This document shows, piece by piece, positions 1 to 64,000 of a stretch of DNA of 64,000 nucleotides. How positions within the stretch are numbered: position 1 is the stretch's first letter; each line of letters begins with the position of its first letter. The notes under the pieces are model-generated. The model was not told the origin of the DNA. It saw only the letters and a program-made list of their open reading frames with translations, and ran no database searches. The stretch lies in the IMG/VR virus record IMGVR_UViG_3300008954_003312, positions 1 to 64,000 of that record; one strand, written 5' to 3'. The stretch comes from a virus. The position numbers and the translations under genes were made by a program.

Positions 1-375
1 GCTGGAGATAAAAAGGCTCTTGAGGCATACGAAAGCTGGATTAATAATTGCTGTCACAGCTTGCCCTCAATTCAGCATTTTTCTTGGTTTAATATAGGAA
101 GAAAGATTAGAACCTATAGAGACTATTGGTCAAATCACTGGCAAAGCTTATATAACATCAAACAAGAAGACATTGCAGAAAATAATATGTTTTTTGACAA
201 GCCGTGGGAAGAGGTCTCTGAAAAAGAAATTGATGACCTATCAGAAAAGCTTTCTTCAGAAATGGGAGGCTGGGTTTTTCATTCCAGGGTTGACTTTAAT
301 AATGTTACTCCTTATGTTGATGTTGAATTAGAAATACCTGAAGTAATGACAGACTGGGTCAAGGAGAAATCTTGA
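1..375 (+). CDS. C-terminal part of a probable glycosyltransferase-cluster protein (5' truncated)
   Basis: The frame is open from the first base of the window, so the gene begins upstream and only about 124 C-terminal residues are present. The visible part is rich in Trp, Tyr and His (HFSWFN, YRDYWSNHW) and ends in an acidic segment. Such aromatic C-termini occur in phage and bacterial glycosyltransferases, and the gene runs straight into a GT2 gene with a 4 bp TTGA overlap. No catalytic motif is in the visible part, so the family is inferred from context only. Confidence 0.4.
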   Translation, partial: AGDKKALEAYESWINNCCHSLPSIQHFSWFNIGRKIRTYRDYWSNHWQSLYNIKQEDIAENNMFFDKPWEEVSEKEIDDLSEKLSSEMGGWVFHSRVDFNNVTPYVDVELEIPEVMTDWVKEKS

Positions 376-1088
376 AAGTCGTCTTTATAGTTCCGTGCTT
401 TAATGCTGGTCCAAATCTAAGGACGCTTATAGATTCTATTTTGTGTCAAAATGATAAAAGATGGGAGTGTATTCTTATTGATGATTTGTCAGAAGATGAT
501 ACATCAAAAAAGATGAAAGAAGCCTGTAATTCAAATGATAAATTTAAATGTATTATTAATAAAGAAAAGAAATATGCTCTTAGAAATATAGTTGAAAATT
601 CTAGAAAGTTTCAAAATGATAGTGATACAGTTGTAGCTGTTATTGATGGTGATGATTCTCTTTGTAATCCAGACACAGTTAGTCTTTTAATAAGAGAATA
701 TGAGAAAGGATTAGATGTTGTCTGGACTGGTCATCGCTGGGATATTAACGGAATCAACATATCAAAAGAGATGCCAAATAATGTAAATCCATACTTTTGG
801 CCCTGGTCTTCTTCTCATTTAAGAACGTTTAGATCAAGCATGCTTTCTAATGTTCATGATGATAATTTTAAAAATATTCTTGGTGAATGGTTTAAGAGAG
901 GATATGATCAAGCCCTTATGCTTCCAGTTCTGTACTTAACAGAAAATAGAAAATATATTGATGAGATATGTTATCTTTATAATATAGATTCTTCGTCCAT
1001 ACCTGCTGATCAAAGAGAGTGGTCAGAGATGGAGCAGATATCAACAATCAATCTTGTTAGAGCAAGAGGGTTCATAGATAAAAAATGA
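372..1088 (+). CDS. Glycosyltransferase, family 2 (GT-A fold)
   Basis: A 238-residue protein with the N-terminal GT2 signature: VPCFN at residues 7-11, a donor-binding DDLSEDDT at 37-44 and the metal-binding acidic motif DGDD at 92-95. It should transfer a sugar from a nucleotide-sugar donor to a glycan acceptor; substrates cannot be read. The start is TTG, overlapping the previous stop (TTGA) and preceded by AAGGAG. No membrane segment is seen, so it is probably cytoplasmic or peripheral. Its stop overlaps the SDR gene that follows. Confidence 0.85.
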   Translation: MKVVFIVPCFNAGPNLRTLIDSILCQNDKRWECILIDDLSEDDTSKKMKEACNSNDKFKCIINKEKKYALRNIVENSRKFQNDSDTVVAVIDGDDSLCNPDTVSLLIREYEKGLDVVWTGHRWDINGINISKEMPNNVNPYFWPWSSSHLRTFRSSMLSNVHDDNFKNILGEWFKRGYDQALMLPVLYLTENRKYIDEICYLYNIDSSSIPADQREWSEMEQISTINLVRARGFIDKK

Positions 1089-2086
1089 GTGTTTTAATAA
1101 CAGGTGTAGCGGGATTGATGGGCTCCAGGTTGGCAACTTGGATATTAGACAATACAGACTATGAAGTGATTGGAATTGATGATTTATCTGGAGGATATAT
1201 TGAAAATGTTGATGATAGGGTTAGGTTTTATAGACTAAATTTAATCAACCAGGTAGATGATATTTCTAATATATTTAAGTCCCATAACGTAGAAATAATA
1301 TATCATATGGCAGCATACGCTGCTGAGGGGCTTTCACCCTTTATAAGAAGTTTTAATTATAAGAATAATCTAGTTGCTTCTTCTAATTTAATAAATCAGG
1401 CTATTGAGAATGATATTAGTCGATTTGTTTTTACCAGTACTATGGCTGTCTATGGAGAAAAATATTCACCTCCGTTTGATGAATCTATGCTGCCATCTCC
1501 GATAGATCCGTATGGAATTGCAAAGTATGCTGTTGAACAAGACTTAGCTTGTGCACTTAGCCAGTTTGGCTTAGAATATACAATAATAAGGCCTCACAAT
1601 GTCTATGGAGTCAATCAGAATATCTGGGATAAGTATAGAAATGTCTTAGGTATCTGGATGTATCAGATACTGGAGGGTCAAAGACCGACAATATTTGGAG
1701 ACGGCGAGCAAAAGCGGGCATTTAGTTATATTGATGATTGCCTAGAACCATTGTGGAAGGCATCTCAGCTAGACCAATGTGTCGGAGAGATTATTAATCT
1801 TGGAGGCATAAAAGAGCACTCAATCAAAGATGCTTGTGATATTGTTATCAAGGCAACTGAAAGTGAAATTAAGCCTGCTTATCTTGAACCAAGACATGAA
1901 GTTAAAAATGCCTGGTCGACTTGGAAAAAATCCGTTGATATTTTGGACTTTAATCACACTATTGATCTCGAAGAGGGGGTTTCAAGAATGTGGAAATGGG
2001 CAAAGTCTCAGCCTAGAAGAAGTAGGTTTGTCTGGAGTGAATATGAGATTAATAAGGGAATATACACTTTTTGGAAGAACAAATGA
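1085..2086 (+). CDS. NAD-dependent nucleotide-sugar epimerase/dehydratase (extended SDR, GalE-like)
   Basis: A 333-residue extended short-chain dehydrogenase. The Rossmann motif GxxGxxG is at residues 7-13 (GVAGLMG), the catalytic Ser/Thr lies in FTST near 116-119, and YxxxK is at Y143-K147. The C-terminal half carries the usual substrate-domain pattern (RPHNVYG, FGDGEQKRAF, IDD). This layout fits UDP-glucose/UDP-GlcNAc 4-epimerases and related enzymes; the exact sugar is unknown. The ATG overlaps the preceding stop (ATGA). Confidence 0.87.
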   Translation: MSVLITGVAGLMGSRLATWILDNTDYEVIGIDDLSGGYIENVDDRVRFYRLNLINQVDDISNIFKSHNVEIIYHMAAYAAEGLSPFIRSFNYKNNLVASSNLINQAIENDISRFVFTSTMAVYGEKYSPPFDESMLPSPIDPYGIAKYAVEQDLACALSQFGLEYTIIRPHNVYGVNQNIWDKYRNVLGIWMYQILEGQRPTIFGDGEQKRAFSYIDDCLEPLWKASQLDQCVGEIINLGGIKEHSIKDACDIVIKATESEIKPAYLEPRHEVKNAWSTWKKSVDILDFNHTIDLEEGVSRMWKWAKSQPRRSRFVWSEYEINKGIYTFWKNK

Positions 2087-2928
2087 TTGAAATAAAGACA
2101 GATGTTGGAGACTTTACAGTTGAAGCATTTTTAAAAGATGACATCAATAAGGATGCTATATCAATTGCCATGGTTACTCACCTTTCTCCGGAGATGACAA
2201 GAAACTCTGTTGCTTCTTTTAAAAAATTCTCTGAACATCCGATTGAGATTTATCTTGTTGATAATTTTTCTCCGCCTGATGTTGTTGAAGAGCTAAAGAA
2301 GATAGAAGGAATCAATTTAATACTAAATAGAGGTCAATTTAAATCAATACTAAATGGATATCCCGATAGTGTCCTTAACGGTGTGGGAATTGATATTGCA
2401 TCTAGATTCATAAAAACAAGATACATGTTTACTTGTCACAACGATGTCCTAGCCTACAAGAAGGGGTGGCTAACGTATCTTAAGTCAAAACTATCTGACA
2501 GCGTTGCAGGTGCAGCTTTCGGAGAAGATAACAGCAGAATTAAAGCATTGCACATATCTGGCTGCTTAATAGATCTAGAGCTTTATGAGGAAAATAGAAG
2601 AAACTGGTACCCAAACTGGAATTCAAAAAAAGAGATGCTTTGGGATGTTGGTGATCACTATACAAAATTTTTAAGAGATCAAGATTTTAGTTACTATGTG
2701 TGTGGAAATTCACATAATGATCCTAGTGTTTTAGAAAGAATCAATGATGAGCTAATTGAGAAGCACAAGATTCACGCTGATAAAGCAATCTCAGAGGAGG
2801 GTGATGTCTTATACCTTCACTTAGGAAGAGGAATTACTAAGTTTGCTGGAATCTATAATAAGCCAGGAAGAACAACCTATAAGGGCTGGATTGATTTTGG
2901 AAATGAATTATTAGACAGTGAAAAGTAG
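2083..2928 (+). CDS. Glycosyltransferase family 2-like protein
   Basis: About 281 residues. The start is placed at the ATG that overlaps the previous stop (ATGA) with GGAAG in front, rather than the TTG 12 bp upstream. A GT2-like core is visible: SIAMVTH, then the donor-site strand IYLVDNFSP near residue 58, and an acidic CHNDV segment in the position of the DXD motif. The C-terminal part is acidic and Tyr-rich. It is a likely sugar transferase of the surface-glycan cluster; donor and acceptor are unknown. Confidence 0.7.
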   Translation: MIEIKTDVGDFTVEAFLKDDINKDAISIAMVTHLSPEMTRNSVASFKKFSEHPIEIYLVDNFSPPDVVEELKKIEGINLILNRGQFKSILNGYPDSVLNGVGIDIASRFIKTRYMFTCHNDVLAYKKGWLTYLKSKLSDSVAGAAFGEDNSRIKALHISGCLIDLELYEENRRNWYPNWNSKKEMLWDVGDHYTKFLRDQDFSYYVCGNSHNDPSVLERINDELIEKHKIHADKAISEEGDVLYLHLGRGITKFAGIYNKPGRTTYKGWIDFGNELLDSEK

Positions 2929-2933
2929 ATAGA

Positions 2934-3710
2934 ATGAATTTAAATAATGTCGGATATCAGGAGTTTAAAAAGCTTTGTCAGAAAACACTTGATACACTTG
3001 GTGCTGATCAATCTCACCTTCCTTTCATGACTGGTATTTACTGGTCTGATATTTCAAAAAGAGATCCAGAAGATCCAGATCAACCCACTGGTAACGTGAT
3101 TACTACCTCTGAACCCTCTAAAGAAAATCCTGAACATACAGCCTTTTCTTCAGAGTATGATATAAATAAGTGTGAAAATTTACTTGACTTTGGATCTGGA
3201 ACTGGTACATGCAAGGATGAAAACGGTAATTCATTTCTTATGACTCTGTGTAAAAATTACTATAATCTAGATGCTGATCCTGATGCAAATTGTAATTTTA
3301 AAAGCTTAGAAGAGATACCTGATGATATAAAGTTCGATGCCATTGTTGCACATCACTGTCTTGAACATGTTGATAGAGATAGCATCCAGGGCCTTATGAA
3401 AACTCTATGCTCTAAATTGGACAGAAACGGAATTATAATGATAATAGTTCCAAATATTTTTAACTGGACATCTTACTCATTTAACCTAGATCATGTTCTA
3501 CCTCTTACAGTTGAGTCTATTGGAGCTTTTCTCTACATGAATGATGTTGAACCATTTAAAGCTTATCTTGCATGTAAGAGCCTCGATGAATATTTGAGAA
3601 TTATAGATCACTCTAATGATCCGGATATAGCAAAGATGATGGAGTTTTTAAATAATATCTACAGCATTCACCCTGCAAGCCAGCTAGTTGTTGCAGGCAT
3701 TAAAAGATAA
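2934..3710 (+). CDS. Class I SAM-dependent methyltransferase
   Basis: A 258-residue protein with methyltransferase motif I LLDFGSGTGT at residues 83-92 and the post-motif DAIVAHHCLEHVD near 135-147, typical of Methyltransf_11/23-type enzymes. The 80-residue N-terminal extension has no recognisable motif. Flanked by glycosyltransferases, it probably O- or N-methylates a sugar or glycan end; the target is inference. Its stop overlaps the next start (TAATG). Confidence 0.75.
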   Translation: MNLNNVGYQEFKKLCQKTLDTLGADQSHLPFMTGIYWSDISKRDPEDPDQPTGNVITTSEPSKENPEHTAFSSEYDINKCENLLDFGSGTGTCKDENGNSFLMTLCKNYYNLDADPDANCNFKSLEEIPDDIKFDAIVAHHCLEHVDRDSIQGLMKTLCSKLDRNGIIMIIVPNIFNWTSYSFNLDHVLPLTVESIGAFLYMNDVEPFKAYLACKSLDEYLRIIDHSNDPDIAKMMEFLNNIYSIHPASQLVVAGIKR

Positions 3711-4615
3711 TGAAGATATTTTTTGACAATGTAAATTTTAATTCAAATTCAGGACCAAACGGATTTGGAAAAAAGCTTTTTAATTGTCTAGAGGGAAAAG
3801 GATATCAGGTCTTTGATACACCGATGAAGGCTATTTCTCCAGATATTCAGCTAAGCTTTATAGCATCAAATTTTAAACTAGCTCCCATAGTACAAAGACT
3901 TGATGGAATTTACTTTAACTCTGATCAAGACTTTAACTCTCTAAACGAACCAATTGAAAAAACCTATCAGGCAGCCAATGGTGTTATATTTCAGTCAGAA
4001 TTTAATAAGCTTCTAACAGAAAAATTCTTTGGGGTTAAGGAGAAGAGCTTTGTGATTCACAACGGAACCTGTCTCGAAGATGTTGAAAATATAGCGCCCC
4101 TGATTTCAAAGGATTTAGAAAGATTTAAAAACATCTGGACATGCGCTTCCTCATGGAGACCTCATAAGCGATTAAGTGAAAATGTAAGATATTTTTCAGA
4201 ACACTCTTCAGAAAATGACTGTCTTATTGTTGCAGGTGCAAATCCTGATTGCAAGCTTGATCATGATAGAGTTTTCTATGCAGGTGTTCTAGACTGGAAG
4301 ACGCTAGTATCTCTTTACAAGGTTTCAAAATACTTTATTCACCTTGCTTGGCTAGATCATTGTCCAAATGTTGTGGTTGATGCTAGGGCAGCTGGATGTC
4401 ATATAATATGCTCCTCTGCCGGTGGAACAAAAGAGATTGCAGGTAAAAATTCTACCATCATAGATGAAGATGATTGGGACTTTACGCCGGTTAGACTGTA
4501 TAATCCGCCTATCATGGATTTTTCTAAAAAAATATATGATGGAGAAGAATCAGATATTGATATTAAAAATACAGCAAATAGCTATCTAGAAGTTTTTACG
4601 GAGTGTCTTATATGA
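3710..4615 (+). CDS. Glycosyltransferase, GT4-like (GT-B fold)
   Basis: A 301-residue protein. The C-terminal half has the GT-B donor-binding pattern: the ASSWRPHKR strand near residue 148, then YFIHLAWLDHCPNVVVDARAAGCHIICSS, which corresponds to the GT4 region usually written E-x7-E, here with Asp at the second position. The N-terminal half resembles the acceptor domain (GFGKKLFN). TAATG coupling to the previous methyltransferase suggests co-translation. The sugar specificity is not visible. Confidence 0.75.
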   Translation: MKIFFDNVNFNSNSGPNGFGKKLFNCLEGKGYQVFDTPMKAISPDIQLSFIASNFKLAPIVQRLDGIYFNSDQDFNSLNEPIEKTYQAANGVIFQSEFNKLLTEKFFGVKEKSFVIHNGTCLEDVENIAPLISKDLERFKNIWTCASSWRPHKRLSENVRYFSEHSSENDCLIVAGANPDCKLDHDRVFYAGVLDWKTLVSLYKVSKYFIHLAWLDHCPNVVVDARAAGCHIICSSAGGTKEIAGKNSTIIDEDDWDFTPVRLYNPPIMDFSKKIYDGEESDIDIKNTANSYLEVFTECLI

Positions 4616-5658
4616 GAGTCTTAGTCACAGGAGCAGGTGGATTAATTGGAAGTGAAGCAGTTAGATACTTTTTAAAAGATCATCTTGTCTGGGGTATTGA
4701 CAATGATATGAGGTCTACATTTTTTGGCAAAGAGGGTAGTGTTATTCCCACTATTGAGAAACTTAAGGTAGAAGATGGGTATACACACTTTCACGCTGAT
4801 ATCACTAGTGAAGACCAGATTGGTAGTATTTTTAAAAATATTAAGCCTGATGTCATAATTCACTGTGCTGCTCAGCCTAGTCATGATAAAGCTGCAGACA
4901 TACCTCTCTTGGACTTTAACGTGAATGCATTTGGAACTATTAATCTTCTGGAAGCAACTAGAAAGTTTTGCTCAAAAGATGCTGTTTTCATTCACATGAG
5001 CACTAATAAGGTCTATGGAGATGGACCAAATAATCTTGAAATTAGTGAGAGTGATGTTAGATATGACTTTGCTTCTATAGAGTTTTCAGAAGGAATCTCT
5101 GAGAGCTTTCAAATAGATCAATGCCTTCACTCTCTATTCGGAGCATCAAAGGTATCTGCTGACATAGTAGCACAGGAATATGGAAGATATTTTAATATGA
5201 ATGTTGGAATATTTAGAGGCGGCTGCTTAACTGGGCCCCAGCACGCAGGTGTGGAGCTTCACGGATTTTTATCATATATTGTCAAATGTGCGATAATTGG
5301 AAGGCCCTACACAGTCTTTGGGTACAAGGGAAAGCAAGTAAGAGATCAAATTCATAGCTACGATGTAATCCAGGCTTTTGAGAGATTTATTGAAAACCCA
5401 AGACAGGGAGCTGTCTACAATATAGGCGGCGGAAGAGAGAATAGTGCTTCAATTCTTGAGATAATACATTATCTGAAACACAATCATGGCTTAGAGTTAA
5501 ATTATTCAGTGTCAGATAAAAATAGATCAGGAGATCATATCTGTTATTATACTGATCTTAGCAAGCTAAAGTCTCACTTTCCCGACTGGTCAATAACAAT
5601 ATCTTTAAACAATATAATAGATGATATTATTTTTAATTCTAAGATAGAAAAGGAATGA
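4612..5658 (+). CDS. Extended SDR nucleotide-sugar enzyme, CDP-tyvelose epimerase-like, with Phe in the catalytic Tyr position
   Basis: About 348 residues. The chosen ATG overlaps the upstream stop (ATGA) and has GGAG ahead; a GTG 9 bp upstream is less likely. The GxxGxxG is at residues 7-13 (GAGGLIG) and the active-site Ser/Thr region is HMSTNKVYG. Where YxxxK is expected the sequence is FGASK, so the catalytic Tyr is replaced by Phe. The C-terminal KGKQVRD and IHSYD resemble CDP-paratose/tyvelose 2-epimerases. A 2-epimerase-type or altered chemistry is possible; the substrate is unknown. Confidence 0.8.
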   Translation: MRVLVTGAGGLIGSEAVRYFLKDHLVWGIDNDMRSTFFGKEGSVIPTIEKLKVEDGYTHFHADITSEDQIGSIFKNIKPDVIIHCAAQPSHDKAADIPLLDFNVNAFGTINLLEATRKFCSKDAVFIHMSTNKVYGDGPNNLEISESDVRYDFASIEFSEGISESFQIDQCLHSLFGASKVSADIVAQEYGRYFNMNVGIFRGGCLTGPQHAGVELHGFLSYIVKCAIIGRPYTVFGYKGKQVRDQIHSYDVIQAFERFIENPRQGAVYNIGGGRENSASILEIIHYLKHNHGLELNYSVSDKNRSGDHICYYTDLSKLKSHFPDWSITISLNNIIDDIIFNSKIEKE

Positions 5659-5662
5659 GGTA

Positions 5663-6685
5663 ATGAATTTACCCAAGGTAACATTTGGAATAGTAAACTG
5701 TAATAGGCTTTTTTACTTTAAGAGCTGTTTAGAAAGCCTTCTGTACACAACAGAAGACTATGAAAACAAAGAGATAATAGTCGTAGATAATGCTTCAGTC
5801 GAAGAAGGGACAGAGGAATATCTTTCTGAACTTGAGGATCGAGGATTTAAGGTATTTAGACAAAAAGAGAGAGATCCTTCAAATGAATTTGCTAAAGCTT
5901 TGAATATAATCGTCAGAGAATCCACAGGTGATTTTATTTGCCCCCTACAGGGAGATATGCAATTTGTCTTGAAGGGAGCCTGGCTAAAGGGTTATGTTGA
6001 TTTTTATAGCAATAATAAGGATACTATAGGATGTATGCTCTTAGATGCACAAAGAAATGTAACCAATAATTCTCATTCTCCATTTAAACCTGTTAGCAAA
6101 GAGAGTGATAAATATAAATTTTTAATTGACATGAGAAGAAGTCCGATTATGTGCGCAGGAGATGTTCTTTTTAGTAGAGAGGTCCTCGAAAAAATAGCAC
6201 CATGGTCAGAAAATAATAAAAAGCACGAAGGTGGGCAGGATTCTGAGACAGACATGCTAAGTCGTGTTAGAGATGTTATGATTAGTGAAAATCTAAATTG
6301 GCACTGTGCTGTTCCGATTATTCCACCCTCTGTTGCAATTCAGACTGACCCAAGAGGGACAAATGCTCGAGTTAGAGGCAATAAGAGATACGGAAAGTAT
6401 TTTTCTCCAAAAGAAGGATTTCAATATTATGAAATTTTTAAATTTGATGATGTTGCCAATAAACATGATAATTCTTTCCCTATAGGAATTGAAGATATGG
6501 CAGTTTCAATTGGCTGGGAAGCACCGATAGATTCATCAGGAAACTGGAAGAAAAATCCGATAAATCCTGATAATTGTCATCCCTCAGACTACGTTGTTCT
6601 ATACGAAGAGGCTATTCTATCTCAACCTGATACTGTTGTCAATGAAGAAGATGCAGACTATATTAAAGACTGGCTGGAAGAATAG
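5663..6685 (+). CDS. Glycosyltransferase, family 2 (GT-A fold)
   Basis: A 340-residue protein with the GT2 start (TFGIVNCNRLFYFKSCLESL), the donor strand IIVVDNAS near residues 38-45, a CPLQGDMQ segment in the DXD position, and the downstream SREVLEKIAPW plus GGQDSETDM acceptor/catalytic region typical of GT2 enzymes. The last 80 residues are acidic with no motif. The start ATG lies 4 bp after the previous stop, behind AGGAATGAGG. Its role is glycan assembly; linkage and sugar are unknown. Confidence 0.82.
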   Translation: MNLPKVTFGIVNCNRLFYFKSCLESLLYTTEDYENKEIIVVDNASVEEGTEEYLSELEDRGFKVFRQKERDPSNEFAKALNIIVRESTGDFICPLQGDMQFVLKGAWLKGYVDFYSNNKDTIGCMLLDAQRNVTNNSHSPFKPVSKESDKYKFLIDMRRSPIMCAGDVLFSREVLEKIAPWSENNKKHEGGQDSETDMLSRVRDVMISENLNWHCAVPIIPPSVAIQTDPRGTNARVRGNKRYGKYFSPKEGFQYYEIFKFDDVANKHDNSFPIGIEDMAVSIGWEAPIDSSGNWKKNPINPDNCHPSDYVVLYEEAILSQPDTVVNEEDADYIKDWLEE

Positions 6686-7621
6686 ATGAAAGTATTTTGT
6701 CACATACCGAGAGAGAACTGGTTTTGTGATAGATATGGAAAAGAGTATCAGAAATTTTCTTCACACAGCGTTACTTTTAATGATCTAGATTCTGATTTAT
6801 ATTGGCTCTTAGCTGGGTGGTGTTGGAGGCATATTGATCCTAAGCTTTTATCATTAAAAAAAGTTGTTTGCACTATACATCACGAAGTTCCCTGGAAGTT
6901 TGACAATAATAGACTTTCTGAATTTATGGAAAGAGATAAGTTCGTTGATGCTTATCACGTTCCCTGTTTTCAGACAGAAGAGTTTATTAGAAAGATTACA
7001 AAAAAGCCAATTATTCAAATTTCTTATTGGGCTAATAACCACCTTTGGAAGGATCTGGACAGAGTTAGCTGTAAGAAAAAGTATGATGTCAGTGATAAGT
7101 TTGTCATATCTTCTTTTCAAAGAGATACTGAGGGAGGAGATTTAAAATCGCCCAAGCTTGAAAAAGGGCCAGATAGATTTTGTGACTTTGTTAAAAAGTT
7201 TTCAGAAATCTCTGATAAAGAGGTTCATGTTCTGCTAAACGGGTGGAGAAGACAGTATGTAATCTCTAGACTTGAAAGCGCTGGAATTGACTATAGCTAT
7301 TATGAGCTACCAGATTTTAATGAAATTGTGGAGATGTATAATGCAACTGACCTATATGTTGTAGGTTCCAGAGTTGAAGGAGGGCCTCAATCTATAATAG
7401 AATGTGCGCTAACAAAGACACCAATTATTTCAACTGATGTAGGAATAGCTAGAAATATATTACCTGAAAGCTGTATAATCAATATGGATTCTGAGTATGA
7501 TATTTTTGTTCCCGGTGATAATTGCGTTCAAGAGGCATATGAAAATGTTCAGAAAATATTAGTAGAGCCTCATGTTGAAAAGTATGACAAATTTTTTAAA
7601 AAAGTGCTAATGGAGCTATGA
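6686..7621 (+). CDS. Glycosyltransferase, GT4 family (GT-B fold)
   Basis: A 311-residue retaining-type glycosyltransferase. The C-terminal half contains ATDLYVVGSRVEGGPQSIIE, a clear E-x7-E donor-sugar motif followed by TKTPIISTDVG. The N-terminal domain has CTIHHEVPWKF and the inter-domain region FVISSFQRDTEGGDLKSPK. It starts at the base after the previous stop and ends in an ATGA overlap with the next SDR gene, so translation is coupled. Specificity is not known. Confidence 0.85.
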   Translation: MKVFCHIPRENWFCDRYGKEYQKFSSHSVTFNDLDSDLYWLLAGWCWRHIDPKLLSLKKVVCTIHHEVPWKFDNNRLSEFMERDKFVDAYHVPCFQTEEFIRKITKKPIIQISYWANNHLWKDLDRVSCKKKYDVSDKFVISSFQRDTEGGDLKSPKLEKGPDRFCDFVKKFSEISDKEVHVLLNGWRRQYVISRLESAGIDYSYYELPDFNEIVEMYNATDLYVVGSRVEGGPQSIIECALTKTPIISTDVGIARNILPESCIINMDSEYDIFVPGDNCVQEAYENVQKILVEPHVEKYDKFFKKVLMEL

Positions 7622-8682
7622 AATATCTTATAACAGGTGGTGCAGGATTTGTTGGAGGAAACTTAGCAATTAAGCTTGCTTCAGATGGAAATAAAGTTTT
7701 ATGTATTGATAATTTATCAAGAAGGGGAAGTGAGAACAACCTTAGAAGATTTTTAAATCATAAAAATATAACTTTTAAGCATTGTGACATTAGAAATAGA
7801 GAAGATCTATACGATATAAATTTTAATCCGGATGTCGTGCTAGAGTGCTCCGCGCAGACGACTGCTGTTGATGGATACCAAAATCCTCTTTATGATTTTA
7901 CAAATAATACAATAGGCGTTGTCAATATTCTTGAATTCTGTAGAGAAAGAGGTTCTGGAATTATATTCTGGAGCTCTAATAAGGCATACTCTGGCGGGTT
8001 TTGTAATTCTATACCTATGATTGAGAATGATACCAGATTTAAGTGGGATGAGTCTAAAGCCCAGCCTGTTCGAGGGTGGACTTCACTTGGCTTTAATGAA
8101 GAGGGTGATTTAAATGGCGGTGGTCATACAATATACGGTGTAACTAAAAATGCTGCTGACCTTTTAATACAAGAATGGTCTGTGGCTTTTGATATACCCG
8201 CTGTCATAAATAGATTTAGCTGTCTTTACGGTCCTCACCAGTTTGGAAAAGTCTCTCAGGGCTGGATGGTCTGGTTTGCTTTGGCTAAAAAGTTTAACTT
8301 AGATTTATATTATTATGGATTTAACGGAAAGCAGGTTAGAGACTGTCTTCACATTGATGATCTCTATGATCTAGTGTCTAAGCAGTCAACAAATCTATCT
8401 AGACATTATGGAGACTATTATAATGTCGGAGGTGGAGTAAAAAATACTACCTCTATATTAGAGTTTAATACATTCTTAAACAATACGATGTCTGGAAATC
8501 ACAAAGAAGTAAAGCTATCAGAATCTAGAAACTCTGATCAAAAGATATACATTTCTGATATTAGCAAGGTCTCTGGAGATTTTAATTGGTCTCCGAAGAT
8601 TTCAATAAGGGAAGGAATGAAGACAGTAGTAGACTGGATTGAAGATAGTAATGAAGATTTTTCTTGGATGACAAGAGGTTAG
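7618..8682 (+). CDS. NAD-dependent nucleotide-sugar epimerase, CDP-paratose 2-epimerase (Tyv)-like
   Basis: A 354-residue extended SDR with GGAGFVG at residues 7-13, active-site WSSNKAY, and YGVTK carrying an intact catalytic Tyr and Lys. The segments LYGPHQF, QGWMVWF and NGKQVRD closely follow the pattern of CDP-paratose/tyvelose 2-epimerases, so it probably inverts C2 of a nucleotide-linked (dideoxy)sugar. The enzymes that would make CDP-3,6-dideoxyhexoses are not seen here, so the real substrate may differ. It overlaps the upstream stop (ATGA). Confidence 0.83.
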   Translation: MKYLITGGAGFVGGNLAIKLASDGNKVLCIDNLSRRGSENNLRRFLNHKNITFKHCDIRNREDLYDINFNPDVVLECSAQTTAVDGYQNPLYDFTNNTIGVVNILEFCRERGSGIIFWSSNKAYSGGFCNSIPMIENDTRFKWDESKAQPVRGWTSLGFNEEGDLNGGGHTIYGVTKNAADLLIQEWSVAFDIPAVINRFSCLYGPHQFGKVSQGWMVWFALAKKFNLDLYYYGFNGKQVRDCLHIDDLYDLVSKQSTNLSRHYGDYYNVGGGVKNTTSILEFNTFLNNTMSGNHKEVKLSESRNSDQKIYISDISKVSGDFNWSPKISIREGMKTVVDWIEDSNEDFSWMTRG

Positions 8683-8684
8683 AA

Positions 8685-10313
8685 ATGAAAATATTAGGTG
8701 CGTGGTCTGGACATGACTGTTCTTATTCTGTTATTGATGAGGGGAAACCCGTTGTTCATGATGAATATGAGAGATTTATAAGAGAAAAAGAGCCTGCAGG
8801 AGATTCATTAGGATTTTTTCTTGAAAATTATCCTGATATGCTAGAAGAAATATCACACGTTGCAACTTGCTTTCCTAACTCTAAGTTGTCTCATTATGAT
8901 GAATCATATAAGAAGGTGATGTCTTCTGTAGAGTCAAGAGGTGGAAATATATTTACAATAGGCCACCATAAGTCACATGCTGCAAACGCTTTCTTCTCAA
9001 GTAATCTAGAAGATGCTACAATTTTAACTTTCGACGGAGGTGGTGTTGAAGAAGACAATGTTGTTACAGCATGTACAATATGGCTTGGAAAGGGAAATAA
9101 AATAGCTCATGTTCATACATTTCCAATGTCTTTTGTTAATATTGGAGGTGTCTGGACCCGGACTACTAGATATATTTTCCAGCTTCAGTCGGGATGGCCA
9201 AGAGGTCATCAGGCCGGAAGTGTCATGGCAATGGCATCCATAGGAGATCCATCAAGGTTTCATGATGATTTTTTAAAAATGTTAACTTCAGACATTGCAA
9301 TTGCATCTCATAAGCCAGCTGGTCAGCCTAGAGGGGCTCTAATTCCTGGAAAAGATCCAGTACATCCCTATCTTAACAAGTGGAAGCTCATAGCTGACAA
9401 GGGAGAAAGCGAAAGGTTTGATCTTGCAGCAGGTCTTCAGTCAGCAACAGAGACAGTTATGCGAAGCATCATTGGACAGCTAATTGGTCAAATTCCAACT
9501 AAGAATCTGTGCTTTTCCGGAGGTGTTTCTCTCAACTGTGTTGCAATTGGCAAGATAAGGTCTTGGTTTCCTAGTATAGAAAATGTCTATGTTACACCAA
9601 CACCTCACGATGGCGGACTTCCCATAGGCGCTTCTCAATATGTCTGGCACCAGATATTAGATAAGCCTAGAATTAACTGGAAAGATAACTTTACACCCTA
9701 TCTAGGTAGAAGCTACAGCATTGAAGAAATAGAGGCATCGTTAAAAAATAGATCTGATAAAGTTGAATATAAAAATTCAAATATCTCTAGCCTAATCGGG
9801 CTACTAGCTGATCAAAAGATAGTTTCTGTTTTTGGAGGAGGCTCTGAGTCCGGACGTCGGGCACTTGGTAATAGGAGTATTTTAGCTGACCCTAGAAGCC
9901 CGAATATGAAAAAAATGATAAATGAAAAAGTGAAGCACAGACAGTGGTATAGACCCTTTGCTCCTTCTATTCTTAGAGAAGAGGTCGCTAACTGGTTTGA
10001 AATTGATCAAAGTAGTCCGTATATGAGTTTTGCAATTCCCTTAAAGGAAGATTCATTAGAAAAGGTGCCGGCTGTAGCACATCTAGATGGAACAGCTAGA
10101 TTGCAAACTGTCTCTAAGAACGATAATAAGTGGTATTATAGTCTTCTTTCTAAGTGGAGCAAGAAGACAGGGGTGCCAATTTTACTAAATACTAGCTTTA
10201 ATGATAGAGAGCCAATTTGTGAAAATCCTGATCACGCGATTGATTGCTTCTTAAGAACTAACATAGACTATCTTTACTTTTCTGACTTTGACCTATTGGT
10301 GTCAAAGAAATGA
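8685..10313 (+). CDS. O-carbamoyltransferase, NodU/CmcH/TobZ family
   Basis: About 542 residues, full length for the family. The ATG three bases after the previous stop is preferred over a TTG 21 bp upstream. The N-terminal Kae1-like domain has HHKSH at 94-98 and TFDGGG near 115-120, then FSGGVSLN; the C-terminal YrdC-like part has GRRALGNRSI, RPFAPSI and LLNTSFNDREP. Such enzymes carbamoylate hydroxyls of sugars or antibiotics from carbamoyl phosphate and ATP. Carbamoylation of a glycan sugar is inferred from the cluster. Confidence 0.93.
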   Translation: MKILGAWSGHDCSYSVIDEGKPVVHDEYERFIREKEPAGDSLGFFLENYPDMLEEISHVATCFPNSKLSHYDESYKKVMSSVESRGGNIFTIGHHKSHAANAFFSSNLEDATILTFDGGGVEEDNVVTACTIWLGKGNKIAHVHTFPMSFVNIGGVWTRTTRYIFQLQSGWPRGHQAGSVMAMASIGDPSRFHDDFLKMLTSDIAIASHKPAGQPRGALIPGKDPVHPYLNKWKLIADKGESERFDLAAGLQSATETVMRSIIGQLIGQIPTKNLCFSGGVSLNCVAIGKIRSWFPSIENVYVTPTPHDGGLPIGASQYVWHQILDKPRINWKDNFTPYLGRSYSIEEIEASLKNRSDKVEYKNSNISSLIGLLADQKIVSVFGGGSESGRRALGNRSILADPRSPNMKKMINEKVKHRQWYRPFAPSILREEVANWFEIDQSSPYMSFAIPLKEDSLEKVPAVAHLDGTARLQTVSKNDNKWYYSLLSKWSKKTGVPILLNTSFNDREPICENPDHAIDCFLRTNIDYLYFSDFDLLVSKK

Positions 10314-10639
10314 AAATTGAAAAGCCGTGGGGCTATGAAGTCATCTGGGCTCAGACAGAAAGCTATATAGGAAAAATTCTATATATAGAGTCAGGTCACA
10401 GGCTTTCTAAGCAATACCACCAGACAAAAGAAGAGACTGTGTATGTTATCGCTGGAGTCTTGTGCAACTATGACAAAGACGATAATCTAATAAAAATTAA
10501 AAAGGGAGAATCTTTTCATGTCAGACCCCACCAAATTCATAGATTTGGTGCCGGTGAAGGTCCAGTTATATTAGTGGAAGTAAGCACGCCTCAGCTAGAT
10601 GATGTTGTTAGAATTGAAGATGACTATGGCAGGGATTAA
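10310..10639 (+). CDS. Small cupin, phosphomannose isomerase type II-like
   Basis: A 109-residue single-domain cupin. KPWGYEVIW at the start and the metal-binding cupin motifs (YHQTKEE with ETVYVIAG, then VRPHQIHRF) match the C-terminal cupin of mannose-6-phosphate isomerase/GDP-mannose pyrophosphorylase. The nucleotidyltransferase domain is absent, so it could be a stand-alone sugar-phosphate isomerase or epimerase. The ATG overlaps the carbamoyltransferase stop (ATGA). Confidence 0.85.
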   Translation: MKIEKPWGYEVIWAQTESYIGKILYIESGHRLSKQYHQTKEETVYVIAGVLCNYDKDDNLIKIKKGESFHVRPHQIHRFGAGEGPVILVEVSTPQLDDVVRIEDDYGRD

Positions 10640-10641
10640 CT

Positions 10642-11553
10642 TTGAAAGTATACATTAACAGAAAGCCAAAGTCTGGACCCTGGGGAGGGGGAAATAAGAC
10701 AGTCTGCATACTTTCTAATATGCTTAAAGAGAGATCTCATGATGTAGTTTTTGATCTTGACGATAGTGTTGATGTTATATTTTGTATGGACCCTAGACCA
10801 AATGACACTGGAATCTGGTATAAAGATATGCTAGACCATAAGAATAGGTTTGGATCAAAAATCATTCAAAGGGTCGGTGACATTGGAACACACAGTAAAC
10901 CTGATTTAACAAATCTTGTTTTTCAAACTTTTCAGTTCTCTGATTTCTTTATTTTTCCAAGTGACTGGGCCCGACGCTCGATGAGTTTTTCAGGATCAAA
11001 CTATGCCATAGTTAAAAATCATTCTAGAAAAGTCTTTCATAGATTTAAAAGTGAATCTGTGCTAGGGGTAGATGAAAAAATGAAGATAGTTACACATCAT
11101 TGGTCAACTAATGATAAAAAAGGCTTTCACTTTTATAAATTTTTAGCTGAGTATTCAATTGAAAATAACATTCAATTTACATTTATAGGAAGAATACCTG
11201 ATAATTTTGATACTTCTTTAATCAACTACATAGAGCCGCAAGATGATGAATCACTATCAAGACTTCTTCCACAGAATCATGTCTATCTGACAGCTTCTAT
11301 TGAAGAAGCTGGAGCTAATCACGTAGTTGAGGCTGTTGCATGTGGCCTTCCGATAGTGTATCACGATCTTGGAGGAAGCATCCCAGAGTATGTTTCTGAG
11401 TACGGAGTTTCATTTAATGATCATAATTCACTCCTTAGTTCAATTGACTCTATGAGAGATAGATTTAATATATTTAAATCAAGAGCATTAGGATACAATG
11501 AGTGTCAAGAAGATGTTATAGAAGTCTACGGAAGCATAATTGAAAATGCATAA
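10642..11553 (+). CDS. Glycosyltransferase, GT4-like (GT-B fold)
   Basis: A 303-residue protein starting with TTG 7 bp after AGGGA, two bases after the cupin stop. The N-terminus has the Gly-rich acceptor loop GPWGGGNK; the C-terminal half has VYLTASIEEAGANHVVE with an E-x7-E motif, then ACGLPIVYHDLGG. It is a typical retaining GT4 sugar transferase. The GPWGGG loop is also seen in other phage and bacterial cell-surface GT4 enzymes. Donor and acceptor are unknown. Confidence 0.85.
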   Translation: MKVYINRKPKSGPWGGGNKTVCILSNMLKERSHDVVFDLDDSVDVIFCMDPRPNDTGIWYKDMLDHKNRFGSKIIQRVGDIGTHSKPDLTNLVFQTFQFSDFFIFPSDWARRSMSFSGSNYAIVKNHSRKVFHRFKSESVLGVDEKMKIVTHHWSTNDKKGFHFYKFLAEYSIENNIQFTFIGRIPDNFDTSLINYIEPQDDESLSRLLPQNHVYLTASIEEAGANHVVEAVACGLPIVYHDLGGSIPEYVSEYGVSFNDHNSLLSSIDSMRDRFNIFKSRALGYNECQEDVIEVYGSIIENA

Positions 11554-12271
11554 GATTAACATAAGCATAGACGATGTCTCTCCCCACCCTAGATCGTCTC
11601 TAGATGTTGTTGAACAGTGTAATAGGATAATTACCTTATTCCCTAGCGTCAAGTTCACCCTGTTTGTCCCTGCAGCTTATTGGAGAACAATGAAGCCCGC
11701 CGTTTCTACAAATTTACCACTTCAGCTTCACATGTTTTCTGATTTTTGTGAATCACTTCGATCAATCCCAAAGAAAAACTTTGAAATAGGATATCATGGA
11801 TTTTATCATGGAATTCCAGGAAAGACAGACAATGATGAGATGCGAAACTTAAGCTATGAAGGATGCTGTAATCTACTAGAAGCTATTTTTGAAGTAGTTA
11901 AAAAGGCCAACTTAGAAGATATTTTTTCTCCAATTCTTAGACCCCCGGCCTGGAGAATGTCTCATGAATCATTTGATGCTTGTCGTGACAAGGGAATAGA
12001 AATTCTTGCTTTGTCACCTGATACTTACAGTGATGGATCACTTGACTATGGAGAAAAAGCTAAAGAGTTTAAAAACGTAGTCTATTACAACGTTTGCCCT
12101 CCTCAAAAAGAGCTTAAGCTATTTCCAAAAACTGAGATTGTCTATCACGCCTGTGACTGGGACAAGAACTATCTTAATGAAAGTAAGACAGATGATCTTA
12201 TTGAATTTTTACAAAAAAATAGAGAAGATATTGAATTTTGCTTTATGAGAGAGATGCTTGATGAAAGATAG
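11546..12271 (+). CDS. Polysaccharide deacetylase-like protein (NodB/DUF2334-like fold)
   Basis: About 241 residues. The ATG at 11546 overlaps the previous gene; an in-frame TTG 6 bp upstream is closer to the GGAAG box, so the start is uncertain. NodB-like motifs are visible: SIDDVSP with the DD pair near residue 8, the metal-site GYHGFYHG, and LRPPAWRMS with the conserved RPP. The likely role is metal-dependent removal of N- or O-acetyl groups from a sugar or glycan. The family assignment is good, the substrate is unknown. Confidence 0.75.
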   Translation: MHKINISIDDVSPHPRSSLDVVEQCNRIITLFPSVKFTLFVPAAYWRTMKPAVSTNLPLQLHMFSDFCESLRSIPKKNFEIGYHGFYHGIPGKTDNDEMRNLSYEGCCNLLEAIFEVVKKANLEDIFSPILRPPAWRMSHESFDACRDKGIEILALSPDTYSDGSLDYGEKAKEFKNVVYYNVCPPQKELKLFPKTEIVYHACDWDKNYLNESKTDDLIEFLQKNREDIEFCFMREMLDER

Positions 12272-13445
12272 AAAAGAAGAAATACTAAGCTTAATTAAGA
12301 TGATTCATTTTGATAATCAAGAGTCAGGAGATTTACAAAAAGACTGGAATAAGTGGAAAGAATCCAATTCTTCTATTGAGTTTCCAACCATACTGGATCA
12401 CAATATCTTTATGAATAGATTGTCACAATACTTTACAAAAGAAGTAATTAGTGAATTTAATCTACTTGCAGATGAAGATTCTGATTTTTTCAAGGAATTT
12501 ATAAATCTATTTGATTTAATAAAAGAAAAATCTAATATCTCTGACAGAGATGACTTTAATAAGATATTTAATGACTTAAATATAGGTAAAACACTGTCAG
12601 AGATTGAAGATGCCGGAATTTCAAAATGTGAAGGTCTTTTTACTGACGATGAGCTTTCTACTCTTTGTAATTTTCAAGATCAGGTTTTTGAAGGACTAAA
12701 GGGTGAAATTGAACATTCTGGATATATCTCAATGAATCAAATTTCTGAAAATAAATTTCAAATCAGACATGACAAGACACTAAAAAATCATGGATTATCC
12801 CGTCTTCAGTCAAAGTCTATGGGATTTTTTCATCCAGGCTCTGATGTTTTAATTAAAAATGATTATCTTAGAGCAGTTTTTAAATCATATTATAGAAATT
12901 TAGATACAGAGTTTCATAGAGCGACGCTAGAGTGGCTTAATCCTTCTCCGTATAATCACAATGGATGGCATTATGACTTACTACGGAATCAATTAAAAGT
13001 TCAAATATTGCTTGATGATGTAACAATAGATAACGGTCCAATGTTCTATGCGATAGGTTCTCATAGAATTTCAAACTCTCTTGAGAGAGATATTAAACAT
13101 AGCATGTTTAAGAATGGAATAAGCAAGAAGTTTTGTTTATTTGGAAAAATGTGGAAAAATCATGAAGCAACTGTAAATGAATGTCATTCAGGATACCTTT
13201 CAGATGATATAGTTGATAACGTTCCTGAGACTATGACATCTGATCCAATTCAAATTTCTGATTTTACATATGATAAATTTATATGCACAGGAAAAAAGGG
13301 AGATTGTGTATTTTTTGAATCTTCAGGGCTTCATTCAGGAAATATAGCAAGATCTGGAATGAGGAAAGATATAGTTTTAACATGTCCTGACAGGCTTCCT
13401 TTTAAAAATAAGTTTTTAGAATTTATCAATAAAAAAGATTGTTAA
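12261..13445 (+). CDS. Phytanoyl-CoA dioxygenase (PhyH)-like Fe(II)/2-oxoglutarate oxygenase
   Basis: About 394 residues; the start is the ATG overlapping the upstream gene by 11 bp. The C-terminal half shows the PhyH facial triad: HYD near residues 237-239 within NGWHYDLLRNQLKV, a distal His in LHSGNIA near 357, and a 2-oxoglutarate-binding Arg just after it. The first 150 residues are acidic, helical and without known motif. It would hydroxylate a small molecule, lipid or sugar; in this cluster a glycan-tailoring role is inferred. Confidence 0.8.
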   Translation: MKDRKEEILSLIKMIHFDNQESGDLQKDWNKWKESNSSIEFPTILDHNIFMNRLSQYFTKEVISEFNLLADEDSDFFKEFINLFDLIKEKSNISDRDDFNKIFNDLNIGKTLSEIEDAGISKCEGLFTDDELSTLCNFQDQVFEGLKGEIEHSGYISMNQISENKFQIRHDKTLKNHGLSRLQSKSMGFFHPGSDVLIKNDYLRAVFKSYYRNLDTEFHRATLEWLNPSPYNHNGWHYDLLRNQLKVQILLDDVTIDNGPMFYAIGSHRISNSLERDIKHSMFKNGISKKFCLFGKMWKNHEATVNECHSGYLSDDIVDNVPETMTSDPIQISDFTYDKFICTGKKGDCVFFESSGLHSGNIARSGMRKDIVLTCPDRLPFKNKFLEFINKKDC

Positions 13446-13446
13446 A

Positions 13447-14085
13447 ATGGGAAAATCAGATCCCTATGTGTATAGAGCATATCTAGATACACTTGATGAT
13501 CAAAAAGAATATGAATCTATAGGATTCTATGGATTTTCTAAAAGTAACCAGTTCACAGACTGGTTTGTTTCAGATGATAAGAATTTTTATGATTTATCTC
13601 TTGGAAACTGGAATATAAACGAATATCCATATGATAATAGTAAGAAATTCGATCTTATAGTCTGTACTAGGTGCGCATATTTTTCTAAGAATCCTGAAAA
13701 AATGATGTCAAACTTTCACAATCTTTTAAAAGATAACGGTGAGATACTAATTGACTGGGGTCTTGGTGATCATTGGAGATATGATAACTATAAGATCGGC
13801 TGGAAGAAGAATGGTGAGCATGAATCTTTTTATAGTAGTGATAACTATCTTTGGTCATGCTTATGGAATGACGATCTTTCCTTTCATCCAGAGTTTAAAG
13901 TATTTGAGAAATGGGTTGAAAAACTTGGATATCCAGATGTTAAGATGGCAATAAGACAAGAGGTTCCTGTTTTGATGGATTTCAATGTGATTTCATCTTT
14001 GCTTGACAGTCCAAGGATAAGCATGCTGGCTTTATGGGAATCAAGCCCACAGCTCTACATAATATTATTTGGAAAGAAGAAATGA
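13447..14085 (+). CDS. Methyltransferase-like protein without a clear SAM motif I
   Basis: A 212-residue protein. The segment KKFDLIVCTRCAYFSKNPEKMMSNFHNLLKDNGEILIDWG has the motif II/III layout of class I methyltransferases, but the Gly-rich SAM loop (motif I) expected about 40 residues earlier is replaced by FYDLSLGNWN. It may therefore be a degenerate methyltransferase or bind a different ligand. It ends in an ATGA overlap with the next gene. Confidence 0.6.
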   Translation: MGKSDPYVYRAYLDTLDDQKEYESIGFYGFSKSNQFTDWFVSDDKNFYDLSLGNWNINEYPYDNSKKFDLIVCTRCAYFSKNPEKMMSNFHNLLKDNGEILIDWGLGDHWRYDNYKIGWKKNGEHESFYSSDNYLWSCLWNDDLSFHPEFKVFEKWVEKLGYPDVKMAIRQEVPVLMDFNVISSLLDSPRISMLALWESSPQLYIILFGKKK

Positions 14086-15134
14086 ACATAGCTTTTATTT
14101 GTGAGGGAATGACAGATTTAAGGTATTTTTTACCCTTATATTCTGGACTAAACAGGCATAAGAGCGGAATAAATTTTTATCTTTATTATACTTCAAGTGG
14201 AAAATATAACTCTGTAGACTTAAATTTTAAAAGATTTCTATCGATACTTGAATCAGCTGATTTTTCAGATATTAAGATTTCTCATGCAGAAAATATAGAT
14301 TCATCAATGTTTTTTGATATCTTATTTACCATTGAAAATATTTCTGATTTTAATATAAAGCCCGGTAAGCAAAATAAAAAATCTATTAAAAGTTCATTCA
14401 ACTATGAAAAAAGATTTTGTATTCAGCATGGATTAGATTATTTTAATTTTGCATCAGAGTCTAGTGACTATATTGTTACTGATAAGTGCTATCAAGATGA
14501 TCTCAAGAATAGATTTAATTCTAGCTCTATAGTGTCTAAAGTCCCAGTTTCATTTTGGAATATAGATGATCAAATAAATCTAATTCCTAAAATATTTAAA
14601 GACTATATGGATAAAAAATCAGCTTTTATATTTTATCCTGAAAACGGGTATCATAAAGAGGTTCTGGGTATTGTTAATTTTTTAATTAACAAAGACTATA
14701 ACATTGTAATAAAGCAAAGAAGAAAAAATCAAGGGATTCCAAGGCCTTATTATGATCATTCTAATATTTCTGTTTTCTTTGATGATATGTGGTATCCTAG
14801 TGAAGCTGTGGTTCTTCCAGCAATTTCTACATTTGCGATGGGATTTGGAACTTCAGCCTATTTTGATCTTATTCCTGTCGGAATACCCTATATCGACTTT
14901 GCTCTTCCTGAATATTCAAAGAATATTCAAAAATACAATGGTGATGAATCAATTCCAATAAATAGAAGAGGATATGTTAAGCCTAGTTCTAAGATATTTT
15001 CTTATATAGAAGAATATACAGAAGATTGTTTTTCTGAAATTGAGAGAATTGAGAAAGATTCTCCTGATAGGAGTTTTAAAGATTTTAATCAATATGTTGA
15101 TAAATTCTTAAAAAATTTATTAAAATCTTATTGA
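14082..15134 (+). CDS. GT-B-like protein of the glycan cluster, function not recognised
   Basis: About 350 residues from the ATG overlapping the preceding stop, behind GGAAAGAAG; an in-frame ATG 48 bp upstream is less likely. The N-terminus MNIAFICEGMTDLRYFLPL and the C-terminal segment with IVIKQRRKNQG, FFDDMW and FGTSAYFDLIPVGIPYIDF look like the two halves of a GT-B enzyme (CDP-glycerol or capsule-type transferase). No E-x7-E or PseG GxGH motif is present. It could be a transferase or a nucleotide-sugar hydrolase; I cannot decide. Confidence 0.5.
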   Translation: MNIAFICEGMTDLRYFLPLYSGLNRHKSGINFYLYYTSSGKYNSVDLNFKRFLSILESADFSDIKISHAENIDSSMFFDILFTIENISDFNIKPGKQNKKSIKSSFNYEKRFCIQHGLDYFNFASESSDYIVTDKCYQDDLKNRFNSSSIVSKVPVSFWNIDDQINLIPKIFKDYMDKKSAFIFYPENGYHKEVLGIVNFLINKDYNIVIKQRRKNQGIPRPYYDHSNISVFFDDMWYPSEAVVLPAISTFAMGFGTSAYFDLIPVGIPYIDFALPEYSKNIQKYNGDESIPINRRGYVKPSSKIFSYIEEYTEDCFSEIERIEKDSPDRSFKDFNQYVDKFLKNLLKSY

Positions 15135-15152
15135 ATACTATCTGAGGAACTA

Positions 15153-16169
15153 ATGTCAAAAAAATCAATTCTTATAACCGGAGGAACCGGGACCTTTGGA
15201 AAGGCTTTTGTAAACTTCTGTCTTGAGTCAGACATTTATGAAAAAATTGTTATCCTTAGCAGAGATGAGTACAAACAGCACAACTTAAAGGGGTATCTTC
15301 ATAATAAAATAGGTGTCAATCAGACTAATAAGAAATTTAGATTCTTTCTAGGCGACATTAGAGATAGAGAAAGACTTGCAGTTGCATTTAAAGGTGTTGA
15401 CTATGTGATTCACGCCGCCGCTCTAAAGCATGTACCTTTTTGTGAATATAATCCAGGTGAAGCAATAAAGACCAATGTCAATGGAACAAAAAATGTTTGT
15501 GATATTGCAATACAGGAAGAGATTGAAAAGGTTGTAGTTCTTTCAACAGATAAGGCAGTTGAACCTATTAACTTCTACGGTTCAACAAAAATGCTTGCAG
15601 AAAAATATTCTATCTTTAGTAACTCTTATAGCAAGACTGATGGAGATTCAAATAAAAAGACTAAGATTTCTTGTGTTAGATACGGTAACGTTATAGGATC
15701 AAGAGGTAGCATAGTAGAGGTCTTTAATAGCATGATTTCACAATCTCACTTTAAGATTACAGATGACAAGATGACAAGATTTTGGATGGATATTAAGGAT
15801 TGTGTTGAAATGGTCCAGTGGTCAATTGACAACATGGTAGGCGGAGAGATTGTTGTTCCTAAGATCAAGGCTTCAAGGGTGGTAGATATAGCAAAGTGTG
15901 TTGACCCTAGAAAGCCTATTGAGATTATTGGAATTAGACCTGGAGAAAAGATTCACGAACAGCTTTTAAATAGAAGGGAAAGTGAGAGAGCATTCGGTGT
16001 AGGAAGATACTTTATAATCACACCTGAAAGCTCAGAGTGGATGAATATAAATGACTACTATTCCACTCATTTTAAACCAATAGATCGAGAGAGGTATTTT
16101 TCAGATGATGAAGATATTCAAATGGAAATTGCAGAAATTAAAGAAATTATTAAGTCACATTCATCCTAA
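15153..16169 (+). CDS. pseB: UDP-N-acetylglucosamine 4,6-dehydratase (inverting), PseB/FlaA1 type
   Basis: A 338-residue SDR starting the nonulosonic-acid block. GGTGTFG at residues 10-16 binds NADP; AAALKHVP is typical of PseB/FlaA1; catalytic residues are STDKA (D133, K134) and YGSTK (Y142, K146), matching the Asp-Lys...Tyr arrangement of Helicobacter FlaA1. RYGNVIGSRGS and the C-terminal RPGEKIHE are also diagnostic. It would convert UDP-GlcNAc to a 4-keto-6-deoxy intermediate of pseudaminic-type sugars. An 18 bp gap with GAGGA precedes it. Confidence 0.93.
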   Translation: MSKKSILITGGTGTFGKAFVNFCLESDIYEKIVILSRDEYKQHNLKGYLHNKIGVNQTNKKFRFFLGDIRDRERLAVAFKGVDYVIHAAALKHVPFCEYNPGEAIKTNVNGTKNVCDIAIQEEIEKVVVLSTDKAVEPINFYGSTKMLAEKYSIFSNSYSKTDGDSNKKTKISCVRYGNVIGSRGSIVEVFNSMISQSHFKITDDKMTRFWMDIKDCVEMVQWSIDNMVGGEIVVPKIKASRVVDIAKCVDPRKPIEIIGIRPGEKIHEQLLNRRESERAFGVGRYFIITPESSEWMNINDYYSTHFKPIDRERYFSDDEDIQMEIAEIKEIIKSHSS

Positions 16170-17223
16170 AAAAGATAGCCATGAAGAGAGATCTTCTGAT
16201 GTTTTTCACTGTTTTGAAGATATAAAGAATGATAACTGGAGAAAGTGGGAATCTCAGCACTCTAAAGAGTATAAGAACTATAGAAAAGAGTGGGTTAAGT
16301 ATCCAAAAGAGCTTAAAGTTGCTGACAGCCCTCTCCACCTAGATATTGAAGTTTCAAGTCATTGCAATCTAAAGTGCCCATTTTGCTCAAGAACACAGAG
16401 AATAGAAAAAGGGACATGGAGAAAGCCTGGAAATATTGATTTTGAACTTTATAAAAAAATCGTAGATGATATGTCAAAAAATGGGGTCTATGCTTTAAAT
16501 TTAAATGTTATAGGTGAACCCCTTCTTCATAAGAATCTTGGAGAGATGGTTGCGTATGCTAAGTTAAAAGGAATCATTGATATATTCTTTCACACAAACG
16601 GTGTCCTATTAAATGAGAAAAGATCAAGAGACCTAATCTCTTCAGGTCTTGATAAGCTTATTATATCATTTGACTCTCCTTATAAGGAAAAATATGAAAA
16701 AGTTAGAACGGGCGCTAAGTATGAACAGGTCCTTGAAAACGTAAAGAGGTTTAAAGATATCCGAGAGGAGATGGGTTCTATTACGCCTGTCACAAGAATA
16801 AACTTTATAAAGCTTCCGGGTGTAACAGAGAAAGAGATAAGGGATATGGTAGATCTTTTTTCTCCCATAGTTGACTCAATAGGTCTTCTTGATTACATTG
16901 AGTCTGACAATAGCATCAGACAGACTGGAAGATTTAAAAAAGGGTATAAGTCTAATTTTGTCTGCTCTCAGCTCCTTACTAGGCTGACAGTTTATGATGA
17001 TGGAAGAGTTTTTCCGTGCTGCAGTGATTATGATGATGAGCTACCTCTAGGTGATATAAACAATCAGACATTACAAGAAATATGGAATTCTGATGAGCTT
17101 AATCATATTAGAAAAAAGCATTTTGAAGGTAAGTTTTATGAGCTTTCAGCTTGCGCTAAGTGTGATTATGCACTACAGGCAGATGGTGAGTTTAAAGATA
17201 GAAAGACTGCTGATGAGTATTGA
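16105..17223 (+). CDS. Radical SAM enzyme with SPASM-type C-terminal cluster domain
   Basis: A 372-residue protein. The radical SAM motif CNLKCPFC gives C87, C91 and C94; FHTNGVLL follows, and the C-terminal domain has TVYDDGRVFPCCSDYDDELPLGD and ACAKC, a SPASM-like auxiliary Fe-S site. Such proteins act as peptide- or sugar-modifying maturases or dehydrogenases. The start overlaps pseB by 65 bp with no strong ribosome site; an in-frame TTG at 16129 is an alternative. Position inside the sugar block suggests sugar or lipid tailoring, which is inference. Confidence 0.85.
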   Translation: MMKIFKWKLQKLKKLLSHIHPKKDSHEERSSDVFHCFEDIKNDNWRKWESQHSKEYKNYRKEWVKYPKELKVADSPLHLDIEVSSHCNLKCPFCSRTQRIEKGTWRKPGNIDFELYKKIVDDMSKNGVYALNLNVIGEPLLHKNLGEMVAYAKLKGIIDIFFHTNGVLLNEKRSRDLISSGLDKLIISFDSPYKEKYEKVRTGAKYEQVLENVKRFKDIREEMGSITPVTRINFIKLPGVTEKEIRDMVDLFSPIVDSIGLLDYIESDNSIRQTGRFKKGYKSNFVCSQLLTRLTVYDDGRVFPCCSDYDDELPLGDINNQTLQEIWNSDELNHIRKKHFEGKFYELSACAKCDYALQADGEFKDRKTADEY

Positions 17224-17229
17224 TTTAAA

Positions 17230-18240
17230 ATGTCTCTAGACTATCTTAATTTAGAGATACCAGAAAATTTTAATGAGTATTGTCTTATTTTTAAAAATAA
17301 TCATAGTAAGATTTATGCTAATTTAATGCCTAAGTGCGGTACAATGTATGTTAGACAGGCAATGTATAATTCAGGAATCTGGAAAACAAATCACCTTCAA
17401 CCGGGAACAGATTCATTTTTAGTAAGGAAAAATAATCATCCAGGTGTCTCAATCTTATTATCTCAGGAGCAAGAAGACTTTGCCAACAAGTCAGAGATGA
17501 GAGTTGATCAGATTAAGGGGCTAATAGATAAAGGACATCTTTGCCCGACTGAAGGTCCGATTCTAAGGGGAGATCACTATATATGCTCTGACTTAAACGG
17601 ACCTTCTTCAGTTATATCTGATAGTGGTGTTGCAAGAGCCTGGAATAGAGATCAAACTAAAATATTTAAAAAAAGACTATTTTGGTTTTCTGTTTTAAGA
17701 AATCCATTTAATTTACTTGTAACTTACTTTACCTTTGGATGGCCGTGGAATAGAAATAGTAATCAAAAAATATTTAGTAGTTTTGATTATTTTATTGAAT
17801 CATATTGTGATCTAGATTATAAATGGCCTGTTGCAAATAATAAGAATTTTTTATTTTTTCCAATATTTGACAACAAGGACACCTGCAGGTGTCCAATTTT
17901 ATTTAGACTAGAGTTTATAGATTTTTGTCTGGAGGCTCTTTCTTTACAGTTTGGTTATAAATTTATAAAACCAGAATTGACTAAATCTTCTAGACCGCCT
18001 GGGTCTAGTATAGACAAGTGGAAGTCGTACTATAGTGAAAAGCTTTTTGATCTTGTTTCTAAAAAATGCAAAAGAGAACTATTGGCATTTGGATATGATT
18101 TTGACGGAATCAAAAAAAATGATAAGAGAAAGATTATTGACTCTTCAAATATAAAATACAGTATTAAAGAAGATAAATTATCTATATTGCCCTATAGAAG
18201 GGAATTAATCTTTAAATCACTGGAGGGATTTCATGAGTAA
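17230..18240 (+). CDS. PAPS-dependent sulfotransferase family protein
   Basis: A 336-residue protein. The 5'-phosphosulfate-binding loop is MPKCGTMYVRQ near residues 33-43 (canonical PKSGTT), and the 3'-phosphate-binding segment VLRNPFNLLVTYF near 155-167 aligns with RNPxxxxxSxY, with Thr for Ser. The C-terminal YYSEKLFDLVSKKCKRELLAFGYDF is the usual sulfotransferase ending. It would transfer sulfate from host PAPS to a sugar hydroxyl or amine. It overlaps the cytidylyltransferase gene by 8 bp. Confidence 0.8.
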   Translation: MSLDYLNLEIPENFNEYCLIFKNNHSKIYANLMPKCGTMYVRQAMYNSGIWKTNHLQPGTDSFLVRKNNHPGVSILLSQEQEDFANKSEMRVDQIKGLIDKGHLCPTEGPILRGDHYICSDLNGPSSVISDSGVARAWNRDQTKIFKKRLFWFSVLRNPFNLLVTYFTFGWPWNRNSNQKIFSSFDYFIESYCDLDYKWPVANNKNFLFFPIFDNKDTCRCPILFRLEFIDFCLEALSLQFGYKFIKPELTKSSRPPGSSIDKWKSYYSEKLFDLVSKKCKRELLAFGYDFDGIKKNDKRKIIDSSNIKYSIKEDKLSILPYRRELIFKSLEGFHE

Positions 18241-18937
18241 GATTTTTTGTGTTATACAGGCTCGATTGACTTCGAAAAGATTTCCAAATAAAATATTTCA
18301 AAAAATAGGAAAAAGATTAGCCATAGAGCATGTTCTTAGTTCTTGTAAAGATTCTATTTCAGAAAAGGTTCTACTTGTAGTTCCAAAAGATCAAAAAGAA
18401 ATATTTGAAAACCAGCTAAGTTCAATCTATAATAGTAAAAAGATTTCTATACACGGGGGATCTGAAGACAATGTTTTAGACAGGTATCAGACAAGCCTAG
18501 AAGAAGAAGGCTGTCAAGAAGAAGATATAGTTGTTAGAATAACATCAGATTGCTTTTTAATAAGCCCTATCTTTATTGATAGATCAGTAAGCTATTTTAA
18601 AGAAAAGACTTTCGACTATATTAACAATAGCACGGTTACAAGAGTTTTATCTGCAGACAATCCCGATGATTATCAGACTGATACAGACACGCCGGATGGA
18701 TTTAATGTAGAAGTTTTTAACTTTAGATCTCTAATCGAAGCTCACAATAATGCTACCAGCCAATACGATATTGAGCATGTCACACCCTGGATTAAGAGAA
18801 ATAAGAAGTGTAGTGTCTTTAATACTGGAAAGATATCATTAACTGGGAAGTTTTCTGTTGATACTCCAGAAGATCTTGAAATAGTCAGGGCTCTCCACAC
18901 TCTCATAGAGAACAATAGAATATCTTTTGAGGTATAG
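18233..18937 (+). CDS. CMP-nonulosonate cytidylyltransferase, SpsF/NeuA-like
   Basis: A 234-residue nucleotidyltransferase. The N-terminal signature VIQARLTSKRFPNK (residues 7-20) is the CTP-binding loop of SpsF/KdsB/NeuA-type enzymes; GGSEDNVLDRY, RITSDCFLI and SVDTPEDLE complete the family pattern. It should activate the sialic acid-like product of the NeuB homologue to the CMP sugar for transfer. A strong GGAGGG box lies inside the sulfotransferase gene 10 bp before the start. Confidence 0.88.
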   Translation: MSKIFCVIQARLTSKRFPNKIFQKIGKRLAIEHVLSSCKDSISEKVLLVVPKDQKEIFENQLSSIYNSKKISIHGGSEDNVLDRYQTSLEEEGCQEEDIVVRITSDCFLISPIFIDRSVSYFKEKTFDYINNSTVTRVLSADNPDDYQTDTDTPDGFNVEVFNFRSLIEAHNNATSQYDIEHVTPWIKRNKKCSVFNTGKISLTGKFSVDTPEDLEIVRALHTLIENNRISFEV

Positions 18938-18938
18938 C

Positions 18939-19748
18939 GTGAGATTTTGCATTGTTGGATACGGAAGCATAGGAAGGCGACATCACTCAGTACTTTCTTC
19001 TATTTTTTCTAATTCCTCTTTTGATATAGTTGATTTAAACACAGAGCTAAAAATAGAAGATTGTATCCATAGTGAGTATGATGTTTTAATAATTACAACT
19101 CCCACTTCTTCTCACCTGGATGTTCTTTCTAGATTTTCTAAAATCAATAGATTAATCTTTATTGAAAAGCCTTTAGATATTTCATCTAAAAAAATTAAAA
19201 AATTTATGGGAGATGTTGATCACAGAAAAGTTCATGTTGGATGTAACCTTAGATTTACTAATGCTTACAGAGATCTTCAAGACATATCACATAGAGTAAA
19301 AATCGCTAATATTATATCAATGTCGTATCTGCCAGATTGGAGAAAGGGAGATCACAGAGAGCAATATAGCTCTATAGTATCGCAGGGCGGCGGTGCTCTT
19401 TTGGATTTTATTCATGAGCCTGATTATGCTTTCTCTTTATTTGGGATGCCTAGTTCTTGTCATGTGTTAGAAAATAGGCTATTTGATATAACAGTTGACT
19501 CTAATGACACTTGCTCTATGGTCTGGGAATACAATGATAAAATTATTAATTTTTTACTTTCTTATGGAAGTAAAAAATACACTAGAAGTTGCCAGGTCGT
19601 ATTAGACGACAGTGAATTGACTAGTATCAATTTTTCTTTAGAAGATATTAATAAATCCTATGAAAATCAGTGGAGGCATATTTTAAAAAACGGTCCTGTA
19701 AATACATACGAAGACTGTTTAAGATTATATCATAAAATAGGATTATAG
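18939..19748 (+). CDS. Gfo/Idh/MocA-family NAD(P)-dependent oxidoreductase
   Basis: About 269 residues from a GTG two bases past the previous stop, with GAGGT five bases ahead; a TTG 12 bp upstream is less likely. GYGSIGRRH at the N-terminus is the dinucleotide site; TTPTSSHLDVL and EKPLD carry the conserved catalytic-site Lys; GGGALLDFIHEPDYAFSLFG matches the substrate domain. It is shorter than the usual 330-370 residues. In nonulosonate clusters such enzymes oxidise or reduce a nucleotide-sugar intermediate; the step here is inferred. Confidence 0.85.
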   Translation: MRFCIVGYGSIGRRHHSVLSSIFSNSSFDIVDLNTELKIEDCIHSEYDVLIITTPTSSHLDVLSRFSKINRLIFIEKPLDISSKKIKKFMGDVDHRKVHVGCNLRFTNAYRDLQDISHRVKIANIISMSYLPDWRKGDHREQYSSIVSQGGGALLDFIHEPDYAFSLFGMPSSCHVLENRLFDITVDSNDTCSMVWEYNDKIINFLLSYGSKKYTRSCQVVLDDSELTSINFSLEDINKSYENQWRHILKNGPVNTYEDCLRLYHKIGL

Positions 19749-19750
19749 AT

Positions 19751-21001
19751 ATGAAACAAGAAGATCTCTGGGCTAACGCTTTATCACTTATGCCTCGCGG
19801 AACCCAGACAATGAGTAAGTGCCCAGATCAATTTGTTGACGGGGTTTATCCAAAATTTGCAGCCAGGGCTGAGGGTGCCTATATTTGGGATCATAAAGGT
19901 AATAAGTATTTAGACTTTATGTGCGGCCTCGGCCCAATTATACTAGGATATAATCACAAACCAACAAACAAGGCTGTAAGAGCTCAGCTAGAAAAGGGAA
20001 TTATATTTTCTTTACCGACAGTCCTTGAGCAAGAGCTTGCTAGTCTTATGGTTGAATCAATACCTTGTGCTGAGCAGGTCAGATTTGGAAAAAATGGAAC
20101 TGATGTTGATCTTGCTGCTGTTAGAATTGCTAGATCATACACTGGAAGAGAGCATATTGCCAAGTGCGGATATCACGGCTGGGGAGATTGGCATGCAATT
20201 AGCCTTAGATCGTATGGAGTCCCTAAGTCGCTAGGAGAAATAATTCATGAATTTGAATATAATAATCTCGAAAGCTTAGAGAGAGTATTAAAAAATCATG
20301 AGTGTGCTGCAGTTATAATGGAAGCTCAGGCCCTTACACCGCCAGATCCTGGTTTTCTTCAAGGAGTTAAGGATCTTTGCGGTTCATACGGCGCTCTTCT
20401 CATCTTTGATGAGGTTGTGACGGGTTTTAGATGGGATCTCGGAGGTGCTCAGTCTCACTATGGAGTAACACCTGACTTGGCATGTTTTGGAAAGGCAATG
20501 GCAAACGGATTACCAATATCAGCCATAGCTGGAAAGAGAGAGTTTATGAAAGAACTTGATCACATCTTCTTTTCAATGACATTTGGCGGTGAGTGTCTTT
20601 CACTTGCTGCTGCTATAGCAACTATTAAAGAACTTAAGAATAAAGACTATAGCCACATTTGGAATCTAGGAAGAAGGTTTGAAGAGGGAATGAACCTACT
20701 TTCAAGACAGTATGATCTTTCTATAAGCTTTTCAGGATCTGGACCAAGACATAATCTTACATTTTCAGAAGAATATAGAGATCCATCAGGAATGAAAGAT
20801 CTTTTTTATCAAGAAATGGTAAAGAGGGGCGTTTTGTTTTCTAATGTTCTTTATATAAGCTTTGCTCATACAAAGCTAGATATAGAATTTACACTAAACG
20901 CTGCTGAAGAATCTTTTAAAGTTGTTAAAGAAAATATCGATAATATTGACGCTGTTCTTGAAGGAAAGAGATCAGTTTCTGTTTTTAGGAAAAACACGTG
21001 A
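19751..21001 (+). CDS. Class III PLP-dependent aminotransferase, HemL/glutamate-semialdehyde aminomutase-like
   Basis: A 416-residue enzyme of normal length. The PLP-site Asp is in LLIFDEVVTGFRW and the Schiff-base Lys is K248 in CFGKAMANG; FGKNGTDVDLAAVRIAR is the phosphate-binding region. HemL normally makes 5-aminolevulinate, but there is no other haem gene here and it sits directly before NeuB with a 4 bp overlap. It therefore probably aminates a keto-sugar, replacing the DegT-type PseC transaminase; that role is inference. Confidence 0.9.
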   Translation: MKQEDLWANALSLMPRGTQTMSKCPDQFVDGVYPKFAARAEGAYIWDHKGNKYLDFMCGLGPIILGYNHKPTNKAVRAQLEKGIIFSLPTVLEQELASLMVESIPCAEQVRFGKNGTDVDLAAVRIARSYTGREHIAKCGYHGWGDWHAISLRSYGVPKSLGEIIHEFEYNNLESLERVLKNHECAAVIMEAQALTPPDPGFLQGVKDLCGSYGALLIFDEVVTGFRWDLGGAQSHYGVTPDLACFGKAMANGLPISAIAGKREFMKELDHIFFSMTFGGECLSLAAAIATIKELKNKDYSHIWNLGRRFEEGMNLLSRQYDLSISFSGSGPRHNLTFSEEYRDPSGMKDLFYQEMVKRGVLFSNVLYISFAHTKLDIEFTLNAAEESFKVVKENIDNIDAVLEGKRSVSVFRKNT

Positions 21002-22023
21002 AATCATTTGTCATAGCTGAAGCAGGAGCTAATCACAATAGAGATTGGAAAATTGCCAAAAGCCTTATAAGAAGTGCAGCTAGATCAGGTTCAGATGCTG
21101 TAAAATTTCAAACATACACTTCAGAGACTCTTTACGCTAAAAATACACCTGACTTTGCAGGTTATAAAAATATTAATCAGCTAATAAAAGATATTGAGCT
21201 TCCTAGATCTTGGCAAAAAGACTTAAAGTTATTTTGTGATGATTGCGGAATAGAGTTTATGTCTACTCCCTTTGATGAAAAGGCTGTCGATGAGCTTTAT
21301 GACATCGGAGTTAAGCGATTTAAGATTTCCGGATTCGAAGCTACAGATCCAAGAATTGTTCAGCATGTTGCTAGAACTGGACTACCTATGATAATAACAA
21401 CCGGAATTAAGTGTGATATTTCTATGATGAAAAGTATTTTAGAATGGATCCAGGATGTTAATTCAGAACCAGACGTAACATTCCTGCATGGCAATCATGC
21501 CTATCCAACACCGATTTCACAGATATGTCTAGGACAGATAGGAGTTCTTAAAGATGCTTCTTTTTCTATTCCTGTTAAGATTGGAATTTCTGATCACACT
21601 AGGGGAATATTAATTCCACCTGTTGCTGTTTCTCTCGGCGCAGAAGTTGTTGAGAAACATTTTACTCTAGATAGAAATATGGAAGGCCCAGATCATCCAT
21701 TCGCTATAGAGCCCTTTGAGCTGTCTCTAATGGTTCAGAATATTAGATCAGTGGAAAAATCCATGGGTATTAGAGAAAATAAAGTTTCTGAGAGTGAATC
21801 TAGCTTTATTCATGCAACAAGATCAGTAGTAGCAAAAAGTCCACTAAAGAAAGGTGATCTGCTTTCAAGAGAAAATATAACAACAATGAGACCGTGGTTT
21901 GAAGACTCTATTCCAGCTTCAAGCTATCTAAAGATAATAAATGGAAATATTTTTATTCAGAAAGACATAGATGCTGGGACTATTTTAAAACTGTCTGATA
22001 TTTGTGAGAATAGAAATGGATAA
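20998..22023 (+). CDS. neuB: Nonulosonic acid synthase, NeuB/PseI/LegI family
   Basis: A 341-residue two-domain synthase starting with GTG in a GTGA overlap. The TIM-barrel domain opens with FVIAEAGANHNRDW, has SDAVKFQTYT, FMSTPFDEKAV, the HGNHAYPTP segment, KIGISDHT and VVEKHFTLDRNMEGPDHPFA; a C-terminal SAF (antifreeze-like) domain starts near residue 280 (RSVVAKSPLKKGDLLS). It condenses PEP with a six-carbon amino sugar to a nine-carbon sialic, legionaminic or pseudaminic-type acid. Which one cannot be told by eye. Confidence 0.93.
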   Translation: MKSFVIAEAGANHNRDWKIAKSLIRSAARSGSDAVKFQTYTSETLYAKNTPDFAGYKNINQLIKDIELPRSWQKDLKLFCDDCGIEFMSTPFDEKAVDELYDIGVKRFKISGFEATDPRIVQHVARTGLPMIITTGIKCDISMMKSILEWIQDVNSEPDVTFLHGNHAYPTPISQICLGQIGVLKDASFSIPVKIGISDHTRGILIPPVAVSLGAEVVEKHFTLDRNMEGPDHPFAIEPFELSLMVQNIRSVEKSMGIRENKVSESESSFIHATRSVVAKSPLKKGDLLSRENITTMRPWFEDSIPASSYLKIINGNIFIQKDIDAGTILKLSDICENRNG

Positions 22024-22693
22024 ATGTGTATTTGCTTCTAAGGACAATGAATGGTCTAATGCTCTTTATGATCGTCTAATATCAAAAAATAAAGATATTT
22101 CTTGGATGAGAATCTCTAAAGAAGCAGATTTAAATGCTATTCATAGTTTTGATCCTGACTGGGTTTTCTTTTTTCACTGGTCCCAAATAGTTGACAAGGA
22201 TATTTGGGATAAACATCGATGTGTAGTTTTACATACATCAAACTTACCACATGGAAAAGGAGGAAGCCCAATACAGAACCAAATTTTAGATAATGTCATT
22301 CAAACTAAGGTCAATGCTATTGAAATGACTGATAAAGTAGATTCTGGAAAGATTTATTGTAATAGGCTGATTACTCTTCAAGGAACTTTAAGGGATATAT
22401 GGATGACTATAGCGATTCAGTCATATGGATTGATTATAAAATGCATAAAAGAAAATCCCAGACCTGAAGAACAAAAAAAAGAATCTGTCATAAAAACTTA
22501 CAAGAGAAGAAGAAGTAGCAATATTGATCTTAACTGTACTTTAAATCAAGCTTATAATCAAATTAGAATGCTTGACGGTGAGGGATATCCAAGATCAAAT
22601 ATAAAGATGGGAAATTTTATTATAGAGTTTTCTAGAGCTGGATTTGATAATAGTGGTAATCTAATTTGTGATGCAAGATTTAAAAAAGTATAA
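22016..22693 (+). CDS. Formyltransferase-fold enzyme, probable sugar N-formyltransferase
   Basis: About 225 residues; the start is the ATG overlapping the NeuB stop region, with an in-frame GTG 12 bp upstream as alternative. The formyltransferase core is visible: WVFFFHW, the catalytic-His segment VVLHTSNLPHGKGGSPIQ and DKVDSGKIY with the conserved Asp. The Asn that normally sits two residues before the His is Val here. It may N-formylate an amino sugar from 10-formyl-tetrahydrofolate; N-formyl pseudaminic acids are known in bacteria. Confidence 0.8.
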   Translation: MDKCVFASKDNEWSNALYDRLISKNKDISWMRISKEADLNAIHSFDPDWVFFFHWSQIVDKDIWDKHRCVVLHTSNLPHGKGGSPIQNQILDNVIQTKVNAIEMTDKVDSGKIYCNRLITLQGTLRDIWMTIAIQSYGLIIKCIKENPRPEEQKKESVIKTYKRRRSSNIDLNCTLNQAYNQIRMLDGEGYPRSNIKMGNFIIEFSRAGFDNSGNLICDARFKKV

Positions 22694-23342
22694 AAATGTC
22701 TTAGTCCTGGCAGCGCATCCTGATGACGAGACGCTGGGGTGTGGAGGCACTATTTCAAAACTTTCATCCCTGGGCTCTATAGTTAGGCTTTTAACATTTA
22801 CTGACGGGATAAGCGCAAGAGAGCCCGGTCAGAGAGTTTCTCATCTTTCTCAAGTTTCTCAAAGATTGGGAATATTTCAATATAAGTCTTTTGATTTTCC
22901 TGATAATAAGATGGATTCCATACCCATTTTAGATGTTGTAAAGAAAATAGAAAAATACATGGATGATGAATCTTTTAGGCCTGATTTAGTTCTAACACAT
23001 TCTCCGTTTTGCTTGAACATTGATCATAAAGTTGTATATAATGCAACTATAACTGTATTTAGAGGTTTAGATATTTTTAGCCCTATAAAGATTATGTCCT
23101 ATGAAGTTCCATCTTCTTCTGAGTGGAACTCACTTTCTAGCTTTGTTCCAAATTGCTATATTGACATCAAGTCTCAGCTAGAAGATAAGCTTGAAGCACT
23201 TTCTTTTTATAAAGATGAAATGAGAAATCATCCTCACCCTAGGTCATTTGAGAATATTAAAAGGCTTGCATCTGTCTATGGATCTCAATGTGGATTAGAG
23301 CTAGCTGAAAGATTTATGATTATTAGAGAGGTAATTAAGTGA
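22671..23342 (+). CDS. PIG-L/LmbE-family zinc-dependent N-deacetylase
   Basis: About 223 residues. The zinc-binding AHPDDE lies at residues 15-20, followed by TLGCGGTI, and the second metal-site segment is HSPFCLNIDHKVVYNAT. LmbE-like enzymes de-N-acetylate GlcNAc-type sugars. The gene overlaps the formyltransferase by 23 bp without a clear ribosome site, so coupled translation is likely. Deacetylation would free an amine for the neighbouring formyl- or acetyltransferase, an inferred order of reactions. Confidence 0.88.
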   Translation: MQDLKKYKNVLVLAAHPDDETLGCGGTISKLSSLGSIVRLLTFTDGISAREPGQRVSHLSQVSQRLGIFQYKSFDFPDNKMDSIPILDVVKKIEKYMDDESFRPDLVLTHSPFCLNIDHKVVYNATITVFRGLDIFSPIKIMSYEVPSSSEWNSLSSFVPNCYIDIKSQLEDKLEALSFYKDEMRNHPHPRSFENIKRLASVYGSQCGLELAERFMIIREVIK

Positions 23343-23872
23343 TTAAGGGAGAAAAATGTTTTCTTACAGCAGTTAATCCAGATTCAATAGAGACTTTAAG
23401 GAACTGGAGAAACAATCCTAAGCTAAGAAGATACTTTAGGGAATTTAGAGAGATTAGCAAGCCTATGCAGGAATCCTGGTATAGAGATAGAGTTCTAAAC
23501 AATCCAAATCAATTTGATTTTGAAATACGAGATAAAGAAACAGGAAGCCTAATCGGACATTGTGGTCTTTATTACGTTAACTGGGTTAGTCGATCAGCAG
23601 AGTTTACTATATACATTGGTGACTTTAGCTTTAGGGGACAGGGAATAGGAAGTGATGCGCTTAGATCACTAATAAGATATGGATTTGATGATTTAAACCT
23701 TAATAGGATATGGTGCGAGGTTTATTCTAACAATGATGCTATTCACATTTATGAAAAAATTGGATTTATTAAAGAGGGTGTTATGAGAGATCAGTACTAT
23801 AGTGAAGGAAAGTATTGGGATAGTACAATCTTATCAATGCTTAGCAGTGATTGGAAAAAAGAGCTTTCTTAG
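23339..23872 (+). CDS. GNAT-family N-acetyltransferase, RimL/PseH-like
   Basis: A 177-residue GNAT starting with GTG in a GTGA overlap with the PIG-L gene. The acetyl-CoA loop is FRGQGIGSDALRSL near residues 98-111, followed by NRIWCEVYSNNDAIHIYEKIGF, the classic GNAT motif B. PseH-type GNATs acetylate the 4-amino group of the UDP-sugar precursor of pseudaminic acid; the context fits that role, but RimL-like enzymes have many substrates. Confidence 0.87.
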   Translation: MIKGEKCFLTAVNPDSIETLRNWRNNPKLRRYFREFREISKPMQESWYRDRVLNNPNQFDFEIRDKETGSLIGHCGLYYVNWVSRSAEFTIYIGDFSFRGQGIGSDALRSLIRYGFDDLNLNRIWCEVYSNNDAIHIYEKIGFIKEGVMRDQYYSEGKYWDSTILSMLSSDWKKELS

Positions 23873-23881
23873 GATGTTAAA

Positions 23882-24748
23882 ATGAGTTTTAAATATAATA
23901 TAGGAATTATTGGAAATGGATTTGTGGGATCATCGATCACTGCTGGATTTGGCTTACATGCAAATATAAAGATATATGATAAGAATCCATCTAAGTCTAT
24001 GAATTCAATTGAAGACACAGTAAATAATTCTGATTTCATATTTGTATCAGTTCCGACTCCCATGAGAAATGTAACAGGTGGAAAGATTGATTTATTGATA
24101 ATGGATTCTGTTTTTGAGGAGATAAGCAGAGTTAATAAAAGAGATGATAATATCTTTATAGTTAAGTCTACTGTTGTTCCTGGGACTGTTGAAAGATATG
24201 TTGAGATGTATCCGAAAATGAATATTATATTTAGTCCTGAATTCTTAACGGAAAGAGCAGCTAGACTTGACTTTATTAATACAGCTAGAATAGTCCTAGG
24301 GGGAGACATGGCGCTTCTCGATAGGGCTGAGAGTTTATTTAGAGAAAGATTTCCTCACACTAAGATTATAAAAACAGATCTTGCCACAGCGCAATTTATA
24401 AAGTACATGGCGAACTGTTTCTTCTCAGTTAAGCTTTCTTTTATGAATGAGATGCTTCAAGCTGCAGAGGCATTTCAAGTAGACTGGGCTAGAGCGATTG
24501 AGGGATTTATTACAGACGGCAGAATTGGAAATTCGCATATTGACATTCCGGGACATGATGGATCGAGAGGTTTCGGTGGCAAATGCTTTCCAAAAGATCT
24601 TAATGCATTTATTGGCTTTTTTGAAGATGTGGGTGTTGATCCTACGGTTATGAAAGCTGCCTGGAGAAAAAATTTGGAAGTTAGAGATGATCACGACTGG
24701 GCTACAATAGAGGGCGCTGTAAGTGAAAATACTAAAGAAGGAGACTAG
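23882..24748 (+). CDS. Short UDP-glucose/GDP-mannose dehydrogenase-like protein lacking the C-terminal domain
   Basis: A 288-residue protein; family members usually have 390-450. The NAD-binding GNGFVGSS is at about residues 11-18, SVPTPM, KSTVVPGT and SPEFLTERAA follow, and the catalytic Cys is C235 in GFGGKCFPKDL. Only about 50 residues remain after it, so the UDP-binding C-terminal domain is missing. Reading stops cleanly 5 bp before the next gene, with no visible frameshift. It may be a minimal nucleotide-sugar dehydrogenase or need a partner. Confidence 0.85.
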   Translation: MSFKYNIGIIGNGFVGSSITAGFGLHANIKIYDKNPSKSMNSIEDTVNNSDFIFVSVPTPMRNVTGGKIDLLIMDSVFEEISRVNKRDDNIFIVKSTVVPGTVERYVEMYPKMNIIFSPEFLTERAARLDFINTARIVLGGDMALLDRAESLFRERFPHTKIIKTDLATAQFIKYMANCFFSVKLSFMNEMLQAAEAFQVDWARAIEGFITDGRIGNSHIDIPGHDGSRGFGGKCFPKDLNAFIGFFEDVGVDPTVMKAAWRKNLEVRDDHDWATIEGAVSENTKEGD

Positions 24749-24753
24749 AACTT

Positions 24754-25554
24754 ATGAATAATTTTCCAACTGGAAAGCCTCACATTTCTTTTTCTGAGAT
24801 AAAACAGTGGAAGGAATGCCCGTGGAGGCACAAGCTTTTGTATATTGATAAGATTGATCTATTTGAACCCTCACCCCATCTTGACTATGGGACTAGCGTT
24901 CACAATGCCTGTGAAAGCTATTTAAAGACTGGTCAGATGATAACTGAATCAGCAGAAATAGAAATTCGAGAAGCATTTGAAAAAAATGGAAAAACATGGT
25001 ATGAACAAGGTCATCCTCATGTTGACACCTGGGTAGATTGGGCCAAGGTTAGCCTTGATGCTCTCCCAGCATATTTTGATGAGATGTTCGGAGATTGGCA
25101 AGCAGTCGAGGCTGAAGAGTATCTTTATGAAGAGATCGAGGGTAAAGAGATAAAGTTTAAAGGTTTTATTGATGCCATTATTAAAACTAAGAACAAAAAA
25201 GGAAAAGAAATCTATTGGATTCTTGACTATAAGACAGCACCTAAATATGGCTGGCGTCGAGAGAAAAAGCAGAGCATTCTTATGACAGCCCAGTTAATTC
25301 TATATAAGCACTTTTGGGCTAGAAAGCACTCTGTGGCCCTCGAAGACATTCGATGCGGTTTTATATTAATGAAGAGAGGAAGTAAGCCAGAGAAGTCCTG
25401 TGAGCTTGTAGCAGTATCTGTGGGACCAAAGACACTAGAGCGAGGAATAAAAATGATGAATAACATGATATATTCTGTTAAGACAAGAATGTTTCTAAAA
25501 AATAGAGATTCTTGTAAGTGGTGTCAGTATAAGAATACTAATCATTGTACTTGA
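24754..25554 (+). CDS. PD-(D/E)XK nuclease with Fe-S-type cysteines (Cas4/AddB/RecB C-terminal-like)
   Basis: A 266-residue single-domain nuclease. H50 in YGTSVHNA, D140 in GFIDAI, D158-x-K160 in LDYKTA and Q180-x3-Y184 are the RecB-family active-site motifs. C22 with C254, C257 and C265 gives the one-plus-three Cys pattern of Cas4/AddB iron-sulfur nucleases. It is probably a DNA exonuclease in phage recombination or replication. AAGGAG lies 10 bp before the ATG. No CRISPR or helicase partner is present. Confidence 0.88.
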   Translation: MNNFPTGKPHISFSEIKQWKECPWRHKLLYIDKIDLFEPSPHLDYGTSVHNACESYLKTGQMITESAEIEIREAFEKNGKTWYEQGHPHVDTWVDWAKVSLDALPAYFDEMFGDWQAVEAEEYLYEEIEGKEIKFKGFIDAIIKTKNKKGKEIYWILDYKTAPKYGWRREKKQSILMTAQLILYKHFWARKHSVALEDIRCGFILMKRGSKPEKSCELVAVSVGPKTLERGIKMMNNMIYSVKTRMFLKNRDSCKWCQYKNTNHCT

Positions 25555-25574
25555 TTTACTGGATGTTATCTAAG

Positions 25575-25586
25575 GGTAATATTTCC
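25575..25586 (+). promoter_or_regulatory. Candidate late-promoter element (TAATATTT)
   Basis: In the 45 bp gap before the GT4 gene at 25600, GGTAATATTTCC sits about 23 bp upstream of the ATG, with the GGAGAA ribosome site between. It resembles elements in the other gaps of the window. Promoter function is inferred. Confidence 0.3.
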
Positions 25587-25599
25587 TATAGGAGAATAC

Positions 25600-26844
25600 A
25601 TGGAAAAGAAAAAGGTTTTAATTCTATCTGATCATGCTCTTTCAACATCAGGTGTTGGAACTCAGACAAGACATTTAGTCTCAGGGCTATTAGAAAAAGA
25701 ATTTTGGACTTTTAGACAGTTTGGAGCTGCATTAAAGCATTCAGACTATAGAACTGTTGTTGTTAATGATGATTTTATAATTAAGCCCATTGACGGATTT
25801 GGAAATAGAGATCTAATAAGGATTACTCTTGCTACAGAGAGGCCTGAAATTCTTTTTATATTTACTGATCCAAGATTCTTTATTTGGCTTTTTGAAATGG
25901 AGGACGAAGTTCATCAGGTATGTCCCGTTGCTTGGTGGCATGTCTGGGACAATCTTCCCTATCCTAATTACAATCAGGAGCTTTATGACTCAACTGATCT
26001 AATAAATTGTCATTCATATCTAACATATCAGATGTGCAATGATCATTTTTCTGAAAAGACAAACTTTATTCCACATTCAATTCCAGAAAATATATTTTTT
26101 CCGCTACCAGATGTTCAAAAGAAACAGTTTAAAGAACAGATACTTGGAAAAGATAGAGTAGATCATTTCGTTGGTATCTGGGTAAATAGAAATGCAAAAA
26201 GAAAAAGACCCAGTGATGTCATCGAGTCCTGGAAGATATTTTTAGATGACATTGAAAAGAAGCACGGTCATAGAAATGCAACACTTATAATGCATACAGA
26301 CCCACAGGATCCAGAAGGCCCAAATCTTTTTATGGTTACAGAGCTATTTGGAGTTCAGAATAACATATTCTTTTCAAAGGAAAGACTTGACTTTGACAAG
26401 ATGAATATTCTTTACAATATTTCAGATTTTTGTCTAAATGTAAGCTACGCTGAGGGATTCGGGCTTACTACACTAGAAGCTATGCAGTCTGGAATACCAA
26501 TAGTTGCTGCCAAGACTGGTGGGCTGACTAGGCAAGTCGTTGATCATAGGGATGGTTCAGAAAATGGAATTGCTCTTGATATAGAGTTGCAAACACTAGT
26601 AGGATCTCAGCAGGTTCCATACATCTATGAAGATTATGTTTCTTGTCAGTCTATTGCAAATGGAATACAGTCGCTTTATGAAATGCCTGAAAAAAAGAAA
26701 AAGAAGCTAGGAGAGAAAGCAAGAAACTATGTTCTCTCTGAGTTTGCATATCAGGATACAGTTGATAAGTGGCACAGTACCATGAAAGATCTTGTTGAAA
26801 ATTGGAAAGATGAATACAAGAGCTGGGAATGCATAGAGATTTAA
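25600..26844 (+). CDS. Glycosyltransferase, GT4 family
   Basis: A 414-residue, full-length GT-B enzyme. The N-terminal domain has LSDHALSTSGVGTQTRHL (acceptor loop), a middle segment GIWVNRNAKRKRPSDVI, and the C-terminal VSYAEGFGLTTLE with E-x7-E, followed by SGIPIVAAKTGGL. AGGAGA precedes the ATG after a 45 bp gap that could hold a promoter. It is separated from the main glycan cluster by the nuclease gene and lies near the late sigma gene, so its acceptor may differ. Confidence 0.9.
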   Translation: MEKKKVLILSDHALSTSGVGTQTRHLVSGLLEKEFWTFRQFGAALKHSDYRTVVVNDDFIIKPIDGFGNRDLIRITLATERPEILFIFTDPRFFIWLFEMEDEVHQVCPVAWWHVWDNLPYPNYNQELYDSTDLINCHSYLTYQMCNDHFSEKTNFIPHSIPENIFFPLPDVQKKQFKEQILGKDRVDHFVGIWVNRNAKRKRPSDVIESWKIFLDDIEKKHGHRNATLIMHTDPQDPEGPNLFMVTELFGVQNNIFFSKERLDFDKMNILYNISDFCLNVSYAEGFGLTTLEAMQSGIPIVAAKTGGLTRQVVDHRDGSENGIALDIELQTLVGSQQVPYIYEDYVSCQSIANGIQSLYEMPEKKKKKLGEKARNYVLSEFAYQDTVDKWHSTMKDLVENWKDEYKSWECIEI

Positions 26845-26860
26845 TTTGGAGATATGATAA

Positions 26861-28024
26861 TTGATTAAGGTTTTATTAAGAGCACCCGTTTTAACTGTAA
26901 GCGGCTATGGAATTCACTCAAGACAGGTTTTTAAGTGGCTAGAGTCTAGAAAGAATGTAGACTTGTATGTCCAGCCGTTAAACTGGGGAAATACAACGTG
27001 GCTTATTAATCCAGACATAGAAGATGGTCTAGTGAGTAGAATAATGGAAAAGTCAAGAGAGCACAATGGAAAGTATGACATCTCTTTCCAAGTCCAGCTC
27101 CCAGATGAGTGGGACACCTCTCTAGCTAAAAAGAATGTTGGAATTTCTGCTTTTGTTGAGACAGATAGATGTAATCCAAAATGGATAGATTCAATTAATA
27201 GCATGGATGCTGTTATTGTGCCAACAACACACACAAGAGATATTATTAAAAACACTGGATCTACAAGAACACCTATACATGTAATTCCCGAGTCTTATTT
27301 GGATAAAATAGATGACAGTGAAATTTTACCACTTGACCTTCCTATAAAGACAGATTTTAACTTTTTAGTTGTTGGTCAGTTTACTGGAAATGATCCGTGG
27401 AATGATAGAAAAAATATTTTTTATACAATTAAATGGTTTTGCGAAGCGTTTAGAGATGATCCTGATGTAGGCTTGATAGTAAAATCTAATCACGGCAGGA
27501 GTACAAGAATCGATAGAAGGATAACAAAATCTGCACTAAAGGGGATATTAGATGAAGTAAGGATCGGTCCATTTCCAAGAGTCCATCTTCTACATGGTCT
27601 AATGAGTGAAGAGGACATGACTGGTCTATATAGAAGAGACGATGTTAAGTGTCTTATAAGTTTGACAAGAGGAGAGGGATTTGGACTCCCGATGCTAGAA
27701 GCAGCTGCCTCTGGGATTCCTGTAATTGCAACTAACTGGTCAGGTCATTTAGACTTTCTTGGTCTTGGAAAGTTCTTACCTATAAACTATTCTCTTGGTG
27801 AGATACCGGAAAATAAGCCCGATGATAGAATATTTTTTAAGGGAATGAGATGGGCACAGCCCAGTGAGGAAGATTTTAAGAAAAAGGTCGTTAAATTCAG
27901 ACAAAAGCCCAGTCTTCCTACTAAGTGGGCAGATGATCTATCTAAAAAGATCAAGAATAAGTTCTCTATCAGTGAAATCTGTAGAGAATATGATAGGTTT
28001 CTACATCGGGAATTTAACATATGA
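26861..28024 (+). CDS. Glycosyltransferase, GT4 family
   Basis: A 387-residue GT-B enzyme starting with TTG, nine bases after GGAG; an ATG in front is out of frame. The acceptor loop is VSGYGIHSRQVFKWL near residues 13-27, and the donor-site motif ISLTRGEGFGLPMLE gives E-x7-E, then SGIPVIATNWSGHLDFL. It forms a pair with the preceding GT4 and ends in an ATGA overlap with a small membrane protein. Specificity is unknown. Confidence 0.88.
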   Translation: MIKVLLRAPVLTVSGYGIHSRQVFKWLESRKNVDLYVQPLNWGNTTWLINPDIEDGLVSRIMEKSREHNGKYDISFQVQLPDEWDTSLAKKNVGISAFVETDRCNPKWIDSINSMDAVIVPTTHTRDIIKNTGSTRTPIHVIPESYLDKIDDSEILPLDLPIKTDFNFLVVGQFTGNDPWNDRKNIFYTIKWFCEAFRDDPDVGLIVKSNHGRSTRIDRRITKSALKGILDEVRIGPFPRVHLLHGLMSEEDMTGLYRRDDVKCLISLTRGEGFGLPMLEAAASGIPVIATNWSGHLDFLGLGKFLPINYSLGEIPENKPDDRIFFKGMRWAQPSEEDFKKKVVKFRQKPSLPTKWADDLSKKIKNKFSISEICREYDRFLHREFNI

Positions 28025-28317
28025 CATCTCTTGAGATAATTCTGATTGTAGTTTGTCTCTTTCTTCTAGTTTTGACTCTCGTTTCTTTTTATTTTAATTT
28101 AAAGTTTGGTAAATTAATTTTAGATTTACAGGATTCAATAGAGGGATCTCTTGACGTTCTTGACAGAGGGTATTTATCAATGTCTAAAGTTCTTGAAAAG
28201 CCTATTTTTTTTGACTCTTTAGAGATTAGACAGGTAGTTTCAGAAATTAAGAAATGTCGTGACTCTATATTGCTTGTTGCAAATAATATGACATCTAATT
28301 TTGAAAACAATAATTAA
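28021..28317 (+). CDS. Small single-pass membrane protein, function unknown
   Basis: A 98-residue protein with one hydrophobic N-terminal helix (about residues 5-27) and a charged helical tail that probably faces the cytoplasm. Small membrane proteins of this shape are common hypothetical genes in marine T4-like phages. The ATGA overlap couples it to the upstream glycosyltransferase. Nothing points clearly to a holin or spanin. Confidence 0.65.
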   Translation: MTSLEIILIVVCLFLLVLTLVSFYFNLKFGKLILDLQDSIEGSLDVLDRGYLSMSKVLEKPIFFDSLEIRQVVSEIKKCRDSILLVANNMTSNFENNN

Positions 28318-28326
28318 AATCTATTA

Positions 28327-29058
28327 ATGAAAAAAAAATTTAAAAGAATTAGAAGAAAGAAAGGGTCAAAGTCTAATCTGTACTTTGATTTAAATACTCA
28401 TAATGCTATAGTTAAATTTCAAAATAATGAATGTGAAAAAGAAAGATCTAAAATATATATAAATGAAATATTTCCAGCATTTGATAAGCTAGTTGAGAAT
28501 CTTATTTTTATTCACGGTTTTTCAAAGCCGTTTGGAGACCATGTTAGTCTAAAAAGTGACTGTGTGACATTTCTATATGAGACATTAGAAAAATTTGATC
28601 CATCTAGAGGGACTAAGGCTTTTTCTTATTTTAATGTAGTAGCAAAAAACTGGCTAATAATTCAAAGTAAAAAGAGAATCAAGAGCAACAGAAGGCATGT
28701 TAGCATTGATGATATCCTATCTCTAAGTCATGGAGATAAAATTGCAATTGAGACTCATAAGACTGTTCCAGCACAAGATAGTAAAATTATAAAAAGAGAG
28801 TCAATTGAAAGTTTATTTCAATTGATGGAAAATATTAGACACCGGCTTAAGAATGAAAATGAAATTGCTTGCATGGAAGCCATTATAACATTATTTAAAA
28901 ATATAGAAGATCTAGATCTTTTAAATAAGCGAGCTGTTTTTGTCTACATGAGAGATCTTTCTAACCTTAATCCAAAACAGCTTTCTGTTGCTATGTCTGT
29001 GATAAGAAAGCACTATAAGGACCTACTTAAGACTGGAGATTTTGACGTATTTTTTTAG
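28327..29058 (+). CDS. RNA polymerase sigma factor for late transcription (gp55-like)
   Basis: A 243-residue protein with a very basic N-terminus. The segment EKFDPSRGTKAFSYFNVVAKNWLI near residues 88-111 is the region 2-like core of T4 gp55-type late sigma factors, followed by basic IQSKKRIKSNRR. It would direct host RNA polymerase to short A/T-rich late promoters with a sliding-clamp activator. It lies just upstream of the tail genes, and candidate target elements occur in the gaps of this window. Confidence 0.85.
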   Translation: MKKKFKRIRRKKGSKSNLYFDLNTHNAIVKFQNNECEKERSKIYINEIFPAFDKLVENLIFIHGFSKPFGDHVSLKSDCVTFLYETLEKFDPSRGTKAFSYFNVVAKNWLIIQSKKRIKSNRRHVSIDDILSLSHGDKIAIETHKTVPAQDSKIIKRESIESLFQLMENIRHRLKNENEIACMEAIITLFKNIEDLDLLNKRAVFVYMRDLSNLNPKQLSVAMSVIRKHYKDLLKTGDFDVFF

Positions 29059-29070
29059 GATTTAAAAAAA

Positions 29071-29439
29071 ATGAGTAAGGCAATTGAAAAACAGATAGAC
29101 AGGCTAAAAGAAAAAGAGCAAAAGATAGAGAGATTTTCAGACATACTTGACTCTCTGACTAGCACAGAAGATAGAAAGAAACTTTTATGGAAAGAAGTCT
29201 ATGAAAATGCAATCAATGATAGAGAGAGTGCTAATACACTCTTTACTGACTTATTAATTCAATGTAAGGGCAACGCATCAAATCACAGCCTATTTGGCCA
29301 GCTTATGTCAAAGTATCTTGAGAGAATGTCAAAAAGCAATGATCAAATCTTAAGACTCGCTGAGATTATATCTAAAGAGGATCAGGTTACTGTAGATCCA
29401 AACGCAATTTTTGATCAAATAAGAGAAGAGAATGCGTAG
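29071..29439 (+). CDS. Small helical protein, possibly the small terminase subunit
   Basis: A 122-residue, almost fully helical protein with a charged coiled-coil start (IEKQIDRLKEKEQKIERF) and a core with KEVYENAIND, HSLFGQLMSKYLERM and KSNDQILRLAEII. That core resembles the central helices of T4-type gp16 small terminases (short helix, conserved Gly, then a leucine-rich helix), but the similarity is judged by eye. It overlaps the hub-spike gene by 8 bp. A structural or chaperone role is also possible. Confidence 0.45.
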   Translation: MSKAIEKQIDRLKEKEQKIERFSDILDSLTSTEDRKKLLWKEVYENAINDRESANTLFTDLLIQCKGNASNHSLFGQLMSKYLERMSKSNDQILRLAEIISKEDQVTVDPNAIFDQIREENA

Positions 29440-30934
29440 AAGACCTGACGGAACATCACACAACGATGCATCAGAGCAATTTGGTGATCTTAGACGAAGA
29501 CTGTCTCGATCACGGAGGATTTTATATTCTGCTGTTGTGACAGAGTTTATAACTAATCCTGGAATTTTTAGTGATGATGAGGCAGAGTCTCTTAAGGTGG
29601 GAGAAATGAGTGTACAAAACCCACAGTATGTGGACAAGATGCCTAGAAATTCAATACTTGCTAGATTAATCTCTGATGGAAAAGGAAGATCACAAAAAAA
29701 ACCCCAGATATTTTATCCATTTTTTTCTCCTCATCTCTCGATGCCAGTTAAGACAGGAGAGCAGGTCTGGGTTATATTTGAGACACCCGATGCTTCTCTT
29801 GGATATTGGATTAGTAGAAAGGCAACAAATCTCTCTGTTGATGATCTAAACTATACACACCTAGATAGAGTCACAGTATCTCGCCCGACAGGCGAGCTGA
29901 CAACAAAGGAAAAATATGACAGCTCTAGCGACACTGATTCTTCTGACTTAGACGCTGTTCTTGCAGAAGCATACGGCTATCCTATGGGCGGTCGTGGTCG
30001 ACAGGCTAACAATACACTTTGGTCCAGAACTGGAGATGAAAATCCGTATGATGTGATAGTTGATTCTTCTATTTCATATAACAATTACTTTGTCGGAGAG
30101 CCAGTCCCAAGATTCACGAAGGCACCTGCGGGTCTCACACTACAGGGATCAAATAATACACTTATATCACTGGATAGAGATAGATCAGCTGGGCTAGAAG
30201 AGATCTCTAGCACAGAAGATTATGGGAGGGGAACAATTGATATAGTTGCTGGTCGAGGACAGACAGATTCTACAGATGCTGTAGGAGATCCGTATATGAA
30301 TACTAGAGGATATCACGAAATAGATAAGACGCCTGCTCTAAGTGGAGCTTCTAGCAGCGCTAGTTCTGATGAAGTAGATAGATACGGAAATTTTAATGCT
30401 GAGGGAGACTTAGACTTTGAAAATGATCTATCAAGAATTTATGTTTCAATGAAGACAGATGGAGATGCTAACTTTGGAATTAGCGAGCTAACAGATGTAT
30501 CAGACGGAGCTGCTGTGGTAGCAGACTCTGGTGATGACGCTTATTGTATAATAAATTCTAATCACACGAGAATAATATCTGAAACTGACGGATCTATTAA
30601 GATAGTCAAGAAAGGTGATAATGAGGCATCAGTCGTTATTAGCTCAGATGGAAAGATAACAATTATGGGATCTGAGATCTATATGGGTAAGTCATCAGGC
30701 GGAGCGGTGCATCCATTTACCTGGGCTGATACCCTCGAAGATCTCTTGGAAGCCTGGCAGGCTTCAATTGAATCTACTATAACAAGTGCAGGAAATGCTC
30801 TTCTGGGATCTTTTGTCACTCCGGTTGTGGGTGGGCCAGATGCTGCATGTTTAACAGCCGGCGCGGAGATGATTGGTTTTACTCTAGATACACCGGTAGG
30901 TGTTTTTAAATCGGAAGTTATAAAAGGAGAGTGA
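29432..30934 (+). CDS. Baseplate hub/tail spike protein, gp5-like without lysozyme domain
   Basis: A 500-residue protein. Residues about 45-140 form a gp5/gpV-type OB-fold region (NSILARLISDGKG, SMPVKTGEQVWVIFE, LGYWISR). The middle is low-complexity and Ser/Asp-rich, and the C-terminal part (VVISSDGKITIMGSEIYMG) looks like the beta-helix spike. The lysozyme domain found in T4 gp5 is absent. Located before gp25 and gp6, it is probably the central membrane-puncturing spike. Confidence 0.75.
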   Translation: MRRRPDGTSHNDASEQFGDLRRRLSRSRRILYSAVVTEFITNPGIFSDDEAESLKVGEMSVQNPQYVDKMPRNSILARLISDGKGRSQKKPQIFYPFFSPHLSMPVKTGEQVWVIFETPDASLGYWISRKATNLSVDDLNYTHLDRVTVSRPTGELTTKEKYDSSSDTDSSDLDAVLAEAYGYPMGGRGRQANNTLWSRTGDENPYDVIVDSSISYNNYFVGEPVPRFTKAPAGLTLQGSNNTLISLDRDRSAGLEEISSTEDYGRGTIDIVAGRGQTDSTDAVGDPYMNTRGYHEIDKTPALSGASSSASSDEVDRYGNFNAEGDLDFENDLSRIYVSMKTDGDANFGISELTDVSDGAAVVADSGDDAYCIINSNHTRIISETDGSIKIVKKGDNEASVVISSDGKITIMGSEIYMGKSSGGAVHPFTWADTLEDLLEAWQASIESTITSAGNALLGSFVTPVVGGPDAACLTAGAEMIGFTLDTPVGVFKSEVIKGE

Positions 30935-30935
30935 C

Positions 30936-31334
30936 ATGGCATTAGACATAGAATTGCTCAAAACTAACATCCTGGAAGCTTTTGATGCGGCTAGTGATAT
31001 TGACATAAAAGAATATACAGATGAAATTACAGGCGATATTGATATCCCATCATTCTCTGCTGCAGCAATGGGAGCAATGGCATCAGCATTTGCTGAGGCT
31101 ATAAACACCTTTGTCACAAGCGCTGAGGTTGAAATAACAGGTGCTAGCTTTGATAATGGTACACTCAATGGAAATATAGTTGTTTTTGATGATAAGAATG
31201 AAAATACTGATGGAGTTAAGTACTATCTATCACGGCCAACTAGCTTGAGTGCAATTGATTTTGATACAACAAGATGGCAAGGAGAGGCATATGTTACAGG
31301 TGACGTTACAATTTCAGATGGGAAGTTGAAATAG
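30936..31334 (+). CDS. Small baseplate-cluster protein, function unknown
   Basis: A 132-residue acidic protein. The N-terminal half is helical and Ala-rich (SFSAAAMGAMASAFAEAINTF), the C-terminal half beta-rich. It starts one base after the hub-spike stop with AGGAGAG in front, so it belongs to the same operon. It might be a spike-tip or hub accessory protein; no family is recognised. Confidence 0.6.
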   Translation: MALDIELLKTNILEAFDAASDIDIKEYTDEITGDIDIPSFSAAAMGAMASAFAEAINTFVTSAEVEITGASFDNGTLNGNIVVFDDKNENTDGVKYYLSRPTSLSAIDFDTTRWQGEAYVTGDVTISDGKLK

Positions 31335-31356
31335 TTTTCTTTCATTCTTTCCTTGA

Positions 31357-31370
31357 TTATATTTAATAAC
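31357..31370 (+). promoter_or_regulatory. Candidate late-promoter element (TATATTTAAT)
   Basis: In the 51 bp gap before gp25, TTATATTTAATAAC lies about 27 bp upstream of the ATG, ahead of GAAGGAAG. The same A/T core recurs in other gaps at similar distances. It is a plausible site for the gp55-like sigma factor. Confidence 0.35.
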
Positions 31371-31385
31371 TGAAGGAAGATTATC

Positions 31386-31880
31386 ATGGCCACAGATGAA
31401 GTGTATGACTTCAATTCAGTTGGTGTTCAAACCAATGACCCAAGATTCTCTCGGGTTGCTGATTCAAGTCCAATAGGGATACAGACGCCCTTGAGACTAG
31501 ATTCATCTAGGGGCGGCCCGTTTAAGATGAACTTTAATGTCTATGATCAGATTAAGGATAATCTTAGGAATCTGATTTTAACAAATAACGGGGATAGACT
31601 TGGACGCTATATACATGGAGGAAATCTTCTTGAGCTTTGCACTGAGTTTGTGTCTAAGAAGTCTTTTGATTCTGAGGCCATGATAAGAATAAAGACTGCT
31701 GTTGCAAAAAGCATGCCGTATGTCGAACTTTCAACATTTGAGTCTGAAGTTAGATCGATACCTAGGGATCCTGCAAAGCCTGAAGGGATGTCTTTAATCT
31801 CTATTAAAGTTGCATATTCAATTCCAAGATTGAGATCATCAAATAATGCTTTAGAATTTATACTTTATATAATGGGTTAA
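31386..31880 (+). CDS. Baseplate wedge subunit, gp25-like
   Basis: A 164-residue protein with the GPW_gp25 pattern: the N-terminal linker ending in GGPFKMNFNVYDQIKDNLRNLILTNNGDR, then GRYIHGGNLLELC and the helical domain. gp25 proteins are conserved across contractile tails and type VI secretion, where they join the wedge to the sheath. The gene precedes gp6 directly, as in T4-like phages. Confidence 0.88.
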   Translation: MATDEVYDFNSVGVQTNDPRFSRVADSSPIGIQTPLRLDSSRGGPFKMNFNVYDQIKDNLRNLILTNNGDRLGRYIHGGNLLELCTEFVSKKSFDSEAMIRIKTAVAKSMPYVELSTFESEVRSIPRDPAKPEGMSLISIKVAYSIPRLRSSNNALEFILYIMG

Positions 31881-31881
31881 T

Positions 31882-33741
31882 ATGTCTAGAAGAATTCAAA
31901 AAGAAATTAAAAAGAAGAAAGTAAGAAGCTATTTAAATAAAGATTTTGAATCTTTTAAGTCAGACTTGTTGCTGTACGCAAATACATACTTTTCTGATCA
32001 TATATCAGATTTTTCTGATTCATCAGTAGGATCACTTTTTCTTGAAATGGCAGCGTACGTCGGTGATGTCATGTCTTTCTATTTAGATCATCAATTTAAT
32101 GAGCTAGATATTTTAACAGCAGTTGAAAGTAAGAATGTTGAAAGACTAGTTAGAGCAGCTGGTGTTAAAATAAAGGGTGCTGCTCCTGCATTTGTAGATG
32201 TTGATTTTTATATTGAAGTCCCAGCTGAGCAGGTTTCAGTTAATGGTGTTTTAACATCACTTCCAAAAAACAGTGTTTTGCCTGTAATAAAGAAAGGAAC
32301 TACAGTTAGTTCAAAATCTGGTATTGTATTTGAGTTAACAGAAGATATTAACTTTTCTTTAAAGGATGAAAACGATAGTTATGTAGCAACATATTTAGCA
32401 TCAGAGACTAATTCTGATGGTGAGGTGATAAGCCTAATAGGAAAGGCATCAGGCCAATGTACATCCGGTCGAACATCATTGGAAAGTTTTTCTATAGCTG
32501 ATAAGTTCGAACCATTTAGAAAGATTACGCTTACTTCTCAAAACATTTCAGATATAATTTCAGTAAAAGATTTAGATGGTAATGAGTACTATGAGGTTGA
32601 ATCACTTACTCAAGATACAGTATTTAGTAAGGTTGCTAATTTTGGATCTGATTTAATGGAAGTTACAGATAGTATTCAGCTTATTCCTGCACCCTATAGA
32701 TTTATAACGAAATCAAGTAGAAAGACTGGGATGACTACAATTATATTTGGGTCAGGAAGGGCAGAAACCCTAGATAACGATATTATACCAGATCCCAGTG
32801 AGGTCGCACTTCCAATGTATGGAGATAAAAAGACATTTTCAAGAGCTGCAATTGATCCAAATTCTCTCTTAGGAACAAGAACACTTGGAATATCACCCTA
32901 CAATACAAATATTTCAGTCCGGTACAGGGCCGGAGGGGGAATTAGCCATAATGTAGGATCTGGACAGATAACTTCACTGTCAAGTCTTTCTACTTATTTC
33001 GGTTCAGGTGTTCCATCTGTAACAGCAGCTAAGATAAGGGCTTCAGTTCAGGTTAGTAACCCACTTACAGCAGCAGGGGGTGAGGATCCATTGACAGAGA
33101 GTGAGCTAAGAACAACAGCACTTGCATTTAGAAATTCTCAGTCCAGGATAGTTACACGAGATGATCTAGTTGCTAGAATATATACGATGCCATCTAATTT
33201 TGGTAGAGCATTTAGGGTGGGTGTTAGATCTAATCCAAATAACCCACTAGCTTCTATGATTTCAGTTATAAGTAGAAATTCAGCTGGTCACTTAATAATA
33301 TCACCAGACACACTAAAAGAAAACATAAAAGTCTATGTTAATCAATTTAGACTTATATCAGATGCTATTGACATAGTTGATTCACAGATTATAAACATTG
33401 CTATCAACTATTCTATCGTTACAGATTCAACTTCTAATAAAAACTTAGTCATACAAAGAGTTAACACAGCACTTAAAAGCTATTTAAAAATTGAGAACTT
33501 TCAAATCGATCAGCCAATAGTAATATCAGATCTAACTAATCTTATTCTTAATGAAGATGGTGTTGTATCTTTGATAGATATAAATATAGAAAATAGAACT
33601 GGAACTATTGATGATAGAGTGTATGGAGAAAGTACTTTCGATGTCAATTCAAATTTAAAAAATAATATTTTATTTCCAGTCGAAGGTGGAATTTTTGAAC
33701 TTAAGTTTCCACAGGACGATATAGCTGGTAGCACAGTTTAG
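31882..33741 (+). CDS. Baseplate wedge subunit, gp6-like (baseplate J family)
   Basis: A 619-residue protein. The N-terminus (YLNKDFESFKSDLLLYANTYFSD, then GSLFLEMAAYVGDVMSFYLDHQFNELDI) is the gp6/gpJ wedge motif, and the C-terminal DDLVARIYTMPSNFGRAFRVGV plus the IDIVDSQIINIAI region match baseplate J. It forms the wedge ring around the hub. The start is one base after the gp25 stop, in TTAATATG. Confidence 0.88.
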   Translation: MSRRIQKEIKKKKVRSYLNKDFESFKSDLLLYANTYFSDHISDFSDSSVGSLFLEMAAYVGDVMSFYLDHQFNELDILTAVESKNVERLVRAAGVKIKGAAPAFVDVDFYIEVPAEQVSVNGVLTSLPKNSVLPVIKKGTTVSSKSGIVFELTEDINFSLKDENDSYVATYLASETNSDGEVISLIGKASGQCTSGRTSLESFSIADKFEPFRKITLTSQNISDIISVKDLDGNEYYEVESLTQDTVFSKVANFGSDLMEVTDSIQLIPAPYRFITKSSRKTGMTTIIFGSGRAETLDNDIIPDPSEVALPMYGDKKTFSRAAIDPNSLLGTRTLGISPYNTNISVRYRAGGGISHNVGSGQITSLSSLSTYFGSGVPSVTAAKIRASVQVSNPLTAAGGEDPLTESELRTTALAFRNSQSRIVTRDDLVARIYTMPSNFGRAFRVGVRSNPNNPLASMISVISRNSAGHLIISPDTLKENIKVYVNQFRLISDAIDIVDSQIINIAINYSIVTDSTSNKNLVIQRVNTALKSYLKIENFQIDQPIVISDLTNLILNEDGVVSLIDINIENRTGTIDDRVYGESTFDVNSNLKNNILFPVEGGIFELKFPQDDIAGSTV

Positions 33742-33749
33742 AGGAAAAT

Positions 33750-35288
33750 ATGCATAGAATCCTTACATGTAGTTCAGATACCTACATTACTAATAAGATT
33801 ATTAATAATAAATTCAGAGCAGAAGATGCCAATGTCGGCCAAGCAGGAACAATTGATATATTTAAACTTTATAATGAAAATTCTAGTGGGTCAATTACGG
33901 GAACTATTGAGGTCTCAAGGGGTCTGTTAAAGTTTGATCTAAATCCGCTTAGACAGCTTACGGGATCTTCTTTAGATACAAATCACTCATCTTTTAAATG
34001 TATGCTAAAGATGTATGATGTTTATGGTGGTCAAACTACTCCTTCAAGCTTTAAGCTAATAGTATTTCCGCTTTCTAAGTCTTTTGACGAAGGTATCGGC
34101 AGAGATATAGTTAATTTTTCTGATCTTGACTCTTCTAATTTTGTAACAGCATCAGTTATTGATGATACTGCAACGCTTTGGGAGCATACGGGTGCAGCCA
34201 AAGAGGGTCTGCTCGGGTCAAATGATCTCGATATTATATCTAGCGGAAATCTTTCTGATGGCAGTGGTGTTGTAAACATCTGGAAATCACAGACATTTTC
34301 AAAAGGAAACGAAGATCTTTCAATTGACATAACAACTATGGTATCTGCTACACTTGCTAGTCAAATACCGGACTGCGGGTTTAGAATCTCTTTTTCAGGC
34401 ACACAGGAGTCTGATGACAGGACAAGATTTGTTAAGAGGTTTGCTTCTAAGAATTCTACTAGATTTTCAAAAAGACCTAAGATAGTTGTGACCTACGATG
34501 ATTCAGTTCAAGACCATCATGGTGTATTCTTTTTTGATGTAACTGGGTCTATATTTTTAAATAACTTTCATAGAGGTAATCCTACAAATATACTTTCTGG
34601 AACAAGAAGAAGGGGAATATCTGGATCTAACTGCATAGTTTTTAAGATATTTTCTGGAGTTAATGGATCTGGATCTTACTTTGCTAAACAGCTATCAGCT
34701 TCTCAGCACCAAGTTGGTATTAATTTTATAACAGGTGTATACTCAGCAACATTTGCAATTTCAGAATTTGAGAGCTCTAGCCTAAGAGAGGAGATAAAAA
34801 GCGCTGGATCAGCTACATTTACTACAGTCTGGTCTTCTGTTGACGATACAGTCGGATATCATACTGGATCACTTGTAATTAATACAGTAAAAAGAACATC
34901 ATTTGAAAATTCTCCTCGCAGGCTTTTTATAAATGTAACAAATCTAAAGCCAACGTATGTATCTTCAGAGAAGTCTAGATTTAGAGTGTTTGTTCAGGAC
35001 GTTGCAAAGCAGATTGTTGCCTATAAGCTTCCATTTGAGACAGTAAGCGAAATATTCACAGACATGTACTATAGAATTAGAGACTTTGAGACAGATGATA
35101 TTATAGTTCCTTTTGACCCTGAGTCAAAAGGAACGCTTCTCTCTACAGATACCAAGGGAATGTATTTTGATTTTTATATGGACTCTTTGGCTCCAGGAAG
35201 AACTTATATATTTGACTTTTTAATAAAGGACGAAGGAACAGACCTGGTATTTTCAAATGTTGCTGCTAAGTTTGATATTACCAGGTAG
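33750..35288 (+). CDS. Baseplate/tail structural protein with a DNRLRE-like N-terminal beta domain
   Basis: A 512-residue beta-rich protein. The first 190 residues (SSDTYITNKII, then VGQAGTIDIFKLY, RGLLKFDLNPL) look like DNRLRE/CBM96-type domains found in surface and adhesion proteins. The rest has repeated beta strands without catalytic motifs. Its position after gp6 corresponds to the wedge proteins gp7-gp10 of T4, but no direct T4 counterpart is recognised. Confidence 0.6.
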   Translation: MHRILTCSSDTYITNKIINNKFRAEDANVGQAGTIDIFKLYNENSSGSITGTIEVSRGLLKFDLNPLRQLTGSSLDTNHSSFKCMLKMYDVYGGQTTPSSFKLIVFPLSKSFDEGIGRDIVNFSDLDSSNFVTASVIDDTATLWEHTGAAKEGLLGSNDLDIISSGNLSDGSGVVNIWKSQTFSKGNEDLSIDITTMVSATLASQIPDCGFRISFSGTQESDDRTRFVKRFASKNSTRFSKRPKIVVTYDDSVQDHHGVFFFDVTGSIFLNNFHRGNPTNILSGTRRRGISGSNCIVFKIFSGVNGSGSYFAKQLSASQHQVGINFITGVYSATFAISEFESSSLREEIKSAGSATFTTVWSSVDDTVGYHTGSLVINTVKRTSFENSPRRLFINVTNLKPTYVSSEKSRFRVFVQDVAKQIVAYKLPFETVSEIFTDMYYRIRDFETDDIIVPFDPESKGTLLSTDTKGMYFDFYMDSLAPGRTYIFDFLIKDEGTDLVFSNVAAKFDITR

Positions 35289-35297
35289 GCGATTAGA

Positions 35298-38200
35298 ATG
35301 AAGAAGAAAAGAGTACTAAATCTTAGACAGCCTCATCTATTTAAGCCCTCTACTGTTAGAAGGACAGCTAAGCCAGGAGCTACTTTTAATAGAGATATAA
35401 AGCTTAGCAGTCTATCAAATACAAACATTGAAAGCACTTCTTCTTTTAGATACGACAATCCAGGCTCAGGGCTAAAGTCTACACAAGAAGTCTCAGTTGA
35501 CTATAGCAGATTTGAAAAACATACATTTTTTAACTCTGCTGTCTCAAAAGTAAATATTGCATTTGATAGAATTATTAATGAATTTCCTTTTGATGGAGCA
35601 GAAAGAGAAATAGAGGGATTTATTGACTCTTTGACAGGATATGAGAAGCACATTTTTGATACCTTTCCTAAAAACACAGGCTACCTTATATTTTCAGGAA
35701 CTGTGTCAGGTGAAGACTATCACGAAGGGACTTATCTTAAGGTAAATGATAAGGCAGGAACAAGTTATCCTGAATTTTCTAAAAATAGAACTGGAAATAG
35801 TGTTATAAATCCTGGATTAAGCACATTTTCTATTGAGATGCAAATATTTCCACCTGATATAGTCAATGACAATCAGGTCATATGTCAGATGCTAAGCGGG
35901 ACTAATGGTAGCTTCGGCGATGGCGGATTTACTTTGGGTCTATCATCCTCAACAAGCACAAGTGAATCAACTTTGATATTTGCTGTTGCTTCGGGAACAA
36001 CTCACCTTCATGCCACAGGAACTATTAACAAGGGACAGTGGAATCATATATGCGCTACTTTTAATAGATCTCCAGGCGCTGGAAATTTACTTCTTTACGC
36101 CAGCGGAAACCTAATAGCTTCATCTTCAGATTCTGCAGATGAAATGGGGACTCTATCTTTTAATTCACTTATGCCGCTCTATATCGGTTCTGGTTCTGCC
36201 CAAGATCTTTCTTTAGGCATGGAGAATCCTGCACATTCAGCTCAGACTCTCTGGACACCTCGTCAGACATTTTCTGGATCGATTGATGAGTTTAGATTTT
36301 TTCATAAGACAAGGAGTATTATTGATCAAAAAGAGACAGCTCTAAGTGAAATATATCCAGATGATGAAGGTTCACTGCGACTTTATTTTAGATTCAATGA
36401 GCCGTCTGGCTCTTATAGTATTCCAGATGTTGCTCTTGATAGCTCAGGAAACTCTCTTCATACTAATATTACAAATTTTGATTCTACTAATTCGAGACTG
36501 ACTGGGTCAAATACAGACTGGGGTGTTTGTATGACGGCTGAGAATAAATCGTTGTCACCAATTCTATTTCCATCTTTTAAAAATGTAAGGGGATTAAATG
36601 CAGATCTTTTACTCTCTGCTAGCTTGTTTGATGGTCAAAATCCAAATCTAATAACAAGACTAATACCTCCACATTATCTTGAAATGGGATCTGAGGACCA
36701 GGGATTTAATTCTATAACAGGAAGCATGGGAGATATGATTAAGCCCAATAGCATTCCGGGATCTTCTGTCATAGGATCACCTCAGATTATGACAGCATTC
36801 TTATTAATATGGGCAAAATATTTTGATGAGATAAAGATATTCATAGATCACTTTTCTAACTTAGTTCACATTGACTATGATGACATAGATACAGCAGCAG
36901 ATAAATTTTTACCTTTTGTTGCTAAATATTACGGATTTGAGCTTCCTGGAATTTTCTCTAACACTAGCCCAGAGCAATTTATTAAAGGTAGAAATATTGA
37001 CGGTTCTTACTCTATATCCGCTGAGTCTCTTAGATTTGTTCAAAATCAAATATGGAAGAGAATTTTAATAAACATTAGTGACATAAGGGCATCTAAGGGA
37101 ACAAAGCATTCTGTAGAATCAGTGTTTAGAGCTGCTGGAATTGATCCTGATTCATTTTTTACAATTAGAGAGTACGGAGGTCCGACTAAACGATCACTAG
37201 TTGGATTGCGACAGTCTAGAAAAGAAGTCTCAACAGCCTTAAGTTTTACGGGAAGTCTAGCACCGTGGCCAGAAGCGACTCTTGCGACAACATCTTCTGA
37301 TGGTCTCAATAGCTTAATGCCCATCCTTAGATCACCGTTTCTATCCGGATCCAGGGTTGAGGTAGGGTACCCTCTTGCCCGAGGTGGGTTTAATAATGCA
37401 AAATATGTTGCAGGAGAGATAGTTACCCACGGAACATCTACTGATAGGTCTGACGGATTATTTACATCTGGCTGCTTTACATACGAGGGAACTTATATAT
37501 TTCCAAGGCTTGTTACTGGCTCCTATCCAGTAAGTCAAAGTCTCGTTAGATTTCAAGTGACTGGGTCTGCTTCTCCTTCTGATAGAAACGGAGTTGTTGC
37601 AAACCTTATTGCAGTCTCTGGAGCTAATAACTCTCTTACAGGAAGCGGATCAGATTTAAAGCTATTTGTTAGACCTTCATATGCATCAACATCAGAGAAG
37701 ACACTTGAGATTGCTTTAACTGGTGCTAATATCTTTAACGGTGAGCAGTGGAATATTTCTTTTGGAAGAATTCGATCTGACTCACCTCAGCTTGATTTAG
37801 ATTCTGAAAATGCTGTCTCTTCATCGTATTTCCTTAGATGTGGGCATCAATCAGCTGGAGAGATTACTAGCGTCTATCAGACGTCTTCATTTTTTATGGA
37901 AGTTTCAAATAGGGGTGTAACAACTAATAAGAATGTATTCTCATCGAAAGTTACAACTTACAATGCCAGTGGTGTGTTTTTCGTAGTAGGCTCACAAAGT
38001 TTAGGAGATCCTACTGGAAACTACTTTTTAAACGATGAATCAGTAGCAGCTGACAGTGCAGCTCGTGTAACAGATTTTGCTGGTCGAATATCACGTATAA
38101 GATTCTGGTCCAAAGCACTTGAGTCAGGTGAGTGGAAAGAGCATGTAAGAAATTTTAAATCTCTTGGGGTCAAAGATCCACTAGTTAATTTTAATTTTAA

Positions 38201-39032
38201 CACTCTTTCATCTGGCTCATTCGAGAGGCTGCGGATTGATGCTACAACAGATCAGAGAGTTACAGCTTCAAATAGTCAAGGTGAGATAGAGATATTTGAT
38301 TTTTCAAAGAATAGCACAATAAACTCAGAAGGCTCTGCTGCACCGTGGATTGCAGCAGACCAGGCTGGCTCAGTTACATACTATCACCTTTCAGGAACAG
38401 GATTTGAAGCTGACAAGTCTGTGATAAGGCCTGAAGAATTTTATTATAGCTTTTTATCACCGAGATTTGATATCGGACAGACAGATGATAAAGTAAGAAT
38501 AAGAAGCTTTAAAGATGCTGATAAGATAAAGAATAGCAACTATGCAGGAAGTGCACCAGTCTACGAGGTCCCACCAAGCGAGCAGCCCGATGATGATACC
38601 AGGTTTAGCATTGACTACTCTGCTGTCAAAGCATTAGATGAAGATATAATGAATATTTTTTCATCTCTTGAGTTTTTTGATGATGCTCTTGGGCAGCCAA
38701 ATATGATGTTTGATGAATACTATCCCGATATTGATCAGGTAAGAAAAATTTATTTTAATAGGCTTATTGATAAGATAAATGTTAAAAAATTCTTTGAGAT
38801 ATTTAAATGGTTTGATACATCATTTACTGCCTTTATTGAGCAACTTATCCCTAGAAAGACAAAATTTCTAGGCATAAACTATGTTATAGAGTCTCATGTT
38901 CTTGAACGGCATAGACACAGATATTTATTTGATGAAATTTATCAACCAGCCGGCGAAAGAGAGCGGACATTTGATGTTGCTACACTTATTGATATCGATG
39001 TAACCATAGATGGACATGGAGGAGATTTGTGA
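35298..39032 (+). CDS. Large baseplate protein with LamG/ConA-like domains
   Basis: A 1244-residue protein. Residues about 175-365 form a laminin-G/concanavalin-type domain (STFSIEMQIFPPD, then KGQWNHICATFN, GSIDEFRFF); a second, weaker one lies near 720-960 (GRISRIRFWSKALESGEW). The region between, with ILINISDIRASKGTKHSVESVFRAAG, is a tail-protein-like helical segment. It probably is a very large wedge or peripheral baseplate protein. LamG domains may bind glycans or only serve as scaffold. Confidence 0.65.
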   Translation: MKKKRVLNLRQPHLFKPSTVRRTAKPGATFNRDIKLSSLSNTNIESTSSFRYDNPGSGLKSTQEVSVDYSRFEKHTFFNSAVSKVNIAFDRIINEFPFDGAEREIEGFIDSLTGYEKHIFDTFPKNTGYLIFSGTVSGEDYHEGTYLKVNDKAGTSYPEFSKNRTGNSVINPGLSTFSIEMQIFPPDIVNDNQVICQMLSGTNGSFGDGGFTLGLSSSTSTSESTLIFAVASGTTHLHATGTINKGQWNHICATFNRSPGAGNLLLYASGNLIASSSDSADEMGTLSFNSLMPLYIGSGSAQDLSLGMENPAHSAQTLWTPRQTFSGSIDEFRFFHKTRSIIDQKETALSEIYPDDEGSLRLYFRFNEPSGSYSIPDVALDSSGNSLHTNITNFDSTNSRLTGSNTDWGVCMTAENKSLSPILFPSFKNVRGLNADLLLSASLFDGQNPNLITRLIPPHYLEMGSEDQGFNSITGSMGDMIKPNSIPGSSVIGSPQIMTAFLLIWAKYFDEIKIFIDHFSNLVHIDYDDIDTAADKFLPFVAKYYGFELPGIFSNTSPEQFIKGRNIDGSYSISAESLRFVQNQIWKRILINISDIRASKGTKHSVESVFRAAGIDPDSFFTIREYGGPTKRSLVGLRQSRKEVSTALSFTGSLAPWPEATLATTSSDGLNSLMPILRSPFLSGSRVEVGYPLARGGFNNAKYVAGEIVTHGTSTDRSDGLFTSGCFTYEGTYIFPRLVTGSYPVSQSLVRFQVTGSASPSDRNGVVANLIAVSGANNSLTGSGSDLKLFVRPSYASTSEKTLEIALTGANIFNGEQWNISFGRIRSDSPQLDLDSENAVSSSYFLRCGHQSAGEITSVYQTSSFFMEVSNRGVTTNKNVFSSKVTTYNASGVFFVVGSQSLGDPTGNYFLNDESVAADSAARVTDFAGRISRIRFWSKALESGEWKEHVRNFKSLGVKDPLVNFNFNTLSSGSFERLRIDATTDQRVTASNSQGEIEIFDFSKNSTINSEGSAAPWIAADQAGSVTYYHLSGTGFEADKSVIRPEEFYYSFLSPRFDIGQTDDKVRIRSFKDADKIKNSNYAGSAPVYEVPPSEQPDDDTRFSIDYSAVKALDEDIMNIFSSLEFFDDALGQPNMMFDEYYPDIDQVRKIYFNRLIDKINVKKFFEIFKWFDTSFTAFIEQLIPRKTKFLGINYVIESHVLERHRHRYLFDEIYQPAGERERTFDVATLIDIDVTIDGHGGDL

Positions 39033-39922
39033 TGGCAATAAAACCCTTTGAAGATAGAGGCATTGTTGATCTTGGTAAGAATGTCAATAAGTACACTATA
39101 GGATCTCAAACCGGCTCTAGCGCAACTCAAACAACAGTTCTTGATAGACTGAGACAGGGAGTGAGCATTAGGAGTGTAAGCCAGCAATACAATAGAAACC
39201 TACCGATATTGAGAAGCGCTGACCCACCAACTTTCACTGATCGTCCAACTGTGCCATATCTTGAAAAGTGTAACTATGGACAGCCGAAGCATTTTAATGA
39301 TCCCTCACCAGATGGAACCCCGTCCCCCTTTGAAGATATTGTCGGAAGGTTTACTGGAAAGGAATACATAGAGGACGCTGGTGGGACACAGATATATCCG
39401 ATAATACTTCTCAATCCAACACTCAGGGACCCGGGTCAGATGGATGGTGTGATCGAACCTCTCGATATTAGAAATACAGTCGTTAATAGCTCACTAGGCG
39501 AGCCCTATATTTTCCATTCAGTCAAGGGTGCGCTCATGTCAGGTCACAGAGACCACAGTGCAAAAGGTGCAGAGGTCATGTCTCAAATTAGGTACTTTAA
39601 AAACTCAAAAAATATTGATTTTTTTGAGGATAACAGCGAGAGATCTTTAGGTAATGTGGCAGCACCTGGATTTGTTTCTAATTTTGAAACAAAGATAAAT
39701 CCATTTATAGACTCTCAGATTTCTACTAATCCGACTGCATCTTTTTCCTTTCTTTCTGGCTCGTACAGAGATAGAGGTAAATTTGGTGTAACGTATAAGT
39801 CTGCTCATTCTGGGTTTATATTTAATCCGTCAGGTGTAGGTAATACAGATGATGAAAATGGAAGAGTTGTGTCCACAGTTCTTGGGACAGATTCCATAGC
39901 ATTCGGAGGTCTAAAGAAGTAA
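39032..39922 (+). CDS. Tail/baseplate structural protein, function unknown
   Basis: About 296 residues from the ATG overlapping the previous stop, with GGAGGA ahead. It is Pro-, Gly- and Asp-rich, with segments such as FEDIVGRFTGKEYIEDAGG and SGSYRDRGKFG and no recognised domain. TAATG overlap ties it to the next structural gene, so the two products probably work together in the virion. Confidence 0.55.
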   Translation: MAIKPFEDRGIVDLGKNVNKYTIGSQTGSSATQTTVLDRLRQGVSIRSVSQQYNRNLPILRSADPPTFTDRPTVPYLEKCNYGQPKHFNDPSPDGTPSPFEDIVGRFTGKEYIEDAGGTQIYPIILLNPTLRDPGQMDGVIEPLDIRNTVVNSSLGEPYIFHSVKGALMSGHRDHSAKGAEVMSQIRYFKNSKNIDFFEDNSERSLGNVAAPGFVSNFETKINPFIDSQISTNPTASFSFLSGSYRDRGKFGVTYKSAHSGFIFNPSGVGNTDDENGRVVSTVLGTDSIAFGGLKK

Positions 39923-42675
39923 TGCCAGTTTCAGGATCAGACGGAAAGCTTAGATCAGGATTTATATCACTACCTCCTCGTGTTGTTTTACGATTTTTTG
40001 ATAACATGACCGGCTCTTACCCCACAATTGCCAGAACAGGAGACAAGGACAGACTTGGAAACTTTAGGACTTACTTTGATGATACAGATACGATAGTATT
40101 TGGAAATAGTGAAAATTTTGAATATCCAACGCTTCTTCACTCTAGATCATTTGCTTATATTGGCAGAAGAGTTGCAACTCCTCACCCTAGAAGTAGCATA
40201 ACAACTGCAGCAACCGGTGCAGCCGGAGTCAGCGATTCTGGAATCTATATTCCTGTAAAGGGTCCGCTTGTTCCTGCTTCTTCATCTTTTGACACCTTTT
40301 CACCTTTTGATGAGAGCAGGATTTTTATAAACAGATCTTCAAACTTTTGGGCAACAGGCACCAAAGAAGAAGTTAAGCCAGGATTCTCTACACCCCTCTG
40401 GAGTAAGACTCAGATATCAATTGATATATCCCCTAGGGAAAGAACTAGATTGACAAGAGCATCAGGCCATCGGAATGATCGAGGTCCGTTTATGAGCCAG
40501 AGTTTTACAGGCTTTTGCTATTACAACTTTGTAGAAAAGAGATGGGAGGAAAAAGGAATACTTGACCCAGTGAGTGATGGCTCATCTTTACATAGGCTGC
40601 AAATGTTTGACTGGGCAGCTAGGATAAATGGAGCTGTTGGAACACTAACCTCCGGAACAAGCAACTATCCTTTGCAATTCTTTCCTAGCCCGCAAAGATG
40701 GCCAGACGCCAAAGCCGATCCATCAGCATTTGGGTATAGCCGCATAGGTACACCTACCTGTACAAGCTTTGCTCCATTTGCTACGAAATATCATGCTTCT
40801 GCTAGTCAGGTTCTAAAGATGTCTGACTATATCACCAGCCCATTTCTTCTTGAAAAAATAACGCTCCAGTTGCCGATTGAGGCTCAGAAGGCTTGGAATA
40901 CAAACTCTTCTCGTGCTAGAGACATGGACAATTATACGTTTTTTCTATATCGTCAGCAGAGAAAGCCAATTGTCTCAGGGTCAGGAAATTCCTATGGATC
41001 ACCGCCTGACTCAAAGGGAGCAATTACAGGATCTCAGAGATTTTTAATTGGTAGTGGCTGTATTTGCTTTTACAATACACACGTTGAAAATGAGAGTGGA
41101 CAGGTCGTAACACCTAATTTTCAACCTATTCACACACCTGCCTTTAAGCATGCGATGGGAGCACTAAGCCCTACAGCCACAGCAATTAATAGCTTTACTG
41201 GATCAATAATAGTTCCAATAGTTCCAGCAGTTGCTAATAGGTGCTATCATGGATTTTACTATGTTGAAGACTCTACTAATGGAAAGGGTGTCGGAGTGAC
41301 TGATAGAAAGGCATATGCTCAGATCTTTAATTACTGGCCAGGTGGAAATTCAACTGAGACATTTCATGGTAGAAATTATACAGGAAAGCATCCGGTTCAA
41401 ATTGCAGCCTATGGTGCTGCAACCATACCAGAGATTGGAATATCAACAGGAAAATTTTCCACTTCAATACAAAACTTTAAGGTTGAAAAATTTGATCCAA
41501 GATCTCATAGACCATTTGGTGCAGCTTCAAGCTCAAGCTTTGATAGCACATATTATGTTACAGTTGGAGGAAAACAGTCCATTGAATCTCCATATCTTTT
41601 GTTTCCAGAAGATGAGCTAATTTTAGGGATTGATGCAGGTCTTTCAAATAATGGAACACTTGATGGAACCTCAAAGAATGCATGGAATGAACTTACGGGT
41701 TCAATGCTGACAATGATCTCTAGTGGTTCAAAAATGACTCTATTTGGATCTATGATAAGAGACGGTGTTCAGTTTCATAACGGATTAAATCAAAACTTAA
41801 CTTCTAATGCAATACATGAGTCTCTTCACTATGACAATCCCACACTTGATCAGTTTAATATTGAGAGCAGAGAGTCATATATTGGAACTTACATAGACGA
41901 CGGAATCACAGGGTCCTTTACAGAAGCGGGTATTCATGCAAGGGGAGTAATGGGCAGTTTCGCTTCAGGCACTGCCGGACCGATGACTGGATCACTTTTG
42001 AGAGGCTTAAGGACGGCCGATTCCTCTGAAAGATATTACGATACTTTAATGCCCAGTATAGAATCTATTGGAAATTCGCTTGGTCTAACTAAGTATGCAA
42101 GGTATAATGGCTCTGCTTACCCAGTTATTAATTTTGCCACTGCAGCATTTAGAAGATCTATGCCATGGCCTTACGCTGAGGGAAGAGGCGATAATAGACA
42201 AATATCTGATAATATTGGAATTCTTTTATTGAATATTGATGGATCTGCTATGCTTTCACGAGCGACTTTTAGTCATAAGCCCGTTAGAAGAATATTATTT
42301 TCAAAATATAAGTTTCTTGATCCAGAGAATGGATTGACTGCTACCTCTAGATACCAGTCAAGTGCTAATGTAACAGGCGCACTATCTTTTAACTATGGTA
42401 TCTATAATATAGATCCAAAAAATTCATCAGCTGTTTTTAGATATGATAGATACGGCCAGTTTAGAGATATGCTTGAGCAAAGACAGGACTCTAAGTTCTA
42501 TAAGCCCTTTACAGTCAGCAAGGATGGCAGATCAATATCTAAGAGAGCAATTGCCCAGTCACCAGTTTTTATAAAGTTTGTCAGTAGATCATCAGAAATA
42601 GAAATAAGCCCGTATGAGACATCACTCTTCAATAAGAGTATTGAATCCACATCTTCATATCCGTACTCTGGATAG
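39922..42675 (+). CDS. Large virion protein, probable baseplate periphery
   Basis: A 917-residue protein rich in Ser, Gly, Thr and aromatic residues, predicted by eye to be mostly beta. TGS-type turns occur many times (TGSYP, TGSML, TGSLL). No enzyme motif, collagen repeat or chaperone domain was seen. Size and position among wedge genes suggest a structural tail component. Confidence 0.55.
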   Translation: MPVSGSDGKLRSGFISLPPRVVLRFFDNMTGSYPTIARTGDKDRLGNFRTYFDDTDTIVFGNSENFEYPTLLHSRSFAYIGRRVATPHPRSSITTAATGAAGVSDSGIYIPVKGPLVPASSSFDTFSPFDESRIFINRSSNFWATGTKEEVKPGFSTPLWSKTQISIDISPRERTRLTRASGHRNDRGPFMSQSFTGFCYYNFVEKRWEEKGILDPVSDGSSLHRLQMFDWAARINGAVGTLTSGTSNYPLQFFPSPQRWPDAKADPSAFGYSRIGTPTCTSFAPFATKYHASASQVLKMSDYITSPFLLEKITLQLPIEAQKAWNTNSSRARDMDNYTFFLYRQQRKPIVSGSGNSYGSPPDSKGAITGSQRFLIGSGCICFYNTHVENESGQVVTPNFQPIHTPAFKHAMGALSPTATAINSFTGSIIVPIVPAVANRCYHGFYYVEDSTNGKGVGVTDRKAYAQIFNYWPGGNSTETFHGRNYTGKHPVQIAAYGAATIPEIGISTGKFSTSIQNFKVEKFDPRSHRPFGAASSSSFDSTYYVTVGGKQSIESPYLLFPEDELILGIDAGLSNNGTLDGTSKNAWNELTGSMLTMISSGSKMTLFGSMIRDGVQFHNGLNQNLTSNAIHESLHYDNPTLDQFNIESRESYIGTYIDDGITGSFTEAGIHARGVMGSFASGTAGPMTGSLLRGLRTADSSERYYDTLMPSIESIGNSLGLTKYARYNGSAYPVINFATAAFRRSMPWPYAEGRGDNRQISDNIGILLLNIDGSAMLSRATFSHKPVRRILFSKYKFLDPENGLTATSRYQSSANVTGALSFNYGIYNIDPKNSSAVFRYDRYGQFRDMLEQRQDSKFYKPFTVSKDGRSISKRAIAQSPVFIKFVSRSSEIEISPYETSLFNKSIESTSSYPYSG

Positions 42676-42685
42676 TTTGAGTTTG

Positions 42686-42699
42686 TAATATTTATATTT
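42686..42699 (+). promoter_or_regulatory. Candidate late-promoter element (TAATATTTATA)
   Basis: In the 43 bp gap between two structural genes, TAATATTTATATTT lies 33 bp before the ATG. Read on the minus strand it contains TATAAATA, the T4 late-promoter core, but no minus-strand gene is supported nearby, so plus-strand use of the AATATTTA core is the more natural reading. Confidence 0.35.
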
Positions 42700-42718
42700 G
42701 TAAAGATAAGAAAATAAA

Positions 42719-43687
42719 ATGGCCGGAATCCTAGATAAGAAAACAAGAATAATGGATAACATTATAACGCTTGCTGGAAAAAAACAAATGGCATCCGGCA
42801 GATTGCGATTTGAATTTATTTCATTCACAGATTCTGATACTTTTTACAAAGGCGATATCGTTAGTGGGTCAGCTGATGCTTCAAAGAGAATTTTCTTTGA
42901 AGCGACAAGTAAAAATCAAGACTCTATTACATTTGAAACTGATGATTCAGGAAAGCTAATTCCAAATAGCAGAATTTATGAAGGCGCATCCCTTACAACT
43001 GATGCAATTTTTTCAAAAACCACTTCAACAGAAAAATATGGAGACTATGTATATACTTCAGGTTCTGGAGATTTTGCTAGCTTATCTGGCGGAATAATTA
43101 CTGGATCTTTGGATAATTTTAAAAATCTTAGAATGCTTGGGACCAGGCTAGGAAAAGATGCTTTTAAAAATCTAAGACTTTCTACAACTGAGCTTTACTA
43201 TGAGATGACATCAGATGTTCCTTTCCCAGGAGGTACCGGTGAGGAAATAAACATAGATGCTGTCGAACCTCTCTTTATAGATAAGCGTCTTTCTCATATT
43301 GATAATTTTAAATTTCTACCCCCAGTCTTTCCGCCTGTTCCTGGATTTGATGACGGTGGTGAGCTTGGAGAATATATTAATCTAAATGAAAATGATGAGC
43401 TAACATATTCAGAAATATTGTCTGACCTATCAGACAAAGAGGCTTTTTCTATTGATTTTGAATCCACATCTGATGCTAACAATATTGTTATGCAAATGTT
43501 TGAAACAGGAAATGGAAAATTTATAAAGCTTGATGTTATAGACTTTGGAGAAGTTTACCATTCTCCGCTCACTCACGGTCTCTCTGAGGGCAGCAGCCAA
43601 AAGAGAATCTTTTTTATTGGAAAGGTTTTTCTTGATTCTCTAAAGATGCCGACATTTGTTAACTTATTTACAATGGTAATAGACTAA
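42719..43687 (+). CDS. Virion protein with an N-terminal module shared with the protein at 53055
   Basis: A 322-residue acidic protein. Its first 45 residues (MAGILDKKTRIMDNIITLAGKK) align by eye with the start of the protein at 53055 (pattern M-x-G-x-LD..T..I.D...T..G) and resemble a start seen in other T4-like virion proteins. The remainder is beta-rich and Asp/Ser-rich. No ribosome box is strong. TAATG overlap links it to the next gene. Confidence 0.55.
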   Translation: MAGILDKKTRIMDNIITLAGKKQMASGRLRFEFISFTDSDTFYKGDIVSGSADASKRIFFEATSKNQDSITFETDDSGKLIPNSRIYEGASLTTDAIFSKTTSTEKYGDYVYTSGSGDFASLSGGIITGSLDNFKNLRMLGTRLGKDAFKNLRLSTTELYYEMTSDVPFPGGTGEEINIDAVEPLFIDKRLSHIDNFKFLPPVFPPVPGFDDGGELGEYINLNENDELTYSEILSDLSDKEAFSIDFESTSDANNIVMQMFETGNGKFIKLDVIDFGEVYHSPLTHGLSEGSSQKRIFFIGKVFLDSLKMPTFVNLFTMVID

Positions 43688-46398
43688 TGAAAGTAAAAGA
43701 TTCAGGAATAACAGGTGTCTTGCTTGACACAGATTCAACATTGGTTTCTGATATCAGCTCAGTTAGTGTCGGAGAAGATGGAATAAGACTATTCAACTAT
43801 ACCTTCAGAGTAAGGGTTGATATGAGAGGAGGTGTTCTTTTTAATAGACTTCGATTCTCTTTATACTCACAATCTCCTAAAAAATCAGCAAGATCAGTAG
43901 CTAGAATTGGAACCCAAAGCCCATCTGATGTCATTGATGCTATCAACACAGAGACCAAGAGAAGAAGAGTATCTATAACGTCAAACTTTAATAAATTTTT
44001 AATAGCTCATAGAGAAGTAGACTTAATTTCTAGCATTAGTAATACTACTGTTGGACGTGTTCCTGTTTTGACTGATGATCAGGCATTTGGATTTCGAAGA
44101 AAGAGTGAGCTAGTTACACCTAAAAGTGTTTCATTAAATTCATCTCTTTCAAACATTCCTGTTTTAGAAGAGATTGTACCAGAAAAGATAACATCCAAAA
44201 ATAATCTAGGTGTTAAAGATAATTTTTTTAAAATACTAAGAAATGGAAGAGATCCCGCTGAGGCATTTTTAGAATCTAGTTTTAGATCTAGAGTTCATAC
44301 AACTAAAGAAAGAATGCAAGGATATTCAAATAAATCACAAAATATTTTATTTGATCAAACACTTGAGATTGCTGCTCGATCTCTTCGAAGATCTTTTGAG
44401 ACAAATGAGAAAGTCATTAACAAGATTGAAAATGAATCAGGAAGTGAGGAGAGACAGATTTATCAAAAAGATAATAGCTTTTCTCAGTTCAAGTCAAGTG
44501 ATTTGATTCCTGTAGAATCTAAAGAGATAGATAGAGAGAAATTAGTTGATGTTAATTTTGTAATTTCTGAATCTAAAATACCAGTTTCAAGAAAGCTCTT
44601 TCTCAAGGCAGAGATTGTTGATAGCAATAATCTAATACAGCAGACTAAAACTTTTTTAATTGATCACGGTAGTAATATTTCTATTTTTGAAATGCCCCGC
44701 GAAGAACCTGAGATCAAAGTAAAGAATCTAGGAAATGGAAAATACTCTATAGAATGCTATACATCAGATCAAAATATTAATTCTATAAAAGTGTATGCCA
44801 AAATCTTGAATGAAACTACTAATACTAATTTTTCATTTTTTGAAATTGCAGATCTTAGCTTGAAGCCTAGTAGATATAAAGTCAAGGCTGATTCAAATCA
44901 AAAGGGCGGATTTGTACCAGCTGCCTGTGTTGAAAAAAAGAATAGAGCTACATCAAGGGAATATTCTCAAAAAATGGCTTCTTTTTCTTATAACACATCA
45001 ACACTTTCACCAGTTTTGTTTCGAGCAGTAGGTGTAAATAAGTCTGGCACACCTATGTCTAATTTTAGTAGCTCAAGCTGCTCTCTATCCAAATACACAG
45101 CTAGACATGTTTGTATTTTTGGTAGAATTATGAGAGAAGGTATTAATATCTCTGTTTCAAATATACCCTCTGGCGTTGTTTTGATTGAATTTTTAAGAAA
45201 GAATTTATCGAGACACGAAAGAGAATTTTATCCTATACCAATTATAAATGACATTCCTACAACGGAGTCTACAACACAAAAGGATTCTATTGGATCAGAC
45301 ATAGTTACATTTTTCGATGAAAATGTTATTGAAGATCATTTGTATGAATATGGTGTTATGATGACGTATTTAAACGGAGATAGAGTTTTATCTACAGGAA
45401 CATTTATTGATACATTTAAGCCTCCATCTGGTATATCTGAAGTTAGAGTCACAAATACGTCTATGGGATCCAGGGCAGGAAAAAAGAAAAAAGCTTCTAT
45501 TTCTATGAATATTGATCTAGTAAATTCTGATAGTCTTTTTGATTTCATTATATCTGGAATGGATGAATATCAAAAATCATTATTCTCAAATGAAATCAAT
45601 CAAATTAAAGATGTTTTAGGAAGATCATCTAGAATAGAGGTTGTTAGGACAAATTTAACAACTGGTGAAATAAGTCTAGAAATGATAACACCAGGTGAGT
45701 TTGTAGATGATGGAACTAAGTTCGGAGGCTCGGGCCCCAATCAATTAAATTCATATTCTTATAGGTTTGAGCCTTTAATAATATCTCCTACAGAAATTAT
45801 TAAAGATATTGAGATAAGTCAAGATATTGATCAAAATTCAAATATGAAAGATCCAAGAAATAGAACTGCTGCAGCTAGAAAGTCTGAGGCTAACAAAAGA
45901 GAGCATTCAACAGCTCAGAAAAATCAAGATACCAAATCTTCTGGAAAAAACTACACTGATAAATTTTACTCTGAAAAAGCTCTTCTTGAGGGAACACTTG
46001 ACTACGGAATCAAGAGAAGTGGGTTTGATGCCGGGAGAACAGGAGACTTTACATATGTTAGTATTCCTGGTAAGTATTCAAATCCCACTATGGGTAACAT
46101 CAATGTTAGACAGATCTCTCTAAACGGATTGAATGATATTGCTTTGACATGGAGAGGAAGAAGTACAGAATTAATTGATCACTTTATCATAGCAGCTGAG
46201 GTCTTGGGTGCTAAGCTGGTGATCGGAGCTGCTCATAATGTATCAAAATCAGGGACTTATACGTACATATCAAAAGATTTTAGAGACTTTATTGGAGGTG
46301 TGAAGTTTCACATAACACCAATTTTAAATAGTGGACTACCTTTAAGCACAATTTCAACAGAAACAATAGTTATCAATGAGGTTCCAATTGACAATTAA
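43687..46398 (+). CDS. Large virion protein with Fn3-like segments
   Basis: A 903-residue protein. After a basic N-terminal third, several Ig/Fn3-like beta units can be picked out: residues about 350-480 (NGKYSIECYTSDQ...VLFRAVGVNKSGTPMSNFSSS), 500-590 and 790-900 (DIALTWRGRST...VKFHITPILNSGLPLS). Fn3 and Ig folds are frequent in phage tail and baseplate decorations. No catalytic motif is present. Confidence 0.55.
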   Translation: MKVKDSGITGVLLDTDSTLVSDISSVSVGEDGIRLFNYTFRVRVDMRGGVLFNRLRFSLYSQSPKKSARSVARIGTQSPSDVIDAINTETKRRRVSITSNFNKFLIAHREVDLISSISNTTVGRVPVLTDDQAFGFRRKSELVTPKSVSLNSSLSNIPVLEEIVPEKITSKNNLGVKDNFFKILRNGRDPAEAFLESSFRSRVHTTKERMQGYSNKSQNILFDQTLEIAARSLRRSFETNEKVINKIENESGSEERQIYQKDNSFSQFKSSDLIPVESKEIDREKLVDVNFVISESKIPVSRKLFLKAEIVDSNNLIQQTKTFLIDHGSNISIFEMPREEPEIKVKNLGNGKYSIECYTSDQNINSIKVYAKILNETTNTNFSFFEIADLSLKPSRYKVKADSNQKGGFVPAACVEKKNRATSREYSQKMASFSYNTSTLSPVLFRAVGVNKSGTPMSNFSSSSCSLSKYTARHVCIFGRIMREGINISVSNIPSGVVLIEFLRKNLSRHEREFYPIPIINDIPTTESTTQKDSIGSDIVTFFDENVIEDHLYEYGVMMTYLNGDRVLSTGTFIDTFKPPSGISEVRVTNTSMGSRAGKKKKASISMNIDLVNSDSLFDFIISGMDEYQKSLFSNEINQIKDVLGRSSRIEVVRTNLTTGEISLEMITPGEFVDDGTKFGGSGPNQLNSYSYRFEPLIISPTEIIKDIEISQDIDQNSNMKDPRNRTAAARKSEANKREHSTAQKNQDTKSSGKNYTDKFYSEKALLEGTLDYGIKRSGFDAGRTGDFTYVSIPGKYSNPTMGNINVRQISLNGLNDIALTWRGRSTELIDHFIIAAEVLGAKLVIGAAHNVSKSGTYTYISKDFRDFIGGVKFHITPILNSGLPLSTISTETIVINEVPIDN

Positions 46399-47110
46399 AA
46401 CCATTGACTATGCCGGATCTAAGCTCTCTGTCCAGTCTGCAACAAGGACATCAGGAGCTCAGAGATCAGGTGGCTCGTCTGCTACAGTTCAAACTAGTGT
46501 ATTAACAAATTTAGAAAAATATACATCTAATGCAGTACAGTCGTCTCTTTTAATCAATGAATCAACACTTGATTCAGGAAAGATTAGTACATCAGGAAAA
46601 GTTAATTCTCTTGCAAATTTTTCAAGAATGACCCCCTCAGGTGATTTGATGTCATCTGTTCTTGCTGCTGGTGGAATGAATTCTCTTTATGATCAGATGA
46701 GACTTGAGTACGCCTCTTCAGGAAGATCGATTTCTCAGATTGAAATAGGGGATGTTCAGACGGTATCTAGTGATACTTCTGACACAGCTGCTTCAGATGT
46801 GACAACGATCTATCAAGATGTTATATCTTCTAATATGCTAATGAATAGAGGCTTTGATCCTACAAGATCATCTATTATAGGATCATTTGAATTTATTCCC
46901 ATAGCAGATGAGATCGAGACAAATGATCAAACACTGCTTTACGATTTTACACCTACAACATGTCTTCTATTAGTTGATATGCAATCCATAACACAGCAAA
47001 CTAGATTATTTACTGTAAGCACGATTATCTATAGCCTCGGAGGTCTTGCAGATGATGATTCAGCACAGTCCTCCAGTAGTGCAGATTACTCAGGTTATAG
47101 CACAGATTAG
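46376..47110 (+). CDS. Tail-cluster protein, Ser/Thr-rich, function unknown
   Basis: A 244-residue protein, low in Cys and Trp, with a Ser/Thr/Gln-rich composition and no recognised domain. The ATG at 46376 overlaps the previous gene by 23 bp; a TTG at 46388 with GAGG six bases ahead is an equally good start. It sits in an unbroken run of virion genes and is probably structural. Confidence 0.5.
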   Translation: MRFQLTIKTIDYAGSKLSVQSATRTSGAQRSGGSSATVQTSVLTNLEKYTSNAVQSSLLINESTLDSGKISTSGKVNSLANFSRMTPSGDLMSSVLAAGGMNSLYDQMRLEYASSGRSISQIEIGDVQTVSSDTSDTAASDVTTIYQDVISSNMLMNRGFDPTRSSIIGSFEFIPIADEIETNDQTLLYDFTPTTCLLLVDMQSITQQTRLFTVSTIIYSLGGLADDDSAQSSSSADYSGYSTD

Positions 47111-47124
47111 GAGACTATATTATA

Positions 47125-47337
47125 ATGCCATCCAAAGATAGCCCAGGAAGAAGAAGAAGGCAGACTGATTTTAAAGAAAACGTTCGAAATGCATCCAAGA
47201 GACTGAACTTTAAGAGACAAAATGGTCAAAAATCTAAATCATCTTCTCAAAATATTAAAAAGTCTTTGAGAAGATTATCAAAAAGCGCAATCTCAATTAA
47301 TAGCTCAGTTAAAAATCAGCTGAATAGGAGAAAATAG
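47125..47337 (+). CDS. Small highly basic protein, function unknown
   Basis: A 70-residue protein with about a third Lys and Arg (GRRRRQTDFK, LRRLSKS, QLNRRK) and almost no hydrophobic core. AGGAGA precedes the ATG by 10 bp, and the next gene starts 2 bp after the stop. It could bind nucleic acid or an acidic virion partner such as the very acidic 1201-residue protein that follows; this is inference. Confidence 0.55.
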   Translation: MPSKDSPGRRRRQTDFKENVRNASKRLNFKRQNGQKSKSSSQNIKKSLRRLSKSAISINSSVKNQLNRRK

Positions 47338-47339
47338 AC

Positions 47340-50300
47340 ATGGCTGTAAAAACATCATTTGATGATGCTTTAATTGATGATTCTTTAGCAGGTGAGTCAT
47401 TTGATAATGAAATACAGTCTCTAATAGCAGAAAATTCTGTGCTACGGGCAGATACAGATCAAGTTTTAGATAATTTAACAAACATTCTTAGTTCAATTAA
47501 CGCTATTCTTAACTCTCTAAATATAAAGTTTGGTTCTTACATAACAAGCTCTTCATTAGTTGATGAGATGTATTCTAATCTAGGGGTTGATGAAGAATTA
47601 TACACTAATGCCAGTGACTCTTTGACATTGCAAGAGTATTTTACTCAAGTAATGGGTTTCTCTGAGGAAAAAATTGGATATATGTCTTGTACAGCAATGT
47701 TTATCCAGCTTTTAAATGATCTAAGAAACTCAATATCGACTTGCTCACCTGGGCTTGTTACAGCTGATGGTAGCTCGAGTGACTATACGCAGCATGGAGA
47801 AAGAGATGCAGCTTTTACTGATCGGACTGGTACCAGTGTCGCCGGTGTTGAGCATACATATTCAGAGAGAGTCATAGGAAATCTTAAGTCACATCTAGTA
47901 CAGAGCCCTTCTGGTCTCTATGATGGGCTATCACGTGTCAGTGCAGTCATAGAGGGCATCTTTGAATCAGGCCAGTGGCAGACTGGCGGATCACCCTCTA
48001 TCGGCAGCGAATCTGGAGAGTCTTCTGTTTCTGATATCCAAGAGGGTCTTTCTGATATTGGAGATGATCCAACGGGAATCGCAGCTTATCTTTTATATGT
48101 TACTAGAGACTTTATTAAGCATGTATCGCTTCAGTCGACTGGAATCAGGTCTGCTTTAAAGAGCTATATAAGTGTAACTGATAACACAACGATTGAAGAG
48201 ATACATACTGCAGTATTTGGAGATACTGGAGGAGAATCTGGTAAGCGTATTTTAGGTTACGGTCTTGAGACAACAGAGGGTGCTTCTGGTCAGCCTGAAA
48301 CAGCAATATATAGTGATATTATTATGCAAAGCTGGTCTTCTGAGATGAAGTCTTCAGAGTCTACTAATCCGGTTAATTATCTTCCGTTTGATAGATATTC
48401 TCTGATCACTGCAGATTCAGCTTATCTTCCAGCTATTCAAATCTTTATTAATCATATGCTTACAGAGTCTGGGACATCGGGATCTACGCTTTTAAATCCA
48501 AGAAGATTTGTTGCTTTTTCTAATAGAATTTCAAAAAAAATCTCTAATATAACAACATATGTTAAGAATATTATCTTAGCCAGAGGTGCATCAGAGTATA
48601 ACTCTGCTAAGCTTTTTGAGATTTGTGTTAAAAAATTTCAAGGTGTGCTTGAGTCTAGATATACTGGATCTGGTGAAGAAATCAATAAAACAGATCTAAC
48701 TAGAATGTTTATACTCTTACTTGCAGAAAAAGATGAAGATGTTGATAACGCTCTTTTAGATTTCTTGCTAATCCGAAGCACATTTAAGCGAAAGTGGAGT
48801 TCGGGAACAGGATACCCTACAGCTGAAGGCAAAGAGAATGACACTAGCCTGCTCGGTTCCGATGAGCGATTCCGAGCCGGGGTTGCTTCTATTACAGATG
48901 ACAGCATCACCTGGAGTGATTTGGAAACAGCTTATTATACAGCTGCTGCAACACTTGCAAATGCTGTTAGGGAATCTGCTGCATTCGGCGCACTTCATAG
49001 TTCCGGCGGGACAGTTCCGGCTGGAACAGAGATATTTGATGACTTAGCTATTGTAAAAAGAACCTTCAGCTCAGCAGATCCCTTTAGAGAGGGTGGCATA
49101 GATATTGGTGAAGATGATTCTTCCGCCTTGCAGAATGATCTTGAGTATGATTCTATTATTCGTGCAATAGCCTACGATCATGGTGAAGGTAATGATCTTT
49201 TTGATATTCTTTGGGTTTGTGTTAATGCCTTTCAAAGTGCAATTATGAATAGGTACCAGACATTAAGTGGATTTGATTCACCCATAGAGAATGGCGATAT
49301 TTTGACATATCAGTCAGATGAAATAAACAGATATGGTCGTGAGACTGCAGTATACATTTTCTTTAAGAAGTTTCTTTCAGAAACTATTCGAATAACTTTT
49401 AATAGGGGTGTTGATAACGAGTATAATGAAGAGCCATCGGGTGCCGATGCCCATGGCGATAATGAACCGGCTTACTACACATTTAGAGAGGGTGTATTTA
49501 TCTTTCTAAGCAATGTAATTTTAGAAAGCTATGAATCTATAGATAGTGTTAGTCAAAATCTTGACTACTGGGAATCGGAATGGCTCGGCGGTGGTGAAGG
49601 ACAAATAGAAGGAGATAGATCAGAGTTATTAAGCGCTGCTACTGATAGAGCATCTTACTTAGGATCAATCTATAGCTCATTAGTCAATGAAGATGCAAAG
49701 TGCATTAATCTTTTGCATTACTTAAACTCCATTTCAGATGAAATGGCGTCTGCCTCTAATCAGGTTCAGACAATGGTGGGGCTGCTCCCAACACCTGGGT
49801 TTAATGTTTCAGACGACGTCCTTGCCTTTTTAAAGCAACATCCCCAGGGTCAAAATATGCTTCTCACACTAACTAGAGATTCTCTAATGACTTCAAAGTA
49901 TCTTCACAAGGGGTTTCAAGATCACAGGCAGTACGATTATCAGGTTGCTATAAAGAACTTTGACGCTGAACAGATTTCAAACATGGTCCAGGCACTTTCC
50001 AATGATCTATCATCATACTTACCGAATGTAGGTATCCAATATGATTTTGTACCATCTGCATCTCAAGATAGAAAGAAGATCCTAGTTGTTGGTATCCCAG
50101 CCGGTGTTGCTGAATACCTTAGATATAAGGGTGCGTGGCTGGGAAATGATAGCAGATATCTTGACAGCACATATTTAAAGATTACAGTCTATAGGCGAAA
50201 TCTTCAGGATGATTCGGAGACTTCTATTCCTAAGGAGTTTTACTTTGATATGTCATCATATCTTCTTGAAGGCCTAGCAGGTGTTGATGATTCTGCGTCA

Positions 50301-50945
50301 CTTAGATCAGATGATCAATCTGTTACACACATATTCGCTAATATGCTAAGTGCTATGACAATATTTGACCCACTTATATTTGACGATATAGGTTCCCCAT
50401 CTACTTTTGAAACAGATCTCATTAAATGGGATGGAGAAAGCGTAAGTCTATCGCCTTCCGGAGAGATAGTTTTACAAAATCACTTTTTTGATTATTACCT
50501 CAAGATGTATCTTAGGATTGTTCTTGGAATTGATGTCTTTGAGGATTCTTTTCCTTTTAATGAGTCCGAGACAATATCTTCAACCTGCGATGCAGACAAG
50601 CAAGAGATTTTTAACTCCTTTGAGGAGGGCTTAGTGACTCTATATGCTAGCTCGGATGAGCTCGCTGAAGATTCTCAGGAGCTAGAGTTCAATAAGACAA
50701 GATCAGTCATTGCACAGTCTACAATCTTCAGCTCTATTAAGTACAGAAACAGGGTGTTGTTTTCAAGAATATTTGATAGAGTTTTCTGTATATACGTTGA
50801 TATTGATGATTTTGAGCTAGAGAGCGGAGAAGCTGATACATCTGAAAGTGTTCCATCTTTTTATCAGCTATATACAACCTATGAGATTGTTCCAGCAATT
50901 GGAGATGCCCCTGATCGATCAGGCAGTGAAGAGCAGGGCATGTGA
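47340..50945 (+). CDS. Giant acidic virion protein, no recognised domain
   Basis: A 1201-residue, strongly acidic, mostly helical protein behind a TAGGAGA box. The N-terminal 80 residues include a heptad-like helix (VLDNLTNILSSINAILNSLN). There are no membrane segments, collagen repeats or hydrolase motifs, and no long coiled coil of the kind expected of a tape measure. It lies between baseplate-type genes and the Fn3-bearing protein at 51018. I do not recognise its family; a large tail component is likely. Confidence 0.5.
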   Translation: MAVKTSFDDALIDDSLAGESFDNEIQSLIAENSVLRADTDQVLDNLTNILSSINAILNSLNIKFGSYITSSSLVDEMYSNLGVDEELYTNASDSLTLQEYFTQVMGFSEEKIGYMSCTAMFIQLLNDLRNSISTCSPGLVTADGSSSDYTQHGERDAAFTDRTGTSVAGVEHTYSERVIGNLKSHLVQSPSGLYDGLSRVSAVIEGIFESGQWQTGGSPSIGSESGESSVSDIQEGLSDIGDDPTGIAAYLLYVTRDFIKHVSLQSTGIRSALKSYISVTDNTTIEEIHTAVFGDTGGESGKRILGYGLETTEGASGQPETAIYSDIIMQSWSSEMKSSESTNPVNYLPFDRYSLITADSAYLPAIQIFINHMLTESGTSGSTLLNPRRFVAFSNRISKKISNITTYVKNIILARGASEYNSAKLFEICVKKFQGVLESRYTGSGEEINKTDLTRMFILLLAEKDEDVDNALLDFLLIRSTFKRKWSSGTGYPTAEGKENDTSLLGSDERFRAGVASITDDSITWSDLETAYYTAAATLANAVRESAAFGALHSSGGTVPAGTEIFDDLAIVKRTFSSADPFREGGIDIGEDDSSALQNDLEYDSIIRAIAYDHGEGNDLFDILWVCVNAFQSAIMNRYQTLSGFDSPIENGDILTYQSDEINRYGRETAVYIFFKKFLSETIRITFNRGVDNEYNEEPSGADAHGDNEPAYYTFREGVFIFLSNVILESYESIDSVSQNLDYWESEWLGGGEGQIEGDRSELLSAATDRASYLGSIYSSLVNEDAKCINLLHYLNSISDEMASASNQVQTMVGLLPTPGFNVSDDVLAFLKQHPQGQNMLLTLTRDSLMTSKYLHKGFQDHRQYDYQVAIKNFDAEQISNMVQALSNDLSSYLPNVGIQYDFVPSASQDRKKILVVGIPAGVAEYLRYKGAWLGNDSRYLDSTYLKITVYRRNLQDDSETSIPKEFYFDMSSYLLEGLAGVDDSASLRSDDQSVTHIFANMLSAMTIFDPLIFDDIGSPSTFETDLIKWDGESVSLSPSGEIVLQNHFFDYYLKMYLRIVLGIDVFEDSFPFNESETISSTCDADKQEIFNSFEEGLVTLYASSDELAEDSQELEFNKTRSVIAQSTIFSSIKYRNRVLFSRIFDRVFCIYVDIDDFELESGEADTSESVPSFYQLYTTYEIVPAIGDAPDRSGSEEQGM

Positions 50946-51017
50946 TGAAAATTATCAATTGGATATTACGAGAGGGTTTTATGATTTATTTTTATTTATT
51001 AACTAGAGGGGCTAGCG
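50946..51017 (+). promoter_or_regulatory. 72 bp gap with candidate late-promoter element
   Basis: The A/T run TTTATTTATTAAC at 50991-51003 ends 15 bp before the ATG at 51018, and GAGGGG forms the ribosome site. The CTAG-AGGGG-CTAG stretch around 51003-51015 is a short dyad that overlaps that site. Promoter function is inferred from the repeated position of similar elements. Confidence 0.3.
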
Positions 51018-52949
51018 ATGTCAAGTGAAATAGACGGTCAGCTTCCCACCTATCCAAGCAGACCTGTCGCATTTATTGATATTCCTGAGCCCACTGATTT
51101 TTCTGCAGATTTTCAATATAATTTTTTTACATCAGATGAGAGAGTCAGCGGTGATGCGACTACAGTATTGATCGATATGGGAATTACAAGAACAGATCAG
51201 CTCCTTACTACTAATCAGGCTTCGAGGCTTCCAAGATATATTGAGCTTCAATGGTCAATGGTTGACTTTAATAACTTTGAGGACGGCTCTTATAGGGAAA
51301 ATCTATATAACACATATAATCTTGACGATTACGGAATAAGTGAAAGTGATATCATGGACGAGGAGGCTATTTCAAATGCTTTCTTTAGTGCTGCTGCAAT
51401 GCAAGATACCGGTGCAGATGTGTCATTTTATAGACTTTCTGCTGGCTCAGCAGCTGTTCTTGGAATAGACTTCGATACAACATCAGGAAATACAGTTGGT
51501 GCCAGCCTTGCAAGAATGATTGGATCGACATCTATTGTTGATTCTAGCGGAAAGAAGCTCTTGATGGAGACGTTGTCCAATCTACAGTCGCAAGGGGTCA
51601 CCTTTGCTAGTTCAGATGTTAACACATCTATTGATTCATTTTTATGGACACCTGCTAGAAATTTAAAATTTAATTTTAATATCAATAATTTAATTATCTC
51701 TTCTTTGTTAAAATCATCTTCTGAAAACAGCTTGAGCTTATTTGAAGATGAGCTTAGATCAGGGCTCTTAGCAGCAAAAAAGATTCAAAATAGTGCAATA
51801 ACAAATTCAAATCCGGGAGCAGTAGATATATCTGGAGATTATGATTTTGAAATAACACCTATTCACATGACTGAACAGCCTACGACTGATGGAAATCTAG
51901 AATATTTTAATGAAGGTGCAGTTCTTGCTGGATATGTGATTGAAAAACAGGAGCTATTGCCTGATGGGTCGCTTATTCAAAGAGATTCTATTTTAGTCTC
52001 CTCTAAAGGTATCAAGAGTGTTAAAGATCCTCACGTTAGATATGGGGCTGCATATATCTATACTGTTAAAGCTGTTGCTATAGCTAGATTTGAGGCAATG
52101 AGAGGTGATCCAGAGTCTTCTAACGCTGATCAGATTGTTATAGCTGATGTCCTAATTAAGTCAAAAGGTACATCTCTGACTGTTAACTGCTTTGAGAGTG
52201 TCCCGCCACCACCTCCTAACAATCTAAGATTTCATTACAACTTTGAAACCGAAGATTTGGTTATTTTTTGGGACTTTCCTGTAAATACCCAGCGAGATAT
52301 TAAGAGATTTCAAATATTTAGAAGAAAGAGTGTTCATGATCCTTTTACTATTCTTAAAGAGTACGACTTTGATGACTCCGAGTCAAAGTCAAATACACTA
52401 GAGAAAACACCTAGAACTCTAATTGAGACCATGACATATCCTTCAACATATTTCATAGATGAAGAATTTAAAAAATCAAGTAGCTATATCTATGCTGTTT
52501 GCTCGGTTGATGCACGGGGTCTTACATCAAACTATTCAAGTCAGTTCTTAGTTAGCTTTGATTCTTTTAAGCAGTCAGTTAAAGTTACTACAGTCTCTGC
52601 AAAAGAGGCACCTAAGTCTTATCCAAATCTATACCTAACACAGGATCTTTTTGTTGATACCATGAAAGATAGCGGCCACAGCCGAATTAATCTTTATTTT
52701 GACCCTGAGTATATTGATGTTCTTTCAGGTGAGACAGGAACAGAAGAGTCTTTATCTCTATTTTCAAAAGATGGAACAACAGAAAATCCAGACTATAGAT
52801 TGCAGATTATAAATACAGACCTTCAACAAGGCGAGGTTGTCAATATTTATATTGGAGGAAGTATACCTAGTGAGTATTTTAGTTATACCAGGGCATCTAG
52901 TATTGAGCTTGCATCTATGGGCGGTCTTGACTTTGGATCAGATTCTTAG
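51018..52949 (+). CDS. Virion protein with an Fn3-like domain
   Basis: A 643-residue protein. After a Pro-rich hinge (VPPPPPNN near residue 398) there is a clear Fn3-type unit: LVIFWDFP, then IKRFQIFRRKS and YIYAVCSVDARGLTSNYSS (about residues 400-510). The region before (YVIEKQELLPDGS, YGAAYIYTVKAVA) may be another. It probably is a baseplate or fibre-attachment component. Confidence 0.6.
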   Translation: MSSEIDGQLPTYPSRPVAFIDIPEPTDFSADFQYNFFTSDERVSGDATTVLIDMGITRTDQLLTTNQASRLPRYIELQWSMVDFNNFEDGSYRENLYNTYNLDDYGISESDIMDEEAISNAFFSAAAMQDTGADVSFYRLSAGSAAVLGIDFDTTSGNTVGASLARMIGSTSIVDSSGKKLLMETLSNLQSQGVTFASSDVNTSIDSFLWTPARNLKFNFNINNLIISSLLKSSSENSLSLFEDELRSGLLAAKKIQNSAITNSNPGAVDISGDYDFEITPIHMTEQPTTDGNLEYFNEGAVLAGYVIEKQELLPDGSLIQRDSILVSSKGIKSVKDPHVRYGAAYIYTVKAVAIARFEAMRGDPESSNADQIVIADVLIKSKGTSLTVNCFESVPPPPPNNLRFHYNFETEDLVIFWDFPVNTQRDIKRFQIFRRKSVHDPFTILKEYDFDDSESKSNTLEKTPRTLIETMTYPSTYFIDEEFKKSSSYIYAVCSVDARGLTSNYSSQFLVSFDSFKQSVKVTTVSAKEAPKSYPNLYLTQDLFVDTMKDSGHSRINLYFDPEYIDVLSGETGTEESLSLFSKDGTTENPDYRLQIINTDLQQGEVVNIYIGGSIPSEYFSYTRASSIELASMGGLDFGSDS

Positions 52950-53054
52950 AAGGAATTTAATATTTTTAGTCTAAAAGATAAGTTAATGGCTATAATATTT
53001 AATCTAGGTTAACTTTAAATTTTATAAATCTATAATTAGATGTAGGAGGAAAAA
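52950..53054 (+). promoter_or_regulatory. 105 bp regulatory gap with two dyads, AATATTTAATCT and TATAAATC
   Basis: This gap holds a 13 bp palindrome (TTTTAG-T-CTAAAA, 52964-52976), then the 7 bp inverted repeat AAGTTAA/TTAACTT (52980-52986 and 53009-53015) flanking AATATTTAATCT at 52994-53005. TATAAATC at 53023-53030, one mismatch from the T4 late core TATAAATA, is 32 bp before the ATG. AGGAGG at 53044-53049 is the strongest ribosome site seen in the window. Late promoter and possible operator are inferred. Confidence 0.45.
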
Positions 53055-53756
53055 ATGGGATTCTTAGACAATTCTACAAATAACATTATTATTGATGCTG
53101 TTTTAACAAATCTCGGTAGAGAGTTCTTAGCTAGAAACGATGGATCTTTTTCTATTTCAAAGTTTGCGCTAGGAGATGATGAAGTAGATTACTCAATAAT
53201 TCAAAAATTTGGTAGAACAGTTGGTGTTGAAAAAATTGAGAAGAATACACCAATATTTGAGGCACTAACCTCAGGAAATCAAGCAATCAAGAGCAAGCTA
53301 GTCAGTGCAAGCGATCCCACACTCACGAGGCTTCCAAGCATTGTTATTACTGGGCCAGATGCAAATAACACTGTTGAGCTTACAAGGACAACGACAGCCT
53401 CTTCGACAACCAATGAAAAGACGCTAATTGTTGAACAGTCACAATCAGGAGGGGGTACAGTTCCCACAGACTTGCAGGATCCTGCAATACTTCTTGAATG
53501 TAATAACTTATTTGTAAGTGTCAAGGGAAAAGTTCCAGAATCTATAAATTCTGATAATATAGCTACATACCTTATAGTCAAGAATCCTACTACACTTTCT
53601 GGAAATAGATCACAGTTTACACTAACGATATCTGCTAAGAATGTTTCATCTTCTTTGTTTAATGCATACGGAGATGATTCAACCGTTATTTTACCGGTTA
53701 CAGTAACCGGAATTTCATCTGGTGCTAGCAGCACGTTTACTGTACAGATTACATGA
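53055..53756 (+). CDS. Probably highly expressed virion protein with N-terminal module shared with 42719
   Basis: A 233-residue protein beginning MGFLDNSTNNIIIDAVLTNL, then FSISKFALGDDEVDY, a start that aligns by eye with the protein at 42719. The C-terminal 150 residues are beta-rich and Ser/Thr/Val-rich, like decoration or tail-tip proteins. The best late-promoter-like site and the full AGGAGG box in front suggest strong expression. No enzymatic motif is present. Confidence 0.6.
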   Translation: MGFLDNSTNNIIIDAVLTNLGREFLARNDGSFSISKFALGDDEVDYSIIQKFGRTVGVEKIEKNTPIFEALTSGNQAIKSKLVSASDPTLTRLPSIVITGPDANNTVELTRTTTASSTTNEKTLIVEQSQSGGGTVPTDLQDPAILLECNNLFVSVKGKVPESINSDNIATYLIVKNPTTLSGNRSQFTLTISAKNVSSSLFNAYGDDSTVILPVTVTGISSGASSTFTVQIT

Positions 53757-53775
53757 TAATTGGAGTTAATAAAAA

Positions 53776-55041
53776 TTGGGTACCTATAAATCTATAAGCG
53801 CAGCTGATATTAAGACAAGCAGATCTTCTTTAAATCAGCTTGTTGATATTATTCAAGAGGACATTTCAGGCTCTGTAACAAGAAAGACATTTCAGGTTTT
53901 TGTCACAGGAGGTGTCGCCTCCTGTCCCGGTGTGACGTCTTCTCAGTACCACACTGTCTTTGATCAAAATTACAGTTTCCAGACTGCTAATGAAATTTGT
54001 GACATGACTATCGGACTTTGGGAATCTGGGTCTACAGTCGCGAGCTGTAGCACAGGAGAAGATAGCGCCGGTAAGCTTCTATTCACATCAGAGACGCTGA
54101 TGATGAGAGAAAAAGTGGACCTCTACAGGCAATACTCTCAGACTCTCTTAGGCTCTGACACTGTTTTCCAGATTCCGTATAAGGGAAGCAGTCAGAAGAA
54201 TATCGATAATGCAATGTTTATTAACTTTAAGAGACTTTTTGCTCGAGATGCTATTAAGAAAGAGACATTTGCTATGCGAATGTATGCCACAGCGGTCATT
54301 GATTTTAATGACACGACAACAAGAGGGGGTAGCACAGCAGGAACACCTTATTCAAATCTCGATAGAACCACAACTACAGGCAGCAAGATCTGGACAGATG
54401 TAGGTGCTTCAAGCTTGACACATGTAGCCTATGGTGGCACAGTTGCAAATATTGTTGACTCTGCAGATACAAGCAACTATGGCGGACTGATATTCTATGA
54501 TCAGGGAATAATTGTCATGGATCTTGAAAGGTGCATATCAGGATCTCAGCATGTTTCAGGTGTTATAAGCAGCATGTCTCCTAATTCTCGTGCTGATGCA
54601 GCAGCAGGTCAATCTATAATTGGAAGCGGGACATCTGACACAGCTACAGATCCAAACTACAGGGCTACATTTATTCCCTCGCTTATGAGATGTGGATCAA
54701 TAGACGATATTGTTAATCATCTTGCATCTTGTAGATTCCAGTCAGGGTCTTTAACAGCCATAACATTTCAAAATGTTACAGAGATCAACTCTACGCTGAT
54801 ATTCTGTCGTGCAACAGCAGATGAGTTTAATTACTCAGGAAATCCAACATTTACTGATGCTGATGATAGGCTAGTTGTAATTGATACCGGGGAAGAAAGC
54901 ACACAGAGAACATTTAGCTTTATTACCTCTGTAGGTCTTTATGATAATAATAATAACCTGCTAGCTGTCGCAAAGCTGTCTAGGCCAGTTCAGAAAAGCG
55001 ATGAGAAGGATCTGACAGTCAGAATCAGGCTAGACTTCTAA
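53776..55041 (+). CDS. Tail protein sharing a C-terminal module with the protein at 55052
   Basis: A 421-residue protein starting with TTG ten bases after GGAG. From about residue 150 to the end it follows the same order of motifs as the last 190 residues of the next gene product: an NFKRLF...KETF segment, GLIFYDQGIIVMD, SSTLIF-type Cys strand with EFNYSGNPTF, and the terminal FITSVGLYDNNNNLLAVAKLSRP ending in RIRLDF. This ending is typical of phage tail-associated virion proteins. It has five or more Cys. Confidence 0.6.
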   Translation: MGTYKSISAADIKTSRSSLNQLVDIIQEDISGSVTRKTFQVFVTGGVASCPGVTSSQYHTVFDQNYSFQTANEICDMTIGLWESGSTVASCSTGEDSAGKLLFTSETLMMREKVDLYRQYSQTLLGSDTVFQIPYKGSSQKNIDNAMFINFKRLFARDAIKKETFAMRMYATAVIDFNDTTTRGGSTAGTPYSNLDRTTTTGSKIWTDVGASSLTHVAYGGTVANIVDSADTSNYGGLIFYDQGIIVMDLERCISGSQHVSGVISSMSPNSRADAAAGQSIIGSGTSDTATDPNYRATFIPSLMRCGSIDDIVNHLASCRFQSGSLTAITFQNVTEINSTLIFCRATADEFNYSGNPTFTDADDRLVVIDTGEESTQRTFSFITSVGLYDNNNNLLAVAKLSRPVQKSDEKDLTVRIRLDF

Positions 55042-55051
55042 AGGAGACATC

Positions 55052-57829
55052 ATGTCTCTAATAAAGATCTTACCAGAATATCTTGAGACCTTTACCCTAA
55101 CACTACACCCTAACAGGAGGTTTGTTTCTTCTTCTGCGGAGGGTGTAACGACTGGTTCACTGTCGCTATCAGCGAGACCTAGCACATCTGTAAAGAGCAT
55201 AGTTAAGATGTCAACCGGATCTGACACGTCTGGCTTTGAGGGCTCAGTCTTTGATTTATCAAACTACTACCCTAGCAATATACTCGAAAGTGTAAATAGG
55301 GATTATTTAGATAATTACAGAGACTCATCGTGGGATGGAACAGCTAGCTATACATCTAATATGGTCGCATATTTATCAGGTGTTCATGAGACGACTGGGT
55401 CTCATAGAAACGCTAGGACATTTGAAATCACTAGATTTGATGCTCCTTTTGAACTATCTAAAGAGAATGGTGTTAAGAACTTTGTTAGAAACGGTCTAAT
55501 GTCATCATATAGATCAAGATATACCGGTTGTGACTTTACCTATACAAATTATAGCTCATTAAACTTTTTTACCTCTTCTGACGTTCCTTCAGGCTCAGCA
55601 CTAATTTATCCAAACTTTAGCGGTGCAACACCAGGTCTTCTTCCCGTTGGAAGCAGTGAAGTTGCCGAGAGGGGTTACGGTCTTCAGCAACCCAGGCCTT
55701 ACACACCCTATAAGGGATTTACTCTTCAGTTTTACATAAATCCAAGGTATACAACTGATGATCCAGTTCAGCACGGAGGGGCTAGCAGCCCGACTTCAGG
55801 AAGTGTCTTTAGAGCTGGAACTATTATGCACCTATCTTCAACTTTTGCTGTCTCTCTTGTGACTGGGAGTGGAGTTGATGAAAGCGGATATCCCAATGGA
55901 TACCGAATCATGCTTCAGTTAAGTCATAGTTGTGACACTAAGCCCTCTGATGTTGATCTAAGCATAACAAACAGCAGAAGAGATGTTCCAAATGATCTGA
56001 TCTTTCTATCAGATGATAATGTCCTGACAAGAAATCACTGGCATCATGTCTCTATACGATGGGATGCTGCGACTAATAATAGAGGCACAGGATCTTTTTA
56101 TGTGGACGGATCAGAGAGAGGCAGCTTTGCTGTTCAGTCTGCTTCAATTGCTGCAACAGAACCGTTTAAGTCTCGACCTAGCGGAAATGATCCAAGGATT
56201 ACATGGGGATCAGATGCTCTTGTGATTGGAAACTTTTTTGAGGGATCACACATCGGTCAGCTTTTTAACGGACCTGCTACTGGTAGTGAGGGATGTGCGA
56301 GAAAGGTTTTTTCTGATGGAGCCGACAATCCCTATCACAGCAGCATTGATCCTGCTGTGGGATTCCATCACCCATTAAATGCTGAGATCCACGAGGTGCA
56401 GATCTGGAAGAGGTCCCTGGCAAATGACGAGGTAAGCACTTTAATGAAAAAAGGTGTCGGATCTATAGACGCACCGTGGTCTGAGAATAACTTTTCAACA
56501 AATAAAGCCTCTCTCATAGCTCATAATGATCTTTGCTTTTATCTTCCTCCTTTCTTTGTCAAGGAGTCCAATCCCAGAAAAGTTACTGCGACACCTTTCC
56601 TATTTTCTGAAGGGACAAACGGATTTTCTGCTGTAGACCTCGACGGCGGCCAGACTCTGGGAACATTCTCTTCTACAACTACTTCACAGACAGATACACC
56701 ATTTCATCTAACAGCATCACTTTCTGTTGGAGGACACATTGTTAGTCTTGAGAACTATGTTAGAGACTTTGTTACCGGGTACTATCCTAGACTTTTTCAC
56801 CTAACAGCAACTATTATTGACACAGCTGGATTTACAGCTAGCCCTAGCAGTTATATCAAGCTAGATCCCGACGGAGAAAAGTGGAGTGCTAATAGATATT
56901 TTTATTCTCAGATGTTTGGAGCATCTGGGTCCCAGATAGCAAAGAGAAATTTAACTATCTTGCCAAACGATAATGGAAAGTTTCAACCTAACTTTGATCT
57001 TCTTGAAACTGGATCCGGCTATGGTCTTTCTAATGAACCTGACAGCATCTTTAAGACTTCACTGGGTGCAATTGATAGATCGATTGTAAGTCTCAATGAG
57101 ATGATATTGACAGGTGCCCTGGGCACTCCGCCTCTTCCTGGTGATTTTGATGTTGATGACAAGAGCTTTATGACAGACATCTGCGGAGCAGCTCCCTCTT
57201 CTGGCTCAACAATAACCCCTCCTGATTCTTGTAACATTAGTAGAAATTACATACATTATTTCTCTGTCTATAATCAAATAAGAGATCCTAGTTCTAATCA
57301 GCTTACATTTTTTAATATTCCAAATCTGTACTATGGTCAAAGAATATTGCCTGAAACATTTAAGATAATTGACCCTAGCATGACTGGATCTGGAGGAAAG
57401 GTCAAGATCACCCTTAAGGACAATGGAAAAGGGGGACTCTATAGAGCAGACTGTACAGGATCTCACCCTACTTGGTCAAATGTTGGAAATGTTTTTTATG
57501 AAGAGGGCGTTGCGATTATTAAATCTCCAAATCTTCCCTTGTTTGCAACAGGAGCATTTGAGACATCCTTCCAGGGAGAGCAGAGTACACATGTTTTGAC
57601 AATCAATGCTCCCTGTGAAACTGGAATGTTTATGTCATCTTCTAACCCATCGTTCAAAGTTCTATCAGCTTCCCTTGATCCGAATGAATACGACCCTGAG
57701 TTTGTATACATTACGGGCTTTAATCTTCATGATGATAATCTTAATGTTATTGGAAGGTCAAATCTTGCTCAGCCCTTAATCAAGAGGTCTAGCGATGAAT
57801 TTCTTTTTAAATTTAAAATGGATTTTTAA
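55052..57829 (+). CDS. Large tail protein with LamG-like domain and shared C-terminal module
   Basis: A 925-residue protein with AAGGAG before the ATG. Residues about 215-470 form a LamG/ConA-like domain (KGFTLQFYINPR, NHWHHVSIRWD, GSFYVDG, AEIHEVQIWKRSLA). From about 735 on (NIPNLYYGQRILPETF, GNVFYEEGVAII, FVYITGFNLHDDN, FKFKMDF) it matches the C-terminal module of the preceding gene product. It may be a receptor- or glycan-contacting baseplate protein; that is inference. Confidence 0.65.
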   Translation: MSLIKILPEYLETFTLTLHPNRRFVSSSAEGVTTGSLSLSARPSTSVKSIVKMSTGSDTSGFEGSVFDLSNYYPSNILESVNRDYLDNYRDSSWDGTASYTSNMVAYLSGVHETTGSHRNARTFEITRFDAPFELSKENGVKNFVRNGLMSSYRSRYTGCDFTYTNYSSLNFFTSSDVPSGSALIYPNFSGATPGLLPVGSSEVAERGYGLQQPRPYTPYKGFTLQFYINPRYTTDDPVQHGGASSPTSGSVFRAGTIMHLSSTFAVSLVTGSGVDESGYPNGYRIMLQLSHSCDTKPSDVDLSITNSRRDVPNDLIFLSDDNVLTRNHWHHVSIRWDAATNNRGTGSFYVDGSERGSFAVQSASIAATEPFKSRPSGNDPRITWGSDALVIGNFFEGSHIGQLFNGPATGSEGCARKVFSDGADNPYHSSIDPAVGFHHPLNAEIHEVQIWKRSLANDEVSTLMKKGVGSIDAPWSENNFSTNKASLIAHNDLCFYLPPFFVKESNPRKVTATPFLFSEGTNGFSAVDLDGGQTLGTFSSTTTSQTDTPFHLTASLSVGGHIVSLENYVRDFVTGYYPRLFHLTATIIDTAGFTASPSSYIKLDPDGEKWSANRYFYSQMFGASGSQIAKRNLTILPNDNGKFQPNFDLLETGSGYGLSNEPDSIFKTSLGAIDRSIVSLNEMILTGALGTPPLPGDFDVDDKSFMTDICGAAPSSGSTITPPDSCNISRNYIHYFSVYNQIRDPSSNQLTFFNIPNLYYGQRILPETFKIIDPSMTGSGGKVKITLKDNGKGGLYRADCTGSHPTWSNVGNVFYEEGVAIIKSPNLPLFATGAFETSFQGEQSTHVLTINAPCETGMFMSSSNPSFKVLSASLDPNEYDPEFVYITGFNLHDDNLNVIGRSNLAQPLIKRSSDEFLFKFKMDF

Positions 57830-58371
57830 TGATTTTAGGGCTGGATATATCTACTAGCTGTACTGGCTGGTGTATTGTTGGACCAAGTGGTAATTTAATT
57901 GACATGGATTCGATTGTCTTATCAAAGGATAAGACAATATTTAAGAAAGCTCAAAAGGTTAGGAGAGAATTATCCAGGCTGAATATTGAATATGGAATTG
58001 AAAAGGTGTGCATTGAGGAAAATTTGCAGGCATTTAGACCAGGACTCTCTTCTGCAAGGACACTTCTAACCCTTGCGAGATTCAATGGAATCGTGAGCTA
58101 TCTTGCACAAGAGGAGTTTTACTTTTCTCCAACATTTATAAATGTAAACACAGCTAGAAAGGCGCTTGGAATAAAAATTAAAAGAAAAAAAGATGGAGGA
58201 AAGCCAACAAAAGACCAGATTATAGAATGGGCATCTGGTGAACTAAATAATTTTAAGTGGCCAACAAAGGTTTTAAAAAGCGGACCTCGTAAAGATCAGT
58301 GTATTTTGGATCCAGTAAGCTATGACATGGCAGATGCATATGTGATTTCAAGAGCGGGATTAATTATTTAA
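57829..58371 (+). CDS. RuvC-like Holliday-junction resolvase / RNase H-fold nuclease
   Basis: A 180-residue protein. LGLDISTSCTGWCIV with D6 is the first RNase H-fold motif; VCIEENLQAF (E62/E63) is the second; DMADAYVIS near 165-171 supplies the last Asp residues. This is the RuvC/poxvirus-type resolvase layout used to resolve branched DNA before packaging. The ATG overlaps the preceding virion gene (TAATGA). It may replace T4 endonuclease VII (gp49). Confidence 0.85.
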   Translation: MILGLDISTSCTGWCIVGPSGNLIDMDSIVLSKDKTIFKKAQKVRRELSRLNIEYGIEKVCIEENLQAFRPGLSSARTLLTLARFNGIVSYLAQEEFYFSPTFINVNTARKALGIKIKRKKDGGKPTKDQIIEWASGELNNFKWPTKVLKSGPRKDQCILDPVSYDMADAYVISRAGLII

Positions 58372-58372
58372 A

Positions 58373-58385
58373 AAATATTTAATCT
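58373..58385 (+). promoter_or_regulatory. Candidate late-promoter element (AATATTTAATCT)
   Basis: In the 31 bp gap before the primase, AATATTTAATCT is identical over 12 bp to the element at 52994-53005 and lies about 29 bp before the ATG. The exact repeat in two short gaps is the main reason to call it. Confidence 0.4.
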
Positions 58386-58402
58386 TACAGTATTATTTAG
58401 AC

Positions 58403-59359
58403 ATGAAGTCTATAACAGAAAGACTTAGATTTGTTAGATCAGTTTTTGGAAAATCTCATCTTGCAAATAATGGAGTTGATGTTGCTGTTAGATGCCCAAG
58501 CTGTAATAGTAAGTCGAAGAAGAAACTATCTATAAATCTTGAGACTTGGCAGTATCACTGCTGGGTATGTGGAATAAAGGGAAAGGATTTATCTTTTATT
58601 TTAAAAAAGTTTTCTAATCCAGAAGACTTATCACTATACAGTTCTGAATTTTTAGATCAAAAAAATACTGATTTAATAGTAGAAGAATCCATTGAAACAC
58701 CCAGCCTTCCAGATGACTTTATTTTACTTGCTGACAATTTAAAAACAAGAGATCCCGATCTTAGATCATGCCTTCTTTACTTAAAGAAAAGAGGGATTAC
58801 AAAAAAAGACTTATGGTACTTTAAATTAGGTACATGCAGATCTGGTACACATCGTAGAAGGGTTATTACTCCATCTTTTGATGCAGATGGATATTTAAAT
58901 TTTTACTCTTCTAGGACTATCGACGATGGAAGAATAAAATATCTAAATTCTAAGTTTGACAAGAGAGACATTGCATTCAATGAGATAAACATTGACTGGA
59001 AAAGAGAGTTAACAGTTGTTGAAGGACCATTTGATTTATTTAAATGCAATGATAATTCTACTTGTCTGCTTGGTTCAAGTCTAGGTGAGGGTCATTTTCT
59101 TTTTAGACGAATTGTTGCCAGCGCAACACCCGTTTTACTTGCTTTAGATAGTGATATGATTCAAAAATCATTTAAGATTGCTAGACTTTTATCAGAATAC
59201 GGAAGCCAGGTTAGAATTCTTAACTTAGAGGGAAATGAAGATGTTGGTAGCTTGACAAAAGAAGCTTTCTTAAAGCTAAGAGAAAGAGCAGCTCCATACG
59301 ATAGAAATATTGATTTAATCAGTAGAATTGGATCACTTAGAAGTGGATCAATTATCTGA
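58403..59359 (+). CDS. DNA primase, DnaG/gp61-like
   Basis: A 318-residue primase. The N-terminal zinc ribbon has C31-x2-C34 and C53-x2-C56 (RCPSCNS, YHCWVCG). The TOPRIM-type centre shows VVEGPFDLFKC near 205-215 and LALDSDM near 247-253, supplying the catalytic Glu and Asp pair. It is short compared with bacterial DnaG (about 580) and similar to T4 gp61. It would prime lagging-strand synthesis; the helicase gene is outside this window. Confidence 0.9.
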   Translation: MKSITERLRFVRSVFGKSHLANNGVDVAVRCPSCNSKSKKKLSINLETWQYHCWVCGIKGKDLSFILKKFSNPEDLSLYSSEFLDQKNTDLIVEESIETPSLPDDFILLADNLKTRDPDLRSCLLYLKKRGITKKDLWYFKLGTCRSGTHRRRVITPSFDADGYLNFYSSRTIDDGRIKYLNSKFDKRDIAFNEINIDWKRELTVVEGPFDLFKCNDNSTCLLGSSLGEGHFLFRRIVASATPVLLALDSDMIQKSFKIARLLSEYGSQVRILNLEGNEDVGSLTKEAFLKLRERAAPYDRNIDLISRIGSLRSGSII

Positions 59360-59470
59360 GATATAATACTTATGACTATAACAGAATTATAAGATTGCAA
59401 GAATGAAAAAATGATCTGTTGTACAAATTGCAATTTTAGTGTTGAATTAATAGATAGACATGGTTAATAT
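59360..59470 (+). promoter_or_regulatory. 111 bp gap with a TATAAT box and a possible 18-codon ORF
   Basis: TATAAT at 59362-59367 is a perfect -10 box, but no clear TTGACA or MotA-like box is found upstream. An ATG at 59411 opens an 18-codon frame (MICCTNCNFSVELIDRHG, stop at 59465-59467) with a CCxxC cluster and no strong ribosome site. Either could be chance. Nothing else is seen. Confidence 0.25.
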
Positions 59471-62400
59471 ATGAGAATAATACATCTCGCTGATATTCAC
59501 TGGCGCGGACTTTCTAGGCACGAAGAATATCGTGAGTCTTTTTCAAAGTTTTTTAAGATTGCGAGAGAGCTAAATCCAGACGTTATCTATGTTGGCGGTG
59601 ATATTGTTCATAGCAAGACACAGGGAATATCTCCAGAGCTGATAGACAGCCTTTCTTGGTGGTTTTCTGGCATGGCACAGATATGTCCAGTTCATGTTAT
59701 ACTTGGAAACCATGATGGGCTGATTCACAACAAGGGAAGACAGGATGCAATTACACCTATTCTTTCTGCTTTAGACAATTCTAATATCCACCTTTATAAG
59801 GAATCAGGAACGTATCCTACTGGCGTTCCAGGATTTAATTGGTGCGTTTTTTCTTGTTTTGATGAAGCAGGTTGGAGAAATGTATATCCTGTTAATGATG
59901 AAATTAATCTTGCGCTATTTCACGGAGGTGTTCTGGGGTCGAAAACAGATATTAACTGGGACATCGAGGGTGAAGTTACAGTTGATTTTTTTGATAAATA
60001 CGATTTTTCTCTCTTAGGTGACATACATAGACTTCAATATCTAGATGATAGGAAGACAATAGCTTATCCAGGTTCTACAATACAACAAAACTACGGTGAA
60101 GATCCTGGTAAGGGATTTTTATTTTGGGAGATAGAAAGTAAAGATAAGTTTACTAGCAAATTTTATGAAATACCTCATGATAGACCCTTTATTACAGTTG
60201 ACTGGAAGGGTGATTTAAATAAAACATTGCTAAGCGCAAAAAAGTATTCTGACAAAACGAGATTTAGAATCAGATCAGAAAATCCAATTTCTCAAGAAGA
60301 TATACGGTCTCTTCAGAGAGACTTAAAAAGTATTAAAGACGCCACAGAGGTCGTCTTTAAGTGTGAGAGTAGCTTTGATTCTTCTAGAATAAGAATGAAA
60401 AAAGGTGAGATTAAGAAGAGAGATCTCCGTGATGCTGCTACACAAAAAAGATTAATTCGTGAGTACTATCTTAACAATGAAATATCTGATGATATGCTTT
60501 CTGAATTTGATTCACTTGTTGCAAGATACCTTTCTCAAATAGCTGAGACAGATTCTGTGGTTAGAAATACAAGATGGAATATCAATAAATTGAAATTTGA
60601 TAACACGTTTGCATACGGAAATAACAATATTATTAATTTTGATCATCTACCTGGAATAACTGGAATATTTGGAAAGAACGCCAGGGGAAAGTCAGCAATT
60701 GTCGGATCTTTGATGTATGGACTTTTTAATACAACCGATAGAGGGTCTATTAAAAATATTCATATTATAAACAATAGAAAAGATAGCTGCTGTGTAGAGA
60801 CAGAGATTACAGTCAATGGAGATAGGCACAAAGTAGAAAGAAAGACAATAAAGCATCAGACCAGAAAAGGCGAAGTCTATGCTTCTACATCAATGTCTTT
60901 TTTAAGGCTGGGTGCAGAAGGTGAAGCTGATAAAGATCTTTCTGACGAGCAGAGAAGAAAAACAGAAAAAATATTAAAAAGATCAATTGGTTCATCTGAA
61001 GATTTTCTAATGACTGCCTTAGCATCTCAGGGTCAGATGAATACCTTTATTAAAGAAAGGGCAACTTCAAGAAAGATGATTTTATCAAAATTTTTAGACC
61101 TAGAGGTCTTTGATAAGATGCATGAAAAAGCCAAGGAAGATTCATCTGAGCTTAGAAGCCAGATTAGAAATGTTCCTGATATTGACTGGGACGCAAAGAT
61201 AGATGATTTAAAATTTAAATTAATAAATAAGAAAAAAGATATTGAGACAACAAATGAAAGACTGGGCTTAATTAGAGAAAAATTACAGCAGATTAAGATT
61301 GAGCTTGCTGTTTCTGATAATCCAAATGTAGTGACAACATCAGAGATAGAAAGACAAGTGTCCAGCATAGAAGCTCTAAAAGTCAGTCTAGATAGTCTTC
61401 TAGAAGAAAAAGAATTATTATTAAAAGATATTAATGAAAAGAATGGATTAATTTTAAAGATAAGGCTTGCCAAATCTGACTTTTCAATTGAAGACTTTAA
61501 GAAAAAGCTTGAGTTTCACAGAGAGTTAGAGAAGAAAATACTTTCTATAAGCTATGAATATGAAAAAGAAAAGATCACACTAGATGATCAGAAAAAGTCC
61601 ATTAAGATACTTTCTGAAGTCCCGTGCGGAGATCAGTTTCTAAGCTGCAAGTTTATTAAAAATTCTCATAAAAATAAGTCTTTAATAGAAGATCAGAGAA
61701 AAAAAGTTAAGTCCCTAGGGAGTGATCTAAGAAAAAATAGAAGATTTCTAAAAGACATGAATCTAGATGAGATCGAGAAGAGCATGTCTAAGTTTGAAAG
61801 TCTAGAGAAAAAGCAAGTTGAATCATCCCTTCAGGTTTCTAGATTGCGTGTTTTATTGGGAAATAAAGAAAATGAAATAGAGTCTCTTAACAATATGCTA
61901 ATTACAAGCTCAGAAAGACTTGAGGATATGAATGCTAGAGTAGTTGATGATGATTCTAAGGATATATCTTCAAAATTAAAATCAAGAATTGTGACTCTAG
62001 AATCACAAATAGAAAAATTAGATAAAAATAGAACAAGTCAAATTGATAAGATTACCAGAATTAAGGTTGAAATTTCCAGGATAGTAGATCAAAAATCTGA
62101 ATATGAAAAGATAAAAAATCAACTAAAAATTTATGATATGTTTATACAGGCAGTCTCTAAGAAAGGAATTCCTCTACAGATCATGATGTCCCAGCTTCCT
62201 ATCATTAATTCTGAAATTGAAAAGATATTACAGGGTGTTGTTGGATTTACAGTATCTCTTGAGGCTGACGATGAATCAAATTCTATGGATGTCTATATAG
62301 ACTATGGTGATTCTAAGAGAATTATCGAGCTTGCTTCTGGCATGGAAAAAATGATGGCTTCACTTGCCATCCGCGTTGCATTGATTAATGTTTCAACACT

Positions 62401-62608
62401 GCCTAAGACAAACATGCTCATTATTGATGAGGGATTTGGTGCTCTAGATGAAAATAACATAGAGGCTTGTGGTCGTCTTCTTATTTCATTAAAAAAGTGG
62501 TTTAGAAATATTCTAATAATATCACACGTTGATGCTATTAAAGATGTTGTTGATAATTCACTTGATATTATAAAAAAAGAAAAGGACTCCTATGTGATCC
62601 ATGAGTAA
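59471..62608 (+). CDS. Single-chain Mre11-Rad50 (gp47-gp46/SbcD-SbcC) fusion
   Basis: A 1045-residue protein. The N-terminal phosphoesterase has D8-x-H10, GGD at 42-44, GNHD at 79-82, FHGG near 150 and GDIH near 187. About residue 365 the ATPase starts (NINKLKFDNTFAY), Walker A GKNARGKS at 401-408, a coiled coil of about 400 residues with a C719-x6-C726 apex, ASGME signature near 955-959 and Walker B/D-loop MLIIDEGFGALDE near 981-993. It processes DNA ends. No internal stop or frameshift separates the halves. Confidence 0.93.
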   Translation: MRIIHLADIHWRGLSRHEEYRESFSKFFKIARELNPDVIYVGGDIVHSKTQGISPELIDSLSWWFSGMAQICPVHVILGNHDGLIHNKGRQDAITPILSALDNSNIHLYKESGTYPTGVPGFNWCVFSCFDEAGWRNVYPVNDEINLALFHGGVLGSKTDINWDIEGEVTVDFFDKYDFSLLGDIHRLQYLDDRKTIAYPGSTIQQNYGEDPGKGFLFWEIESKDKFTSKFYEIPHDRPFITVDWKGDLNKTLLSAKKYSDKTRFRIRSENPISQEDIRSLQRDLKSIKDATEVVFKCESSFDSSRIRMKKGEIKKRDLRDAATQKRLIREYYLNNEISDDMLSEFDSLVARYLSQIAETDSVVRNTRWNINKLKFDNTFAYGNNNIINFDHLPGITGIFGKNARGKSAIVGSLMYGLFNTTDRGSIKNIHIINNRKDSCCVETEITVNGDRHKVERKTIKHQTRKGEVYASTSMSFLRLGAEGEADKDLSDEQRRKTEKILKRSIGSSEDFLMTALASQGQMNTFIKERATSRKMILSKFLDLEVFDKMHEKAKEDSSELRSQIRNVPDIDWDAKIDDLKFKLINKKKDIETTNERLGLIREKLQQIKIELAVSDNPNVVTTSEIERQVSSIEALKVSLDSLLEEKELLLKDINEKNGLILKIRLAKSDFSIEDFKKKLEFHRELEKKILSISYEYEKEKITLDDQKKSIKILSEVPCGDQFLSCKFIKNSHKNKSLIEDQRKKVKSLGSDLRKNRRFLKDMNLDEIEKSMSKFESLEKKQVESSLQVSRLRVLLGNKENEIESLNNMLITSSERLEDMNARVVDDDSKDISSKLKSRIVTLESQIEKLDKNRTSQIDKITRIKVEISRIVDQKSEYEKIKNQLKIYDMFIQAVSKKGIPLQIMMSQLPIINSEIEKILQGVVGFTVSLEADDESNSMDVYIDYGDSKRIIELASGMEKMMASLAIRVALINVSTLPKTNMLIIDEGFGALDENNIEACGRLLISLKKWFRNILIISHVDAIKDVVDNSLDIIKKEKDSYVIHE

Positions 62609-62888
62609 TCATAAAATAGTTGAAGAAAATGAAAGATTTAATATAGTATCTATTTATTTTAAAAATAGAGACGGATTTGTTCCTGTGTTTTGTCCTGTGT
62701 GCAGCTTCTTGATGAGAGGGTCTAGTGATTCTGAATCTTATTTTAAATTTAAATGCTGCTTTGATTGCGGAATGAGGTGGGCACAGTCCAGAAAGAGGGA
62801 ATGGAATGACGGCTGGAGACCCGAAGATGATGAAATTCAACAAGAGATTTCTCAAAGGAAGAAAATTCCGCCAGCATTCCATCTATGA
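62601..62888 (+). CDS. Small zinc-ribbon protein, function unknown
   Basis: A 95-residue protein overlapping the SbcCD fusion by 8 bp. CPVC near residues 31-34 and CCFDC near 51-55 form a zinc-ribbon Cys quartet. The tail is Trp-, Glu- and Arg-rich (MRWAQSRKREWNDGWRPEDDE). Coupling to the recombination nuclease gene suggests a DNA- or protein-binding accessory; no family is recognised. Confidence 0.6.
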   Translation: MSNHKIVEENERFNIVSIYFKNRDGFVPVFCPVCSFLMRGSSDSESYFKFKCCFDCGMRWAQSRKREWNDGWRPEDDEIQQEISQRKKIPPAFHL

Positions 62889-62892
62889 GCGT

Positions 62893-62906
62893 CATATTTA
62901 ATATTA
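62893..62906 (+). promoter_or_regulatory. Candidate late-promoter element (ATATTTAATATTA)
   Basis: In the 34 bp gap before 62923, CATATTTAATATTAC lies about 30 bp upstream of the ATG, followed by TAGGAG. It carries the ATATTTAAT core in the same relative place as other gap elements, and would drive the terminase operon. Confidence 0.35.
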
Positions 62907-62922
62907 CTTTTAGGAGTTATTC

Positions 62923-63303
62923 ATGCTTTCTATTGAAGAAATTAGAGCTATAGGACAAATTTGTGATACAACCTGGGGAAGATATTCGACTGCTTCTTCT
63001 CCGACAATGTCGATTAAAGCGACACTTCAGGGTGATAAATTAACAATTAGATATCTAACAGTCTGTCATCTTGCATCTGAGAGAGAGCTCAGAGGTCAGG
63101 TTGATTCAGTATCAGACGAGTCTATTCAGATTACAAATGACTATATGAAAAATTTGAGAAAAGAATTTAAGAGCATATCCGGTCGAGCGATTAAGACAAA
63201 GAAGGAGTCAACACAGGACAGTATTGAAATGCTGACCACGTCTCCGTACACACCTAGAAAAACAGCGTACTATAGAAGATTTACAACATTTACGATTGAA
63301 TAA
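62923..63303 (+). CDS. Small conserved-looking protein upstream of terminase, function unknown
   Basis: A 126-residue protein with TAGGAG ahead of the ATG. It has an ordered helical N-terminus (SIEEIRAIGQICDTTWGRY) and a basic C-terminal tail (TPRKTAYYRRFTTF) with no catalytic motif. TAATG overlap with the terminase gene suggests a linked role in the packaging or neck stage; that is inference. Confidence 0.55.
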   Translation: MLSIEEIRAIGQICDTTWGRYSTASSPTMSIKATLQGDKLTIRYLTVCHLASERELRGQVDSVSDESIQITNDYMKNLRKEFKSISGRAIKTKKESTQDSIEMLTTSPYTPRKTAYYRRFTTFTIE

Positions 63304-64000
63304 TGGCTATAATCAATAAGTCAAATCAGATAAAGGAAATAATAAAGTGTGGAAAAGATCCTACTTATTTTTTTAATAGCTACCTAAGAATTCAACACCC
63401 TGTAAGGGGGCTGATTCCGTTTGACACATATCAGTTTCAAGATGAGTGTGTTGATACATTTATAGAAAATAGATTTTCAATAGTTCTTAAATCCAGGCAG
63501 CTAGGAATGTCAACACTGGCTGCAGCATACGCTGTCTGGCTAGCACTATTTCAAAAAGATAAAAATATTCTCATTATTGCTACTAAGCTTAGTGTGGCAC
63601 AAAACTTTATATCTAAAGTCAAGATAATGATACGAAGCCTTCCAGCCTGGCTTGTCCTACCTCAGATTGTAACAAACAATAAACAGCTTTTAGAATTTAG
63701 TCATGGATCTTCAATCAAGGCTGTTCCAACTTCAGAAGATGCAGGTAGGTCAGAAGCACTTTCACTTTTGATTATTGATGAGGCAGCGTTTGTTCGTAAT
63801 TTTGATGAACTGTGGATGGGACTCTATCCTACAATCTCAACAGGTGGACGAGTTATTATATTGTCTACGCCTAACGGTGTAGGTGGGCAGTATTATAAGC
63901 TTTATACAGATGCTGAAGCAGGATTAAATGAGTTTAAGTCAATTAAGATACCATGGGACGCTCACCCAGAACGAGATCAAGACTGGTTTGATAAGACAAC
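63303..64000 (+). CDS. Terminase large subunit, gp17-like (3' truncated by window end)
   Basis: The first 232 residues of the packaging motor are present and the frame is open at the window end. The Walker A-like loop SRQLGMST at residues 64-71 is the T4 gp17-type variant (SRQLGKT), Walker B is LLIIDEAAF near 155-163, and ILSTPNG near 185 is the coupling motif III. FDTYQFQDE is the adenine/Q-motif region. The C-terminal nuclease domain lies beyond the window. Confidence 0.92.
   Translation, partial: MAIINKSNQIKEIIKCGKDPTYFFNSYLRIQHPVRGLIPFDTYQFQDECVDTFIENRFSIVLKSRQLGMSTLAAAYAVWLALFQKDKNILIIATKLSVAQNFISKVKIMIRSLPAWLVLPQIVTNNKQLLEFSHGSSIKAVPTSEDAGRSEALSLLIIDEAAFVRNFDELWMGLYPTISTGGRVIILSTPNGVGGQYYKLYTDAEAGLNEFKSIKIPWDAHPERDQDWFDKT

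Follow-up and report, generated by a model that had tools for sequence, protein, structure and literature searches.

A single-chain Mre11-Rad50 fusion in a large aquatic tailed phage

Why would a phage encode Mre11 (SbcD) and Rad50 (SbcC) in one chain, and does the covalent link matter to the enzyme? The question is raised by one gene in a 64,000-nucleotide stretch of IMG/VR virus record IMGVR_UViG_3300008954_003312 (hereafter the window). Our analysis suggests, with a probability of roughly 0.87, that this gene encodes a single-chain Mre11-Rad50 nuclease of a large aquatic tailed phage, which belongs to an R555-like fused family and would work as a 2:2 homodimer. The evidence comes from the fusion itself, from the presence of nearly all catalytic and ATPase motifs, from purifying selection, gene order and the predicted fold, and from the placement of fused phage proteins in one clade.

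The gene and all of its parts lie on the plus strand. It runs uninterrupted for 1045 codons (59471-62608), from an ATG at 59471 to a stop at 62606-62608 with no internal stop codons, and its open frame, Pfam and PHROGs matches and relatives identify it as a fused Mre11-Rad50 (SbcD-SbcC) gene. In Pfam searches with the 1045-aa protein, residues 1-181 matched Metallophos (7e-13) and residues 373-606 the Rad50-type AAA_23 family (1e-9); a weaker match to the SbcC Walker B family (residues 952-1004, 1e-4) falls under that family's curated cut-off. When the halves were scanned separately against PHROGs, residues 1-369 matched phrog_100 (SbcD-like, 1e-31) and the remainder phrog_77 (SbcC-like, 8e-53). 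With lengths of 989 and 967 positions, respectively, these two profiles probably include fused members already. In the 76-kb record containing the window, which is an incomplete genome, this frame accounts for the only SbcC-like and the only SbcD-like match. The gene is a Mre11-Rad50 fusion with Mre11 first and both halves complete. The sequence-only reading had described a complete phosphoesterase running into the Rad50 Walker A, and this is what we find: Walker A (GKNARGKS) spans residues 401-408 (approximately 60671-60694), just within the upper edge of the interval, 60500-60700, which that reading had singled out.

An AF2 monomer model of the protein (27 sequences, pLDDT 84) resolves these halves into domains, whose relative placement is unsure because pTM is only 0.58. 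The Mre11 nuclease domain (residues 1-235; 59471-60175), which is also supported by the Metallophos match and motif alignment, carries D8, H10, D44, N80, H81, H151, D184 and H186. A cap domain follows at approximately residues 240-320 (60188-60430); the Mre11 half matches PDB entry 7dog, a structure of the S. aureus SbcD nuclease and cap. The next element, a helix-loop-helix at residues 322-360 (60434-60550; modeled helices 322-332 and 340-360), is by Mre11 anatomy the putative Rad50-binding part, and it is joined to the Rad50 head by a linker of ~7 residues (361-367; 60551-60571) whose length is near-constant in an alignment of 27 family members. The Rad50 head consists of an N-terminal ATPase lobe (residues 368-560; 60572-61150) and a C-terminal lobe (residues 886-1045; 62126-62605), both supported by Pfam, alignments and the model, and is interrupted by a coiled coil with ~160 residues per arm. 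The outgoing arm (residues 561-716; 61151-61618) and the returning arm (residues 731-885; 61661-62125) are helical in the model and meet at an apex loop (717-726). The C-terminal lobe contains the signature ASGMEK, Walker B IIDEGFG, D-loop ALDE and H-loop ISHVD, giving with Walker A a bipartite Rad50 ABC ATPase whose motifs flank the coiled coil. The best viral matches to the model in Foldseek were DNA repair proteins of Tupanvirus, Harvfovirus and Yasminevirus (1343-1389 aa), and the next, from phages, were proteins of pT24 and PTm1 and H9NCG5 (1301 aa, a length equal to that of PAU gp288); the solved PDB structures matched include Mre11-Rad50 and SbcCD complexes.

The Mre11 motifs DxH, GD, GNHD, H and GHxH are all present, with GDIH replacing GHxH; this change in motif V, in which the His before the last His becomes Asp, is found in nearly all fused phage proteins. 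In motif II the final Asp of GDxxD is replaced by His (GDIVH), and the ABC signature reads SGME, with Met for the second Gly of SGGE. Walker A, Walker B, the D-loop and the H-loop are conserved in the family. The three departures from textbook motifs (GDxxH, GDxH and SGME) might alter activity, and they would fit a nuclease-weak or structural Mre11-Rad50 variant that tethers DNA instead of cutting it. We consider such a variant unlikely: alignments show D8, H10, D44, N80, H81, H151 and H186 of the metal site to be kept family-wide, Asp can also bind metal, and SbcD homologues encoded as separate proteins likewise have GDLFH (phages K and WIL-1) or GDLH (T5-like phages).

We infer that two identical chains would most likely form the usual assembly of two Mre11 and two Rad50 units. 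The Rad50 lobes would clamp ATP, the Mre11 halves would sit beneath the ATPase heads, held by the short linker, and the coiled-coil apices would pair through their cysteine site. By analogy with T4 gp46/47, the complex may resect or cut DNA ends to start recombination-dependent phage replication and repair, with a RuvC-like resolvase and a primase encoded in the same cassette acting alongside it. In the Thermotoga complex the gap to be bridged is ~28 A and is estimated to need nine to twelve residues (PMC3175470), so that with a linker of ~7 residues an arrangement in cis is plausible but tight; an arrangement in trans is possible.

Fusions of this kind have been known since 2011, when Yoshida et al. 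(PMC3175470) described Mimivirus R555 and twelve more Mre11/Rad50 fusions in bacteria, plasmids, eukaryotes and Bacillus phage 0305phi8-36. The same study found R555-like reads abundant in aquatic viral fractions, inferred abundant aquatic-virus fusions, and noted that GOS scaffolds with R555-like fusions also hold phage genes, including primases. We found full-length fusions, under other annotations, in the cultured phages PTm1, PTm5, pT24, MA9V-1, MA9V-2, PAU and Mel-JY01, and in the uncultured 735-kb phage LR756501. To place them, we built a tree from head-domain columns of 20 fused proteins and 8 separate pairs (T4, E. coli, T5-like, staphylococcal, listerial, lactobacillar, campylobacter and cyanophage). 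With this phage sampling, a single branch (100/99) separates all fused rows from the separate ones. The ABC signatures of the fused rows (SGME, SGMQ or GGME) have Met at a position occupied by Gly in the separate rows, and all fused rows but PAU have GDxH. This pattern fits one fusion origin among the phages sampled. A separate origin in the window's phage group, unrelated to the other phage fusions, would accord with the argument of Yoshida et al. that several fusion events occurred and that fused forms are not monophyletic, but the branch at 100/99 and the shared motifs make it improbable.

The family to which the window protein itself belongs is large, conserved and found in aquatic phages. 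Dozens of IMG/VR contigs encode the same fusion at 30-94% identity, and with the cultured phages they give a positive outcome to the search in related phages that the sequence-only reading had suggested. Two scans of IMG/VR, one by query and one by family alignment, gave 34 distinct loci encoding the same protein (35-94% identity, mostly full-length), 33 of them with a single open frame to the contig limits and one, L034, split. A family-alignment scan of prokaryote genomes (one per species) confirmed no relative, and a plasmid search returned partial matches only, without a fusion of the window family. Against a 94% identical relative, NG86 dN/dS was ~0.09 for codons 1-368 and ~0.07 for codons 369-1045; both halves of the fused gene are under purifying selection. 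An internal start near the junction could add free Rad50 to the fused product, and in-frame GTG (60557, codon 363) and TTG (60590, codon 374) codons do lie at the junction; this is unlikely, as neither is preceded by a clear Shine-Dalgarno sequence in the window and, by inspection of the family alignment, the residues at both sites are not conserved as start codons. That an indel or lost stop in assembly or sequencing merged two genes can be dismissed, because dozens of independent contigs, some as distant as ~30-35% identity, conserve the fusion, with near-constant linker length and under purifying selection; the result that the sequence-only reading had named as refuting it, a stop or frameshift close to the domain junction, is excluded by full-length relatives (35-94%) that are open there in independent contigs. 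Such artefacts may exist elsewhere. The annotated 1009-aa fused exonuclease of Listeria phage LMTA-57 (L073, 117-3146) was rejected as an independent fusion and is a possible sequencing error, because its matched stretch is 2943 bases long, one fewer than the 2944 of WIL-1 and most close relatives, in which it is annotated as two genes.

The split locus is not alone: 12 related IMG/VR loci, near-copies among them (L034 1-3257; L072 3313-6547; L074, L075, L079, L087, L088, L089, L091, L093, L097 and L098), and the 484-kb phage LR756508 (L007, 2552-6777) carry the fused gene in two pieces. The cut always lies in the loop after motif V, between GDIHxxQ and YPGSxxQQN, and is thus inside the Mre11 fold and away from the Mre11/Rad50 junction. 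In most split loci the downstream start and the upstream stop overlap or are only a few bases apart, and the upstream pieces resemble one another in their tails (for example VELIIDEEELSKHPNAEVLEVLT). Compared with intact sisters, which read GDIHRQQFLGYRD-GKPWIGYPGT at the cut site, such a tail looks like an insertion between YRD and KPWIGYPG. We considered whether the frameshift in L034 was an error and rejected this, since other contigs have the same break, along with homologous tails and a new start. The tree (quick method; L097 represented by its near-copy L088) needs two changes, with LR756508 apart from the other split loci, and so points to at least two separate splits, in two lineages, after the fusion.

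Between the halves in LR756508 lies a 305-aa Cys-rich ORF (3273-4190 of L007) with family matches to HNH endonucleases and TnsA-like proteins, a putative homing endonuclease. An intein or Rfam-recognized intron at this break was considered and rejected: Rfam gave no match, and a split intein would need longer tails. The splits may have originated through homing endonucleases. There is precedent among T4-like phages, where mobE split Aeh1 nrdA and the products still reassemble (review PMC2988022). In the pairs of split pieces that we tested, both are under purifying selection and the motifs are kept. Since relatives re-split the gene and yet keep both halves under selection, the covalent Mre11-Rad50 link seems dispensable for this enzyme, and the re-split loci serve as a natural test of its importance. 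The idea that a single chain fixes a 1:1 nuclease-ATPase ratio is weakened accordingly by these relatives; moreover, the Mre11-Rad50 complex is normally 2:2, so fusion need not change the ratio.

The coiled-coil apex (61619-61660), a loop in the AF2 model, has the form PC-x6-C-x-FI (C719 and C726) in 27/27 aligned window-family proteins. The CXXC zinc hook is absent throughout these 27 proteins and present at the apex of all comparators, fused and separate. Further loci (all except L085 and L086) mostly have C-x6-C as well, with a longer spacing in L106 (PCSTALHPKCKFI). When aligned by eye to the CXXC of the sister clade, C726 corresponds to the first Cys and I729 to the second, which suggests an upstream shift of the second ligand to C719. 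That the hook site matters in canonical Rad50 is shown by the human CC-to-GG mutant, in which the arms open (PMC6969161). The C-x6-C apex may bind metal, with zinc assumed to mediate pairing; lacking CXXC, this apex offers a natural test of whether zinc-hook chemistry matters for Rad50 pairing. We see about even odds for a broader proposal, that the arms pair via an undescribed C-x6-C hook (through metal or a disulfide) and that at least two re-splits at one loop have yielded a functional nuclease in two pieces, broken within the Mre11 fold and not where Mre11 meets Rad50.

In nearly all long-enough loci of the window's own group, the fusion lies in a recurring gene order: RuvC-like protein, primase, fusion, small Cys-rich protein, 126-aa protein (p126), TerL and portal. 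In the window, all on the plus strand, these are a RuvC-like Holliday junction resolvase (57829-58371; phrog_159, 5e-14, and synteny), a DNA primase directly upstream of the fusion (58403-59359; phrog_47, 1e-34, and synteny), a small Cys-rich, zinc-ribbon-like protein (62601-62888) and the 126-aa protein (62923-63303), both placed by synteny and without significant matches in family searches, and a terminase large subunit that extends past the window end (63303-63998; phrog_5989, 8e-43). With terminase and portal, the source is clearly a tailed phage. Elsewhere in the window (15153-23872) are sugar genes resembling those of pseudaminic, legionaminic or sialic-acid synthesis (PseB-like, CMP-sugar transferase-like, aminotransferase, NeuB/PseI-like, deacetylase-like and PseH-like), adjoined by many glycosyltransferase- and epimerase-like ORFs; they probably serve glycan modification of the host surface or virion. 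In related loci we also noted a portal gene of ~1232 residues that runs off the stretch in L002 (10129-13824), and likewise in L014 and L016, versus 690 in L001, with intein-like stretches in L002 (CFRGDTLVYTTDGIF... and CLAADNMIPLLNGEI...), and two adjoining terminase-large-like ORFs of 224 and 546 aa in L035 (10603-12911), perhaps a split or interrupted gene.

What is new here is the genome context, which places R555-like aquatic fusions in tailed phages with a conserved primase-terminase cassette, and, beyond the known fusion, the C-x6-C apex and the later re-splitting inside the nuclease domain. Like the window protein, Mimivirus R555 has Mre11 N-terminal to Rad50 in a single chain, and in its published description, by which we judged the likeness, the last D of GDxxD is H and H206 is replaced by D (PMC3175470); the window protein has both replacements. 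These shared rare substitutions, with giant-virus homologues as top fold matches, may reflect common ancestry with R555. R555 is longer (1351 versus 1045 aa). R555-like marine scaffolds carry phage genes, primases among them, and the window fusion adjoins a primase. The phrog_35725 fusions of cultured phages (Tenacibaculum PTm1, PTm5 and pT24, Chryseobacterium MA9V-1 and Sphingomonas PAU), annotated merely as 'metallo-phosphoesterase' or 'DNA repair', are also one-chain proteins with an SGM or GGM signature, but differ in length (1301-1326 aa), in their CXXC hook and in their neighbors; PTm1, the sole recorded match, is ~22% identical to the window protein over 416 aa. The clade that unites Microcystis phage Mel-JY01 with huge phage LR756508 is sister to the window family in the tree and shares a primase nearby upstream, GDIVH or GDVAH, GDIH and SGME, but has a CXXC hook and, in LR756508, a split gene. 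The break in Aeh1 nrdA falls in a region critical to function, with or beside an endonuclease gene; this is a different enzyme, and the analogy fits the re-split relatives, not the window gene. The sequence-only reading had set the fusion against separate genes in T4 and bacteria; this contrast holds for T4 (gp47/gp46) and E. coli (sbcD/sbcC), but not more widely, as fusions are published in bacteria, plasmids, giant viruses and phages (PMC3175470). The T4 and E. coli proteins are the same two enzymes and presumably carry out the same reaction, but from separate genes (with two small ORFs between those of gp47 and gp46 in T4), and with a CXXC hook, a GHxH motif V and an SEGE or SGGE signature.
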